Source of the DNA: Cylicocyclus nassatus
Lineage: Eukaryota > Nematoda > Chromadorea > Rhabditida > Strongylidae
Reading direction: 5' to 3'
DNA: 64,000 bases
Assembly: GCA_958299035.1 (NCBI GenBank)
Contig: CATQJL010000112.1
Location: 16,530,880 to 16,594,879, forward strand
Position 1 is the first letter of the stretch. Each line of letters opens with the position of its first letter. Made by a program: the position numbers and the translations under genes. This document shows, in pieces, positions 1 to 64,000 of the stretch. The notes under the pieces are model-generated. The model did not search any database. It had not been told where the DNA came from and was given only the letters and a program-made list of their open reading frames with translations.

Positions 1-541
1 ATCACCATGAATCTCATTTCATTATGACTGGTTTCTAGAAGCCAAGGAACCAAGAACAATATTGTTCAACCACTCTTAGTAAATCGAGGTTCGAAAAGTT
101 ATGCGTATTTATTAGTCACTGTGATCATGGTTTTTGTTAACTGATTACGCCAAGTGTAGTAAACATTCTTCAGAACAACTTCGAATCTTTACTTCAATTT
201 CGATGGCATATGCCGCAAAAAAGAGAAGCATGCAAATACACAAAAAACGATTAAATGAGCAAACGATTAAAAATACCAACAGTACTATACCTCACGCAAC
301 TAACATAAAAATATGGAAGTTACAAATAGGTTGTTAGCCATAATTATGTGTATCAAAAAATCGGAGGAATGTTCGGCTTCTTAGCCAGGTAATCCCAAAA
401 CTGTAGATATTGTTGTTCAGATTTTGCTCAAATGGTCTGCTTTTCCCTCATTCGAGGTCGTAGATGCCCCATTCGCTGAAATAGAGTTTGACAAACGCAC
501 AAGCACCCAAGTAATAAGCAATGACTCCAAATTACAAGCCT
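1..541. other. 3' flank of the BTB gene, no gene seen
   Basis: I see no convincing exon here. The open frames on the plus strand lack codon structure and lie in an AT-rich stretch. It is probably the 3' flank of the minus-strand BTB gene that ends at 542. Confidence 0.4.
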
Positions 542-1931
542 TCAGAGGGGATGTTCCTGCTTCGGACCTAAACGTTTATGCAACGTTTCCAGCAGTAGAT
601 AACGCAAGTCCGGGGATGCGTTCTTCACGCGTGGATCGTCTAGCAGTAGCAAAACATCAAACGAATTTTGAAGTAGTGCCAGACAATCGTTCTAAACTTG
701 CAAGAATACATTTTCTAGATGTATTCTTCCAGAACAAACCTGAAGAGAACCCATTTTGTAAGTTGTGGCAAACACAAGTCTTTGGAGAAGATCGAACGAT
801 TTCCTAGCATCTTCAGTCCTTAGATAGTTTTCACATTTTTTCAAAATGTGCTCAACATCAAAGCGAAAAGCCGTCGGTAATACGCTTTCAACGTTTTCAC
901 CTGTGACGAAAAGTTTAGATTCATGTTAAAAGAAATCGTACCCACCTGTGATGTTATGAAAGGGTGGATAAATGGTTTCCAAAAAAGCAATGAAATCTTT
1001 TATGTTGACATCTTCAAGCAAAAACACTCGTTCTTCGCAGACAGCTGGGGATGGAACACCATCATCTGCAAAGAACTTCAACGCTGGTGATATGGAAAAA
1101 TAACATAGTGCACGTTTTTTAAGAAGCAATACCAAACTCTTTCATTTTCATGAGTCGAACGTCGAACTGCATTAAATTCACAGTCTGTCTCAAAGGCAGT
1201 GATTGATAAAATGGACTCCTAGGAACGCGCTTCAGAAGGGCACCAATGACGCCCTCTCAACGGAAGTGGGCGGGGCTGGTGGACCTTTGAAGCGCCTTCT
1301 CAGGACGAACTTTGGTGTATATGAAGAGCCCACATGCGCTAACATGAAGCTAGGCTCTGGCGCAACAGATGCCTATGGGAAAGGACACTGCGTATGAGGT
1401 AAACTGTGGTGTATATGAAGTGGTTGCAGGACTTTGGATATAAATTTGTCTATTTTTGTAGCCAAACATGCTTCCGAAGCTAACTACGATTACCTAACAT
1501 TACTGCTTTGCTTAAACGCAACTCTTAAACATACCATGAGAAGAAAAAAGATTGACATTGAGAACGCTGTCATCTCTCGAGGGCTGTTCAGGCATACTAG
1601 CCCTAAAAAAACGACACTGCACAAAAGAAAACACCCTGATGGGAATCTGACCGCGAGCTCGGAATGTCGAAATCATCGCCCGACTCGGACCTATCCAAAT
1701 TGGAAGCAGGAGATTCAGCGCGCTCCGGTGTAAATAACGTCGCAAATTTTTGCGAGTTCATCATTAGGTACTGAACAAAGGAAGCTTTTATTTTTCAAAA
1801 CACACAAGCCAGTAGCAACCTCCTTATTTACAAAAACACGCATGTCACTGTTTTTGAAGGCAATGCAAGTGTTGTTGAATTCCGTAGGCTTTGTAAACTC
1901 CGAATCAGGTATTGCAGCTTCTCTGGAACAG
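542..1931 (-). CDS. BTB/POZ-domain protein, C-terminal part (BATH-like)
   Basis: Minus-strand exons fit together by phase: 1083-946, 900-740 and 691-542 (stop at 544-542), with short introns using GT/AG. The 1083-946 exon ends a BTB fold (RVFLLEDVNIKDFIAFLETI). The next one gives the helices after the BTB fold (ENVESVLPTAFRFDVEHILK), and the last gives DDPRVKNASPDLRYLLLETL before the stop. A further exon near 1931-1830 carries a BTB start (SDMRVFVNKEVA). It is separated from 1083 by about 700 bases of repeat-like sequence, and I could not make that junction phase cleanly. In nematodes this layout is typical of MATH-BTB (BATH) proteins, which act as substrate adaptors for cullin-3 ubiquitin ligases; that role is inferred from the family. 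No MATH domain is visible in the window, so the gene is partial or the copy is decayed. The plus-strand 127-codon frame at 424-807 is a shadow of these exons. Confidence 0.65.
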
Positions 1932-1963
1932 CTGGAAGTGATCAGTACGAAAGCAGTAATCAT

Positions 1964-2700
1964 TCACTACTGAACTCATACCTAGAAGTACTGAGAATTC
2001 CCAGATCAAGTAAACTTTGTTAAACCCTTCAAATGATCAAACAAAACTAAATTATATTTTTGAATTTTAAAATAAAAGAGATTTGCTTTCAAGATAGTTA
2101 CTCAGAAGCTATTTTTTGATTAGTCTCGTAGAACAGCCCTCAAACACGGCACTTCAAAATTCGCAGTTTTAGTTTGGACGCAAGCATTACTGAATTGCAG
2201 CTAGATAGCTAGAGTAATTCTGTAAAAAATTTCTTACTGGGAACAGTTAGATTAGTTAGAACTTAACTCTCTTACGGAATAATAAAAGAAATGCTAAATA
2301 AGTCATATATTGCGTTGTAGCATAAGTCTTATTACACCTTAACTTTCTACGACGATAAGTTGTACACTTCATATCCTTGACAGAGCTACTGGGTACCATC
2401 TGGAAGAGCAAAGCAAGCTCTATAAGATGGTGTAAGAAATTCTGCACCGGCTTCGATTCGCCATTAATTTGCAGCCAGAATCTGAGTAATACTGAAGGCT
2501 GAAAAAATAGGGGGAATTCATATCTTCAAAAAAAAAATCCTACGTTTTTCTACTTGCTCACACAAATTGCATACCACATCAAACACTCACATGTATCGAT
2601 CCTGTGTTTCTTCCTCATCTGGAAATCGAGAAAACGAATTTTTCCGCTCGTATAGAAACCGAGCTACGCTGTTCCCACTCATATAATTGTTTTGTACAAG
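1964..2700. other. No gene seen
   Basis: AT-rich sequence without an exon pattern, recognised repeat or RNA gene. Confidence 0.3.
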
Positions 2701-2702
2701 CC

Positions 2703-2864
2703 CTTAGAAGTATAACCGTAAATTTTTAGCTTCCCACAGGCCTCAGTTCTTCAAAACTATCAAATTTAGCTCTTCTCACTCGGGTGTTCCATGTTAAAAC
2801 CAACCGATAATTCTCGAAAACTGGAGCCTGTGGAAAGTTGTAAATTTACGGTTATACTTCTGAC
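2703..2864. mobile_element. Small foldback element (MITE-like)
   Basis: About 160 bases bounded by inverted ends. The left end (TTAGAAGTATAACCGTAAAT) and the complement of the right end (TCAGAAGTATAACCGTAAAT) match apart from one base, followed by a shared CCACAGGC stretch. There is no coding capacity. This is a non-autonomous inverted-repeat element of unknown superfamily. Confidence 0.6.
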
Positions 2865-3429
2865 GTGAGTATACACTTATGTGGATGGAAACAGACAGCT
2901 TTGTTTTTATATAATGAAAACTTTCGCTTGCTTGATTGGAAAAAATACAGGAATGGTACGTATAGGTGTCTGATGTGGTGTGCGATTTGTATGAGCAAGT
3001 TGCAAATCCGTAGGACTTTTGGCCATATTTGTATGGGAATTTTGGAAGTTTTGCTTCTTATAATTTGAAAATTTGCAAATTTGGAATTCGCGTAGACTGG
3101 TAATTCTTCTCACAATGTACTCGATGCAGATACCACTGGTAGAAAAATCATTACAGTGTTTAGACGTCTTTGAGAATCCCCAAGTAGAGCATTTGCCAAG
3201 TCATCTTGCACACGTAGCTTTTGCAATTTAGAAAACCCCTTGGGATGTGATGTAGTACAAGTTTCCGTAAGATAAGCCTAGTTATATATCACAGAATCCA
3301 TTTTTGCTGTGCAAGTCTAGCAAACCTTTGCTTATTTGATTCAATGCAGATTCATAGAAGTTTTGAAAAGCGAAGGTGCGAATGTTACATGGACTTTAGT
3401 TGGATTGGAAGTATTGAGATGCATCGTCT

Positions 3430-3720
3430 TCTCTATATATATAAAACTCAGTAATTGTCTGTTTGGAGGGTATGTGAGTTATAGAAATGCGCACCGCTCA
3501 ACCAATTGGGCTGAAAGTTTGCACACAGATGTTTTCGACCGCGGAGACGGTTTTAGGCATACCTTCGATAGTCAAGAGACAGAGCCTAGAAAGTGATAGT
3601 TGTTTGAGTTCTTGCCCCCTATAAATAGTGAAGGTTGTTTTAGAAAAAATAGATGGAAATTTAGAGATTTGAATTGAACCAGGAAACTTGAGAAATTCAT
3701 ATAAAACAGAGGCTATCACA
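3430..3720 (+). mobile_element. Helitron/HINE-like repeat fragment
   Basis: It begins TCTCTATATATATAAAACTC and continues with a run containing CAACCAATTGGGCTGAAAG. This opening resembles the 5' ends of widespread animal Helitron-like non-autonomous elements. There is no Rep/helicase coding sequence and I could not fix the 3' end. The assignment rests on remembered family features and is tentative. Confidence 0.35.
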
Positions 3721-4404
3721 TCACCAAATTTAAAACCTTATCTTGGTGGTTTCCTACGCACATTTTTGTCTTCAGAATTGCCGGTTAAATTGGGTGGCAA
3801 CAGAAACAAAGTTCTTTTCTAATTGAAAAAAAAGCGTTAGCTGTGGCGGTAGTTGGGAGACCGAAAGAAGGCAAACTTGTCAACAACTTCAACAACTGAA
3901 CTGAACATGTTAAACATGTCTGAAAAGTTATGCTGCACATCGACGCCAATCTGATTTTTGACGCGTCCTTTAAATTTTCACCCCCGCATGGTCGTTTCGT
4001 ATCCTGCGACGTTGTCTGGATTCTTCCGCTCATCCTTCTGAGCAAGTAACGTCCAAGCTGGAGAAAATTCGTTGCAAAAGCATTGAAAAAGAACAAGGTA
4101 AAGAAAAACTACTTTTTGGTAATTTTCACAAAAAAAAACCGGCATAAGCAAAGAAGTAAGCTCGGCGACGTTGTCTACATCATAGACAGAAACAAGATCT
4201 ATCGAATACACAAAAAAAACCGAGTGAAAAGAGTTGAACTGAAGAAAAAACAAGAGGTTTTCGAAAACTCCGTTTTTCCTATATTTCTCATTTAAATCAT
4301 AAAAAGGAGTCTTGTGACGTTGTCAGCGTGAAAATAGAGATCAAGAGCTTTAATATGATATATAGATTGTCGAAATTGGGCTCTCAACAACGAAGAAAAG
4401 AGTA

Positions 4405-4521
4405 CCAGAGCCAAATGCCCCGCGCCCCGCTTTTGGGGTAGCGAGGTAGCGCGCAAGTCGCGGAGACGCAGACGAGCAGCGGAGACAGACCAGAGCCGGC
4501 GGGGCATTTGGCTCTGGTCAT
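4405..4521. mobile_element. Short foldback element
   Basis: About 117 bases with near-perfect inverted ends, CCAGAGCCAAATGCCCCGC on the left and its complement on the right. The GC-rich centre contrasts with the AT-rich surroundings. MITE-like, no coding capacity. Confidence 0.55.
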
Positions 4522-5259
4522 TGATCTCCGCAGGATCATAGCGAAACCCTGTAACATTATATATCGTTGTGATCCTCATGAGACGCCCAGGAGGACTGAC
4601 AGCGTCGCGGGTCTTGAAAATCACTCCATAACGAGATAGACCAGCATTTAAGTAGCGACTCTCTGCGCAAGATTTGAGCGCAGTTTCTCATTTCTATTTA
4701 ACTCCAGCTGCTTTCATGAACTTCCAACGCTCACTCGAAGTCTAGAGAAAGATTAATTGAGAAATTTTGCTCCAGTTCCTCATTGAATTTTTGAATAAAA
4801 GTCTTTTTGGCAAGAAAGGGCCATAAAAACGTAATCCTTCGGTTTTTTGAGCTTCTTTTGGATGTCACTACCATACTGACCTCATTCACATCTTTCCCTA
4901 TATGGATATGTCTAGTTATGCCATGATATCCGGGGCTTCGCCTCGGATGACTTCTCTCTAAGTGAAGGTTGTGCTCTATCATGACGCTCAAAGTGAAGGT
5001 CACCAGAGTACGTGGCTCTATGTATCGAAGGTAAGGTTTTAGGCTACTTTTTGCGGCGACTCACTGGGTCCTTCTATCGATTTATTGATTTGTTTACATT
5101 TTTCTAAGGGATTGAAGGCTTATCATGTTTGATCAAGCATTTTGCCATAGTCATGTAAAGGAGGGTGGTAAAGCTCATTTTCACCTCAGGAGGAGGACGC
5201 GGTTGGCGAGGGCTTGGTCTGGACCGGGAAAGCCAACTAGTAGATAATAAAGGACGTTT

Positions 5260-5540
5260 TGTGAGCTTTAGCGGAATGTGAAAGAATAGATCGATTAGTT
5301 GACTGACATTGTAATGTTAGGTCAGCCTAGTTATATGTCCACCATTTGGTGAACAAGAGTTTGTAAGAATTAATAGACAGGTTGAGGTAAGTTGGAGGAA
5401 GCTTTGCTGAAGCATTTTTGTATGGAATGAATGGATTCGCGAATGCGATATCTTATCGCACCGCACACACTAAGCCCATTTCATTCGCACGAAAAGCCCA
5501 TTTTGCGGGGGCTTTCGTGGATATCATTCCAGAAGTTTTG
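5260..5540 (+). repeat. Dispersed repeat, copy 1
   Basis: This stretch recurs in reverse orientation at about 13545-13830, in the large intron of the WASP-like gene. Shared blocks include GGAATGAATGGATTCGCGAA (with small changes), ATGCGATATCTTATCGCACC and a block around TGACATTGTAATGTTAGGTC. There is no protein signal. It is likely a dispersed non-autonomous element. Confidence 0.6.
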
Positions 5541-5550
5541 GAGTGCTTAA

Positions 5551-6007
5551 AGGCAGTGGCTCGGGGAAATTGCGACTGCGGGCTTTTCACGACTACATGA
5601 CGTTCTGGATCAGCTGAGTCCGGTACTGCGCTTAAAAGATCGAAAATTGCTTTCTTGGCGTTTCCGAGCCTTGGAGATTGCTAAAGGGGCGGGGCGAGGG
5701 ATTCACCCCAAAAGGAGCAACCGGCTGCTGGAGACTATCACTCCCTATTTTGGCGGCAATAGCCTGATCAGCCTAGGCAGCCATCGTAATACAGTTTGCC
5801 GCCAATATAGGTGGAGTTACAGTCTCCTGCAGCCGGTTGCTCATTTTGGGGTGAATCCCTCGCCCCGCCTCCCCAGCAATCTCCGAGGCCCGGAAACGCC
5901 AAAAAAGCACTTTTTTGACTTTTCAAGCGCAGTACCGGACTCAGCTGGTCCAGAAGGCATTGCAGTCGTGGAAAGCCCGCAGTTGCAACTTTCCCGAGCC
6001 ACTGCTT
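5551..6007. mobile_element. TTAA-flanked MITE with long palindromic arms
   Basis: The left end is TTAA followed by AGGCAGTGGCTCGGG. The right end is the complement, CCCGAGCCACTGC, followed by TTGTAA. Arms of more than 200 bases are inverted copies of each other around a centre near 5780, so the element folds into one long hairpin. It belongs to a family with at least five members in this window (8691, 12073, 20380 and 52278 are the others). No coding capacity. Confidence 0.7.
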
Positions 6008-6119
6008 GTAACACTTTGACGACCATGCGGATTTTTGGTTGTCTGCCTTCTGGGACCAAGGCGTTTACAGACCAGCCCACATTTTTCAACTATAGTTACG
6101 CCTATTGCCATCTATAGTA

Positions 6120-6455
6120 CACCTACAGTGAATCAAAAAGGGTGACAAAAGGTGGACGTCATCTTTGAATTCAGTGCAAGAAGAAGCTCTTGGAGTGAGT
6201 TTATTTCAGAATAGTTTTTAACAAAATTCAAGCCTTGACACACATGGTGTGTCAAGCGGTCCCATACTAGTCATTGCTTGACACAACATGTGCGTCAAGC
6301 GGTCGTCAATGTTTTAAATCAACCTCTTCGTCAACACACTTGGAAAAACAAGAGTAGGATAGGGCGCTCTAAACGAGTTTCCTGCTCCAGTCGATGTATC
6401 CCCAGCTAAGGGTATGGATGACTCGACTTACACTCAAAACGTTCATCCACTCAGA
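6120..6455. other. No gene; short repeated TTGACACA motifs
   Basis: No exon is seen. At 6234-6303, CTTGACACAC and TGTGTCAAGCGGTC are repeated in direct and inverted form, giving a short self-complementary cluster. Confidence 0.35.
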
Positions 6456-6459
6456 TGAG

Positions 6460-7031
6460 CGCCGGGGGCAGGCGGCCATGCCATTTTTGGGCAAGCGGGC
6501 ACCGGAAAAATAGTTCGCTGATTTCTTGCTGTCTGCTTGCAGATATTTGGAAGAATTTTAGCGAAATTTCGGACGAATGCTTGAAGAACAATTGCGGTTT
6601 CCTTGCAGATTAGCTGCGGCGCAGTGGCCGCATTCTCGCGGACTTTCCGCGAGAATATGCAAAATTTTCGAGGGCCGCACGGCCCTTTATGGAGGACCGC
6701 GCAGCCCCCAGGTACTTTCCGCTAAGAGAAAGTACCTCAAACTTGAGTAATTAAACCATTGATGACTCCTCTGCCATGTAGAGTCTCACCTTTGCTCGGC
6801 GTACACCCGAAACTGCTTAAAAACCGTCCGAGCGCCAGCTGAAAATTTGACCAGCGCTCGCTGAAAGAGATTATTTGACGAGCGCCTGCAGAAAATTCTG
6901 TGTTGCTGCCCGCTGGCAGAACATTAGACAGTAAAGGAAGTGCCGCCCGCTGAAGGTTTGGCCACGCCCCAAAATTCTGCTGAGCGCCTGCAGAAAAAAT
7001 GCGAGTTTGCGGACCGCCTGCCCCCGGCGAT
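6460..7031. mobile_element. MITE-like element with GC-rich inverted ends
   Basis: The left end CCGGGGGCAGGCGGCC and the right end CCGCCTGCCCCCGG are complementary. The interior has repeated GAGCGCCTGCAGAAAA-type subterminal motifs at 6850-7000. About 570 bases, no coding capacity. Confidence 0.55.
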
Positions 7032-8686
7032 TGTCTGAGCATACCTATGACTATTTCAATACTTGATGTAAAGGCAATATCTATTTCACATAATACTTAT
7101 TTAGACCTACAAATGGAATCTCACTGCAATATTTTCTTCTACGTTGTCATTTTCTCTGATATTGCATTCTTGTTGAATTGCACGCCGCTGCACGCCGCTC
7201 AACACGGAGGTAGTGGGGGCGTCGGGTAGTTGAAACAGTCCTAGGTACGCATGGATTTCGCCATATCGCCTAGGTGCTAACCGCCAAAGCGTACCACTCG
7301 AGAGTGATGGGTCACATCCCATCATACTCCGTTATCTTGAGCTCAATGTAATACCTCCAAAAATGCCCTCAGATTAAAGCCTTGATAACGTTAAAAGTTT
7401 ATGTATTGCCCTTATGCAGTATAGATCTGTTCCGTCTTATACCGTCGAATGGGTCTGAGGTTTTTGAGTGTAATAATATTCTTATTTATTACTTTCTATG
7501 CAGTGTGTTTAGGTTGGTTTGTGCTTTTACTCATTTTTTGGTGCACCTCGAGTGTAATAGATAAAGATAAAGATAAAGATAAGGGTGGATCTACAGTCAC
7601 TCCCTAATGATACTGCACTGTTTTCACTCCTTGTGACTTTGATCTCAGTTCGTGTGCAAGAGACATGGAGCTTACTATCGGAGCTGCAGCCATAGGAAAA
7701 CTACTCTGTCTCACGTAGTCGAACACGACTGAAGATGTAAAGCAAGAAGATAATAATCACACTTACCCATCGCGCACTTGTACTTCCACTTTCAAAATGC
7801 GTCCACAGTTCGCAGGACACGCCGTGCCCATCGTAAGCTTCGAAAAGTTCTGTAGCAATCCGATTACAGCAGCAGATCGTAAAACAAACAATGCAAACGA
7901 TAATGTAACATGTGACTGCTTGCGCAGTCGTGCCGCGCCGCTACTCCAACTCGCGCGAGCGCTTTGAGGGGTTGGATCCTGAGACACTAAGAAGTCATTG
8001 CAATGAGCTCGCACTCGAAAGTTCAAATGTGGGTGTATGCCTTTCTGAACCGCTCCGTCCTAGCGCTAATTACTCTGCCCGCCCTAATTACTTCGCCTTT
8101 CTAATAATCTAACAGAGTTTTCAAATATTTCTGAGCATTCCAAAGCAAGTGAGGCAACGAATAATGATAGTGAGGATGTTTGAATTATGAATTCAAAAAG
8201 TTAGAAAGATTGCATGTTTTTAGGCCATTTCGTGGTTTTTCTTCGCCCTTCTCAGTTTACAAAACACCATGAAGTCTGCACGTGTAAGCTAAAGAATTTA
8301 TCTAAGCCGCCGACATAAAACATTTTCGAATTTCATGGGAAACGAAATCTTGTTTGATTCTTTTTACCATGAGAATTCCTTTGCAGTTCAATTCAGACGT
8401 TTCTAACGATAGCGTAGCTCTCGCCTACCCAAGCGGCGGCAGCACCGACCAATCAGAGGCGCGCAGTAATTAGGCTGCTAATGCTAGCGGTACAGAAGGG
8501 CCGTCTCCCTTCAAATGTTTCCTCAATTTCGAAATCCATGCATCGAGATTTTATGGGAAAGTGTTAACAAGAAGGAAGACGAATGTGTTGCCGATGGGCT
8601 CCACCCCCGCGTATTTAGCACCATCAGGGGTAGAGGGAGATACCCTACAGGGTCGCCCGTGGACACACGCAATGTGAACGCACCGC
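7032..8686. other. No gene seen; short (AAAGAT)n at 7558-7585
   Basis: About 1.65 kb without recognisable exons, apart from a small hexanucleotide run near 7560. The open frames here are short and show no protein-like composition. Confidence 0.3.
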
Positions 8687-8690
8687 TTAA

Positions 8691-9047
8691 AGGCACCGTC
8701 CACCCAAATTCTCGACTTCCGAGTTTTTGTCATTTCAGGGCCTTCTCATGTCCCTGATTCCAAATATGAGTCGAGAATCCGCAAAAACCTCGTCAATCCC
8801 CATTCCGGAGAACCCACTGGCCGGCTTTCCAGAACGGTGATTGGATGAGCGCGCACAAATGGGCGGGCATGGTTGGGGAGGGGTGGGCATGAGTAGGGGG
8901 TCCTCGTGCGTCTTCGCTATTCCGAAGCGATTTTCTGGCTTCCGAAGCGGCATATTGCGCCGCGACTTGGGCATTGGCGTGATAGGTGGCCCTACTGTTA
9001 TAAGCTGCCAAAAGCTCAACACCTTCAACTTAGGGTGGACGGTGCCT
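8691..9047. mobile_element. TTAA-flanked MITE
   Basis: TTAA (8687-8690) precedes AGGCACCGTCCACCC. The complementary end GGGTGGACGGTGCCT is followed by TTAA (9048-9051). TTAA on both sides looks like the target-site duplication. Same family as 52278-52391, and related in its outer bases (AGGCA) to 5551, 12073 and 20380. Confidence 0.75.
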
Positions 9048-9079
9048 TTAATACATATCGTGCATCACCAGAATTTGTC

Positions 9080-9210
9080 CCATATGCACCGTCAACGCGG
9101 CTGCCTTTCAATCGTTTTAACATGTCAATCCAGCGAATTCAAGGCGCTCATTCGAAGTTGACATCCTAAATGATCGAAAGACAGCCACGTTGATTGTTTA
9201 TATGGGAACA
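9080..9210. mobile_element. Small MITE with CAACGTGGCTG ends, copy 1
   Basis: The ends GTCAACGCGGCTGCCTTTC and GAAAGACAGCCACGTTGA are inverted repeats. A second copy of about the same size lies at 11357-11488. No coding capacity. Confidence 0.6.
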
Positions 9211-9285
9211 ATTCTGGGGCATGCACCATACAAGCGAGAGTTATTTGTTGCACAGATATCCGCGGGGACTGCCTGCGGCGAGTGG

Positions 9286-10937
9286 CTATGCATAACTTTT
9301 TACGAATGTTCGCAAGATTTTGGAAACATAACGTCTTCTGTCAGTTTCCTGCACTTCGTCTACACAAAATTGTCTGCACTGTTGCGGCTGTGTGGATAAA
9401 AGAGTCCTTTTCAAATTAACAGCGATCCGTGATGGGGTCCATTTTGATGCGGTCTCAAAAATATCAAAGTCATAGATATCGCTTGAACTTCTTCTACGGA
9501 AATTATTGTCATGCTGATAATAAATGTCACATTTTCTTGCACACAAGCTCTCGAAGTGTGGTTGTAGTAAGCATACCTTGAGGTCTTCACAAATTTAAGT
9601 GTAATTTGATTTAGGGCTAAGGTGCGTTCGTACCCCCCAGATCTAATACTAGGTCAGTGTAAAACTTCTTGCATAAGTAACATGCAATTGGATAACTGTC
9701 CAAATGCTTCCCCAAATTTAAGTAGAGGAAAAAATTCTTTCTTTGGACGCACCTTCATTAGAGAAGAATTTTCTTGAGAAATTTCTTGTGCTGTTGGAAA
9801 GGCAGCAGTTGCATCTTCGACGTGTGTCAAGACAGTGCGATGAACAGAAAAGTGCTGCTTTTTGACATTTCGTAAGTTTTCGATTTGCCTCTGAAGTTCA
9901 TCAGCCTGGTTTCTAGGAAGAGTTTGAATTTGGTTCTCCATCTCATTCAGTGAATCTTCGGTAAGTTCGGAAATAGGAATCGTTTTGAGTTGCGACAGTT
10001 GCTCGGTGATTATTCTGACGAGGATGCGCTTGAGTTCGTTCTTCTTAGAAGTTTTCTTGGCATCGTCTAGTTTCGAGACAAGGCTCTTCATAAGATTTTC
10101 TTGGCGAGCAATGAGAGAGGGGTCTGGACACACATGCTTACAAGCGTGGTTAGCCTCTTCGTATTTCTTCTTTAGCGCCGCTAGTTGTGCTTGAAGTGCC
10201 GGAAGTCGGAACTTTCCGACATTCTCAATAATTTCCTGGTTGGGCTTTCTGTCTAGCAAATCGCAGATGATGGAACTCGTCTCGACGTTGAAGTGAAATA
10301 TTTCGTCACAGCGCAGATACTCGTCCTCAATTTCAGCTGACATCTCATTCAATGCTTCTTTGTACTCCTTCTTTAATTGTTGTGCGCTAATGTGGAAGAA
10401 TCGAGCATCTGCACGAGGGCTCTCCAGGGGTTCAAGTAATTCAGAGAGCTGTTGAAGTTTACGAACTTTGTAACAAATAGTCGCCTTTCTATGCTCCTCT
10501 GAAATTACCTTGAAGTCCTTTCTAACGTCACTGATAAATCTTCTTGGTTTTCGCAACGCTTCTTCGAGTGGCTTTCGCAGATTGTTCAATTCAATTTTCA
10601 ATTCCTCTCTTATTCGCACAAATGCATCCCAGTTGTTAGCACGTTTTTGCAAGGCTGAGAGCACGAAATGAGCGCGAGAGAGAATTTCTTTGAGGGCTTC
10701 TATTGAACAATGAGATTTTGGTGCATTCTGCAGAAGAGTTTTGGCTTTCTTGCATTCATCAGCCAACTCTTTTGCAAATTTTCTGTATCGTTCCGGTACT
10801 CCTTTTGCATCTCTCAAAAGCCGATCACCATCGACGTAGAGTTGGCTTAATCGTCTGGATATGGAGTTGATAGCATCGGCTGGCTGTTGATCAGCTGTTC
10901 GTTTTGCACCTTCATCCTCCATTTCAATGAGACGCTG
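9286..10937 (-). CDS. Coiled-coil / spectrin-like protein, last two exons
   Basis: One long exon (10937-9753, about 395 codons) is bounded by a TTTTCAG acceptor and an AAG|GTGCGT donor. In the same phase it joins a final exon 9513-9286 with a stop. The long exon is almost entirely charged amphipathic helix (for example LRKPLEEALRKPRRFISDV and PALQAQLAALKKKYEEANHA), as in spectrin repeats or long coiled coils. The 76-residue tail (RRRSSSDIYDFDIF and after) has no KASH, EF-hand or other domain I recognise. Candidates are a large cytoskeletal linker of the ANC-1/nesprin or spectraplakin type, but I could not confirm any. A methionine at 10922 lies inside the exon, and the upstream splice acceptor makes an internal exon more likely than a start. 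Earlier exons were not found between here and the WASP-like gene on the same strand. Confidence 0.6.
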
Positions 10938-11356
10938 CTGAAAATGACATTCGCTTCAACTTATAATTTTGAAATGAAATTTTAAACTCTGTCTTATGGA
11001 TCAGGTTCAATGATACTAATAGTGATCTGCAGCAAATTTCGTTTACTTTTTTGATAAGCAGTATGGGATTCGAAATTTTGCTTGTATTATACTGATGGAT
11101 TCCATCCCCTCCCCCTCCTTCCAAAATTCTTAGGCAGAAGAAGAAGTATCTCTCCCAGTAGTCATCTCCATGAGCGAGATCCAGTCACTCAAGCGCTGAT
11201 TTCCCCAAGTAAACAGTAAGCTCTTGGTTGGACTGATGTCGGAAACGTATGTGTGAAAAGTTTGGTGCTGATCGGTCCGCACACAAGAATCTCCATAAAA
11301 CACGCACTAGCTGACAATGTACCAACAATTCATGTATCATACCCCAGAAATGTTTC

Positions 11357-11488
11357 CATATGAACCATCAACGTGGCTGTCTTTCGATCATCTTAACATG
11401 TAAACTTCGAATAAGCGCATAGTATTTGCTGGAATTGACGTGTTAAAACGATCGAAAGGCAGCCACGTTGAAAGTTTACTATTCTGAG
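11357..11488. mobile_element. Small MITE with CAACGTGGCTG ends, copy 2
   Basis: The inverted ends ATCAACGTGGCTGTCTTTCG and CGAAAGGCAGCCACGTTGA match copy 1 at 9080-9210. Confidence 0.6.
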
Positions 11489-11499
11489 GAATGCACGAT

Positions 11500-11670
11500 G
11501 TAATCAGTATATGGGCGATGTAGCACGCAAAGACTGCGAATCCATCTGCGTCTCTGTGATCAGGAGCTCTCTCGTTTCTCTTACCATCTGCTGCCTCTCC
11601 CATGCAGAGCTATCTTGCTCGGACACAAGGGCGCCCAGACTTTGCGTATTTTGAATCGCCGGTAGTTTTG
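11500..11670. repeat. Dispersed repeat with hairpin ends, copy 1
   Basis: About 170 bases bounded by GCGATGTAGCACGCAAAGAC and a complementary CAGACTTTGCGTATTTTGA. A close relative is at about 57925-58095 (shared CTTACCATCTGCTGCCTCTC-type core). MITE-like. Confidence 0.5.
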
Positions 11671-12068
11671 CAAATCTGAGAATCAGATAACTTCATAATT
11701 ATTTTCTGAGACATGACTGTCACCGCCCCCTTCTCTTGAGGTTTGGGGTCATACACCCGTGAAAACTTCAGAAAACGTTTAAAAAATTTTTTTGGAAGAC
11801 GCTGCTGACGCCACACTCAATCATTCAATTCATTCTCTCATATAGAAAAGTTCTGGGATTTCGTGAAGCCGAAATCGAACTTTCGTGCCATGCCAAGTGT
11901 TCGTTCCCCGAGAATTATCTGCAAACATCTAGACAGCTTGAGTTCTGCATTGTCATACAAATGATCGAACATAAGCTCTCGCGCTGATGAAAGTTGAAAA
12001 ACATTAGTCAGTCACATTGCAAATCTTCGCCTATTTCATGCCATGTAAACAAAGAAGCAGCAAACTCA
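11671..12068. other. No gene seen
   Basis: I looked for a WASP C-terminal VCA (WH2 plus acidic tail) exon on the minus strand here and found none. No repeat was recognised. Confidence 0.3.
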
Positions 12069-12072
12069 TTAA

Positions 12073-12511
12073 AGGCAGTGGCTGCAGAATGAGACCCATG
12101 GCAAAACAAGGTCACAGAGTAGGAGCCCCCATAGCGAGATTATGAGTCAAAGTTCAATGTTTCTCTGCCACTTCTAACCCCCGAAAATGCAACGCGAAAG
12201 CAGCGCTTCTCCCCTCATCTCCGACCCCGCCCAATTTGCGATCTTCCACTGGCAGAGCGCGCATGCCGCTATAAGCATAAGGGTCCCGCAACGACTCTGC
12301 GCCTTCGCCATGGCGGGCTTTGCATCCACTTTATTATGTCTGAAATTAGTTGGGCGGGGTCGGAGAGGAGGGGAGATGAGCGCTGTCTCGCATTGAAAGG
12401 GGGTTAGAAGTAACAGAGAAAGATCGAACTTTGGCCTATAGGTTTCACTATGAGGGCTCCTACCCTGTGATTTTGTTTTTCCATGGGTCTCATTCTGCCG
12501 AGCCACTGCCT
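12073..12511. mobile_element. TTAA-type MITE
   Basis: TTAA (12069-12072) precedes AGGCAGTGGCT. The complementary end AGCCACTGCCT is followed by TTAG, one base off TTAA. Long inner arms repeat in inverted form (GATCTTCCACTGG region against the CAGAGAAAGATCGAAC region, and paired GGAGCCC/GGGCTCC blocks). No coding capacity. Confidence 0.7.
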
Positions 12512-12859
12512 TTAGAGCAATGAATTATAAAACGTGAAATTGCAAAGGGAAAACCAGCTAACACAATTAGACGGTCAAGTCAATCTAATATATAAAGATC
12601 GTTAGCTCAATTCAAAAATCTTCGAATAGCGGAAAACCGCGGCGGGTCCCGAAGCGCGCCTGCTAATCTAGCACCTTTAGATTGCTGGTTCACTAGTCTC
12701 TCGGAAAAACTGAAGGTTTCTTAAGACTATACTTGATAGGCAAGGACCAACTCAACCATGAACACAGACAGCTTGCAAGATACATGCGAAATCTTGTATA
12801 GTAAAAAATTGAACAGCAGCAAAATAAGCCAGTTTCATGCATCTAATAATCAAGGAAAC

Positions 12860-15800
12860 CTGAGGCAATGGTCTGCCAAATGGTGGTGATGAAGTAATAG
12901 ACGGAGGAGACGGCGGTGGACGAGCAGGACGGCTAGTTGTTTTAAGAGAGACAGTACGATTCGGAGGTGGAGGAGGCACAGGACTACACTGAGGAGTCAA
13001 ATGGACAGCTGCCTTGTTCGACTGGGTTGACCTTGAACAGGCAAGTAAACGCATTTTATAATTTATTGCTATGAAACTTACTGTTCCTCGTCTTTATAGT
13101 CTTCTATGAAATCAAGTACAAATTTGATAGTCTTCTTGTTCATATTTGTAGGATCCTGACCGGCTGCTATGATGATGTTCCTGAAAACTCATTCAAGAGC
13201 TGAAAAATTTGAATGGTTCGAAAAATTACTTAATGCTTTCGTCCAAAGGTTCTGAGTCACACATATTATTAGAAAATCCATTGTCTTGATCCCAACCAAC
13301 GTGTGCTTTGCGTCTAAAAAGATCTTTATTTCCAATCTTTCTTTATTTCTTTATTGTCTCCTCTCACCCCCCCCCCCCTCCCATTTTTTCGCAGTGCGCA
13401 GCTTAACGAGGCCATGATCTACTGAGCAAACACACGAAAGCGCAGTGACATTGAAAATCTGCTTGCTATGGAAGAAGGCGAAATGGGGAGAACGTGTTCC
13501 AGATACTTCACATCTACATATTCGAAAGTTTTGGAAAGCGAGTCCAGGAATGATATCCACGAAAGTCCCCGCGAAATGGGCTTTTCGTGCGAATAAAATG
13601 GACTTAGTCCATGCGGTGCGATAAGATATCGCATTCGCGAATACATTCATTCCATACAAAAATGCTTCAACTAACCTTTCTCCAACTTGTCTCAACCTGT
13701 TTGCTCACTCTTGCAAACTCATTTCCACCAAGTGGTCGATCTCTAACTAGGCTGACCTAACATTACAATGTCACTCAAATGGCTGTTCTATTCTTTCCCA
13801 CCTCGTTACACCTAACAGAATGCCATTCGTTATCGATGATTATGCATCTAAATCACTTCCAAGACTGAAATTCATGTAATATCCGGGCCTTCGCTTCAAA
13901 ACTTCTACGAATCAGCATTAAATCGAATTCGTATGTGGAGATTTCTGCAAAAAGCAAACTTTGGCTGGAGTTGCACTGCAATCTGTGAACCAAAATGCTC
14001 CTTACAAGAAACCTTGTACTACACTACAACTCAAAGGGTTTTTCAAGTCGCAAAAACTTTGAATCCCAAAAGATGACTTCGCAAGTGCTCTATATTAGCT
14101 TTTCTTTGTCTTTCAGCACTAATATTTGTAACTCTAAGGATTTGAATGTATGACTAATCTAGTAAGGAATTTTTAACGGAATTTCTCTAGCTAGCTAGCG
14201 GCACTTCAGTAATTCTTGCGGACCAAACTCAAAATTGCGTTTAAAATGCCGTCTCTGAGGTTCGGTTCTACGAAATTAGCCAAAGATAGCTTCTAAGCAG
14301 GGTTGAGCAAGAGGTCAGGCACAAATCTTTCCAGAACGACCCCCCCCCAATGAAAGCCCCTAAACGACCCCTCTGCTTCACCTCCAGGACCTCAGGCTGT
14401 GATAATTCGAAGAGACCAGCCGTTTTTGGGAAATTCTTGCTTTTTGGAGGTCTGTAGGTAGACTTTCTGCAATTGCACAGCACACGCAACTTGACGGCAA
14501 GTTTTGGATTTTGGATAGCCCTACTTTTAGAGCTATAGTTCCCACAGGGGTGTATTGTTTAGCTCCAAATTTGCAGTATTGCAAGAAGAGGCTTTGAGTT
14601 CAATACTTATAGCAGAAATGGAGCGATTTTCAAATTCTGAAAACAAGTTAATCGGGTCAGGCGCAACCCCTCAAAAGCTCAGGCGGCCTGACCTTTTGTG
14701 GGGTTGCGCCTGACCCGACTAACTTTATCATTGAAGGAGCTTTTTTATTCAAGTTTCATGTGAATCGCTAGCACAACCCTCGAAGATTCCACAGTAAGTG
14801 TTTGGACTTAATTCGACTTGTTTCGGCCTTGTGGTAATCCGTGGAGTTGAAGCAGTCATAGCGAAAAACGCGCCAGTCGGAATTTTGGCATTATTTCTTA
14901 CTCCACTATTTGCAAGCGATACAAAGCGCGATTTTTAGTCTAGACTAGTAGGGAACAATACTTTGTTACGAGTACAAAAAAATTGACTTTTCTCACTTTT
15001 GAAAACAAGTTAATCATGTTTGAAAATCACGCTTTTTAGTCGTTGAGAAACACTAGATAATGCAGTAAATAACGGTTTGTAGGGCTCATAGAGGTAATTT
15101 GGGTGCTCGGAAATATACCCATTTCACACAGCAAGCTTCCTTGATGAATTTATAATATGTCAAGGTAGAAGACGAAGATTTGAGTTTTGGCCGAAACTTC
15201 GATTGTGGAATCAATCAGTATGCTGTTTAAGACCGTTCATTCCTTCAGTACTGGTAAGGTCGCGATATCCACTAAACTAGCGCTTTTCTTCTTCACCTTA
15301 ATCGTAGTATCTCCTCAATCGAACGAATTCGATTCCTAATCACGACCCCCCCCTCTGTCTTACCCCAGTACGACCCCCCAGGTCGGGCGCGCCTGACCCC
15401 ACGCTCAACCCTGCTTCTAAGTAATCACACTGAAGTACAATTTTTTTCAAATTTTAGATTACAAATCATGAATTTGGTTTTGGTTGATGATTTGAAGAGT
15501 TAACAAACTTTATTTGTTTTACATAAGAATTTTCTGACTGACCTGATATTAAGAAGCATTTGGGCTTGTTAGCGAATATTTGGGCGAATTTGATTTTTTT
15601 CTATGTTTTTATAGCGTTTCTATGAGTTTAGAAAGAAACACTTATTTCAGACTTCATAAAAGACATGAAACTTTTTCTACTCACCTATTACTTTAGGATA
15701 GGTTGAGGAACACATTCCCAAAAAATCGCAATCAAAAATATGCAAAAAGGTCAAAAATGGGCTTAGTCCCAGCTCACCTTGCTGCTGGGAGTAAAATGGG

Positions 15801-16302
15801 CTTTCAAGTCCATTTAAAATGGAGGTAAATCCCATTTTGCCCCATTCTAAATGGACTTTTGACGTCATCACTTCGCAAGCGAGAGCTCAAGTAGGGTTAA
15901 ATCATTTTCATTTCACCGCTTTGCCTCGTGGTTGCGATGGGATGAAAATTTTTGGATAACGCGAGCGAAAGCAGATTCCGACCACTCTCCACCGCGAACG
16001 AATAAAATGGGGCTTGAAAGTCCATTTTCCTCCATTATGGACTTTCGTGGATATCATTCCAGAACGAGTGATACTTTAGAGAACAACTGTACAAGCAACA
16101 CTCACTGGAAGTTTGTAGAATTACTAATGTCTTCTTTTCGGATTCGAGGCCGTTCACCCTTCTTTTTCTTATCTTTGCTAGTCGGTGTTGTAGTCGTGGA
16201 GAGTTTCTCAGCATGCACCATTGTTCCAACTGGCGTAACTCCACCAGAGACTGGCACATGAGTCGTCGGAAGCGTATTTCCGATGTTCGAGGACGATGCC
16301 AT
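12860..16302 (-). CDS. wsp-1: WASP-family protein, linker + CRIB/GBD + proline-rich exons
   Basis: Four exons phase together: 16302-16106, 13313-13230, 13180-13082 and 13031-12860. The first gives a serine/threonine-rich stretch, then a basic run and RIRKEDISNSTNFQ. The second gives KAHVGWDQDNGFSNN. The third gives KKTIKFVLDFIEDYKDEE. The fourth is proline-rich (PVPPPPPNRT, PARPPPSPPSITSSPPFG). This is the order of N-WASP/WSP-1: basic region, CRIB/GTPase-binding domain, then polyproline. These proteins are autoinhibited activators of Arp2/3 that open on binding CDC-42. No WH1 domain lies upstream within reach, and no WH2/acidic VCA exon was found downstream before the next gene. An ATG at 16302 would fit a WH1-less isoform start, as known for the C. 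elegans gene, but an upstream acceptor is also possible. The 2.8 kb intron holds a hAT MITE and other repeats. Identity is strong for the GBD; whether the copy is complete is unknown. Confidence 0.82.
13545..13830 (-). repeat. Dispersed repeat, copy 2 (intronic)
   Basis: Inverse-orientation copy of 5260-5540, lying in the large WASP-like intron. Confidence 0.6.
14298..15413. mobile_element. hAT-type non-autonomous element with 8-bp target duplication
   Basis: The left end CAGGGTTGAGC and the right end GCTCAACCCTG are inverted repeats. The element is flanked on both sides by the same 8 bases, CTTCTAAG (14290-14297 and 15414-15421). An 8-bp duplication with a CAGGG terminus is the hAT signature. 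It has no transposase frame, so it depended on another copy. A second copy of the right terminus occurs at 57829. It sits in the WASP-like intron. Confidence 0.85.
14651..14728. repeat. Hairpin repeat CGGGTCAGGCGCAACCCC, copy 1
   Basis: The inverted arms ATCGGGTCAGGCGCAACCCC and GGGGTTGCGCCTGACCCGA surround a short centre. The same hairpin occurs at 59109-59187. It is nested inside the hAT-type element. Confidence 0.65.
15770..16052. repeat. Foldback repeat rich in AATGGACTTT
   Basis: Blocks such as GGGCTTTCAAGTCCATTT near 15798 and CTTGAAAGTCCATTTTCCTC near 16012 are inverted relative to each other. It also shares GTGGATATCATTCCAGAA with the dispersed repeat at 5260. Non-coding. Confidence 0.5.
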
Positions 16303-16424
16303 GAAGCGTATGGGGGATTAGCAGAATGTGAAAGTGGGTTCTTCGCTGCTGCTGAAAAAATACTTTGATAGACATAAAAAGTAAGAGATAAAAAGTAATT
16401 GCACTACACATTATACTTAGGAAA

Positions 16425-16620
16425 ATTCGAAATTGTTCGATTCGAATATCGAATAATATTTGAAAATCAAAAATTTCGAGTATTGGACTATCGAAAATTG
16501 TTCGGGAATGGACATTTCCGAATCGAATAATATTCGAAAGTCAAATATCATTCGATATTCGAATTTCGAATACTATTCGGTTCTCGACATTCGATTTTCG
16601 AATACTATTAGAATAATTTA
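16425..16620. repeat. Palindromic TTCGAATATTCGAA-type repeat cluster
   Basis: A dense run of overlapping self-complementary GAATATTCGAA and TTCGAA variants. A second cluster lies at 50283-50613. There is no coding signal; the small frames in it are composition artefacts. Confidence 0.6.
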
Positions 16621-16876
16621 TGTCAGTGAGACTGTCTATGAGAAACGTTTCATTTGAGTATCAAGAAAAGATGTTTCTTATGTTAAGATTCACGTGAAAG
16701 TACGGTATAGTGGTGACGTAAAAAACTTGAAACCTAGAACGTACTCCCGTGACGGTTATGAAGCTTTTCCACACCGTGGGAAAGACTATATAATCTTTCT
16801 AAGAGTTGTGAATTGATATGCAGGGGTTCCTACAGCAAATAGATCTGTGTGCTGGCATCAACTTACGAGGGAAGTA

Positions 16877-17405
16877 TTGGGTCGGTGCAAAAGTTCTTTC
16901 CACCAAATTCAAAAATTCATAACTTCTGAATTTTCCAACCGATTGGATCGCTCTTATTTTTTTATGAAAGGGTAAGTCATGCTTTTTATAATGACATCTT
17001 AGCTGCCTGCTAATAATCATCTATTCCATAGATAGGAGCGATAGAAGAAAATTAGTCAAAATTCGAATTCTTGCAACAAAAAGCGGAGCAGTAGGTATTG
17101 TAGGTTCTTTTACCAGCTCTTTCTAACAATGCAAAGTTTGCGCCGATTGAGCGTCTCTATGAAAAGTTACGATTCTCGAGCAAGCAATACAAAAGGGCGG
17201 ATTTGATTTATTTTGGCATTTTTCAGGGAAATTGTAACTTTTCACAGAGATGCTCAATCGGCGCAAACTTCGCACTGTTAGAGAGAGCTGGTGAAAGAGA
17301 ACCTACAATACCGACTGCTCTAATTATTGCAAGTTTTCGATTTTTTATGACCCTACACAGAAAATTCGAATTTTCACTTATTTTCTTCTATCGTTCCTAC
17401 GGTAC
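16877..17405. mobile_element. Mariner-like foldback remnant
   Basis: After a TA, the end TTGGGTCGGTGCAAAAGTTC resembles mariner inverted termini. From 17030 to 17400 the sequence folds on itself: AGGAGCGATAGAAGAAAA near the start and TTTTCTTCTATCGTTCCT at the end, with centre near 17215. The opposite terminus appears lost. No transposase frame. Confidence 0.55.
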
Positions 17406-17697
17406 GGTCACGGCGCAGGAGGGGTTACTGAGGAGGTTCCCTCAGCCTTGAATGAACCGTTTGCGCTGCCCTTAGGCATGTTTTAGTTAGGAACACCTCA
17501 TCAATTTCCAGGCGAAAAACCTTGCGCTTTCACTTGCCTGGACAATGCCTTTAAGGCTAGAGATACATCAGAGAGCACAAGCGCTTATTGCACGAGAAGT
17601 AGAAGAAAGCCAAAACGCAGTGAGTTGAGCTTTAAAAGTTGTGCGCCACTTGCTTCTTGCTCTCCGTTGAGCCAGATGAATCCTCAATACGGGTGAG

Positions 17698-18300
17698 GCC
17701 GGGTAAGGCAGCTAGTCTTATATATAAAGCTGAATGTCTGTTTGTATGTCTGTATGTATGTCTGTATGTATGTCTGTCTGTCTGTGCGTATGCTCCGAAT
17801 AGAAAATTCCATTTCTGAACGATCCGGACCAAACTTGGCACACATACACTTCGGGCCCCGGCGGGTGTCATAGGCTACTTTTCGTATCGATCGATATCGA
17901 TTTTATCGATTTTATGCAAAATTTAAGCTAAGGGGCTGGGAGTTGGCACAGGGGGGTGTGAGCATGGGGGTTCCGAATACAAGATTAGTTTTCAAAATCG
18001 TGCATTACTTTTATCGATTTTATGGATTTTTTTGCAAAGTTTGAGCTACGGGGCTGGTTGGCACAGGGGGGGGGGTAATCGAGCATGCTGATCACCCCCG
18101 TGGGGGTGATCAGCATGCTCGATTACACCCCTCTGCCAAATTCCAGCCCTCTAGCTCAAATTTTGCAAAAAGTCGATAAAATCAACATCAATCGATAACG
18201 AAAAGTGGACTGTGACACCCGCTGGGGCCCGAAGTGTATGTGTGCCAAGGTTGTTTCGGATAGGTTAAAAAATGGAATTTTCCGGGTATCCCAGCTAGTA
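17698..18300. repeat. Large inverted repeat with ATCGATTTTATCGAT motifs
   Basis: Left blocks (AAATTCCATTTCTGAACGAT, CACATACACTTCGGGCCCC, ATCGATTTTATCGATTTTAT) recur inverted on the right (GGGGCCCGAAGTGTATGTGT, AAAAAATGGAATTTTCC). The centre is a 52-base near-perfect palindrome at 18075-18126. A TGTATGTC microsatellite lies at 17738-17783. Its interior resembles the 118-bp unit of the array at 30.9-36 kb (shared ATCGATTTTATCGATTTT and GAGTTGG.ACAGGGGGGT). Confidence 0.65.
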
Positions 18301-18330
18301 ACTTATAATAACGGGCTAAGGGTTGTTTAC

Positions 18331-18618
<288 letters not shown>

Positions 18619-18981
18619 CCGTTACGAAATTGTGAAGCGCGTTCCAGTCAGCGTCCTGAGCCCAAATTTTGCATAGGCATGTTAGAATCATGAAAATCCA
18701 CTATACAAAAGCATGAGCGGATTCACTGAGTAGATCCGTTTAAAATGCGCATCAAACGGACCCACTTGGCCTCTGATCAGCAAAATTGTTCTGTAGTGCC
18801 ACTTTTTGCAGACCATGGATATGTCGCAAATTGATGTGCAAACCATGGTTTTGCCAGAAAAGTAGTCAAAAGTTTACTTCTTCACAATTGCGGCTGCAAA
18901 AAGAAGTGGGCTGTGTAAATAGTCACTTTTTCAAGATTTTACCTGAGCACTATTTTTGCTTAGAGATGCAGCTCACGGTGA

Positions 18982-19430
18982 TTGTTGTTCCTATGGCAGC
19001 TAGCAAACAATAAAAATTCCAAAAACTTGGTCAAATCTGCGCATGTTCTTCTGCGGGAAGTCTCATCCATGCAAAATATCGATCTTTTCACGGGTCGCGA
19101 TGCACTTGAGCAATATTATGCACGAGAGTTGCCAGAGAACGACCCCTTAGCATTAGTTGAGACATTCATGTCGCGGATCGCATTGCAAATAACCAATGTT
19201 CTGAAACATGCTAAAGAAAGAAGCTGATTGAGGAATGCCAAGGAATGAATCCACGATGCAGGATACGACATTCCTTCGACAAAAAGACCTCAGACTACAG
19301 ACAAAAACGATTGGAGCTGCAGAAGGAATGATGGTGCCAGCAAGCGAACGTCCATATATATTAGCCTACTCATCACTTATGTTATTGCTTGTGTTGCCTT
19401 TCTATTCGCTCATTCCTTGTACATAGGATA
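18982..19430 (+). CDS. Possible small gene, weak
   Basis: Two adjoining plus-strand frames have a protein-like composition. One is at 18982-19227 (DALEQYYARELPENDPLALV); the other, 19235-19426, ends in a hydrophobic segment (LAYSSLMLLLVLPFYSLIP) and a stop. If real, it would be a short protein with a C-terminal membrane anchor. I could not join the frames by a clear splice, and no family was recognised. Confidence 0.2.
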
Positions 19431-20375
19431 GCACCGAGAACACTCCTACCTAATGCTTTCTAATCTCCTTTTATACATTTCTTAAAAGTAGTCCAAATTC
19501 CAGGAGATATCCACGACATTTTTGTTTGACTTATCGTCATCATAGTCCCAACTGTTCGTTAGCAATTTCGTCACTTTTTCATGCTGTTTTTCTTCGTTCT
19601 TTATGTATATATCTCAAGCAGAGTAAGGGTGCAATTGCTAAAGTTTAGGTAATCGGCGATAAACGTGTGTTTCTTGTGGTGGTTGGTGTGATACAATTGG
19701 CAAGGTTGTGGCAACCTTTTTAGATCTCTCATGAAGAAGCTTTTGGGATGCGTAATTGTTTACAACTTATTCGTGATAGTCATCATGACGCGATGAGTTT
19801 CAATGTCATGATTACAAGAGAATGAATAAGTCATTCCGAGTAGAAACAGTGCGCGCCTCTGCGAAGCAGAGGTGACGCTCCGGTGATATATAATAAGCGT
19901 TGCCGTTACGAAATTGCAGTGAGGAATGATTTACAATATTCTAAGCATATAATATCTGTTAGCGAGAGTGTTCGTTTCAACTAGGGGTGACTCTTCCGGC
20001 AACTTTGGAATGATTTGAGAAAGAATCTATGTTGGCGTAATTCTAACCTTTCTGTGGTGACCAGTGCGAGCCTCTGCGAAGCAGAGGCGAAGCACTGGTG
20101 GAAACATAAATTGATAAGATTTATCAAATTGAAACGTCTTCTAGCTTTGCAGCTTGGACAAATTCATCTCTCCTTGCGATGCCATGAACAAGTTCTGTGC
20201 CTACTCGTGAGCATTGCAATGTATGTGCCAGAGATGCTGATTTGTTAGAAATGACGTAAGATTTTAGAAAATTTGAACAAAATTTGGACGGAAGAAAAAC
20301 CAGGAATGAGAGTTGAATTACAGGACACATACATGAACAAGGATAAAACCATAACAAAAAATAGATCTCATGAAC
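19431..20375. other. No gene; two copies of a CCTCTGCGAAGCAGAGG hairpin
   Basis: The perfect hairpin CCTCTGCGAAGCAGAGG occurs near 19857 and again near 20072, with similar flanks. Otherwise no exon or known repeat. Confidence 0.45.
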
Positions 20376-20379
20376 TTAA

Positions 20380-20847
20380 AGGCAGTGTCCGGGCAAAAAG
20401 TAGTTTTTGAGATTTTGTGCGTACCCGGGCCTATTCACTATGCTAAATCCGAAAATCCACATTGGAAAGCGCGAGAACGGCCAAAAAGGGCTCTAGTGCA
20501 GGAGGGAAATCGGAAGTGGGCGGGGTCCTCCCCACTGTGAATTTCGCAGTCCCAGCTTCTGGAGCCATCTTTCCAATTCCTTTAGCGCCCTGAGATCTCC
20601 ACCGGCCAGGTGCAAATGCATGACTTGAAATCGGAACCGAGAAGTTCGCTCTGGAAGCTGGGAGCGTGAATTCACAGTGGGGAAAACCCCGCCCACTGTG
20701 AATCTTGAATCTGTGTGATTTCCCTCCCGTGTTAGAGCCGTTTTTCGCCGTTTTCGCTCTTCCAATGTGCATTTTCGGATTCAGCATAGCGAATAGGTCC
20801 GGGTAAGCACAAAATCTCAAGATCGAATTTTTGCCCGGACACTGCCT
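20380..20847. mobile_element. TTAA-flanked MITE
   Basis: TTAA (20376-20379), AGGCAGTGTCCGGGC at the left end, its complement GCCCGGACACTGCCT at the right end, then TTAA (20848-20851). The arms are inverted over most of the length (CGAAAATCCACATTGG against CCAATGTGCATTTTCGG). Typical of the window's TTAA family. Confidence 0.8.
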
Positions 20848-20851
20848 TTAA

Positions 20852-21584
20852 TGACCCAAGAGAAGTTAATTATACACTAGAAAGCGGTGATCACGGATTA
20901 CAGTACGGCTCAAAATTCGTCAAAATTTCATCGAATTTTACCGGAATTCACTGAATCGCGTCGTCGATATAGGTTTAAAGGACGAATTCCGAATCTAATG
21001 GTGTTAGATTCAGCTAGCAGAACGCATTTCCCGATATAAGTTCCCGTTTGTATACGATAGCTGCACGTCAGGAGGTCAGATTTACGAATCTTTTCGGATT
21101 TCCGCTTATGAAGTTCAACCGCATGATTCTTCCATTCTGCCCATTGCGTAAACACTGTAAGCGAAGATCTAGAAAAATTGTGAAATTTGCTACTCACTCT
21201 ATCCGAACGGGCATTTCAATAAATCAAAAATGCGCTTGAGCTCGAATGGTGCCCTTGGTTGAGAATTACGAAGACATGGCGATGCGACGCGGATTTCGGT
21301 GAACTACTGTACAGTTCGGCCCGACTTTTCTAAGATCATGTGGGGTACCAAAATGGATGCGAAGAGAGAAAGATCATGTTCTACAATTAGTTATCTGAAG
21401 TTGACTTTGGAACAACCATAGAAAACAGAAGATAGCTACATTCAAAAAACCCTTTGAATACCATTACAGTTTAAAAGATAAAGCTGCGTGTTAGCTGTTA
21501 TTTGTGGCTAGCCACAAATAACAGCTACAAAACCCTAGCTAGAGTTCTAGGAAAGAGAGCTCGTGAGTATGGTTTAAGAAGTGC
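20852..21584. other. No gene; 34-base perfect palindrome near 21496-21529
   Basis: No exon seen. AGCTGTTATTTGTGGCT followed directly by its complement AGCCACAAATAACAGCT forms a perfect palindrome. Confidence 0.5.
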
Positions 21585-21802
21585 ATGAATGCTAACATAA
21601 CTGTGCGGAAAGCGACAGACAGTGGATTCCACAGGACTGCCTCAAGAACAACAATGAATCACAGTTCTATGAGTGAGGGAACTTTTGCAATGCTGTCAGA
21701 AAATAACTTCTCTGTGCTTATTGCCATTTATACCTTTGCAGTCGGATTAGCGTTTGCAGTGATTTTCTTACTATCTTGTATGAGGAAGACTTATGGATGG
21801 TC
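21585..21802 (+). CDS. Possible single-pass membrane protein exon
   Basis: The frame holds one strong membrane segment (VLIAIYTFAVGLAFAVIFLL) followed by a positive CMRK stop-transfer. Downstream, the same frame runs into a repeat shared with 48541-48640, so the natural end is probably earlier. No family recognised, and it could be chance. Confidence 0.25.
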
Positions 21803-21925
21803 CGACAGTCCCCACGAACTAGGCGGTGCACACAGAATCTCCAGATTCACCAAGCACCCGGAGAGTTGGCACTCTCCGGGTGCTCGGTGGTCCCCTCCCC
21901 ATTAATGTCCCCCACTTTTATATAT
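21803..21925. repeat. Dispersed repeat, copy 1
   Basis: The stretch ending TGGTCCCCTCCCCATTAA and GTCCCCCA recurs at about 48541-48640 with CGGGTGCTCGATGGTCCCC. Confidence 0.6.
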
Positions 21926-21989
21926 ATGTTATATTGATAAAATCATCTAGTCAAGAACTCTTCTGTTAAGATTATTACAACAGGGTATG

Positions 21990-22125
21990 TTCCTGCGTTC
22001 CATAGCCCGCCATGCGTGCCATTGCACGCGCGAGCGTGCATTTGCACGAGTCGGGTAAGCCGTGCGTGCCATTGCACGCACTGCGGGCCATTGCACGCTT
22101 TGAGTGCAATAGGACGCACCTTCGA
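21990..22125. repeat. CCATTGCACG repeat cluster
   Basis: Several direct and inverted copies of GTGCCATTGCACG and GCGTGCA within about 130 bases. Non-coding. Confidence 0.5.
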
Positions 22126-22159
22126 TCTTTGCACTGAATGCAGATAAAAAGTCAAAACT

Positions 22160-23285
22160 TTCTATATGCATGCTAGCTCGTAATCGTAATCTTTACCCCA
22201 ATTTTGGACTCAATCGTATAGGTGTGAACCAATCTAATAGTTTTTGAAAAAGAATGGAGCTTGATATAAAAATTCAGAAAAAATGTGTTCAGACGCAGTA
22301 TGTATGATGAAATTTAAAAATATTATGGGTTGCCTTCTTAAACTTTCTATTTGATGCGAAGTTTTGGTGAATTGTAGGTGATTTTCAAAAAAATAGAATT
22401 TTCAGAAATTGGCAAAAACTTGGTTTTTCAGATAACGGTTTACGGTAAAGCTGGAGGTCTGCAATTTTGCATGCATACATCTAGTCTATGCCTAACTATG
22501 ATATTATTTTTTCAGAATTTTAGGATCACTCTGGAGCGAGTTCTAAAAAACCCGGTTCAAAAACACGCCATAACTCGAGAATGGGCGGAGCTAGGGGGGC
22601 GGGGCTATGACCAAAAAATTTTCCATGTCAAACTGGTCCGGGGGGAGCTTGGCCTGAGGGGAAGGGATTGATGCGGGGCCCGGTACGGCGAGGTAAAGAT
22701 TCCTGGTTGAGCTATTCAATTTTCCAATGGGTCTCATCCAATAAATAAGAGATTTTGCAATATATTGTATCATCGTGCAATATATTGCACAGCCTATAAT
22801 GGTGAATTTTCGCTGGTTAACGCGAATACATTGGGAGTGAAAAAATCACTTATTATTATGTAAGTGACGGACCAAAATTTCAAAAAAATTTTTTTTAAAT
22901 CGGGAAAAATTGGGGAATGTCGGGAAGAACAATGCAAAAGAGATTAGGACATGCTAGGGCCTTAATTGAAATAGTTAAGGCTTTTGAATAATGTTCAAAA
23001 CTGGTATGTTCCGAATGTTCAAAAAACTGTAAGGTAATACAAAAGTCTAGAGAAATAGGTAAGTGTTGGGAAGATAAGGCAAGAAGGCAAAAGGGTCTAA
23101 GAGATGCTATCGCCTTAGTTGGTGTATCTAAGGTTTGAGAAATAGTAGCTTGCAGATTTTGAATGATCGGGGACCATCAGTCGTTCTGGAAAACTTTTGA
23201 AATTTTTTTAGAATGTCTAGGAAAATAGGGGAATGTCAGAAGGATGAGAAGGGCCCTCATAAAGCATGTCAACGCCTGAAAGGTA
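22160..23285. other. No gene seen
   Basis: AT-rich flank downstream of the recombinase gene with no exon pattern or clear element end. If the recombinase unit is a mobile element, its left boundary may lie here. Confidence 0.3.
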
Positions 23286-23289
23286 TTTA

Positions 23290-23470
23290 GGTTTATGCAT
23301 ATACAGTATATACAAACACATAACTAATAACACAAATTAGCACATACAATACAATATATACAAACACATAACTAATAACACAAATTAGCACATATACAAT
23401 ATATACAAACACATAGCTAATAACAGAAATTAGCACATATACAATATATACAAACACATAACTAATAAAA
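23290..23470. repeat. About 48-bp tandem repeat, nearly 4 copies
   Basis: ATATACAAACACATAACTAA recurs at intervals of about 47-48 bases. It lies directly after the recombinase stop codon. Confidence 0.8.
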
Positions 23471-23474
23471 CAAG

Positions 23475-26400
23475 TTAAAGTTCAATCTCATCGGAGTCGG
23501 AGCTGTATGTGACAATCTGTGGCTCCCTTTCGGATTTTTGCACTAGTGCTTTGCTCTTCTTTTCATCTGATTCCTTCCTGAGGCTGCTCGTTTTGGAACG
23601 TTTCCTCGGCGATTGCTCAGCGTCTGATGTTGATTCCGATCTTTGTCGTACTGCATCTAAAATATGCTAGTCACCCACAAATTTGAGAGGAGTTAAATGT
23701 TATGTTGAAAAGTCCTCGACTCCTTTCCTGAAAGTTAATGCGTAACGCACCAGGGCGTGAAGAAGGCCCGGGCATTTGCTCCTCCGGCACGTCTGCAATT
23801 TCGTGCTCTTCCTCAGATTCAGAAGACACATCGTTAGAGTCTTCTAGTTCCAGCTCATCTACGACAATCTCGGGTGCAACATTTTTACAACGACGTGTCA
23901 AACTGAACCAGAATGCAGTAAGCAACCATGGAATGACGATGCCACTCACTTTGCAAGCTTGAACATGCCCTGTACTCGCCGAATTGTATCAAAATTCTCC
24001 GCCTCTTCCCTCTTGGCAAGCTGCCGAGCCTTCACATAACCATGAGCGCAACTGATCATGTACTCATTTTGATACGCTTTTAGTTGAATCTTTTGCGAAT
24101 GTGCTGAAATTTTAGATCTAATCGAAGGACATTAGCACTATAGTTGGTAGAGGTTAAAGTTAAGAATAACCTCTGTTTTAATGTACCATTTGCGTTTCCT
24201 TGACTATGTACATGGCTCAATCTTTGAACTTAGCATATAGCGTCGACAGAATCAATCACTTATTTGCGCACTAAAGACGTACACGACGATAACACATGGC
24301 TTGAACTGCAAGCGCGAAAGCATTTGGATTTGTTTGGAATGCAATAATTTAGAATGGCAAGCGATGAGGTGTAAGTGAAATTTGCGAATCAAAAACGATA
24401 ATTCTCTTTAATCCTCTGATTTTCCGTTGAACTTCAGCAAGCGCTATAACGGTATCTTAGCTTCGTTAACGCACCTGCCATTCTCGCCATATCCTTATCA
24501 GCGCCCTTCAGTTTCTCCATCTCCCGACGGTAGTAATCCTCATACTGTCGCGAAGCTACAGCGTGTCTTGTCTGATAACGAATTTAGAACTTCAGCTTCG
24601 CCTCATACAAAAATTCGTTCGTTACAAAAATTGTAAGATATACTGCTCACCATATTACATGAGAGGTGTAACTCTGTAAAGCCACTATCACGCAAAAATT
24701 GCTTCATCAAGTGCGAAACTGTTGACTTCTCCACAGGCTTTCCTCTATACTGAAGAAAGAACGGCGCATCAGGCTTTTTCATGTCTACCAGCTCGTGTTT
24801 TTGTATCACACTAAATGAATTTCAATAGTCTTACATGAAAACATGAGTAATGTAATGTAATGCAGCGTACAAATCTCTCAATTTTGTATAGTAATCGATC
24901 CACTTCTTCGATTTCTTGTCCAATACAAAATATTGACCTCCGTATGCTGTTTTTTGATAGGAAGCCCTGATTTTTGGGTAAGGGTAGCACCCTACCTGAA
25001 ACGTATACTTAACTTTATGAACAATCAAATGAGGAATTAAATCATTTGAATCAAGTTTACCCAGAGTGTTTCCGTGATCTTCTTTTTATTGCCTTCCTTT
25101 CCTTCGTCGTCCTCCCAATCTATGTTTATGCATTGCAATCCCGTAAAATCAATAGCTTGCCCGAACTTTGATACAGGCCTTTTCCTCATTTCAGGTGCAT
25201 GTATGCTTCCATACATCATTTTATAGATGACTTCATTTCTGCTGGTATTACAATGTACTATGTATGCACAGAGTGCACTAAATAGCAAAATCTTCATATG
25301 CTTGGATATCTTGACGTTTAACTGATTTAACTGACCCCATCACATAGTTGTATTGAGCGGGATATAACATTCCGTCTCGTTCGAACTTATCCATAATCTT
25401 GTCGACGCTCTTGGCAATCCCTCGATGATCAACAATAGCTCTTGTCACACAATACATTATATCGTCTTGCTAAAAAAAAAGGGTGAATATACGATGGACT
25501 TTATGATCATGCACAAATTTAATAAAGAAGCTTACACGTTTATCTTGTGGCACAATACCCTTCAGTGACATGGTTATCCTTTCTTCTTCGTTGTGTGATC
25601 TAAACTGATAAGCTATCTTTCTTTTGTATTGTTTTAGGTCTAGCACACGCTGTCGCCCTGCTCCTAAATGATTACATAGGTGTATGCATGCTTTATAGCT
25701 ATCCACGAAATCATAAAGTAAAAATTTACTTTTTTCTAGTTGGATCGACAAAAATCTCCAAAAAGAGGATACCGCCTTTGTTATCATCCTTCGTAGATCG
25801 AGCTTGACACCTTCTGCTTTTAAACGCTCCATATACGGTAAAAAGATTTCACTTGAGTATATGGCGTCGTCGACTGTAACGGTCTCTCCCATTCTGAATT
25901 TTAGATATTGTGCCATTTGACAACTGGCTGGAAGCTAACAAATTTTGGTTTAAGCACATAAACTCGAAGAAAACAATTTTGTTCTTTTTTTCTTGCAAAA
26001 AAAGCTGGAACGATACTGAATTTAACAAAAGTCTTCGTTATAAGATGAACTCGTCATAATTACCTCTGCCGAGATCGCATAGCTACAAGCATAAATCGGT
26101 CGATGTACTGTACATAGCCCCAAATGCCTCCCTTAGCAGGTTTTCCCGTATATTTCGAAATATTTGGCTAAATACATAGCATAAATATTATCTACCATAG
26201 GTATCATAATAATTTAAACGATACCAGTTTATCTTGAATACTTTGCGCAAATTGTTGCAGCAGCGGATGTGATTCTCGTACTACCTTGCGCCAAAATTTG
26301 AGATTCTTATCCAATTTTCGTTCTGTAACTGAATACATTTTTTGCTACTTTTACGTTCAAGAGCTTACCATGCTCGTTTTTTGGCGTGTAGTTTTGTTCG

Positions 26401-27946
26401 AAATAATTTGGGTCAAAGGAATCTAATTCATGATAGAACATATAATCCTTTTTCGGTGCCATTTTGAATATGTCATCAACATTTGCATCACCTTCAACGG
26501 AAGCATGTTTCGAAATGAAAATTCTAGGGCACAAGGAATTTAGATTTTGTACTAACCTGAATATTGTTCGTCGCCAAAACAAGTGTATAATAAATGTCTG
26601 TCCACACGCGGTGATGCGAAAGTTACGGGTAACACAGGGGGCGAAATCTCCTCTATTGATACTTCCGCAGAACTAGGGCTGTCCAATTGCACTCGATCTG
26701 TTTCCACTGTATTCGTCGGTGCAACGTCTTTTGCCAGCTTCTGTGAAGACGTCGCAACAGGCAATCCCCTTTTTGTCTTCTGTTTGATTTGAGAAAGAGG
26801 AGTGTTGGATTCTACGTTGCTTGCGTTGTGCTTTTTGGATATAGATATAGGCCGTCCGCGCAGGGCGCGGAGAGTGCGCAAGGTGTGTATTGCACGTCAC
26901 TCCTCTTTCCTCGTGCACTCTCGCCGCCTATTTTCTCTGCGCTTCTTCCAGTTCGTGAACTGCCTTCGATGTACGCAGCAGCGTTGCTCTCCGCGTGCGG
27001 TGCGGACAGCCTATAATTGCGTTTGAATCTGTTGGTAAATTTATTTACATACTCTATCCGACGGAATTGCAAAAGATTTGCACATACCCAATCTTCGTTC
27101 GCCTGTGAACGTCCCTCTGCAATAGAACTTCTGTTTGCATCTATTCCCGCCTGCGCTTCCGCTACAATCTCTCCACGGACTCGACATCTTGCTACCTGTG
27201 AAAAAGCAGTTTCAAGCAGTATTCTGCAACGCAATCAGTGGTCATTATTTGCACTTACGGCCTCATTAACCAACATCTCCACCTCGTCCTTGCGCACATA
27301 TTTGTATCGATCAATGCGTTTATCCTCATAACCCTAAAATCCGTTTAACTTGCAAAATTAGCTATTAATAAAGATCAAAATAAAAGACTGTTGATGCAGT
27401 AAGTAAACTTACACCATCCGTCGGTATACCGCATTTCCTGAGTTGATGTACAAAGTCATTATACACTCCCCATTCGCCTTCCGTCACTGGTCTGCGAACA
27501 TCGTTTAGGTTTATCTTTGCTCTTCCCATATACTGTGTGATGCCACGCCCGAGCTGCATAACAATCTAAATTGTATTTAAAGCAATAGCACAAGGAATAG
27601 GTCGTGTATAACGTACCTTATAATCCAATGTATTTTTTCTAAGAAGTTCACTATGCGCTCTTCTAAGATGTTCGGCAAATCGGTATTCGCCTTGTTTGCC
27701 ACATACAACACAGTAATTCGCACCCTCATTGGGATTCTTAGGATAAAACATGTCTGCAAAAAATTTTTTTGTGATGACAAACATATCATAAAATTGGACT
27801 GTGATACTTCACAAACCTTCGTGCAACGTCTCAGGTGTATACCTTATGATGTGCTCGCTCTTGAGTCTATCTAGATTTGCCTTCGCTGCATTTCCCACTT
27901 CTAGAACTTCGTGATATCTAGAGGATGAACGAAGACGGGAAGCCAT
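23475..27946 (-). CDS. Tyrosine recombinase with N-terminal C2H2 finger
   Basis: About 17 exons can be chained by splice sites and phase: 27946-27817, 27753-27617, 27553-27413, 27333-27259, 27195-27049, 26779-26557, ~26523-26369, 26328-26225, 25927-25536, 25469-25344, 25300-25061, 24995-24871, 24810-24651, 24571-24475, 24103-23950, 23902-23751, 23656-23475. Roughly 900 codons. Order: a finger (CVVCGKQGEYRFAEHLRRAH) in exon 2; a helical part like a core-binding domain (25927-25536); the catalytic domain; an acidic and basic tail. Catalytic residues: Arg in TSRNEVIYKM (codon 25240-25238), Arg in TRHAVAS (24568-24566), His in AHSQKIQLKAY (24101-24099) and, nine residues on, Tyr (24074-24072), the spacing of XerD-type enzymes. 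The position three before the second Arg is Asn, not the usual His. Such enzymes cut and rejoin DNA through a phosphotyrosine link. Junctions 26557/26523 and 26225/25927 are uncertain: the first shows a phase conflict and the second needs an alternative donor. Confidence 0.83.
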
Positions 27947-27974
27947 TTTTAATACCGATCTAGCAAGAATTCTA

Positions 27975-27990
27975 ATGCTTCTAGAAAGAA
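27975..27990 (-). promoter_or_regulatory. 3' splice site upstream of the recombinase start, possible trans-splice site
   Basis: TTTCTTTCTAG ends at about 27981, 35 bases before the recombinase ATG and 155 bases after the upstream gene's stop. In nematodes such an acceptor without a donor can receive a spliced leader, which would resolve a two-gene transcript. This is an inference from position and motif. Confidence 0.4.
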
Positions 27991-28135
27991 AGAGATTTTG
28001 GCTTTAAGAATATATTTGCTGAATATGTGGAAAGTAATCAAAAGATAATGTACATTTCAGGCATGCAGGGAAGAAAAATGGAAAAACTTTTTATCGTAAC
28101 TGCTAACAAATATTAACAAAAATTTCAAATAACAA

Positions 28136-30748
28136 CTACTCAATTGCTACAATACTAATCGGTTCCTTAAGCGATTCTCTAATTAGTTTGATTCTTTGCT
28201 CACACCTCCTATTTAACCTATGCAATTGACGGTGGTGATAAAAAATGGCAAAAATAATAAGCATAAGCACAATATAAATAAATAAAATAGGAAATGTTTT
28301 ACTGTACTTGCATCCATCATCTTCTGCAAAATTCAGGTTGCGATCATTGTCTTCATTGTGCTGATTATCAGGCTTCGTAGGCGTATGATTTGACTAAAAG
28401 TTATAAAAGCGCGTGTGATCTCATGGTGTAAGTAAAATATATATATATAATATATATTTACTAACAGGTAAAGCTATCGCTAACTCCATGGTCAAGTTGC
28501 CTGTCTTCACTCGCGAAGCTACCTTCATCGAACCTATATGCAGTTCTGCTCCTTGCGGTATTTCCACCACGATTATAGGCTTCTCAATTTTGAGTGATTG
28601 AAACGCTTCATTGTCTTGTTTTTTATAGAACATGCGTTTCATTCGCGTAATCACCACCACTGTCTTCAACAGTGGGACGATCAGCGTAAACTAAAACATA
28701 TGTACTAAGATTTTCTAACACTCTGTGTAGCATGGACAAGTCTTTGAAACTCACTTCATCATTGGTGGAATTGTGCTCGACCACAGTGCAACCATCTCGA
28801 TTACCAGAATGTAAACCGCATGTAGTTTGCGGTTTTGTCTTGCACAGAAGAGTGGACGATAAGGTACTGCACTCATCAACGTTGCTTACTTCTTCGAGCG
28901 CACTCACATTGCTCACTAGCATCGATGTTGGTATGATGTAATGAGCGCCAAGGACATGGCTTGAGTACTTCTTCATATTTTCACTAAATCCGCCAAGTGG
29001 TACAATTCGTGTGAGGTACCCTACATTTTTTTCCAAACTGACTGGATAGCAAATCTAAACTATTTTATTTATTTGGTGTATAACACTTGCAGGACCGCTC
29101 ACTTTCACTTCCATGACACGTCTGTTCATCGATAGTACCGTTGCTCGCAATGTATCACCAGCGACATCAAATCTACTCTTGAGAACGGAAGCATTGAACC
29201 TTTCCAAACCCATCAGATTTGCAATGGCGGAAAGAAGATTGCTCTCACCATGATGGTTGATCACACGATGTGTTACGCGACCGTAATTGAATAGCCCGGT
29301 GAGAGCGGCTTCTATCGCCATTAGCAATCGTGATCTGACTTGAGCGAACACGAATTCAAAACGAATCCTAAAGTGCTACATGGATATTTTTTTATACAAA
29401 AAGTTGAAAAATCGGCAAGCATGACTTAGCACTCACATGCAAGTTTTCAATTCCAAAAATTCCGCCAAATTGTGCATTTGCGATTTCATCTCAAGGACTT
29501 GTTTCATCAGTCGCTGTAATTTTATAGCATCTGGTGACAAAAAGCTAAAACTATGCAATAGCACAAACTTTTTGCTGATGCTCCTCCTCCGAATATTTGT
29601 AGATCAAGGCTTTAATTTCACGGTATGCAAGCTCTCCAAGACCGACCCCTACCCCAAAAGCGACGATTCCTATTCCAGGAAAAAACTCAACCTGTCCCGT
29701 ACTAAAGCATGCGTGTACTTTTTTCACATAGTTCATTCAAAACGCTTACTTGTAATGAGGTGTTATTCTTCTGTATTTGTTGAATGTTGCTTCCATTTCT
29801 TGGAGATGCAGATTTAAAGCGTCCTCTTTCATTGTTCTATATACCTGAATACATTTTAAAAGTTTGTAACACTCAACTGCCACTCTCAAATGCTAAAATC
29901 AAAATTCTTACCCTCATTCTTAACTCCTCATTGAGAGTACTACTAATGTTCAAAGATTTCTCAAATGGTTCGAGTACTTGGTCAAACATTCTTCCGTCAA
30001 TGTAGCTCGAGTAATCTGTAAAAATAATAGATTGCTAGGACGTCCATATGATTACATGTGCCTTCTGTCTCACTTACATAAAGTTAGCTCGAGGTGAATA
30101 ATTGAGATTTCGTTCGGCCGCTTCGCTTGGACCTTGCACTCGTTCCCGAACGCATCGTCTAATCATTTTCCCGCGCTTGAGCGTGATAAGAGGCTTAAGG
30201 CAAAATTTGCTTGTTGAATAAAGCGTGGGAATGGTCAGAAAACACCAGGTTCGCAAACGCGACGCGAGCGTGTCCTCCGAAGCGGCCAAGCCGAAACCGC
30301 TCGAGTCGGGTTCACACCATATGATACAGAGGATATGTTTGTGATAGCGCCATAGAGCTAATTTAGACAAGTCACGTAATTTAGCTTCTTTACAACTCTG
30401 ATAAGGTTGGTCAGCTTTGGAAATGCAGAATTTTCAACACCTGCCGACGCTATAGTAGCAACGTGCATTACAATTGTCCAGGGCTACTATCTACCTTTCA
30501 ATCCAAACGATTTAATCAAAATACATACCTAGCACGACGATGCCACATTCTCGTTCTTCTTTTGCAGCGAATCCAACCACCTCACCGTGTATTCCGTTGT
30601 CATGAAAAGCCTTCAGAGTAACTCCGTCTAATATTGGCAATCCTGTGGTTGAGGCGCCGTCAATCTTAGAAGCTAAGAAGACTCCTTGAACTCTATTCAG
30701 AAAACCGGCAGCAATTATGTAAAAAATAGTACTAGATAGAAACGCCAT
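28136..30748 (-). CDS. Type I membrane glycoprotein, class I fusogen-like
   Basis: Ten exons can be chained: 30748-30529, 30158-30078, 30015-29912, 29844-29750, 29701-29569, 29530-29437, 29367-29103, 29054-28671, 28614-28466, 28393-28136; about 594 codons. It starts with a signal peptide (MAFLSSTIFYIIAAGFLNRV). Exon 5 holds a glycine-rich hydrophobic stretch (GIGIVAFGVGVGLGE) followed at once by heptad-like helix in exons 5-6 (LQRLMKQVLEMKSQMHNLAE). Exon 8 is cysteine-rich. The last exon has a membrane anchor (ILFIYIVLMLIIFAIF) and a basic tail of about 40 residues. Seven N-X-S/T sequons are visible (NIS, NAS, NVS, NST, NLS, NLT, NHT). This is the plan of class I viral fusion proteins (F or Env type), which merge membranes; the function is inferred. 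No furin site is evident before the hydrophobic stretch. The exon 5/6 junction is out of phase by one base next to an A-run, so a sequencing indel or early decay is possible. The recombinase starts 189 bases downstream. Confidence 0.68.
30085..30305. repeat. Inverted repeat spanning intron 1 and exon 2 of the glycoprotein gene
   Basis: TTCGTTCGGCCGCTTCG near 30105 and CGAAGCGGCCAAGCCGAAA near 30275 are imperfect inverted copies, flanked by CTCGAGG and CGCTCGAG. It may be a small element that contributed exon sequence, or a chance structure. Confidence 0.35.
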
Positions 30749-30875
30749 TTAATATCTGAAACTATCGTTGTAATGAAAAAAACATGCAAAAAATCCAAAA
30801 CACATGACCATAAATAACTTGCAAGTTGATGAATTCCATGGTGCGATAAGCATAAAGCACTAAGTTTGCGAGAAG

Positions 30876-33800
30876 TCGATGAAATTGATATAAAATTGAG
30901 TATTTAGAAAAATGAAAACTGCTATTGCTACCAAGGTTCACTCCTACCCCTCTGTATCAATCACCTTTCAGCTCCTTCAACGCAAGTTTCCAAAAATCGA
31001 TAAAATCGATATGATAATTTTCTGACTAATCAGCAAAATCTGATACCATTCCACATCACTTCGCAGCGCTTCAAAACGTAAATTGCAAAAATCGATAAAA
31101 TCAGTGAATAAGTGAAGAATCTTATAAATGAAAATCATTACTGGAATCAAGATTCAGTCTTACCCCCCCCCTGTACCAACTCTCAGCTTTCTGGCTAGAA
31201 ATGCACAAAAAATCGATAAAATCGATGAATGAATGAAGAATCTCATAAATGAATATCATTACTAGAATCAAGATGCAGTCATACCCCCCTGTACCAATTC
31301 TCAGCTTCCACGTCAGAAATGCTCAAAAAATCGATAAAATCGATGAATAAATGAAGAATTTCATAAATGAATATCATTGCTGGAATCAAGATTCAGTTTT
31401 ACCCCTCTGTACCAACTCTCAGCTTTCTGGCTAGAAATGCTCAAAAAATCGATAAAATCGATGAATAAATGAAGAATCTCATAAATGAATATCATTACTG
31501 GAATCAAGATACAGTCATACCCCCCTGTACCAACTCTCAGCTTTCTGGCTAGAAATGCTCAAAAAATCGATAAAATCGATGAATAAATGAAGAATCATAT
31601 AAATGAATATCATTGCTAGAATCAAGATTCAGTTTGTACCAACTCTCAGCTTTCTGGCTAGAAATGCTCAAAAAATCGATAAAATCGATGAATAAATGAA
31701 GAATCTCATAAATGAATATCATTACTAGAATCAAGATACAGTCATACCCCCCTCTACCAACTCTCAGCTTTCTGGCTAGAAATGCTCAAAAAATCGATAA
31801 AATCGATAAATAAATGAAGAATCTCATAAATGAATATCATTACTAGAATCAAGATTCAGTCTTACCCCTCTGTACCAACTCTAAGCTTTCTGGCTAGAAA
31901 TGCTAAAAAAATCGATAAAATCGATGAATAAATGAAGAATCTCATAAATGAATATCATTACTGGAATCAAGATTCAGTTTTACCCCTCTGTACCAACTCT
32001 CAGCTTTCTGGCTAGAAATGCTCAAAAAATCGATAAAATCGATGAATAAATGAAGAATTATATAAATGAATATCATTGCTGGAATCAAGATTCAGTTTTA
32101 CCCCCCTGTACCAACTTTCAGCTTTCTGGCTAGAAATGCTCAAAAAATCGATAAAATCGATGAATAAATGAAGAATCTCATAAATGAATGTCATTACTAG
32201 AATCAAGATACAGTCTTACCCCCCTGTACCAACTCTCAGCTTTCTGGCTAGAAATGCTCAAAAAATCGATAAAATCGATGAATAAATGAAGAATCTCATA
32301 AATGAATGTCATTACTAGAATCAAGATACAGTCTTACCCCCCCTGTACCAACTCTCAGCTTTCTGGTCAGAAATGCTCAAAAAATCAATAAAATCGATGA
32401 ATAAATGAAGAATCTTATAAATGAATATCATTACTAGAATCAAGATACAGTCATACCCCCCTCTACCAACTCTCAGCTTTCTGGCTAGAAATGCTCAAAA
32501 AATCGATAAAATCGATAAATAAATGAAGAATCTCATAAATGAATATCATTACTAGAATCAAGATTCAGTCTTACCCCTCTGTACCAACTCTAAGCTTTCT
32601 GGCTAGAAATGCTAAAAAAATCGATAAAATCGATGAATAAATGAAGAATCTCATAAATGAATATCATTACTGGAATCAAGATTCAGTTTTACCCCTCTGT
32701 ACCAACTCTCAGCTTTCTGGCTAGAAATGCTCAAAAAATCGATAAAATCGATGAATAAATGAAGAATTATATAAATGAATATCATTGCTGGAATCAAGAT
32801 TCAGTTTTACCCCCCTGTACCAACTTTCAGCTTTCTGGCTAGAAATGCTCAAAAAATCGATAAAATCGATGAATAAATGAAGAATCTCATAAATGAATGT
32901 CATTACTAGAATCAAGATACAGTCTTACCCCCCCTGTACCAACTCTCAGCTTTCTGGTCAGAAATGCTCAAAAAATCAATAAACTCGATGAATAAATGAA
33001 CAATCTTATAAATGAATATCATTACTAGAATCAAGATACAGTCATACCCCCCTCTACCAACTCTCAGCTTTCTGGCTAGAAATGCTCAAAAAATCGATAA
33101 AATCGATAAATAAATGAAGAATCTCATAAATGAATATCATTACTAGAATCAAGATACAGTCTTACCCCTCTGTACCAACTCTAAGCTTTCTGGCTAGAAA
33201 TGCTAAAAAATCGATAAAATCGATGAATAAATGAAGAATCTCATAAATGAATATCATTACTGGAATCAAGATTCAGTTTTACCCCTCTGTACCAACTCTC
33301 AGCTTTCTGGCTAGAAATGCTCAAAAAATCGATAAAATCGATGAATAAATGAAGAATCTCATAAATGAATGTCATTACTAGAATCAAGATACAGTCTTAC
33401 CCCCCTGTACCAACTCTCAGCTTTCTGGTCAGAATTGCTCAAAAAATCAATAAAATCGATGTATAAATGAAGAATCTCATAAATGAATATCATTACTAGA
33501 ATCAAGATACAGTCATACCTCCCTGTACCAATTCTCAGCTTTCAGGTCAGAAATGCTCAAAAAATCGATAAAATCGATGAATAAATGAAGAATCTCATAA
33601 ATGAATATCATTACTGGAATCAAGATTCAGTTTTACCCCTCTGTACCAACTCTCAGCTTTCTGGCTAGAAATGCTCAAAAAATCGATAAAATCGATGAAT
33701 AAATGAAGAATCTCATAAATGAATGTCATTACTAGAATCAAGATACAGTCTTACCCCCCTGTACCAACTCTCAGCTTTCTGGTCAGAATTGCTCAAAAAA

Positions 33801-35967
33801 TCAATAAAATCGATGAATAGATGAAGAATCTCATAAATGAATGTCATTACTAGAATCAAGATACAGTCTTACCCCCCTGTACCAACTCTCAGCTTTCTGG
33901 TCAGAATTGCTCAAAAAATCAATAAAATCGATGTATAAATGAAGAATCTCATAAATGAATATCATTACTAGAATCAAGATACAGTCATACCTCCCTGTAC
34001 CAATTCTCAGCTTTCAGGTCAGAAATGCTCAAAAAATCGATAAAATCGATGAATAAATGAAGAATCTCATAAATGAATCTCATTACTAGAATCAAGATTC
34101 AGTTTTACCCCCCTGTACCAACTCTCAGCTTTCTGGCTAGAAATGCTCAAAAAATCGATAAAATCGATGAATAAATGAAGAATCTCATAAATGAATGTCA
34201 TTACTAGAATCAAGATACAGTCTAACCCCCCTGTACCAACTCTCAGCTTTCTGGTCAGAAATGCTCAAAAAATCAATAAAATCGATGAATAAATGAACAA
34301 TCTTATAAATGAATATCATTACTAGAATCAAGATACAGTCATACCCCCCTCTACCAACTCTCAGCTTTCTGGCTAGAAATGCTCAAAAAATCGATAAAAT
34401 CGATAAATAAATGAAGAATCTCATAAATGAATATCATTACTAGAATCAAGATACAGTCTTACCCCTCTGTACCAACTCTAAGCTTTCTGGCTAGAAATGC
34501 TAAAAAATCGATAAAATCGATGAATAAATGAAGAATCTCATAAATGAATATCATTACTGGAATCAAGATTCAGTTTTACCCCTCTGTACCAACTCTCAGC
34601 TTTCTGGCTAGAAATGCTCAAAAAATCGATAAAATCGATGAATAAATGAAGAATCTCATAAATGAATGTCATTACTAGAATCAAGATACAGTCTTACCCC
34701 CCTGTACCAACTCTCAGCTTTCTGGTCAGAATTGCTCAAAAAATCAATAAAATCGATGTATAAATGAAGAATCTCATAAATGAATATCATTACTAGAATC
34801 AAGATACAGTCATACCTCCCTGTACCAATTCTCAGCTTTCAGGTCAGAAATGCTCAAAAAATCGATAAAATCGATGAATAAATGAAGAATCTCATAAATG
34901 AATATCATTACTGGAATCAAGATTCAGTTTTACCCCTCTGTACCAACTCTCAGCTTTCTGGCTAGAAATGCTCAAAAAATCGATAAAATCGATGAATAAA
35001 TGAAGAATCTCATAAATGAATGTCATTACTAGAATCAAGATACAGTCTTACCCCCCTGTACCAACTCTCAGCTTTCTGGTCAGAATTGCTCAAAAAATCA
35101 ATAAAATCGATGAATAGATGAAGAATCTCATAAATGAATGTCATTACTAGAATCAAGATACAGTCTTACCCCCCTGTACCAACTCTCAGCTTTCTGGTCA
35201 GAATTGCTCAAAAAATCAATAAAATCGATGTATAAATGAAGAATCTCATAAATGAATATCATTACTAGAATCAAGATACAGTCATACCTCCCTGTACCAA
35301 TTCTCAGCTTTCAGGTCAGAAATGCTCAAAAAATCGATAAAATCGATGAATAAATGAAGAATCTCATAAATGAATCTCATTACTAGAATCAAGATTCAGT
35401 TTTACCCCCCTGTACCAACTCTCAGCTTTCTGGCTAGAAATGCTCAAAAAATCGATAAAATCGATGAATAAATGAAGAATCTCATAAATGAATGTCATTA
35501 CTAGAATCAAGATACAGTCTAACCCCCCTGTACCAACTCTCAGCTTTCTGGTCAGAATTGCTCAAAAAATCGATAAAATCGATGAATAAATGAAGAATCT
35601 CATAAATGAATATCATTACTAGAATCAAGATACAGTCTTATCCCTCTGTACCAACTCTCAGCTTTCTGGCTAGAAACGCTCAAAAAATCGATAAAATCGA
35701 TGAATAAATGAAGAATCTCATAAATGAATATCATTACTAGAATCAAGATACAGTCTTACCCCCCTGTACCAACTCTCAGCTTTCTGGTCAGAAATGCTCA
35801 AAAAATCGATAAAATCGATAAATAAATGAAGAATCTCATAAATGAATATCATTACTAGAATCAAGATACAGTCTTACCCCCCTGTACCAACTCCCAGCTT
35901 TCTGGTCAGAAATGCTCAAAAAATCAATAAAATCGATGAATAAATGAAGAATCTCATAAATGAATAT
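30876..35967. repeat. 118-bp satellite array, about 43 copies
   Basis: The unit contains CAAAAAATCGATAAAATCGA, ATGAAGAATCTCATAAATGA and ACCCCCCTGTACCAACTCTC. The period is 118 bases, with a 109-base unit near 31.6 kb. Units near the left edge (30.88-31.2 kb) are the most diverged. Marked variants (CCCCCCTCTACC with AATCGATAAATAAA) recur at about 31741, 32450, 33041 and 34338, close to 6, 5 and 11 units apart, so multi-unit blocks have been copied. Each unit holds two ATCGAT motifs spaced by AAA. The frames in it are not genes. Confidence 0.97.
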
Positions 35968-36662
35968 CAGGGAAGGTCAGCGTAAAAATTTAAAGAAACA
36001 GACCATAAATTCACTCTGTTATGTTGCCAAATTCGTTGCTTCCCAAAAAATCTGTTACGAAAGGCGTTTTAGTGTGGTTTAAGAGGATTTGTGCGAAAAA
36101 TCTATTATTTTCTCTTTATTCTAAGAGAACTTTGAATGAAAATGATAATTTTATTTGTTACTCTGTTAAATCTGTTACGAAAGGCGTTGTAGTGTGGTTT
36201 AAGAGGATTTGTGCGAAAAATCTATTATTTTCTCTTTATTCTAAGAGAACTTTGAATGAAAATGATAATTTTATTTGCTACTCTGTTAAATCTGTTACGA
36301 AAGGCGTTGTAGTGTGGTTTAAGAGGATTTGTGCGAAAAATCTATTATTTTCTCTTTATTCTAAGAGAACTTTGAATGAAAATGATAATTTTATTTGCTA
36401 CTCTGTTAAATCTGTTATGAAAGGCGTTGTAGTGTGGTTTAAGAGGATTTGTGCGAAAAATCTATTATTTTCTCTTTATTCTAAGAGAACTTTGAATGAA
36501 AATGATAATTTTATTTGCTACTCTGTTAAATCTGTTACGAAAGGCGTTGTAGTGTGGTTTAAGAGGATTTGTGCGAAAAATCTATTATTTTCTCTTTATT
36601 CTAAGAAAACTTTGAATAAAAATGATAATTTTATTTTTTCTCGCCACTCATTGGCTCAATAG
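35968..36662 (+). repeat. 120-bp tandem repeat (5 copies) with an incidental open frame
   Basis: Five copies start at 36049, 36169, 36289, 36409 and 36529, with exactly 120 bases per unit. Because 120 is a multiple of three, an ATG frame at 36021-36662 stays open and encodes five 40-residue repeats (GVVVWFKRICAKNLLFSLYS). It abuts the 118-bp array directly. It has no signal or known domain. Copies are almost identical in DNA as well as protein, which argues for recent amplification rather than protein selection. Confidence 0.85.
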
Positions 36663-37340
36663 ATGTTTATGTTTAACAATGGAGTCCAAAGAAGCTGAGG
36701 AGGTATGTGACATAGTACATTAGTTGCAGAACTCTCTAAGCTGAATGAGAGAGGATTGTGAAAGTTGCATTATAGGAGAATAAAAGTTTTACATACAAAA
36801 CACTGAAAGCACTTCGAGGCTCAAAAATGGGAAGATGACGAACAAGAGTGAGCTAAAAAGCAATATCTTACAGGATGATTGTGCTGCAAAATGTCTATTT
36901 ATACCATCCTTCCTGTATTCTATGATATGCTATCAGAATACTTCTTCTTTATTCTATGACATGTTGCCGCAGATAGCTTATCGTAGGTAAGCTAAAATCT
37001 GGTATCTTCCTGTATATCCGCGATACGTTATCATAGGCAGCCATGAAAGGAACCGCCGCGCAGCATCAATTACCTCAATAATGAGGTGGAAATAATCTAG
37101 TAAACATTAATTTCTCCATTATAGTATTTCTCCAGTATTTGATATAGATTTATCAAATTTGATCTTCAGTGCAATTGTGAATTATGTAGAAATGCTAATT
37201 ACGTTTCATGTTGTATTCAGTTTTTCAAACCTGTAAAGTTTGCGTGTAAAACAAAACAACAACAAACGCTAAATGCGCACCATGATTCAAGATATATACC
37301 ATGAAGAGATTTCAATAGTCTTCAGATCCTGCATATTAAG
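36663..37340. other. No gene seen
   Basis: Unique-looking AT-rich sequence without exon pattern. Confidence 0.3.
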
Positions 37341-37344
37341 TGAC

Positions 37345-37615
37345 ACGCATGGCGCAGTAGCAGGAGTCGCGATTGGTAAGATGGTACACTTGAAAGTTCG
37401 AATCCTTACGCGCTTGTCAAATTTGCATTTCAAAAATGATTACGAAATTATTGCAAAAGCTCTGCTAGTTGACTTGAAGAAGCTTTCAGGTTATGCAAAC
37501 GCGAATTAATACCTTCTTTCTATAAAGGTGCAAAAATGTGTTCAAGTATCAGGACTTGAACCCGAACGCATGCGCTCATGGGACCGATATCATATCCAAT
37601 CAACCATCATTGTAC
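37345..37615. mobile_element. SINE-like unit with tRNA-like modules at both ends, copy 1
   Basis: At 37348-37415 (plus), ATGGCGCAGTAGCAGG resembles a tRNA A box and AAAGTTCGAATCC a B box. At 37540-37612 (minus), TGGTTGATTGGATATGATAT and GGGTTCAAGTCCTGA play the same parts, facing inward. The interior shares GGTTATGCAAA and TGCAAAAAT blocks with copy 2. These are not functional tRNAs. Confidence 0.55.
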
Positions 37616-38270
37616 ATTCGTTGTTTGTCAAGTGCTATTTCTTACATGGGATGTTGAGATCCGAAACGCCTAGATATGTTTTGATGACTTCTGCTGTTTC
37701 ATTAGCGTTGGTGGCACATGGATAAGACTACCGCTGGCAATTAATCGATAGACCTCTCGGTGCCTATCAAAGACGTAGATTGCGATTAACCACCACGATT
37801 ATCTTGCAGTTGCTTGGAAAGGATGAGTTTCAGAAACATGCACAGCGATTTTGATATGTATGAACTCTTTCACCCAAAATCTGTTTAGAGAGTTTTGGTT
37901 TGATAAATGTTTGTGGATAGCAGGTACAACTCCTGGAGCCGATTTAAAAGAAGCAGCATTGAAACATCATTAGTCTAATATTAAGGTGATGATCTACTCT
38001 AGTACATATGAAATCAGAATTTTAGCCTTTTTTTCTGCCAGCCAGCTTACAGTCTTTTAGCAACAGTTGCTCTTGAATAAATGCTGAAATTTGAAATGTT
38101 GCGCAATTGCAACCGAATTTATAAAGCCGGAATTGTGGGATTTTCCTTTTCACAGTCTTTTCGATGAAAAGTTCGAGTTAGATTGAACGCTATTTCAACA
38201 AACAAGCTTCACAGTTTGATCATATGTGATATCAAACATATTATGATAACCTCGTAGGTTTCGCACGTCA
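37616..38270. other. No gene seen
   Basis: Spacer between the two SINE-like units. Confidence 0.3.
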
Positions 38271-38535
38271 GTGACGCGATGGCGCAGTAGCAAGATTCCT
38301 GACCAAGGAGAAAATGAAGTTTGAGTTCAAATCCCCATGTGTTCTCCAAATTTGCATTTCATTATTGAATGTTAATATGGTGTGTATGAGCGTCGGTACT
38401 TTATTTGAAAATGTTTGTGGTTATGCAAATGACACAGATCTCAACACGATGCAAAAATACTTCAAGTAGCAGGATTCGATCACGCAATCGTTCGCCCATA
38501 AAGCTGACCTCTTATCCACTCGACCACCACTGCAC
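38271..38535. mobile_element. SINE-like unit with tRNA-like modules at both ends, copy 2
   Basis: The plus-strand module (GATGGCGCAGTAGCAAGATT and GAGTTCAAATCCCCATG) is at 38277-38345. The minus-strand module (GTGGTCGAGTGGATAAGAGG and GTGATCGAATCCTGC) is at 38464-38530. Same inward-facing layout as copy 1. Confidence 0.55.
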
Positions 38536-39110
38536 ATTAGACTTGCAGTAACTTGAGCACAGTAGGGCGCTGAAATGTGTAACACATGTACAAAACTTCA
38601 ACACATTGATGATTTTCGACATCTTATGATCACTCTGATCACTTCCGCTATAGTTGATCAGCAATTGGTCGGTGACACTGCAAACATATGGCAGACCACC
38701 GGAGATCTTCTCGACAAAAGAACTCGCAGAGCGTCTTCTATGTCTATTTACTAGTTCCACACCAAGTTTAGTAGAGATCTACCTTCATTTACTCAAGTAT
38801 TGATAAAACTCTTTTATCACTGATAAACTTTGGCGAAAAGATACCAACTTTGCACAAAGTGATATAGTTTGATTACATCCTCCTCAGTGCGCAAGCATTC
38901 TACAGTAACTGCAATACTCTTTTCAAAAGAGCAAAATAAGTGCTTTTTAAGGCTGGAAAAAAGAGGAAAGTAGTTATCGGCCCGCATTCTTTGCCAAAAT
39001 TTTTTTGAAACTTTCTCACTTTGATTACCATTTAAAGATAGGTTTAAGCTGTGCAATAGCACGCATAAGATCTTTTTAACTCCAAAGAATTTTTTTCAGG
39101 AACTAATATA
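38536..39110. other. No gene seen
   Basis: No exon pattern or known repeat recognised. Confidence 0.3.
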
Positions 39111-39114
39111 ATAG

Positions 39115-39160
39115 GTAGAGGGATCAAGTCCCGAGAGTAATTAACTCGTTAGACTTGACA
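39115..39160. repeat. 46-bp block duplicated at both sides of the retroelement
   Basis: GTAGAGGGATCAAGTCC and AGAGTAATTAACTCGTTAGA are repeated at 48650-48695 with one base change. It may be a remnant of a terminal repeat or a dispersed tRNA-like element. Confidence 0.5.
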
Positions 39161-39437
39161 TGAGGTCCCGGGTTGTTTGAACTCATTCTAACACAATTTT
39201 CTTGATGGGAAAATCTTAAAGAGCTAGATTCTGTAGATCTTGGCTTAATTCCACCACCGGCACCAGCCCTCACCTCCCATGTCTCTACGTAGCTATTTTT
39301 CTCATATTTTTTTCCTTTCTTATCTCATTTTCTCATTTTTCTTCTAAGGATGAGTTTGAGTTTGTATTCATATGGTAACCTCATTTAGAATGACATTTTC
39401 CATTTACTGATATTCAATCATTTTTCTTGCTATTTCC

Positions 39438-39595
39438 GAGCCGTGATCCCTCGAGCCGTGAAAAAGCGAACCGCGATTTTCCCGACACGATCTTTCTAGA
39501 TAAGTCCAACTCTCTAGATTGAGAATCCGCGAGCCATGAATTCTGCGAGCCGTGATTTCTTAGGGCCGTGATATCCCGGAGCCGTGAGTCATCGA
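39438..39595. repeat. Degenerate GAGCCGTGA repeats
   Basis: About nine copies of (C)GAGCCGTGA or close variants at intervals of roughly 15-20 bases. Confidence 0.6.
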
Positions 39596-39717
39596 TATTT
39601 TTCTTTATATTTTCCTTTCTTTTCAACTGGGAATTTTTTCCCCCGATTTTTTTACCCGCACATACAAAGCTCAATGACTCTATCGCCACAGCCGGCATTG
39701 TACATATGTAAATAGGA

Positions 39718-39880
39718 ATTCGCAAGTGAAAAAAGCTCTGTGAACCAAAGTTTCTTTTCCTGTGTAACTATCGCTAGTGGAAAAAGCACTGTGATAGTAT
39801 TTTTTGACTCTCGCAAGTGGAAAAAGCACTGTGAACCCCACCAAATCAAGTTTTCACATGTAGAAAAAGTACTGTGAATG
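39718..39880. repeat. GTGGAAAAAGCACTGTGA repeats
   Basis: Four copies of GTGGAAAAAGCACTGTGA or variants, at 35-55 base spacing, just upstream of the putative retroelement promoter. Confidence 0.65.
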
Positions 39881-40125
39881 ACTTTTGCCTAAAAGGAACT
39901 TACACTGGCCGTTTTTATGATTGCCTGTGGAATACCCAACGGCTACCCAATCGCCCGCGGTCACTCTAAAGGCTACTCTCAGGGCGCTTATTTTCTTGAA
40001 GGCTAATCACTCAACTAAGAGTGACATTCAGCCCGCCAGAAGTGGGCACATGCTGCGGCAATGCCTTTGAGCCTTGTAGTCCATCGACGAACGTCTGGGC
40101 TACAGGTCAATTTCGCGTGATTGTG

Positions 40126-40360
40126 CATATATAAGCACATCACCGGCCGCGGACGATATCCATTCGTCGACACAGGAGTGGAGAAGGTGTTTTGCTGATC
40201 TCAGGATATGTCAACGAACAATCAAGGACACGGAATCAACCATCAACCACTACCATCGACTTCAAGTTAGAGAGAAGGTATTTTGCTGGCCTGAGGATTT
40301 GTCAACGAACAACGGAGGAATACGCATCAACCACTGCTATCAACTTCAAGTTAGAGGTAC
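40126..40360 (+). promoter_or_regulatory. Putative retroelement leader: TATA box and duplicated leader segment
   Basis: GCATATATAAGCACATC at 40126 looks like a core promoter. It is followed by two tandem copies (about 40183-40265 and 40270-40355) of a segment containing TTTTGCTG, GTCAACGAACAA and CAACTTCAAGTTAGAG. The gag start lies about 150 bases further on. The matching 3' terminal repeat was not found, so this is a suggestion only. Confidence 0.35.
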
Positions 40361-40508
40361 TCTCTTAGCTTGATCTTTTTTCTTCTTTTATTAGTTACAT
40401 TTCCTAGTACTTGCCTTTTTATATTTCTCATCCTCTCGTATCTCATATCTTTGAAAGACCAAACAAAAAAAGAACACATCGATGTTTCACATCAGTAGTT
40501 AACGATTC

Positions 40509-41920
40509 ATGAACAATACTCCAAAAGTGGTCAATAATTCGCAATCTAACAGCTGCGCAACTCATTCTATTGCTCCTAGATACAGAACTCGCTCTATTTC
40601 CTCTTCCAATCCTACCAATACTAAATATTAGGTTGAACCAAAAGTTCGTTCGCACCGTTTTCAAAAAATCATAACTTCTTTCCATCACGTCGGTTTTGCG
40701 CAACTTAAATTCTATCAGAAAGCGTAAGGCATGTAGTTTCCAATAGTCCCCTGGTGACCTTCCATCATGTTCAGATTGTAGAGATAAAAATGAAAGAACG
40801 AAAACATCCGAAATTCGGAATTTTTGAGAAAAAATTCTAAAAATCTAGAAACTGCGCGATAAAATCCAGAAAAGCCACTATCCTAATTTTTCTTATATTA
40901 GATTACTAACTAAGTTAAATTTGTGCTGATCGAGCCTTTTTTCAAAAGTTATGATTTTTTGAAAAAAATGCCGAAAAATCAAGTTCTTAGGAATTCTTAG
41001 GAAAGCGATTTTTCGGAATTTCTTTCAAAAAATTATAACTTTAGAAAGAAGAGCTCGATCAGCACAAACTTAACTCAGTTAGTAATCAAATATAAGAAAA
41101 ATTACGATAGCGGCTTTTCTGGATTTTATCGCGCAGTTTCTAGATTTTTAGAATTTTTTCTCAAAAGTTCCGAATTTCGGATGTTTTCGTTCTTTCATTT
41201 TTATCTCTGCAATCTGAACATGATGGAAGGTCTACAGGGGACTATTGGAAACTACATGCTTTACGCTTTCAGATAAAATTTAAATTGCGCAAAACCGACG
41301 TGACGGAAAGAAGTTATGATATTTGGGAAATGATGCGAACGAACTTTCGGTTCAACCTGATAGATTCGCAGATTATCGATCACTTAGACACTGCATTTGG
41401 AAAACTATTCTTGGCATCCTATTCTAACCATCTACCAACATTTTCTGGTGATCTTGGCGCAAAGTGCCTAGACCAAATTATCAATGTATTCAATGAAATT
41501 GGGAACATAATGAATCTAAGCGAGGATAAGATGGTTAAGCTGCTACCAGCGCATCTAACGGGTACAGCTAGAGCAGTTTTTGATACTTTTGAGAAGTCCG
41601 TAAAACTAAATTGGCGTTCCGCAACTGCTAAACTGACGGAACATTTCTACAACGACCAGTACCAAAATATGGCGCGTGATAAATTGATGAAAATATCAAT
41701 GCACCCTAACAAGTCGCCATTTATGTTCGCAAGTAGACTCAAAAGTGAGATTGCGGACGCTTATCCAGGCGAAACTTTCAAAGATGAGCACGAATTTCTA
41801 AAGATCATGATTTTCAACAATGGTCTTTCTTACAACATAAAACAAGAATTAAAACTTTTTGGTCCGCTCAACCCAAACTTTAGTGAGTTAGTAAAGATGC
41901 TGAGCGAATTTGGGAACTAA
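40509..41920 (+). pseudogene. Gag-like gene of a Ty3/gypsy-like retroelement, split by a mariner foldback
   Basis: An N-terminal frame (from 40509, MNNTPKVVNNSQ, polar) runs into a foldback element at 40628. The gag core resumes at 41363 (IIDHLDTAFGKLFLASYSNH) and runs to 41920 with helical motifs typical of the retrotransposon gag fold (KLLPAHLTGTARAVFDTFEK). The methionine at 41285 belongs to the inserted element and is not the gag start. Frames on the two sides of the insert do not match exactly, so the gene is broken. Further basic, asparagine-rich remnants lie at 42050-42430. Gag would form the particle shell; this copy is inactive. Confidence 0.7.
40628..41360. mobile_element. Mariner-like foldback element with TA duplication
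   Basis: The ends TTAGGTTGAACCAAAAGTTC and GAACTTTCGGTTCAACCTGA are inverted, flanked by TA at 40626-40627 and 41361-41362. Arms of about 350 bases are nearly perfect inverted copies around a centre near 40995. No transposase. It interrupts the gag-like gene, so it arrived after the retroelement. Confidence 0.8.
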
Positions 41921-42450
41921 TCAAAACCGGCGAAGTGGCTTTTGACCCTTCTCTTTTGAGTTCAAAAATGGACAGGATTCTCAGTGGCTTGAGAATCCCT
42001 TTCCTCAAGTCAATAAAACTTATCATCTAAATCAAAGTCGCTTAAGCTATGATTCACGCCAATATAGCCGCGCCCATCACATAACAATCATATTACCGTA
42101 ACCAATCGCGCTCTCCGCCACGCTATAACAATAACAGCTATAACCGTAATCGCTCTAGGCATGTAAGGTTGGCGCCAGAGCCTAGTTACCAACAGTGGCA
42201 ATCTAATAGCAACAGTTATCAGTCTAGATTTCCTTCGCGTAATAGACATTGTCTTCGAGAAGATATCAAGATAATTCCAATCGTTTTCGCAACATTAATC
42301 TCGTAATCAATTCATTTTCAACCAAAATTTTCACAATACCTCTCGTTCACCAAATCGTAACCGTAATAACAACCGAAATTCTTCTCGAAGGGGTAATTTG
42401 CATGCAGTTAATTCTATAACAGCTAATTTTCCACAGATGTCACTAATTCT

Positions 42451-43989
42451 GTGAATTCCCTCTTTCTCGTCGCCATAATTGCGCTAATTTTGCCTACTTC
42501 CTCCGCATTCTCAATGGACCCTCAATCGTGTTTATCTGGTAGATCAGGCTGGCCTGTAGCCTTTCCTGAAACTATTTCTTGAGCGAAACCAACCAACTAA
42601 ACTAACGTATTGCTAACACGGCTTCTGTTTTCGTAAAAAAAAAAACAGAACCAGCTACGCTAAGTGCATTTCACTGTTTTAATAAGACTAGGAAAGTTTG
42701 CGCGTCATCTTATCTACACATTTCTTTCTCGCTAAATAGCGATGAGGAGTTTATATCTCCCATCGATCCAGTCCTCTGCCATAATATTGCAAAAACTAAA
42801 AAGTACCTTGGTGAACCGTTGCGCATATTTTCGCCTAAAGTATTCGGTTCACAGCGTCCTTTCATTATTCTTATCCCTGGTTCATTGGTCAAAAGTGCAC
42901 AGTCACCACAAATATTTATGTAGAAGAAGGCGAAATTGCCACTTTTGATGGTGACCAATTGCTAGGACAGTTTGCCGACATGGCGAATTGCACTCTTAGC
43001 CATGCTGTCAACTGTCCCATGGTACCTAGTTTGGAAGTCAAAAGACGCTCAAATTGCTTGTAAGTTTGTAAAAGCTATTGACAGTATCGCGTATGTCACA
43101 ACAAATCACATTCTTTTTGAGGCAATACAATCCGCATTCACATACAAGGGCGTTTTCTTTGAATAATCACAGCTGACAAAGTGGTGTTTGTCCGAAAACG
43201 CTATTGCAATGGACAATGGCGTATTCATCTTGCTTCCAGAACTTTTGGGAGAAGATCCTCGCACAATTTTTGATAGTAACATAACTCTAGTGCGAGAAAT
43301 AAACGAAAAGCACTTCAACTTCTCCAAAAGCTTTCTAATTTACGATGTTGACACTACCTACACTCATAAAATACGCAGTGCTTATTCATCACATGGCAAT
43401 ATTTTTAACTTCTAGCAATGTCACTATTCTTTCATCAATACTTTTGAAATCAAAATCGCTTCCAATCAACCAAGTGAAACCGCTGATCAGAGCAAAACGA
43501 TCTAGCGATAACTCAAAACCCGCGCATAGGACAATTATCATTTCTGCTATAATCGCAGAGCATATTGCATTGAATTCACGCATATTGCATTGAATTCACC
43601 TCCAGTATCCAGCGCAACAGTCTGAATTGAATACCAACCTGCAGTAGCTTGAATTCAAGCTTGACGAGGTGATTCAGCGCGACTTTTCAATCATGTGTGA
43701 GCGAATTTGCGTCTTCAATAATTTTTAGATTTTAACTATCAAAAGTATGCGAAAAGCGATCCTACAAGTGCTGCTCGAATATTACTCAGCAGAGACGATA
43801 TTTTCGCTATTTCTGCTGGGGATATTTTGATGATTTCTTAGTGTAAAACTATCCAGATTGATAAGATTTATCCGGACCATAAAGTGGATGGCAATTGCTA
43901 TGTAGATACTCCGGTATGTGTTGGGAAAACTTTATTTTTCGTCCAACCAGGCACACGTGATCTCAACACCACACCTTCTTTTGCTGACT
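42451..43989 (+). pseudogene. Envelope-like glycoprotein ORF, N-terminal part (broken)
   Basis: It starts with a signal-peptide-like stretch (LFLVAIIALILPTSSAF) and continues through several frames broken by stops and shifts, with cysteines and sequons (for example HFNFSKSF, LNTTPSFADC near the end). Unlike gag or pol, this composition suggests a secreted ectodomain. It stops making sense at 43990. The matching continuation with a membrane anchor is on the opposite strand at 46393-45920. I call it envelope-like from signal peptide, cysteines, sequons and anchor, not from a recognised family. Inactive. Confidence 0.5.
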
Positions 43990-44002
43990 GTGGTATTTAC
44001 CA

Positions 44003-44727
44003 TTAGGGATGTCTAGGTATCTTGGTGATGCTAGCTATCTTTTCTGGATTTAGTCTTGTTCCGCTCTTACTTATAAGAACTCCTAAGTATGGAACTTCTT
44101 CTTGCATAAAAGAGCATTTTTCCGCTGTGAATTTCATGGCAAAATTTGCAATGCCTTGCAAAACTTCTTCCAGATTACGAAAATGGTCACCTATGGAATG
44201 ACTGGCGGTAATGATATCATCCAAATAGGCGAAACAGCAAGCTTTCAATTCTCTTGTCAAGTCTCTCTTATACTAGGGGCACTCACCATGTGCCATTACA
44301 GTGAAGAAAAAAACCAAAAATGAGGAAAATGCAGTTCTCTCTTTGTGCTTTTCTTCGAGAGGGATTTGAAAAAAACCACTTTTGAAGTCCAGACTGTAAA
44401 TTTCTTCACCGCTTGCTAAATCAATGATATCTTGAATATGCTGGCAGTAAGTTTCATTTTCAGTTATAGCGTTAATTTGGCGATAGTCTACTGTAGAACG
44501 CCACTGATTTGTTGAAGGCTTTTCACCAAAACAATAGGTGAAGCGAATTTACTAGTGCTCGGTTCTATACGCGTGCGGAGCATTTCCTCAATTTGTCTTT
44601 TGATTTCTTGACGCTTTTCTAAAGGTACTCTGTAAGGACGCTGTCTAGGAGCTGTTGCATGCGGAACAAACTTGATTTTGTGAGAAATAGGACCTGTGTA
44701 ACTCCCTAAATTTCCATCCGGTCCCAC
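44003..44727 (-). pseudogene. Reverse transcriptase, Ty3/gypsy type, frameshifted
   Basis: Three frames carry in order PYRVPLEKRQEIKRQIEEML, VDYRQIN, SLDFKSGFFQIPL, KERTAF, FAYLDDIITAS (catalytic pair in YLDD) and the thumb-side VPYLGVLISKSG. The region between KERTAF and YLDD is shortened and shifted, so this copy cannot be active. Confidence 0.88.
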
Positions 44728-45438
44728 AATGCATTTTGATGCTTCCTAAGAAGATTGTTAAATTGGAGAGATTGCTGCTTATTGAGTAAGTTGCGGTTTA
44801 CTTTGGCACGTTCCCATAAGGGTGTGTCAGCTTGATGGGGAAAAGTAGGAAAATTTGCAGCTATGTCCGCCTCAGGTGAAGTGTAATGGACTGGATTTTG
44901 ATAAGTATTAGGATTAGTAAAATTTGAAGGATGAGTTTCAAAAACAGCTGGCCATTGCTGGGCAGAACCAACGAATTCAGCATTTGTAAGAATGTTTTTC
45001 CCATATAAGTCTACGTGATTAGGGTTAGAGTTGAAAATGCGTAGCATAATTGTACCGTTTGAACCAGAACATGACAATGTTTTGTAACGACACCTGATGG
45101 TAAATTGACCCTAGGATCGTCGCATGTCAAAAATTCCCAATCGGGAGGATAAGAAGATCTTATAGTGCCTTGTACACCAGTAGAAAACGGTTTAGGAGTT
45201 GTTTTGCAAGATAGGTAAACAGGTTCGGTGAGCACGAGATCACTGCTAGGACCAACCATTGGTACTGCACATTTTTCAAAAACAACTTGTTTTTCTTTAT
45301 AGCTTATTGTTACGCTTGTAGATAACTTTGTTATCTAGTTATTACTCAAAAGTAAATCAGTTGAGCAATGTGTATTAGTGATTACAAATGGTGTGACTGT
45401 AATGACAATGTTATCTAAAAGAGTGGCTGTGATTTGGC

Positions 45439-45984
45439 CTAGTAGCTGAATAGGATACCATTTGCGGCTACAGCTTCTTTCAAGGGAGATTCAGTGAAAG
45501 GAATGTCAAGTTTTTGAATAAACCTATCTGAAATTAAACTAATAGCTGAACCAGTGTCAAAAGGGGCAGTTGTACTGAAGTTATTGATTTTTAGCGGAAT
45601 AAATATGGTGTTGCTTTGACCGAGTTGCTGGACAGACAATACGATAGGATTGAAATTGTGAAAATTGGTAACAGGCACGTTGAGATCGGCTTTTGTGCTA
45701 AACGATGTCTCAACTTGCTTTTTCTTCCTGTAAATTTGGATAAATTGGGTCGCGTGTTTAAGACTGATTGTCTTGAAATGTAACAAAACCATGTGACTTT
45801 CTTGAAAATGCGGAGCAGATGCCTCAACATTATGTTCTATTTTCGCAGTTTTCTTATGAAGCGACGGAGATAGAACTTGAAACATTTTGAAGAGAACTTT
45901 CAAGAAAGTACGCGCTAATTTAACGTGATAAAAGATAAGAGCTATTGAAAATAGAACCAGCAATGATAATTGTTCTAATAGCAT
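45439..45984 (-). pseudogene. Retroelement aspartic protease, fused after a membrane segment
   Basis: The active-site motif DTGSAISLI (DTGS codons at 45558-45547) is preceded by an N-terminal beta-rich stretch and, in the same open frame, by the hydrophobic anchor at 45980-45930. Retroviral-type proteases cut the polyprotein; the family is clear from the motif. Its position directly behind an envelope-like anchor is unusual. Confidence 0.75.
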
Positions 45985-46393
45985 AAATTACCATATGGTT
46001 TTCTATAGACCGTAAGATTATTGATTTTTGTGATTGTAGCATTTGTAAAGCATTAGTTTCCAGAAAATCAGCAGTTTCCATAACTTTATCCTGCAGTTGC
46101 TCAGAAAATATGTTCAAATTTGGATCGTGAACTTGCGAAGCATCTAAGTTTGACTTTATGGTTGCTGTATTGATGCGATTTTTTATCTCCGTGTTTATTT
46201 TGGCTAGGTCCAAATGGAAAATAGGCGGAGAATTGAAAACTATGTTTTGATTTGCGAAATTTTGTGGTAAATTTAAATTTACGTGAGAAACGTGGACATA
46301 ACCATTAGACGACTTAAGATGATTTGTGCCATCATTGTAAAATGCCAAAGGTGTCAAGTTTTTTAGGTGTATCTTCGTACTTTCGCAGATCAT
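45920..46393 (-). pseudogene. Envelope-like glycoprotein, C-terminal part with membrane anchor
   Basis: A 157-codon frame with long helical stretches ends in a hydrophobic region (VIYAIRTIIIAGSIF) that continues in the overlapping next frame (LSLLVLFSIALIFYHVKLAR). It reads as the stem, anchor and basic tail of a membrane glycoprotein. The anchor frame is open straight into the protease. Confidence 0.5.
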
Positions 46394-46425
46394 ACCACGC
46401 TTTTCGTATGTCGCCGCTCCTTTGA

Positions 46426-47600
46426 ATGCTTCTCATGAAGAATGCTCCGTTCCAATGGACTGATCTTCATGAAAATGCATTCGTTTCCTTGAAAAATGTG
46501 CTTGCTACAGCTTCAACTCTTGCATCTCCTATAATAGGCAAATCGTGCTTTATCCACATGGATGCTTCGACTACAGGTCTAGGAGCGTGCTTACTTCAGC
46601 AAAATCCGCAAACGCTAAATGAGCATCCAGTTGCGTACTGAGTCGCCCGCTGAACAAGCATGAGCAAAATTACTCAATCATAGAGCTTGAGGCGATTGCC
46701 ATAGTCTCTGCGCTCAAACATTTTTACCCATATTGCTAATGCCTCTATAACACTTATATTGGTCATGCTCCGTTAAAGTCACTACTGTACAGATCAGACC
46801 TTGTTGGAGGTTTAGCAAAATACCAAATCATGATACAAGCTTACGATCTGAAAATTGAATATCGACCGGGTAAACATAACACTTTTTGCGACTTTTTGAG
46901 CCGTTATCCGGTAGTAATGAACTTCTACTATTCCGACTCAATTTCTAGCTTGGAAACCACCAGGGAAAGCCAGCAAAGTTCTTATTTTGGAAGTTTGATC
47001 ACCTTCTTAACAGGGAATGCTGAAAACCCTCTACAGCAGTTTTTGAGTTCGTTAGACAAATATTCCATTTTCGATGGTGCGTTGTACTATAAGGCCAACG
47101 AAAGACCAAAACTTGTTATACCCGATTCTGAACTTCAAAAGCAGATCGTAAAACTTCTTTATGATAATCCTCTGCTAGGTTCCCACCTGGGAATTCGAAA
47201 AACGCACATAAAGGTCTCGGATAAGTCTACTGGCCAAACATGCATCAGGATATCGCAAATTACGTTAAATCTTGCGCAGCCTGTCAAAAGGTGGAAACAC
47301 CAGAGGGAATATCATTCGCGAGGAACTGGGAACTTTCCCCATTTCTCAGCGTCCTTTTGAGCGTATCCATATTTATGTGATAGGATCACTGGTGCGTCCC
47401 AAATTTTTGCTCCATTGGAAAGGGGCCCATTTGTGATTGTCTCCATGTGCCGTCCCAGTGTCACCATAAAAAGTCTGTTCAACAATAAGTCACAATCGCA
47501 TGTGAACGAGCTCAAGTTGTATTACAGCAGGCCGCAGGAGCCTAATTTCAGACGTTCAGACCGTCTGAGACAAGCAACGGATTGGCCTCCCTCGCAATGA
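46426..47600 (+). pseudogene. RNase H and integrase remnants, integrase core deleted
   Basis: 46426-46641 carries RNase H (FQWTDLHENAF, FIHMDASTTGLGACLLQQ). 46830 onward has IEYRPGKHNTFCDFLSRYP, then an integrase zinc-binding region (HLGIRKTH, with a CAAC motif reached only after a frameshift near 47215). The text then jumps from RPFERIH (about 47360) to LLHWKGPFVIV (about 47410), so the whole DDE catalytic core is missing. A C-terminal integrase tail ends at 47600. Native order and motifs fit Ty3/gypsy. Confidence 0.82.
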
Positions 47601-48540
47601 GTGAGAAGTGCCAGTAGCAACCTCACAAAATCTCATTAACGCAGCGGCTACTGATACAAAGTAAGTTTGCCGCAAGCATAGCACTATAAAAAGAAAGAAT
47701 TCTTTGATTGGCGGGTCGAAAAACGCTTTCAAACATTCACTTTTCGTTTACGCCCTTGTGAGCAACGCTAAGAAATTGTTTCCTCTTGAGTTGCGAACTC
47801 GATAACCAAATGTTGTGAAATACCGATACATTTATGTTGATATTTGTCAGTAGCGAAAACATAGCATTACATATTCTATCTTTTCGTTCAATATTTCATG
47901 TTTTACTTCTGAATTCCTACTTGTTGCAATGCTTATACCATTTATTGTGCGAGTTCATCCCTCCTGCAAAATCCCCCGCGATATTCATCTTCTTAATCAA
48001 CTCCATCTTAAATAACTATCCATTCTGCTACAACGTATATATGTCTTCCGCTCGAGGACGACCTTTACTTTATTGACGGAACGTAGAGCGTACGCTTCGC
48101 CTTCTGGCGTTTCGCCCTTCTGTTCACTTTGTCTCTTACCAGCTACTCCTCCATGCAACGTGAAGACGCAATCCAGCATGCAACACAGCAATGAAGTTCA
48201 ATTCCTCCCACGATGGAAGCAAACAACGAAAAGATGCATGGTTTTGATGAGATGAATGGTATAACAGGATTAATACTCGAGCAATGATGGACAATATGCG
48301 AGCAATCAACAACATCAAGCAGACCAGAATTCAATCGATGATGACACGACTAAAAGCCAGCAAACGATCAATGATGATGGCTGATGACGACATGATGAAA
48401 GGATGATGATGGTCAAATAGTCAAACGTGCGCTCCGACATGATCAAAAGTTACAGTGGTTTTTCTTCTTTCCGAGCCATGGTCAAAGATGAAAGCTCGAG
48501 GATGAGCTTTGCTATGGAATGAACATGTCGAGACGCAGAC
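47601..48540. other. 3' flank of the retroelement, terminal repeat not identified
   Basis: AT-rich sequence with TATAAAAAGAAAG at 47687. I compared it by eye with 39.1-40.4 kb and found no long match that would define terminal repeats. Confidence 0.3.
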
Positions 48541-48695
48541 TAATTGGATGGCCCACGAACTTGTCGGTGCCCAGAATCTCCGATGAGCTGGCAATTCCCG
48601 GGTGCTCGATGGTCCCCTCCCCATTAAAGTCCCCCATTTTACAACAGGGTAGAGGGATCAAGTCCTGAGAGTAATTAACTCGTTAGACTTGACAG
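48541..48695. repeat. Dispersed repeat copy 2 plus 46-bp duplicated block
   Basis: 48541-48640 matches 21803-21925. 48650-48695 matches 39115-39160. Confidence 0.55.
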
Positions 48696-50282
48696 AGCTA
48701 TAGCGGACCATGGCATCAGCGGTGAGTAAAAACAGTCCAAGCGAATGACAATCATTGACCTCAGCACAACTGCAGAGAGAAAGCAGAGGTAGGAGAGCAG
48801 CACATCGCAAGGTAACTTTTGGGATTGAAAGCATTGTTTAATGGTACCGCTGAGGTTCTAAGGCGACTCTCTCGCACGGCCTTTGACTGAACTCGTTGTA
48901 AAGATGACTTCCAAACCGAGAAATTCCCCCACAAGGTGAATGTGGCACTGGACGGCAAAGCAGGAAAACTTCGAAACCTCGCTGCACCTTGGAGGAAAGC
49001 CTTAGAGGCACCGTCCAGTCAGATTCTCAACACCTTGTTTTGGGGGGGGGGGGAGGAAGTGAGAGAAGTTTTTCACCCGAGCCATAATCTCGTACCTAAG
49101 TGATGTGCCTGCCAGGCACTAAAAAGTCCAAATTTGGACTCCATATAATTACGAGTTCTTCAGGATACAGGCATTGCAAGCATCCCCCCCCCTCATCCAG
49201 TGTCGTTTTAGATGCTGAAAACGGAACGTCAAAGAGAGTCAAAATCGAAGTTCAGAAGCGAAAGTGCTTCAATCAAGACCAAATTTCGGATTTAGGAGTT
49301 TCGAGGGTGCTCTTTTCACTAGTGAAATTTGTTTGCTGCCGAGTCAAAGTTCAGCAGCGGTAATGCCCAATCGAAATCAAATTCGGATTTAGCTGAAATC
49401 TTTTACAAAAGATCAGGATCCAGGTTTACGGCTTTTCGGATATGAATGAACTGTTAAAAAAATATCCGTAGCATAAATTTTGATTTGGTTGTCAAAATAT
49501 GAAGATGTTTTTCTCTGTTGTTTGCTTCTTTTCTCTCCGAGCTTTCTAAGTCTATTATGAAGTTTTCTGGCATTACGAAACATACATATTAGGTCGACTC
49601 AAAGTTCTTTCCGTTCATTTCATAGAAACACGTGGAAAAGAAGGCAAGTGCTTTAAGCACTATCGGACGTAGTTTTTATTCTTCTTTCCACCAGCCATGT
49701 TTTGAGGCCATTTGCTTTGGTGGTCTGAGATAACTGCCGAAATTTCAGACCAATGGTTTTTACTATGCTCAACTTTGGAAAGTTTTCAAAACCTCTTTAT
49801 TATGAATTTTTGGAGAAGCTTTGATAGTAGTTGAATAGCGTAAACAAAGTGCAATGCATTGAGATTTTTTGGCCCTAATAGCTGGCATTCCAACATTTCA
49901 ATTATATTTCTGATGCTATCAAATTCCACTTTTGGCCATCCAAAAACCCACAGAACATCAAACGGAACACACTAAGGTGTTATTCGATGCATCTTTTTCT
50001 CCCCTTTCTGTTAGGAATTTTTTCTTATCAATTCGTGGAGTATTCGGCGACAAAGTTATCAAAATTCGTGATTCTGAACCTGCCTCATGCTGTACCCGCA
50101 GAATGTGAGATTTGATATTTCGAAGCGGCAAATACTCTGATGCTTTGTAAACTTAATGTATTATCCTAATCAGTCTTTGCAAGTTTCAAATTCTGACGTT
50201 TGTTAGTGTTTGGAGCTGTATTTGTATATTTTGCGACTTCGCAAAAATTAAGACTTCTCAAAAAGTTATTGTACTTGGGACC
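48696..50282. other. No gene; fragments of a TTAA MITE end and a mariner end
   Basis: TTAGAGGCACCGTCCAGTCA near 49003 matches the end of the TTAA family. TA followed by TTAGGTCGACTCAAAGTTCT at 49589 resembles a mariner terminus whose partner I could not find. No exon recognised. Confidence 0.4.
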
Positions 50283-50613
50283 GAATCGAATAATTGTTCG
50301 ATCATTCAAATAAATCATTCGAATGCGAATGATTCGAAAAGTCGAATGTTCGAAAATCTGAAATTTCGGATAAACGATAGTCGAATATTCGAGATTTTCA
50401 GTTTTCGAATATATTCGATAGTAAATAGTAAAGTCTTCATTTTCGAATATTACTCGAGTCGAATATTCGAAAATCTTAACCAAATATTATTTCGTAGTCG
50501 AATATTCGAGGGTCATTCATTCGATCATTCGATGTTCATCAAATATTCGAATATTCGTTGAGCACCGAATATTCGCAAATTCGATAAGAATTGACTATTC
50601 GAAAATTCGATAT
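50283..50613. repeat. Palindromic TTCGAATATTCG cluster, second locus
   Basis: Dense TCGAATATTCGA-type motifs on both strands, like 16425-16620. Confidence 0.6.
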
Positions 50614-51595
50614 GCATAGCGTATACGGTGTGTCTCAAAGTTTCTACACACCGTTTGATTGCTAATACCACTCAAAGTCTTTTGCCAATCTCTGGGTAAT
50701 ATCCAGTAGGGATGACTTCAGCTTATAAATAGGCAGTAAGTGAATCACACATGTTTTTCTTATTGTATGTTATCACGGTAGGAAATTCCAGCATACAGAC
50801 CGACTGCAAAATAAGACAGCCAAAAAATTGTCTCAAAAAAAGGTCCAAAATCTGTGCAGCAGTGTTTTTATGTATGTTGATTTTACTACGCACAAGTTTT
50901 CAAGCTTTTCAAACGGCAGTCACATTTTTGAAGGGCATTGCAAAACACTTGTTACGGTGTACCAGGCGTAAGTTTTGAAAAAAAGCATTACGGTTAAGTG
51001 CAAATTCTACGTAAGGTGTGTGTCTTTAGAAATCTAGTGCAAGACTTTCAGCACTTTTGATTCCTTTTCTTGGGGAAATGGCTCTTGATGTTTCGAAACC
51101 GCTTCAATCTTAAGGTAATTTTACAACAGTGAGAAGCGACTGATAAATCGCCCCATACTTAATTGATGTCAGCCTACAGTACATACTCTTGGGACCGCTG
51201 TATATCTAATCGCAACTCTCAAAAAGGTATGTAATCTTCTTTGAAGTACGAAAAATTTCTTCATAATTGTCACAGGAGTACCTTTTAGGTTCCTAAGTTT
51301 CTTCACGTCACGACTAAACCGTTTTTCATCGTAAATTGTAACATAAGAAAGTGTTCATTCTTGAACTTCCATGCAACAATTTATTCTTAGATGTTTTGGC
51401 CTATAACAGGAAGTCGTCTCAATGACGTAAATTACTCGATCAGTATTCGTTTCCCGGACCGTTGCCTTCAAATGCGTAGAATTATCGAGTGCTTTTGCTT
51501 TGGATTGTGGTGTTCCATAAACTCTACGGGGCTTCGCCGCTCTCAAATTTTGTGCTCACAAGCCACAGCGCCAGACTAGAGGGGAGGGGGTAATC
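50614..51595. other. No gene seen
   Basis: No exon pattern or element end recognised. Confidence 0.3.
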
Positions 51596-51596
51596 A

Positions 51597-53302
51597 CAGA
51601 GTATTCGACTATGGGCGCGTGGCGTTAGGTACCCAGCCAAGGTGTGGGCGTTAGGTAGCTAGCCATTAGTCTTATACACTAAGCCACGCCCCTTGGTTGC
51701 TTCAAGGTACCTAACGATGCACCGAATCCCAGCTGCCGAAACAGCTCACCTAGCTTGCGAAAGCGCTGGTGCTTGCGACCCGCAGAAAAGAAAGAGTTTA
51801 AAGAAATCAAAAGAAAAAGCGCAATGAAAGCGAAAGTTTGTATGAAATGTTTTCTATTGCTTCTTTTTTTTGAATCAATTCTAGAATCACAGATATTCGG
51901 TGATGGAAGTTAAAAACAGGGTGATGCTTTATAAGCACTTCACATAGGCAAGAAAAAATTGCGATAATCTGATCTAATCGATAATGTCGGAGGGATTTCC
52001 AAAGAAGTGAACTTGTAAAATTCCAATGAACCAAAATTTTATGATTTTTATGAAGCAAAGCGCACTTTCGGAGATGTTCCTGGCAAATAAATTGAAGGAA
52101 TATTTTATTCACATATGTCGGCCTCGTTTTGAGGTGGAAGTTAAAGTCGCGTTAATATTGCCACAGGGATTGTGCTACATTATCCTCGATTATTAAAGGG
52201 CCTCGTTTTGAGGTGGAAGTTAAAGTCGCGTTAATATTGCCACAGGGATTGTGAACTACATTATCCTCGATTATTAAAAGCACCGTCCACCCAAACTGAG
52301 GGTTGATGAGATTTCGTTGCATACTAGTGTGGGGGCCCACACTAGTATGCATCGAAATCTCATCAACCCTCACTTTGGGTGGACGGTGCCTTTAAGGGTA
52401 TTACTTAGGTCACTGCTGAGGCCAGCAGATTTATGGAAGAGTATGATAAGTGCATTTTTTTTCTAATTTCGGAAGATTTCGCATCTCATATAAAAGTTTC
52501 ATTGAAGTACTTTTTTTTATCATGTAGTTGTTCTCTGTAGTGCCTTTTTGAAGAATCATAAATTCATATTCATCCTCTTTTCTAGCAACAAAATATGATC
52601 AATTTGGCCAACCAAAGTTATGATTTCTTTGTAGCTCACTAAAAAGCGAAAGATATTGTAAAAATTACTTCCAGTAGAGTTTGTTGCTTTTTCCTGCTTC
52701 ATTCTATCGGCACACACTCCATAAAATTGAAATCGCTCTGTGATGCAAAACTTTCATTGACTGGAACAGAGCTAGTGCCTTTCCATAAATTATGGGTCAC
52801 ATAGGCAATAATGTTCCGATTTTTGATGACAATTTCTCATGGAAGCTCTTCTTCCAATCGGTTCCACTTCTCATTGTCAGAAAATGTATTTGAAGCAGTT
52901 TTTTGGGACAAAGGATTTCTCGCATCTAATTGCCAGGAGTATCTGTTTATTGGAATTCTACAAAGTTTACTTTTTGAAAGTGCTGACATTATCGATTAGA
53001 TTCAATTACAACATTTTTTTCTCGAACTATGTGAAGTGCTCATAAAAGCTTCTTGAATTGAAAAAGAGGCAATAGAAAAACGCTGCATACAAACTTGCGC
53101 TTTCATTCGCGCTTTTTTCTTTTGATTTCCTCAAACTCTCTCTTTTCTGTAGGTCGCAAGCGCCAGCACTTTCGCAAGCTAGGTGAGCTGTTTTAGCAGC
53201 TAGGATTTGGTGTATCGTTAGGTAACCGCTGCTGAAGCAACCAAGGGGCGTGGCTTAGTGTATATCACTGACGGCTGGGTACCTAACGCTCGCTCCCCTT
53301 CG
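51597..53302. mobile_element. 1.7 kb element with long (about 250 bp) inverted ends
   Basis: The left arm (51597-51860: GGCGTTAGGTACCCAGCC, AAGCCACGCCCCTTGGTTGC, AGCTCACCTAGCTTGCGAAA) recurs inverted on the right (53060-53302: TTTCGCAAGCTAGGTGAGCT, GCAACCAAGGGGCGTGGCTT, GGCTGGGTACCTAACGC). The interior has no transposase. It contains a 79-bp tandem duplication (52121-52278) and a nested TTAA MITE. Confidence 0.75.
52278..52391. mobile_element. TTAA-flanked MITE, 114 bp, nearly one perfect hairpin
   Basis: TTAA, then AAGCACCGTCCACCCAAA on the left; TTTGGGTGGACGGTGCCT then TTAA on the right. The centre GTGGGGGCCCAC is palindromic. Nested in the 51597-53302 element. Confidence 0.8.
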
Positions 53303-54893
53303 ACTATAATCAGTTCAAAACTTACATCTCACAGTCAACTAAGGCAAATTTGGTTTCCTCTAACTCTTGAAGGATTAATACGATTTCAAGCTCAATGGCG
53401 TTTTTGTACTTTGGACATAATCTCCTCAGGGTACAGTAAGTCAACCTCGTTTCCTAACGAACCAATCTCTGGCACGCAGCCAAGTGGATGTTGCGCAAGA
53501 GTTCTGGATTGTTGCCAGAGCTCAACAAGTCTAAAATCAAACTGGATAAAATGGACTACAAAAAATCAAAATCAGGTGGGTTATTTAAAATTAAGCCTCT
53601 AATTTCACACATTGGTGACCGTGTGCATACGCGCGTATGCAACGTTACTCTTGTTTCAGCACTTTTGCGCATCATCATTTCATATGTGAAGTTTTAAGGC
53701 AACTTATATGCGGTAATATTACTGGTGGCGTGATTGTCATAAGGAACACAGGACATCGCGGTAGCTCTTCAGGAGTCTGAACTGCAGATTTAGATACTCA
53801 ATTCATATGTGTTTAAAATGGCTGGGATAGTCAAATTGTTAAGATAATGCGTAGTGCATTTCTGAGGATAAAAATTTAAAAAAATCTATACATCTGCTAA
53901 AGAAGGGGAGATGAACCTCAACGATCAGAAAAAAGAGCACATTTGAGCTAATTTCTATTATTTCAACGAAGGACTCACCTCTCAGAAATGATACAACCGT
54001 CAGAAGAAAACGTGGAAATGTCATAATGCTTCTTGTGTCAGCAAAATATCGCCGCAGTCAGAAGCATTCGATCGCTCCTTTATTGATTGGAGTTTTTGGT
54101 TTCACTGATGTTTCATCGTTCAAGAAGTAGAAGCTTAAATATGTGTTAGCGAGTGAGAAAGAAAAAATGATAAGGAATAAAGGACCGAGATGGTATCCCG
54201 GATTTGTCTGCTGCTGTTTTACCCAAAAACCTTTCATTTGCATGGCTGTTCTGCCAAAATAAGATCTTGACCATTGGTTAGGTGACACGGTGCAATTTTA
54301 TAGAAACAATCAAATTTACTATTGCAAACCACTCATACATTTACTCGAATAGCGTTCTTGAAAACTTCTGAACCCCTTTTTAAACTTTGTTTGGACAGCT
54401 TTGTATACAGTAATCTGAGTCCAAAACTCTTCAAAATTCCTGAATTGCGCCTGTTTGTGGTGGTCTCTACTAACCCTAATATGCATGAGTCTTTCTAAAA
54501 GACGAGGTGTAACATGCGCTCTGGAGGACGTGCTCTCCATGATGGCCTCTCACCTTTTAACTTTCTCACACGTCTTCGCATGGCTGCGATGGTAACTATT
54601 GTTTGATTAGCTTATAGTGTGCGAGCAGTTCCGCGGCAAGAGTTGCGCGTAAACAAGTGGCGCCAATAATGCCATCATTTTGCGCGCGCAATTGGCCGCC
54701 GTCACAAGCGTAGCTATTTGTTCACACGTAAGTTTTACCGCATCTCACCTTCAGTACAAGCACACTATATTAAGCGGAAAATCTACTCGACTATAACTGT
54801 TGCCTAATTTGGAGAATCGCGAGAAAACGCGTGAACTCTAGTCGAAGCCTAAGCGGAAAATGATGACACTATATTTATCTGCTATCCACTCCG
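53303..54893. other. No gene seen
   Basis: Small frames only, without splice pattern or repeat match. Confidence 0.3.
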
Positions 54894-55261
54894 TGCTCAG
54901 ACAAACGCCGGAAAGTTCCGGCGAACATTAAGGAAAGCTCCGGCGGGTCACCTGGGAAACTCCATTGTAAGTTCCTGGAACTTCAGATCTGAAGCTCTCT
55001 GGAACTTTTGAAATATTTAGGTTTGCCGGAACTTTTTCATCCAATGTTCGCGGAAAGTTTTAAAAAGACTGTAGTTTCCGGGAACTTTTTGCTTAATCTG
55101 TCAAAATCTCAGCTAATGACCACCTTTCATGCGATTGCCGTAAACAACAGTCTATATTTTTATTGAGGATAAAATTTTTGTTTCGTATTCAAATACTTCA
55201 TTGAATAACTGAATGCACATGCACACGTTGAGTATCTGTTGACAAAACGAACAAAATTTTT

Positions 55262-57536
55262 TCACGACTGACTGCCTAAGTTTTCAATCCAAGCGTGCGT
55301 GCTCATTGCCTCCTTGTCGGTGCGTCCAAGTCCAACCAGGGCACCTTTCGATTTCTAAAAGAATATATATAATATGAATAGAAAAGGGGGAAAGCGGATT
55401 CTAACATACCTTCGGTGGAACAAGACGACCATCGTGCAAGCGGTAGTAGCGCACATCCTCGCTAAAAATAGAAACTGCCGTTTTACGATGGCGTAGTGTA
55501 GAAGTGGTGGGCTTATAGCGCTTCGCAATGCATGTTTTTGCGCTTACGCTCCATTTTTGTCTCTTTTTACAACAGTGAATCAAAGGCTTTTCCACGGCCC
55601 TGCTCGTTTTCAGCTAGCGACAGCCAAAAACTAAAAAAGAAATTTCAGCGTTATAAAGTTTATGGTAGATATAGACAGCACCTGTTATGTGAATTCTTTA
55701 GCAGATGCAGCCTCGATCCGTAGAGTTCGTTGTGATGTAAATTCAAAGCATCCAAAATGGACTCCAAATTTTTATAGCTCAATCATTTTCAGCTGTGAAT
55801 TACCTTCACCTGTAAGCGCATCAACAATGGAGTCAGCAAAAAATCGATGATTTCACTGGTAACGTCGCCTTGCACTCTTTTTGGAGGGCGTACTTCCTCA
55901 GAACATTCAAATTGAATTCCTACAAAAAAGATTCAACGAATTTTTGCAAAAGTTGGTTCCTAATTACCTTAAATGGCGCCTGAAGGTGAATGAGGTGGTC
56001 CTGTCTCAAATTTTCGTACTTAGGGAACGGCCATACGTTGTCGATGTTGTCGGTGTTGTCGATGTTGTCGATGTTGTCGGTGTTGTCGGTGTTGTCGGTG
56101 TTGTCAGTGTTGTCGGTGTTGTCAGTGTTGTCGGTTTTGTCGGGGTCAGAGACAGTTTAGAGAGCGCGCGAAACGTGGAGGCTATCATGAGGTCCTACAA
56201 CGACCGCAACCTCGGCAACCGCGACAACCCCGACAACACTGACAACATCGACAACACCGACAACATCGACAACACCGACAACACCGACAACATCGACAAC
56301 ACCGACAACCTATGACCGTTCCCTTGAATTCGCTTGATATATCGGGAAGAGGACGTTTAACACTGAGGATTTGTTTCAGTCTATCCACCTTCATCCTCGT
56401 TTTGTTAACAATCATAGCTATGCAAAAGAACATTCTTGAAAACATAAACACCCCAATTTTGGTCATGATTGATTTATTGCTATTGCTGAACTTCAATTTC
56501 GAGTACTATCTGAAATCTCAATTTCACCATATGCTAGTGTGGATCATTTGATTTACATGGTTGTCGAGACACATACACACTAAAACATTTTTGGCGAAGT
56601 TTGTGGCAGTTACAGCAGCTACACAATCTCTATACGCCTGTTTTGACTAGTGTACCAGTGATGATCTGTTGGGTTATATGATACAGTACTTTTAACTGCC
56701 GCCACGTAGGTGAAAAGAAATTTTGTATGGTCACGCAAACTCGCTGTGCGCGACGCCAAATGACAAAATGACTATGATAAATTAGTGACGCGCATTTTGC
56801 ACGAAGTAGATCAAGCGGATCAAGTGGATTAAGAGGATCAAGAGGATCAAGTATGGCAGGTCCCTTGATATGACGTCAGTTTTATCAGAATTGACCACAT
56901 TTTCAGCCGTCCGATCTATCTCACCCGATCAACTTCCCTTTGAGTCGTCTTAACTATTGAAGAAATGCAGAAGCCACAAGATCAAGTGTACAACTAGGAA
57001 GAACTTTGAGAAAGTAAAATGTCTCAACAATGTAACATAAACCGGACAGTTACGGTAGATGATTTTTCCTGATGAAACTGATTTTTCAAACGTTATTAAG
57101 GAACTTAATTTCTAATGCCAAGATTGGGGACGCTTGTCAGATTGAGAGTGAAGACGAGCATACAGAAATAAATAAGAGTACGAACAAGTAAGGAAATACA
57201 TTAGCATTACGAAGAAGGAAAACAGGAATAAAGAAGAAGATGATGATGAAACAGCCAAAAAAAGCGTCCCATAACTCTTGAGAAAGCATAAAAGAGAAGA
57301 GATGTGAAGTACGATATCTGAGAAGACAATAACTGAGTCCTTACCTTTTTTCTTTGAGTTCTATCCTGCCAGCTTCTTCCCAAATAGAACGCTTTTGGGC
57401 GTGCAAGCAGTCGTGCGCTGCTTTTCTCGACTTGCTGTTCGCTGAAAAAGGAAACTTGTTTACAAACAAGTGATAAAAGAGACAAGAACTTACCTCCAAA
57501 CGAAATCGTAAAGTACGGCGTTGTGTATTTCGACAT
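55262..57536 (-). CDS. Unrecognised spliced gene inside the inverted-repeat element
   Basis: Exons that phase: 57536-57494 and 57441-57345 at the start (MSKYTTPYFTISFG, then HDCLHAQKRSIWEEAGRIEL), and 55919-55810, 55761-55682, 55630-55571, 55461-55410, 55354-55262 at the end (DVTSEIIDFLLTPLL, SILDALNLHHNELYGSR, WLSLAENEQGRGKAFDSL, EDVRYYRLHDGRLVPP, GALVGLGRTDKEAMSTHAW, stop). The middle is unresolved: a nested element (56020-56326) lies there and the junction before 55919 meets a stop in the expected frame. I do not recognise a domain. No DDE or zinc-finger motif is obvious. It could be a transposase-accessory gene or a captured host gene. Splice sites and composition make it a real gene rather than a chance frame. 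Confidence 0.5.
56020..56326. mobile_element. Small element with inverted minisatellite arms
   Basis: The ends AGGGAACGGCCATACGTTGT and ACAACCTATGACCGTTCCCT are inverted. The left arm is (TGTTGTCGG)n-like and the right arm is the complementary (GACAACACC)n-like, so the whole element can fold into a repetitive hairpin. The Val-Asp and Asp-Asn repeat frames come from this. Confidence 0.75.
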
Positions 57537-57828
57537 CCCCTTCCTCAAGCGCGCCCTCGAAACGTGTCCCGCGCGATCGGCCGGCTAACACGACATTGTT
57601 CGCGGGAACTTTTCATTTAGTGTAGTTTACGGGAACTTTCTTACCTTTGCCAAAGTTCCCAAGCGCTTCCTCCGGAACTTTGCATCCGCGGCTCCCTTGA
57701 CGTCATAAATCACGGGAACTTTATAATTTCTATACCCCAATGGTTAACAAGGTCCTCCGGAACTTTGACAACTTTCGCATGTTCGCCGGAACTTCCCGGC
57801 GTTTATCTGAGTGATTACCAGGGTTGAG

Positions 57829-58100
57829 CGTGGGGTCAGGCGCGCCTGACCTGGGGGGCCGTATTAAGGGTGGAGCCGGGGGGGGGTCGTATTTGGGGGT
57901 AAGATCATAAATTGTCCAATCTATAGGCGATTCGTTGCGCGCAAAGACTGCGGATGTTTCGGCGTCTTTGTGATCAAACGCTCTTTCGTTCCTCTTACCA
58001 CCTCTGCCTCTCCCATGCGTCAGCTATTTTGGTCGTACGCAATGCCGCCCAGTCTTTGCGTGTTTTGAATCGACGATATATGCAATGCAGCACTTCTTTT
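57829..58100. repeat. hAT-type terminus plus dispersed repeat copy 2
   Basis: CAGGGTTGAGCGTGGGGTCA at 57829 is the complement of the hAT-type right end at 15413. 57925-58095 matches the repeat at 11500-11670. Confidence 0.6.
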
Positions 58101-58687
58101 GCAGGTGCACTGGTAAGGAATTCATTACCGGGTTTGCCTTTATGAAGTTCCGGTTATTTTAGCTAAGATGGGAAAATTACTGAGTAAGAAACAGTGAATG
58201 AACTCTTTTCTGAATTTGCTCTTTGCACGTGTACGATTGCACAAAGGATTTAATTACAAAAGTCATGGTTTTGTATATGAACAAACTCATTGCTTGATTT
58301 TTGTGAAGTTGGAGCTAGTAAAGAAAAATAAAGAAATACATCAACACTGATTGCCTAATAAAATATTTCTTCATTCTGGTTTTGCGAGTGATCCGACGGG
58401 AAAGATAGACAAGATAGACATTTTGGCGAGTTCTTCTGCAATAAAATTTGTTGTCAGTGCATTGGAAAGGTACAAAAGCAGCAGAGTTAGATTAATCTGA
58501 CTGGACCTTGCCAACCTACCGTATACCTACCGTATCTGACTGGACCTTCCCAACCTACCGTATACCTACCGTAACCCCACCAGTCTCATACAACGAAGTG
58601 AAGGCTATTTTCGTAATCAGGATGCAAAATACCCTTTGTGGACCCTTTATATAATTTCCTATCACAATTTTCCATCTTCTCTAACTC
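58101..58687. repeat. No gene; 42-bp tandem duplication near 58496-58575
   Basis: TCTGACTGGACCTT and CCAACCTACCGTATACCTAC occur twice in tandem. No exon recognised. Confidence 0.5.
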
Positions 58688-58793
58688 AGACAATCAAAGG
58701 CTATCAGCCGGCAGCCACAGAGCCACCGCCAAAACCCACCAAAAGCGCAGTGGCTTTGTGGCTGCCCGCTGAGAGCCTTGATTGTCTGAGAAT
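58688..58793. mobile_element. Small foldback element
   Basis: CAGACAATCAAAGGCT and AGCCTTGATTGTCTG are inverted ends of a 105-base unit with complementary GCAGCCACA/TGTGGCTGC inner blocks. Confidence 0.65.
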
Positions 58794-59108
58794 GTATAGA
58801 AGGGCTATTTTCAAGCATGACTAACTTAATTTCAGCGATCATAAAAGTCAACCTTTTCACACTTGTTACAAAGTATTACTCTTCGCTAACATACCCTATC
58901 AATTTCGTCTCAAACCACTTCAAAGTAATGGTTTTAGCCCCATAAAAATTTCGACAATGGCGTTTTTCAGCTCGACTGGATGCACAGCATGAGCTCCTAA
59001 AAAGCCAAAACAGGACGAATCTGCTTCGCACACCTAACAAGGGATTTACGAGATCTGTGCTAATGAATAACATAAGACTTATTCAAAAAAGTTCAATTTG
59101 AGATGAAG

Positions 59109-59187
59109 TAATCGGGTCAGGCGCAACCCCTTAAAAGCTCAGGCCGCCTGAGCTTTTGAAGGGTTGCGCCTGACCCGATTAACTTAT
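59109..59187. repeat. Hairpin repeat CGGGTCAGGCGCAACCCC, copy 2
   Basis: Same hairpin as 14651-14728, with inverted arms ending in AATCGGGTCAGG and CCTGACCCGATT. Confidence 0.65.
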
Positions 59188-60470
59188 CTTCAAAGAACTC
59201 AAAACTTTCCACTTTTCCATTCAAACTTTTGATTCATCCTTCCTCTCCCCACAGCCAAAATTTTATCCAATTTCATCACCTCTCGAAAAACTTATCAGTG
59301 ATTAATTTTACCCATGTGCCGAAGACCGATCACCGTTTTTGGGCCGTTAATTTCGTCCCACTGTAAAACGCATTTCGTGCAATGTTTTGCAGATTGCGAA
59401 ACGCGGCAATCTTCATCTTTTGAACGGTCGGTCCATCTCCTCGCCGCCGGCGGCGGGCCGCTCCACTATAGGTTTTTCTAACATCAGCTGTTGCTTTCTG
59501 GAAAGCTGATGTTGAGTACGGGCCTAGTTTAGTCTACATCGTCTGGCATAATACCGAGTTTTCTAAACTTTAGGTCTTGACTTAGCAATGTTTTGTTCAT
59601 TCAGCATGCGACAATCCATCATTTTGAGAGCTCGTGTCTATGACATGGAGCAAGCGGAAAATGCGATCTTCGATCTTACGGAATCGCGGCGCCATCTAAT
59701 TCTACTTAACCGGCTGTGCGGGCGGTCGCGGGGGTTTCTCACGGCGCGGTAGGACCTAGCACATTGAGCTTGGGTCACGCTTGCTCGCCCAAACTTGGAA
59801 AATCGCGGTTAGGCATGTTTTTGAATGTTTCAGAACTTAAAGAAGGTCAAAGAACATTCTCAGAAGCGCATGTTCTCATATTCCCCATTCGAAGAGTTAA
59901 TTCTTCTCATATTGGAGCTGCTTTGCAGCGAAAGTTCCTGAGGAAGGACAAGCTACTGTACGAGAGCCTCAGTGCGCGCGTTAGTGTACATTTCCAGCAG
60001 TGTGATCTTCCTTACTGCTTAAGATCATGTTTTCTCGAAGAATAATTGATACCACTCCAAAAAAATATTATTGCTTCTTTCTTTGGTACGTTTTGCATTA
60101 TTATAGACTGATTTCAGATATTTGATCACTAGTTTTCCTCCATAGAACAAAATGCTCTTTTCATTCAGTCTTTATTCCAACACCAGCGTCATCGAAGTTA
60201 TAGAGACTAGTTAGACAAACTGTCTAGTAACAATGCCGTCCCATACTCATGGCTGAACTTTCAATCCTTCCAGCAAAATCCCACCGGAAACCAAAACAAT
60301 GTTTAGTGATCAAAGGATCGAGAACGCCGAACGCTGTTGTCAAAGTTAAAGCTAATTGGTGGATTATGCAAATGAGATCACAGTATCAACTGTACGTGCA
60401 AAGCTCTCCAAAGTCTTCTAGTTCACAATCTTAGGGGAAGCTCAGTTGTAGGCCCTATATAGACCGAAGT
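59188..60470. other. No gene confirmed
   Basis: A 109-codon plus frame at 59716-60045 has moderately protein-like text but no splice context or family. A hairpin (CATCAGCTGTTGC / AAAGCTGATG) is at 59489-59512. Confidence 0.25.
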
Positions 60471-60477
60471 GCAAGAA

Positions 60478-60690
60478 CTTATAGACCGGCCATACTATTC
60501 CAGGAGGTAATTACTGCGACTTCGTAGTTCCTACAATTCTTGTGATTCCTCGAATTCCGATGTGCCGAACTACGAAGTGCATTGCAAATTGCATTATACA
60601 TTGTTTTTTCGCAATATACAATGTTATTGGACCCGCAGCAATCATGGGAATTGCAGGAATTGCAGGAATCACAGGATTAGTATGACCGGT
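60478..60690. mobile_element. Foldback element with ACCGGYCATAC ends
   Basis: ACCGGCCATACTATTCC on the left and GTATGACCGGTCCC on the right resemble the ends of the 56020 element (AGGGAACGGYCATA). The interior has inverted GCGACTTCGTAGTTC / GAACTACGAAG and repeated AATTGCAGGAAT blocks. Confidence 0.5.
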
Positions 60691-60983
60691 CCCTTAGAAA
60701 GTATGAGGATAGATATCAAGCCACTCAGAATTCCCTTCTTTAGAAGCTTCCATCGTTCAAAAAGCTTCTCTTGACAAAATTTAGCGATAGATGATAAATG
60801 CTGCATGTAAAAAGATTAGGGGCACGGTGAGTCCACTGTAGCGCATACAAATTAGTACAGTCAGGAAACATCTCCAATCATAAAATGACGGCCATTTAAC
60901 GCGAAGCAGCACGACAAAAACAACATGAGTGGTGATGCCATTTACTGCAAGATAACCTTTCTTGAAGGAGGGAAGCTGTCTTA

Positions 60984-61322
60984 GGCCCCGGGCAGACTTC
61001 ACGCGATTTGATCGTCGCGACCGAATCGCGAGGAGACAACTGTTACAACATCATTTCATGCAGATCAACTTGCATTCGGTAGTGATACTTTTCCAGACCG
61101 AAATTTTTGAATGTGAAATGAAAATGAATGAAAATCTTGGCGATTTGATCGTCGCGACCGAATCGCGAGGAGACAACTGTTACAACATCATTTCATGCAG
61201 ATCAACTTGCATTCGGTAGTGATACCTTTCCAGACCGAAATTTTTGAATGTGAAATGAAAATGAATGAAAATCTTGGCGATTTGGTCGCGACGATTAAGT
61301 CGCGTGAAGTCTGACCGGGGCC
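60984..61322. mobile_element. MITE with internal tandem duplication
   Basis: GGCCCCGGGCAGACTTCACG and CGTGAAGTCTGACCGGGGCC are inverted ends next to TTA on both sides. The interior holds two nearly identical copies of about 138 bases beginning GCGATTTGATCGTCGCGACC. Confidence 0.75.
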
Positions 61323-61836
61323 TTATGCACACTTCCTACCCGCTTAAACTGAAAAGCTTCTCTTCTCAATACAGGTAAAGTTTCTGAGCTCTGACCATCG
61401 CGCTGAGCTGAAAATCATTCAAATAAACATTAAGAGATCGTTCATATAGTTATCTCTGCCAACATCGATGCTGACAGCAAGAAGGATGCATAACATGCGC
61501 GACCGTGACTTTCCAGGTGAGTGAGCAAGCGTGGCCCAAGGACGGCACGACGTACAGTATTTGGCCAACGTCCATCGGCCGAAAAATAAGATGCTCCAAA
61601 CAAACAGAGCCTAAACCTTGTTGAAAAGCTTTGTTTTCGCCCTATTTTCTTAGAAGTATATCAGAACGATAATATCATGTTTATTTCTTATTTCAATATC
61701 CTCCTTCCTTACTAAGAACTTGAAAATCGCTTTTTAAGATAAATCCCTATGTAGAGCTATTTTTCAAGGCGGATCCAGGAATGACAAGTATTTTGCAAGG
61801 TAGCCCATCCCTGCATACTTGCGTTAGGTGAACTTT
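61323..61836. other. No gene seen
   Basis: Unique-looking sequence leading into the assembly gap. Confidence 0.3.
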
Positions 61837-62336
61837 NNNNNNNNNNNNNNNNNNNNNNNNNNNNNNNNNNNNNNNNNNNNNNNNNNNNNNNNNNNNNNNN
61901 NNNNNNNNNNNNNNNNNNNNNNNNNNNNNNNNNNNNNNNNNNNNNNNNNNNNNNNNNNNNNNNNNNNNNNNNNNNNNNNNNNNNNNNNNNNNNNNNNNNN
62001 NNNNNNNNNNNNNNNNNNNNNNNNNNNNNNNNNNNNNNNNNNNNNNNNNNNNNNNNNNNNNNNNNNNNNNNNNNNNNNNNNNNNNNNNNNNNNNNNNNNN
62101 NNNNNNNNNNNNNNNNNNNNNNNNNNNNNNNNNNNNNNNNNNNNNNNNNNNNNNNNNNNNNNNNNNNNNNNNNNNNNNNNNNNNNNNNNNNNNNNNNNNN
62201 NNNNNNNNNNNNNNNNNNNNNNNNNNNNNNNNNNNNNNNNNNNNNNNNNNNNNNNNNNNNNNNNNNNNNNNNNNNNNNNNNNNNNNNNNNNNNNNNNNNN
62301 NNNNNNNNNNNNNNNNNNNNNNNNNNNNNNNNNNNN
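61837..62336. other. Assembly gap (500 N)
   Basis: Exactly 500 undetermined bases, probably a placeholder gap of unknown true size. Confidence 0.99.
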
Positions 62337-62506
62337 CCCTTCTTGCTCAGATTACTGAGTGCGTGATATTCCGCGCATTAATAATGAGAATGCGAAAACC
62401 CATGAATAACTTTGGAAGTTAGAATTTCTTTCGCAAACAAAAGTGGAGTAACCACTATGTCGACCATCATTCAGCTCGAGCTCATTGGAAAATCTCAAGA
62501 ATCACT

Positions 62507-63604
62507 TACAAGGGAAGGATGATCGGTCGAAGTGGCCATTTGGAATGAGCTGTATATTAGGAAACCGTTTTCGGTAAGGCAAAGTCAAAACTACTTTCGC
62601 TATGTGCCGAGCGGTTTTGCGGGGGCAGTTACACGGCCATTTTCCTCGGCGCAGTCGGCGCACCCAGTGGTGAGCGAGGCGCTAGAACACCCCAGCAGTG
62701 GCGCAGTGACAAGACAGCGGACTACGAAGCAGATGGTTGAGGGTCCAAGTCCTGTTGCTGCTATTTTGTTTTGCAGTTCTGTAAAAAGTCTATTGGGTGA
62801 CAGTAAACGAAAATACTCATTTCTAGGCAGTTGAAACAAGCTATTTACTACAAAAAATCACTATTTCTACAATAAGCTATAATCTTCTAGAATACGTAAA
62901 TCTGTGGAGGTTATGATGTCACAACAATGGATTCAAATGATATATTTCGAGACAATAAGCTGTGGCAACAACATCGTAATGATTGGCAGCGGAGCTTTTT
63001 GCTATATGCGCATACTTGGCACTTGCCTTTACCTGCATGGTCCTGCCTTGATAGGTAATGAAGCTGCTGTTTGCAATCGGTTGCAATTTTGCAAGTGCGC
63101 GCGCTGCGAGAACCTCTCCTGCTTTGAGAATTTTGTGGTTGTATTCCATACATGTTAATATATCATTTGAATCCATTGTTGTGACATCATAACCTCCACA
63201 GATTTACATATTGTAGAAGATTATAGCTTATTGTAGAGATAGTGACTTTTTGCAGTAAATAGCTTGTTACAACTGCCTAGAAATGAGTATTCGTTTACTG
63301 TTACCCAATAGACTTTCTACAGAACTGCAAAACAAAACGGCAGCAACAGGACTTGAAACCGCGACCATCTGCTTCGTAGTCTGCTGTCTTGCCACTGCGC
63401 CATTGCACACACCATTGCGTCTTTCTAGCGCCTCTCTCATCACTGGGTGCACCGGCTGCGCCGGAGGAAAATGGCCTTGTAACTGCCCCCACAAAATCGC
63501 TCGGCACCTAGCGAAAGTAGTTTTGAGTTTGCCTTACCGAGGAGGTTTCCCAATATACAGCTCATTCCAAATGGCCACTTCGACCGATCATCCTTCCCTT
63601 GTTA
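62507..63604. repeat. Large palindrome, arms about 440 bp, with tRNA-derived SINE modules
   Basis: The left arm (62507-62950: ACAAGGGAAGGATGATCGGT, GCGGTTTTGCGGGGGCAGTT, TGTGGAGGTTATGATGTCAC) is repeated inverted on the right (63155-63604). Each arm carries a tRNA-like block, plus at 62695-62765 (GTGGCGCAGTGACAAGACAG, GGGTCCAAGTCC) and minus at 63415-63345 (ATGGCGCAGTGGCAAGACAG, GGTTTCAAGTCC). The loop is about 200 bases. The arms differ at scattered bases, so it is not an assembly mirror of one read. Confidence 0.8.
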
Positions 63605-64000
63605 GAAAGTTTGGCTGTAAAGTTGACCTGAATCATTCTGTTTGTAAACCATTGTTCGGGCTGGTCTGACGAAGGTAAGGTTTGGTGACCGTGGCCATTT
63701 GTGACAAGACGTATTTGAAGATACGTCCATCCTCATCTCAAACGTTAGCTCCAAATCTATACTTAGTATTTGCGAAACGCTTTCTGAAGAAATTTATGAG
63801 CGTTTCTTTCTGTGAAAATGACATATCCAAGTAATCGTCAGCTTTGGACAATTTGCCTGATTTATGCTACTCAACACTATCAGACAAGATAACACTACTA
63901 CTAAATCATTGAAGTCAAATTCTGAGCAAAGAATCGCATGTCGATACCACTAGTTCTTGCAGATAACCTTTGAAGAAATTATCATAAACTCTGTGCAGAT
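63605..64000. other. No gene seen
   Basis: Unique-looking sequence to the window end. Confidence 0.3.

What the first reader, a model, noticed from the sequence alone, without database searches (positions are those of the whole stretch)
23475..30748. Operon-like pair of a virus-type membrane glycoprotein and a zinc-finger tyrosine recombinase
Seen: two spliced minus-strand genes 189 bases apart. One is a signal-peptide, sequon-rich, single-anchor glycoprotein with a hydrophobic Gly-rich stretch next to a coiled coil. The other is a tyrosine recombinase with the catalytic Arg/Arg/His/Tyr in order. Known: tyrosine-recombinase elements (Crypton, DIRS, Ngaro) are not known to carry envelope genes, while nematode Mavericks have a fusogen but use a retroviral-type integrase. 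Inference: this could be a new enveloped, recombinase-driven mobile element or an endogenised virus with the ability to move between cells.
Basis: partly seen in the sequence, partly recalled or inferred. Interest (0 to 1): 0.93.

Follow-up and report, generated by a model that had tools for sequence, protein, structure and literature searches.

The report
Worm jumping gene carrying membrane glycoprotein
A parasitic-worm genome carries an intact gene pair, a DNA-recombining enzyme beside a virus-style surface protein, that is also found together in gene models of a related worm and looks like a new kind of mobile element, although the surface protein's function is unproven.

Summary
The minus strand of 23475-30748 carries two intact spliced genes 189 bases apart: an orphan secreted, single-anchor protein (GP, 9 exons, 558 aa) and a zinc-finger tyrosine recombinase (YR, 18 exons, 905 aa); 25 of 25 introns are GT-AG. 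Weak but convergent remote matches and a conserved R...RH...H...Y set support the recombinase. All eight relatives returned are from strongyloid nematodes. Four Cylicocyclus nassatus gene models, on two chromosome-scale contigs, hold both GP and YR sequence; two of these came from a GP query and both contain YR. Two of the four, and both Necator americanus relatives, run on into a SET-domain protein or its N-terminal part. So the pair is not a chance neighbourhood. Best reading: a low-copy tyrosine-recombinase DNA element with GP and sometimes SET cargo. Not shown: that GP is a viral fusogen (no homologue, no basic cleavage site, sequons not enriched, model pLDDT 37) or that the unit moves. 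Element ends and copy number in the source genome were untestable because the genome search did not complete. New variant of a known kind; an enveloped recombinase element stays possible.

The parts
28136..30748 (-). GP gene: orphan secreted, single-anchor membrane protein, 9 exons, 558 aa
   Evidence: Exons open in phase, 8 GT-AG introns; 7 of 9 exons match P0001, P0002, P0006 or P0007
29569..29701 (-). GP exon 4: hydrophobic Gly-rich stretch (fusion-peptide-like or glycine-zipper-like)
   Evidence: KD mean 1.70; 58% identical to P0001 over 26 residues
28136..28393 (-). GP exon 9: transmembrane anchor and short basic tail
   Evidence: KD mean 2.84; no match to the deposited relatives at E<=1e-3
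27947..28135 (.). 189-base gap between the genes, with an acceptor-like TTCAG and a GATAAA; no significant U-rich motif
23475..27946 (-). YR gene: C2H2 zinc-finger tyrosine recombinase, 18 exons, 905 aa
   Evidence: Gene model; PF00589 E=9.8e-4 in 1 of 5 family members, below cut-off; TIGR02224 XerC in 3 of 5, best E=2.9e-4, below cut-off; profile score above 60 of 60 shuffles, P=0.0063
27617..27753 (-). YR exon 2: C2H2-type zinc finger
   Evidence: Sub-threshold zf-BED hit E=0.047; the pattern is also readable in P0003 and P0004, partly in P0005
25061..25277 (-). YR exon 12: box I with catalytic Arg (HCNTSRNE, Arg at 25240-25238)
   Evidence: Start corrected by relatives; motif in 5 of 7 aligned sequences, the other two lack the region
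24475..24571 (-). YR exon 15: box II TRHxxA (Arg 24568-24566)
   Evidence: TRH or SRH in 6 of 7 aligned sequences; P0005 lacks it
23950..24103 (-). YR exon 16: His (24101-24099) and probable nucleophile Tyr (24074-24072)
   Evidence: His in 6 of 7, Tyr in 7 of 7 aligned sequences
23298..23477 (.). 45-bp tandem repeat x3.9 overlapping the YR stop codon; possible element flank
31087..35969 (.). 118-bp satellite x41 beginning about 340 bases upstream of the GP ATG; role unknown

Best explanation
A low-copy DNA mobile element of strongyloid nematodes driven by a divergent tyrosine recombinase. Shown: intact GP and YR genes here; conserved catalytic residues; GP and YR together in four C. nassatus gene models on two contigs; a SET-domain protein (or its N-terminal part) after YR in four of eight relatives. 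Inferred: YR binds the element ends, its zinc finger helping, cuts with Tyr, excises the unit as a circle and integrates it elsewhere, as proposed for Cryptons; GP is membrane-protein cargo that aids spread or persistence, perhaps as a fusogen; SET acts on chromatin.
For: Gene models. YR identity: PF00589 is the only Pfam family matching the window's YR core (E=9.8e-4); the four NCBIfam families that match any of five members are all tyrosine recombinases; profile score 27.8 against at most 17.2 in 60 column shuffles, with Arg-His, His and Tyr co-aligned with XerD. Linkage: both proteins found with a GP query (P0006, P0007) contain YR sequence; 2 of 6 found with YR queries (P0001, P0002) contain GP. 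Dispersal: P0001, P0002, P0007 on a 93.4-Mb contig and P0006 on a 107.7-Mb contig; best local GP identity to P0001 is 88% (P0006, 16% of the query) and 93% (P0007, 10% of the query), and P0007 is 94% identical to P0001 over 78 residues of the SET-gene N-terminus. SET domain: P0001 7.3e-6, P0003 3.1e-12; N-terminal part in P0007 and P0008.
Against: No element ends, target-site duplication, empty site or copy number in the source genome could be examined. The recombinase matches are below curated cut-offs; PF00589 was found in 1 of 5 members, not in whole P0001-P0005 at E<=1 nor P0008, and not by exon pieces; no PHROG integrase family matched; the profile comparison has low hhalign probability (5.9%, 24% in global mode), and single-protein comparisons did not separate from controls. 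The structure model is poor (pLDDT 47.5) and no recombinase fold was among the listed hits. No SET gene in the window (best match E=4.6). Linkage rests on deposited gene models, whose DNA I did not read; high identity between copies covers short stretches only. Dispersed copies could be an ordinary gene family.
Confidence: 0.52

Rival explanations
1. Host gene cluster: GP, YR and SET are ordinary or domesticated strongyloid genes kept as neighbours (operon-like) and duplicated with the genome; no present mobility.
For: Intact many-intron genes; most blocks are 37-82% identical to relatives, which suggests long selection; acceptor-like sites precede both ATGs; operons are common in nematodes (recalled).
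Against: Catalytic residues are retained, whereas the domesticated Crypton genes listed in PMC3212892 lost them (passages); short stretches 88-94% alike between copies on two contigs, and shortened models P0006 and P0007, though these may be mis-predicted.
Confidence: 0.27
2. Remnant of a larger endogenous DNA virus (for example nimavirus- or nudivirus-like) whose YR is the integrase and whose GP is an envelope protein; other viral genes are lost or outside the window.
For: Endogenous nimaviruses are integrated by YRs, and majaniviral YRs typically have a C2H2 domain (PMC10871703, passages); GP has an envelope-like layout. The top BFVD hit of the YR model is an uncharacterised protein of virus NIOZ-UU159, E=0.01, not significant and from a poor model.
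Against: Thirty ORFs outside the two genes' exons, of 104 with at least 85 codons, gave an anc-1 repeat, LTR-retroelement domains and only sub-threshold others; Pfam saw no viral domain in the eight relatives. Short-exon genes would be missed.
Confidence: 0.12
3. Not exclusive of the above: GP is not an envelope but another membrane-active or receptor-like helical protein carried beside the recombinase.
For: Long helices predicted around a Gly-rich hydrophobic segment (low confidence); no basic cleavage site before it in the window, P0001 or P0002; no viral homologue found.
Against: Leader, single C-terminal anchor and short tail suit an envelope equally well.
Confidence: 0.4

Closest known systems
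Crypton DNA transposons
   Same: Tyrosine-recombinase DNA element without reverse transcriptase; proposed circular excision and integration; some Cryptons carry an extra C48-peptidase gene (PMC3212892, passages)
   Different: The survey PMC4157794 (passages) recorded only one Crypton, in a sea anemone, apart from a likely contaminant and conflicting lenient matches; here the HxxR His is Asn, and the linked genes are GP and sometimes SET
PAT/DIRS/Ngaro YR retrotransposons of nematodes
   Same: Tyrosine recombinase element in nematodes
   Different: No reverse transcriptase, RNase H or methyltransferase domain matched in the window exons or relatives given to Pfam (the SET protein of relatives is a different kind)
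Nematode Mavericks with a fusogen (recalled, no paper seen)
   Same: Nematode DNA element suspected of carrying an envelope gene
   Different: Mavericks use a retroviral-type integrase and carry polymerase and capsid genes (recalled); none seen here
Endogenous nimaviruses of crustaceans (PMC10871703, passages)
   Same: YRs used for integration into host repeats, majaniviral ones typically with a C2H2 domain
   Different: Large multi-gene DNA viruses; no further viral gene recognised here
Atlas virus, Ancylostoma ceylanicum belpaovirus (PMC9094657, passages)
   Same: Mobile element with an env-type gene in a strongyloid worm
   Different: Retroelement with a class II Gc protein; GP here matched no known family and the linked enzyme is a YR

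Membership tests
Tyrosine recombinase superfamily | Catalytic Arg, Arg, His/Trp and Tyr in order | tested here: met
   R1 5/7, R2 6/7, H 6/7, Y 7/7 aligned sequences; P0002 and P0005 lack box I; P0005 also lacks box II and has Tyr at the His position
Tyrosine recombinase superfamily | Remote similarity to curated recombinase models | tested here: inconclusive
   PF00589 19.4 of 27.1 bits; XerC best E=2.9e-4; both below the curated cut-offs, which are set for closer members
Tyrosine recombinase superfamily | Fold | tested here: inconclusive
   Model pLDDT 47.5; no recombinase among listed hits
Crypton | R-H-R-Y tetrad with the HxxR His | tested here: not met
   Asn at that position in window YR, P0001, P0002 and P0003
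Crypton | Short 4-6 bp terminal direct repeats | not testable with these tools
   No empty site or second copy's DNA available
DIRS/Ngaro/PAT | Reverse transcriptase and RNase H with the YR | tested here: not met
   None in P0001-P0008 or the window exons scanned; the RT at 44.0-44.5 kb goes with separate LTR-retroelement pieces
Class I viral fusion protein | Signal peptide and single C-terminal anchor | tested here: met
   Hydropathy only; no signal-peptide predictor available
Class I viral fusion protein | Basic cleavage site before the fusion peptide | tested here: not met
   None in PHYNTGQVEFF, PHYNTAQVTFF or PHYSTGQLEFF
Class I viral fusion protein | Trimeric coiled-coil core fold | tested here: inconclusive
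   Helices predicted but pLDDT 36.8; heptad count does not discriminate
Maverick/Polinton | PolB, retroviral-type integrase, capsid, ATPase | tested here: inconclusive
   None in 30 long ORFs of 104 (the weak H2C2 integrase hit at 46740-47357 lies with LTR pieces); short exons not covered
Endogenous nimavirus | Nimaviral core genes | not tested
   No nimavirus profiles at hand; only general Pfam scans were made

The most novel reading that the evidence does not exclude
The first tyrosine-recombinase DNA transposon that carries its own membrane fusogen (and, in some copies, a chromatin methyltransferase), able to pass between cells or worms: a capsid-free, enveloped recombinase element unlike Cryptons, DIRS or Mavericks.
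Probability: 0.2. Interest if true: 0.93.

Novelty: new variant of a known kind. Interest (0 to 1): 0.65.

Why it matters
Strongyloid worms (hookworms, horse strongyles) appear to hold a tyrosine-recombinase lineage with linked GP and SET genes that I did not find described: none of the titles and abstract starts listed in eight literature searches (long hit lists were shown only in part) reports a YR element with an envelope-type gene. If GP fuses membranes, it would give a direct route for horizontal transfer of DNA transposons in animals; if not, it is still a new case of multi-gene cargo on a recombinase element.

Tried and rejected
Chance neighbours: rejected by co-occurrence in deposited C. 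nassatus models. Terminal repeats: apart from the arrays, the flanks 20000-23475 and 30740-31300 share no clear repeat; weak matches (73-77% over 56-69 bases) join 31163-31229 to 17896-18183, and look satellite-like; the inverted-repeat list showed 25 of 66 pairs. RNA genes: none. Viral contigs: no relative of YR or GP, each scan resting on two peptide patterns. PDB by sequence: a designed filament (E=5.8e-5, a helical stretch) and unrelated chains for YR, nothing below E=0.49 for a 194-position GP profile, only weak SET-domain chains, mostly KMT5A/SETD8, for P0001 (E 0.09-0.6). Structure: both AlphaFold models were low-confidence; Foldseek PDB, VIA second look and BFVD on the YR model gave no recombinase. 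PHROGs: seven weak families, none an integrase. GP exons in Pfam: sub-threshold DUF6056, Renin_r, 8xMP and Surfac_D-trimer only; P0001's GP part gave sub-threshold BT1 and NEMO. Four-reference and single-protein profile comparisons were weak. IntA was fetched but dropped from the reference set because its gene was cut. SL2-type motif: not above chance.
Full report
Check of the observation. The minus strand of 23475-30748 holds two intact spliced genes. GP runs from 30748 to 28136 in 9 exons (1677 coding nt) and YR from 27946 to 23475 in 18 exons (2718 coding nt); all exons are open in phase, 25 of 25 introns are GT-AG, and 189 bases separate the GP stop from the YR ATG. Relatives corrected two boundaries of my first model: YR exon 12 begins at 25277, which brings in the box-I Arg motif HCNTSRNE, and GP exon 6 ends at 29103 with exon 7 from 29054. 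'Sequon-rich' is weak (6 against 3.5 in shuffles, P=0.12), and the simple heptad count does not single out a coiled coil. Statements on leader and anchor rest on hydropathy; no dedicated predictor was available.

Recombinase identity. The window's YR core matches one Pfam family, Phage_integrase PF00589 (E=9.8e-4, 19.4 bits, cut-off 27.1); it is the only one of five family members to do so, and another match among the five was DUF3431 at 0.013. Whole P0001-P0005 and P0008 gave no PF00589 at E<=1. Of the NCBIfam models, the four that match any of five members are all tyrosine recombinases, XerC in 3 of 5 (best E=2.9e-4, below cut-off). No PHROG integrase matched. A profile of seven sequences scored 27.8 against eleven reference recombinases, where the maximum of 60 column shuffles was 17.2; the hhalign P-value is 0.0063 and the probability 5.9% (24% in global mode); Arg-His, His and Tyr align with those of XerD. 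The same test with four references was weaker, and single proteins did not separate from five controls. Across the seven sequences the box-I Arg is present in 5, the second Arg in 6, the His in 6 and the Tyr in 7; P0002 and P0005 lack the box-I region, and P0005 also lacks box II and has Tyr at the His position. The HxxR His of the canonical tetrad is Asn in window YR, P0001, P0002 and P0003. The AlphaFold model of the Necator relative was poor (pLDDT 47.5) and fold searches gave nothing usable. No single line is decisive; together they make tyrosine recombinase the best identification.

Relatives and linkage. Three protein searches (one search scored only the 8000 candidates sharing most words) returned eight distinct relatives, all from strongyloid nematodes: four from Cylicocyclus nassatus (P0001, P0002, P0006, P0007), two from Necator americanus (P0003, P0008), one each from Strongylus vulgaris (P0004) and Ancylostoma ceylanicum (P0005). 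Taxonomy was looked up for C. nassatus and N. americanus; the other names come from the listing. P0006 and P0007 were found with a GP query and both also hold YR sequence (P0006 only 44 residues at 39%, E about 5e-5 to 5e-7; P0007 65 residues at 52%); P0001 and P0002 were found with a YR query and also hold GP. The other four hold YR without GP; P0004 starts at the Met homologous to the window's YR Met, so a GP there would be a separate gene, and its neighbours are unknown. P0001 and P0003 run on into a SET domain (E=7.3e-6 and 3.1e-12; nearest solved chains of P0001 are weak matches, mostly KMT5A/SETD8); the N-terminal part of that protein is in P0007 and P0008. No SET gene lies in the window (best tblastn match E=4.6). 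P0001, P0002 and P0007 are on a 93.4-Mb contig and P0006 on a 107.7-Mb contig. Best local GP identity to P0001 is 88% for P0006 over 16% of the query and 93% for P0007 over 10%; P0002 is 47%.

Glycoprotein. None of its 9 exons has a Pfam match above cut-off (4, 5); P0001's GP part gave only sub-threshold hits. No PDB sequence relative and no viral-contig relative by two peptide patterns. Its Gly-rich stretch keeps its glycines in P0001 (GIGIVAFGVGVGLG against GLGLIAFGIGIGIG). No basic cleavage site precedes it. The model (pLDDT 36.8) is mostly helical but not trustworthy. 'Virus-type' is therefore an architectural resemblance, not a homology.

Surroundings. A 118-bp satellite (about 41 copies, 31087-35969) begins about 340 bases upstream of the GP ATG and a 45-bp repeat (23298-23477) overlaps the YR stop; their units differ. 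Thirty ORFs outside the GP and YR exons, of the 104 with at least 85 codons counted, were given to Pfam: the clear matches were an anc-1 spectrin repeat and LTR-retroelement domains; the rest were sub-threshold. Genes made of short exons would be missed.

Mechanism. The anatomy fits a YR DNA element: zinc-finger DNA binding, Tyr nucleophile, excision as a circle and reintegration as proposed for Cryptons (PMC3212892, passages). Shown: intact genes, conserved catalytic residues, GP and YR together in four models on two contigs. Inferred: mobility, circle intermediate, cargo roles of GP and SET. The fusogen reading is possible but unproven.

Comparison. A survey of YR elements in nematodes and outgroups recorded one Crypton, in a sea anemone, a Nasonia match judged contamination, and lenient Crypton-like matches with conflicting classification (PMC4157794, passages). 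Some Cryptons carry an extra C48 peptidase, so cargo as such is not new (PMC3212892). Endogenous nimaviruses show that YRs can integrate large DNA viruses into animal genomes (PMC10871703, passages). Atlas virus shows an env-type gene in a hookworm retroelement (PMC9094657, passages). Planarian giant Gypsy-like elements carry an env-type region (PMC6431247, passages). Nematode Mavericks with a fusogen are recalled only; the paper was not among those listed. None of these, as far as seen, joins a YR to an envelope-type gene plus SET.

Limits. I could not read the DNA of other strongyloid genomes, test element ends, or count copies in the source genome; the genome search did not complete (11 tries). 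The source species is inferred to be a strongyloid nematode from protein similarity only.

Noticed in passing
9657-10955: ORF on the minus strand with an ANC-1 spectrin-like repeat (PF24611, E=1.4e-28): probably a host nuclear-anchorage gene exon.
   Followed up: partly
41144-47357: Pieces of broken LTR retroelements: gag at 41144-41917, reverse transcriptase at 44006-44548, weak aspartyl protease at 45442-45987 and weak H2C2 at 46740-47357.
   Followed up: partly
31087-35969: 118-bp satellite, about 41 copies, next to the GP gene, followed by a 120-bp array at 36048-36636.
   Followed up: partly
26780-27087: YR intron 5 seems to hold a GC-rich inverted pair, like a small MITE insertion (by eye).
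   Followed up: no
P0001, P0003, P0007, P0008 (deposited proteins): A SET-domain protein (P0001, P0003) or its N-terminal part (P0007, P0008) follows the recombinase in relatives but is not seen in this window.
   Followed up: partly
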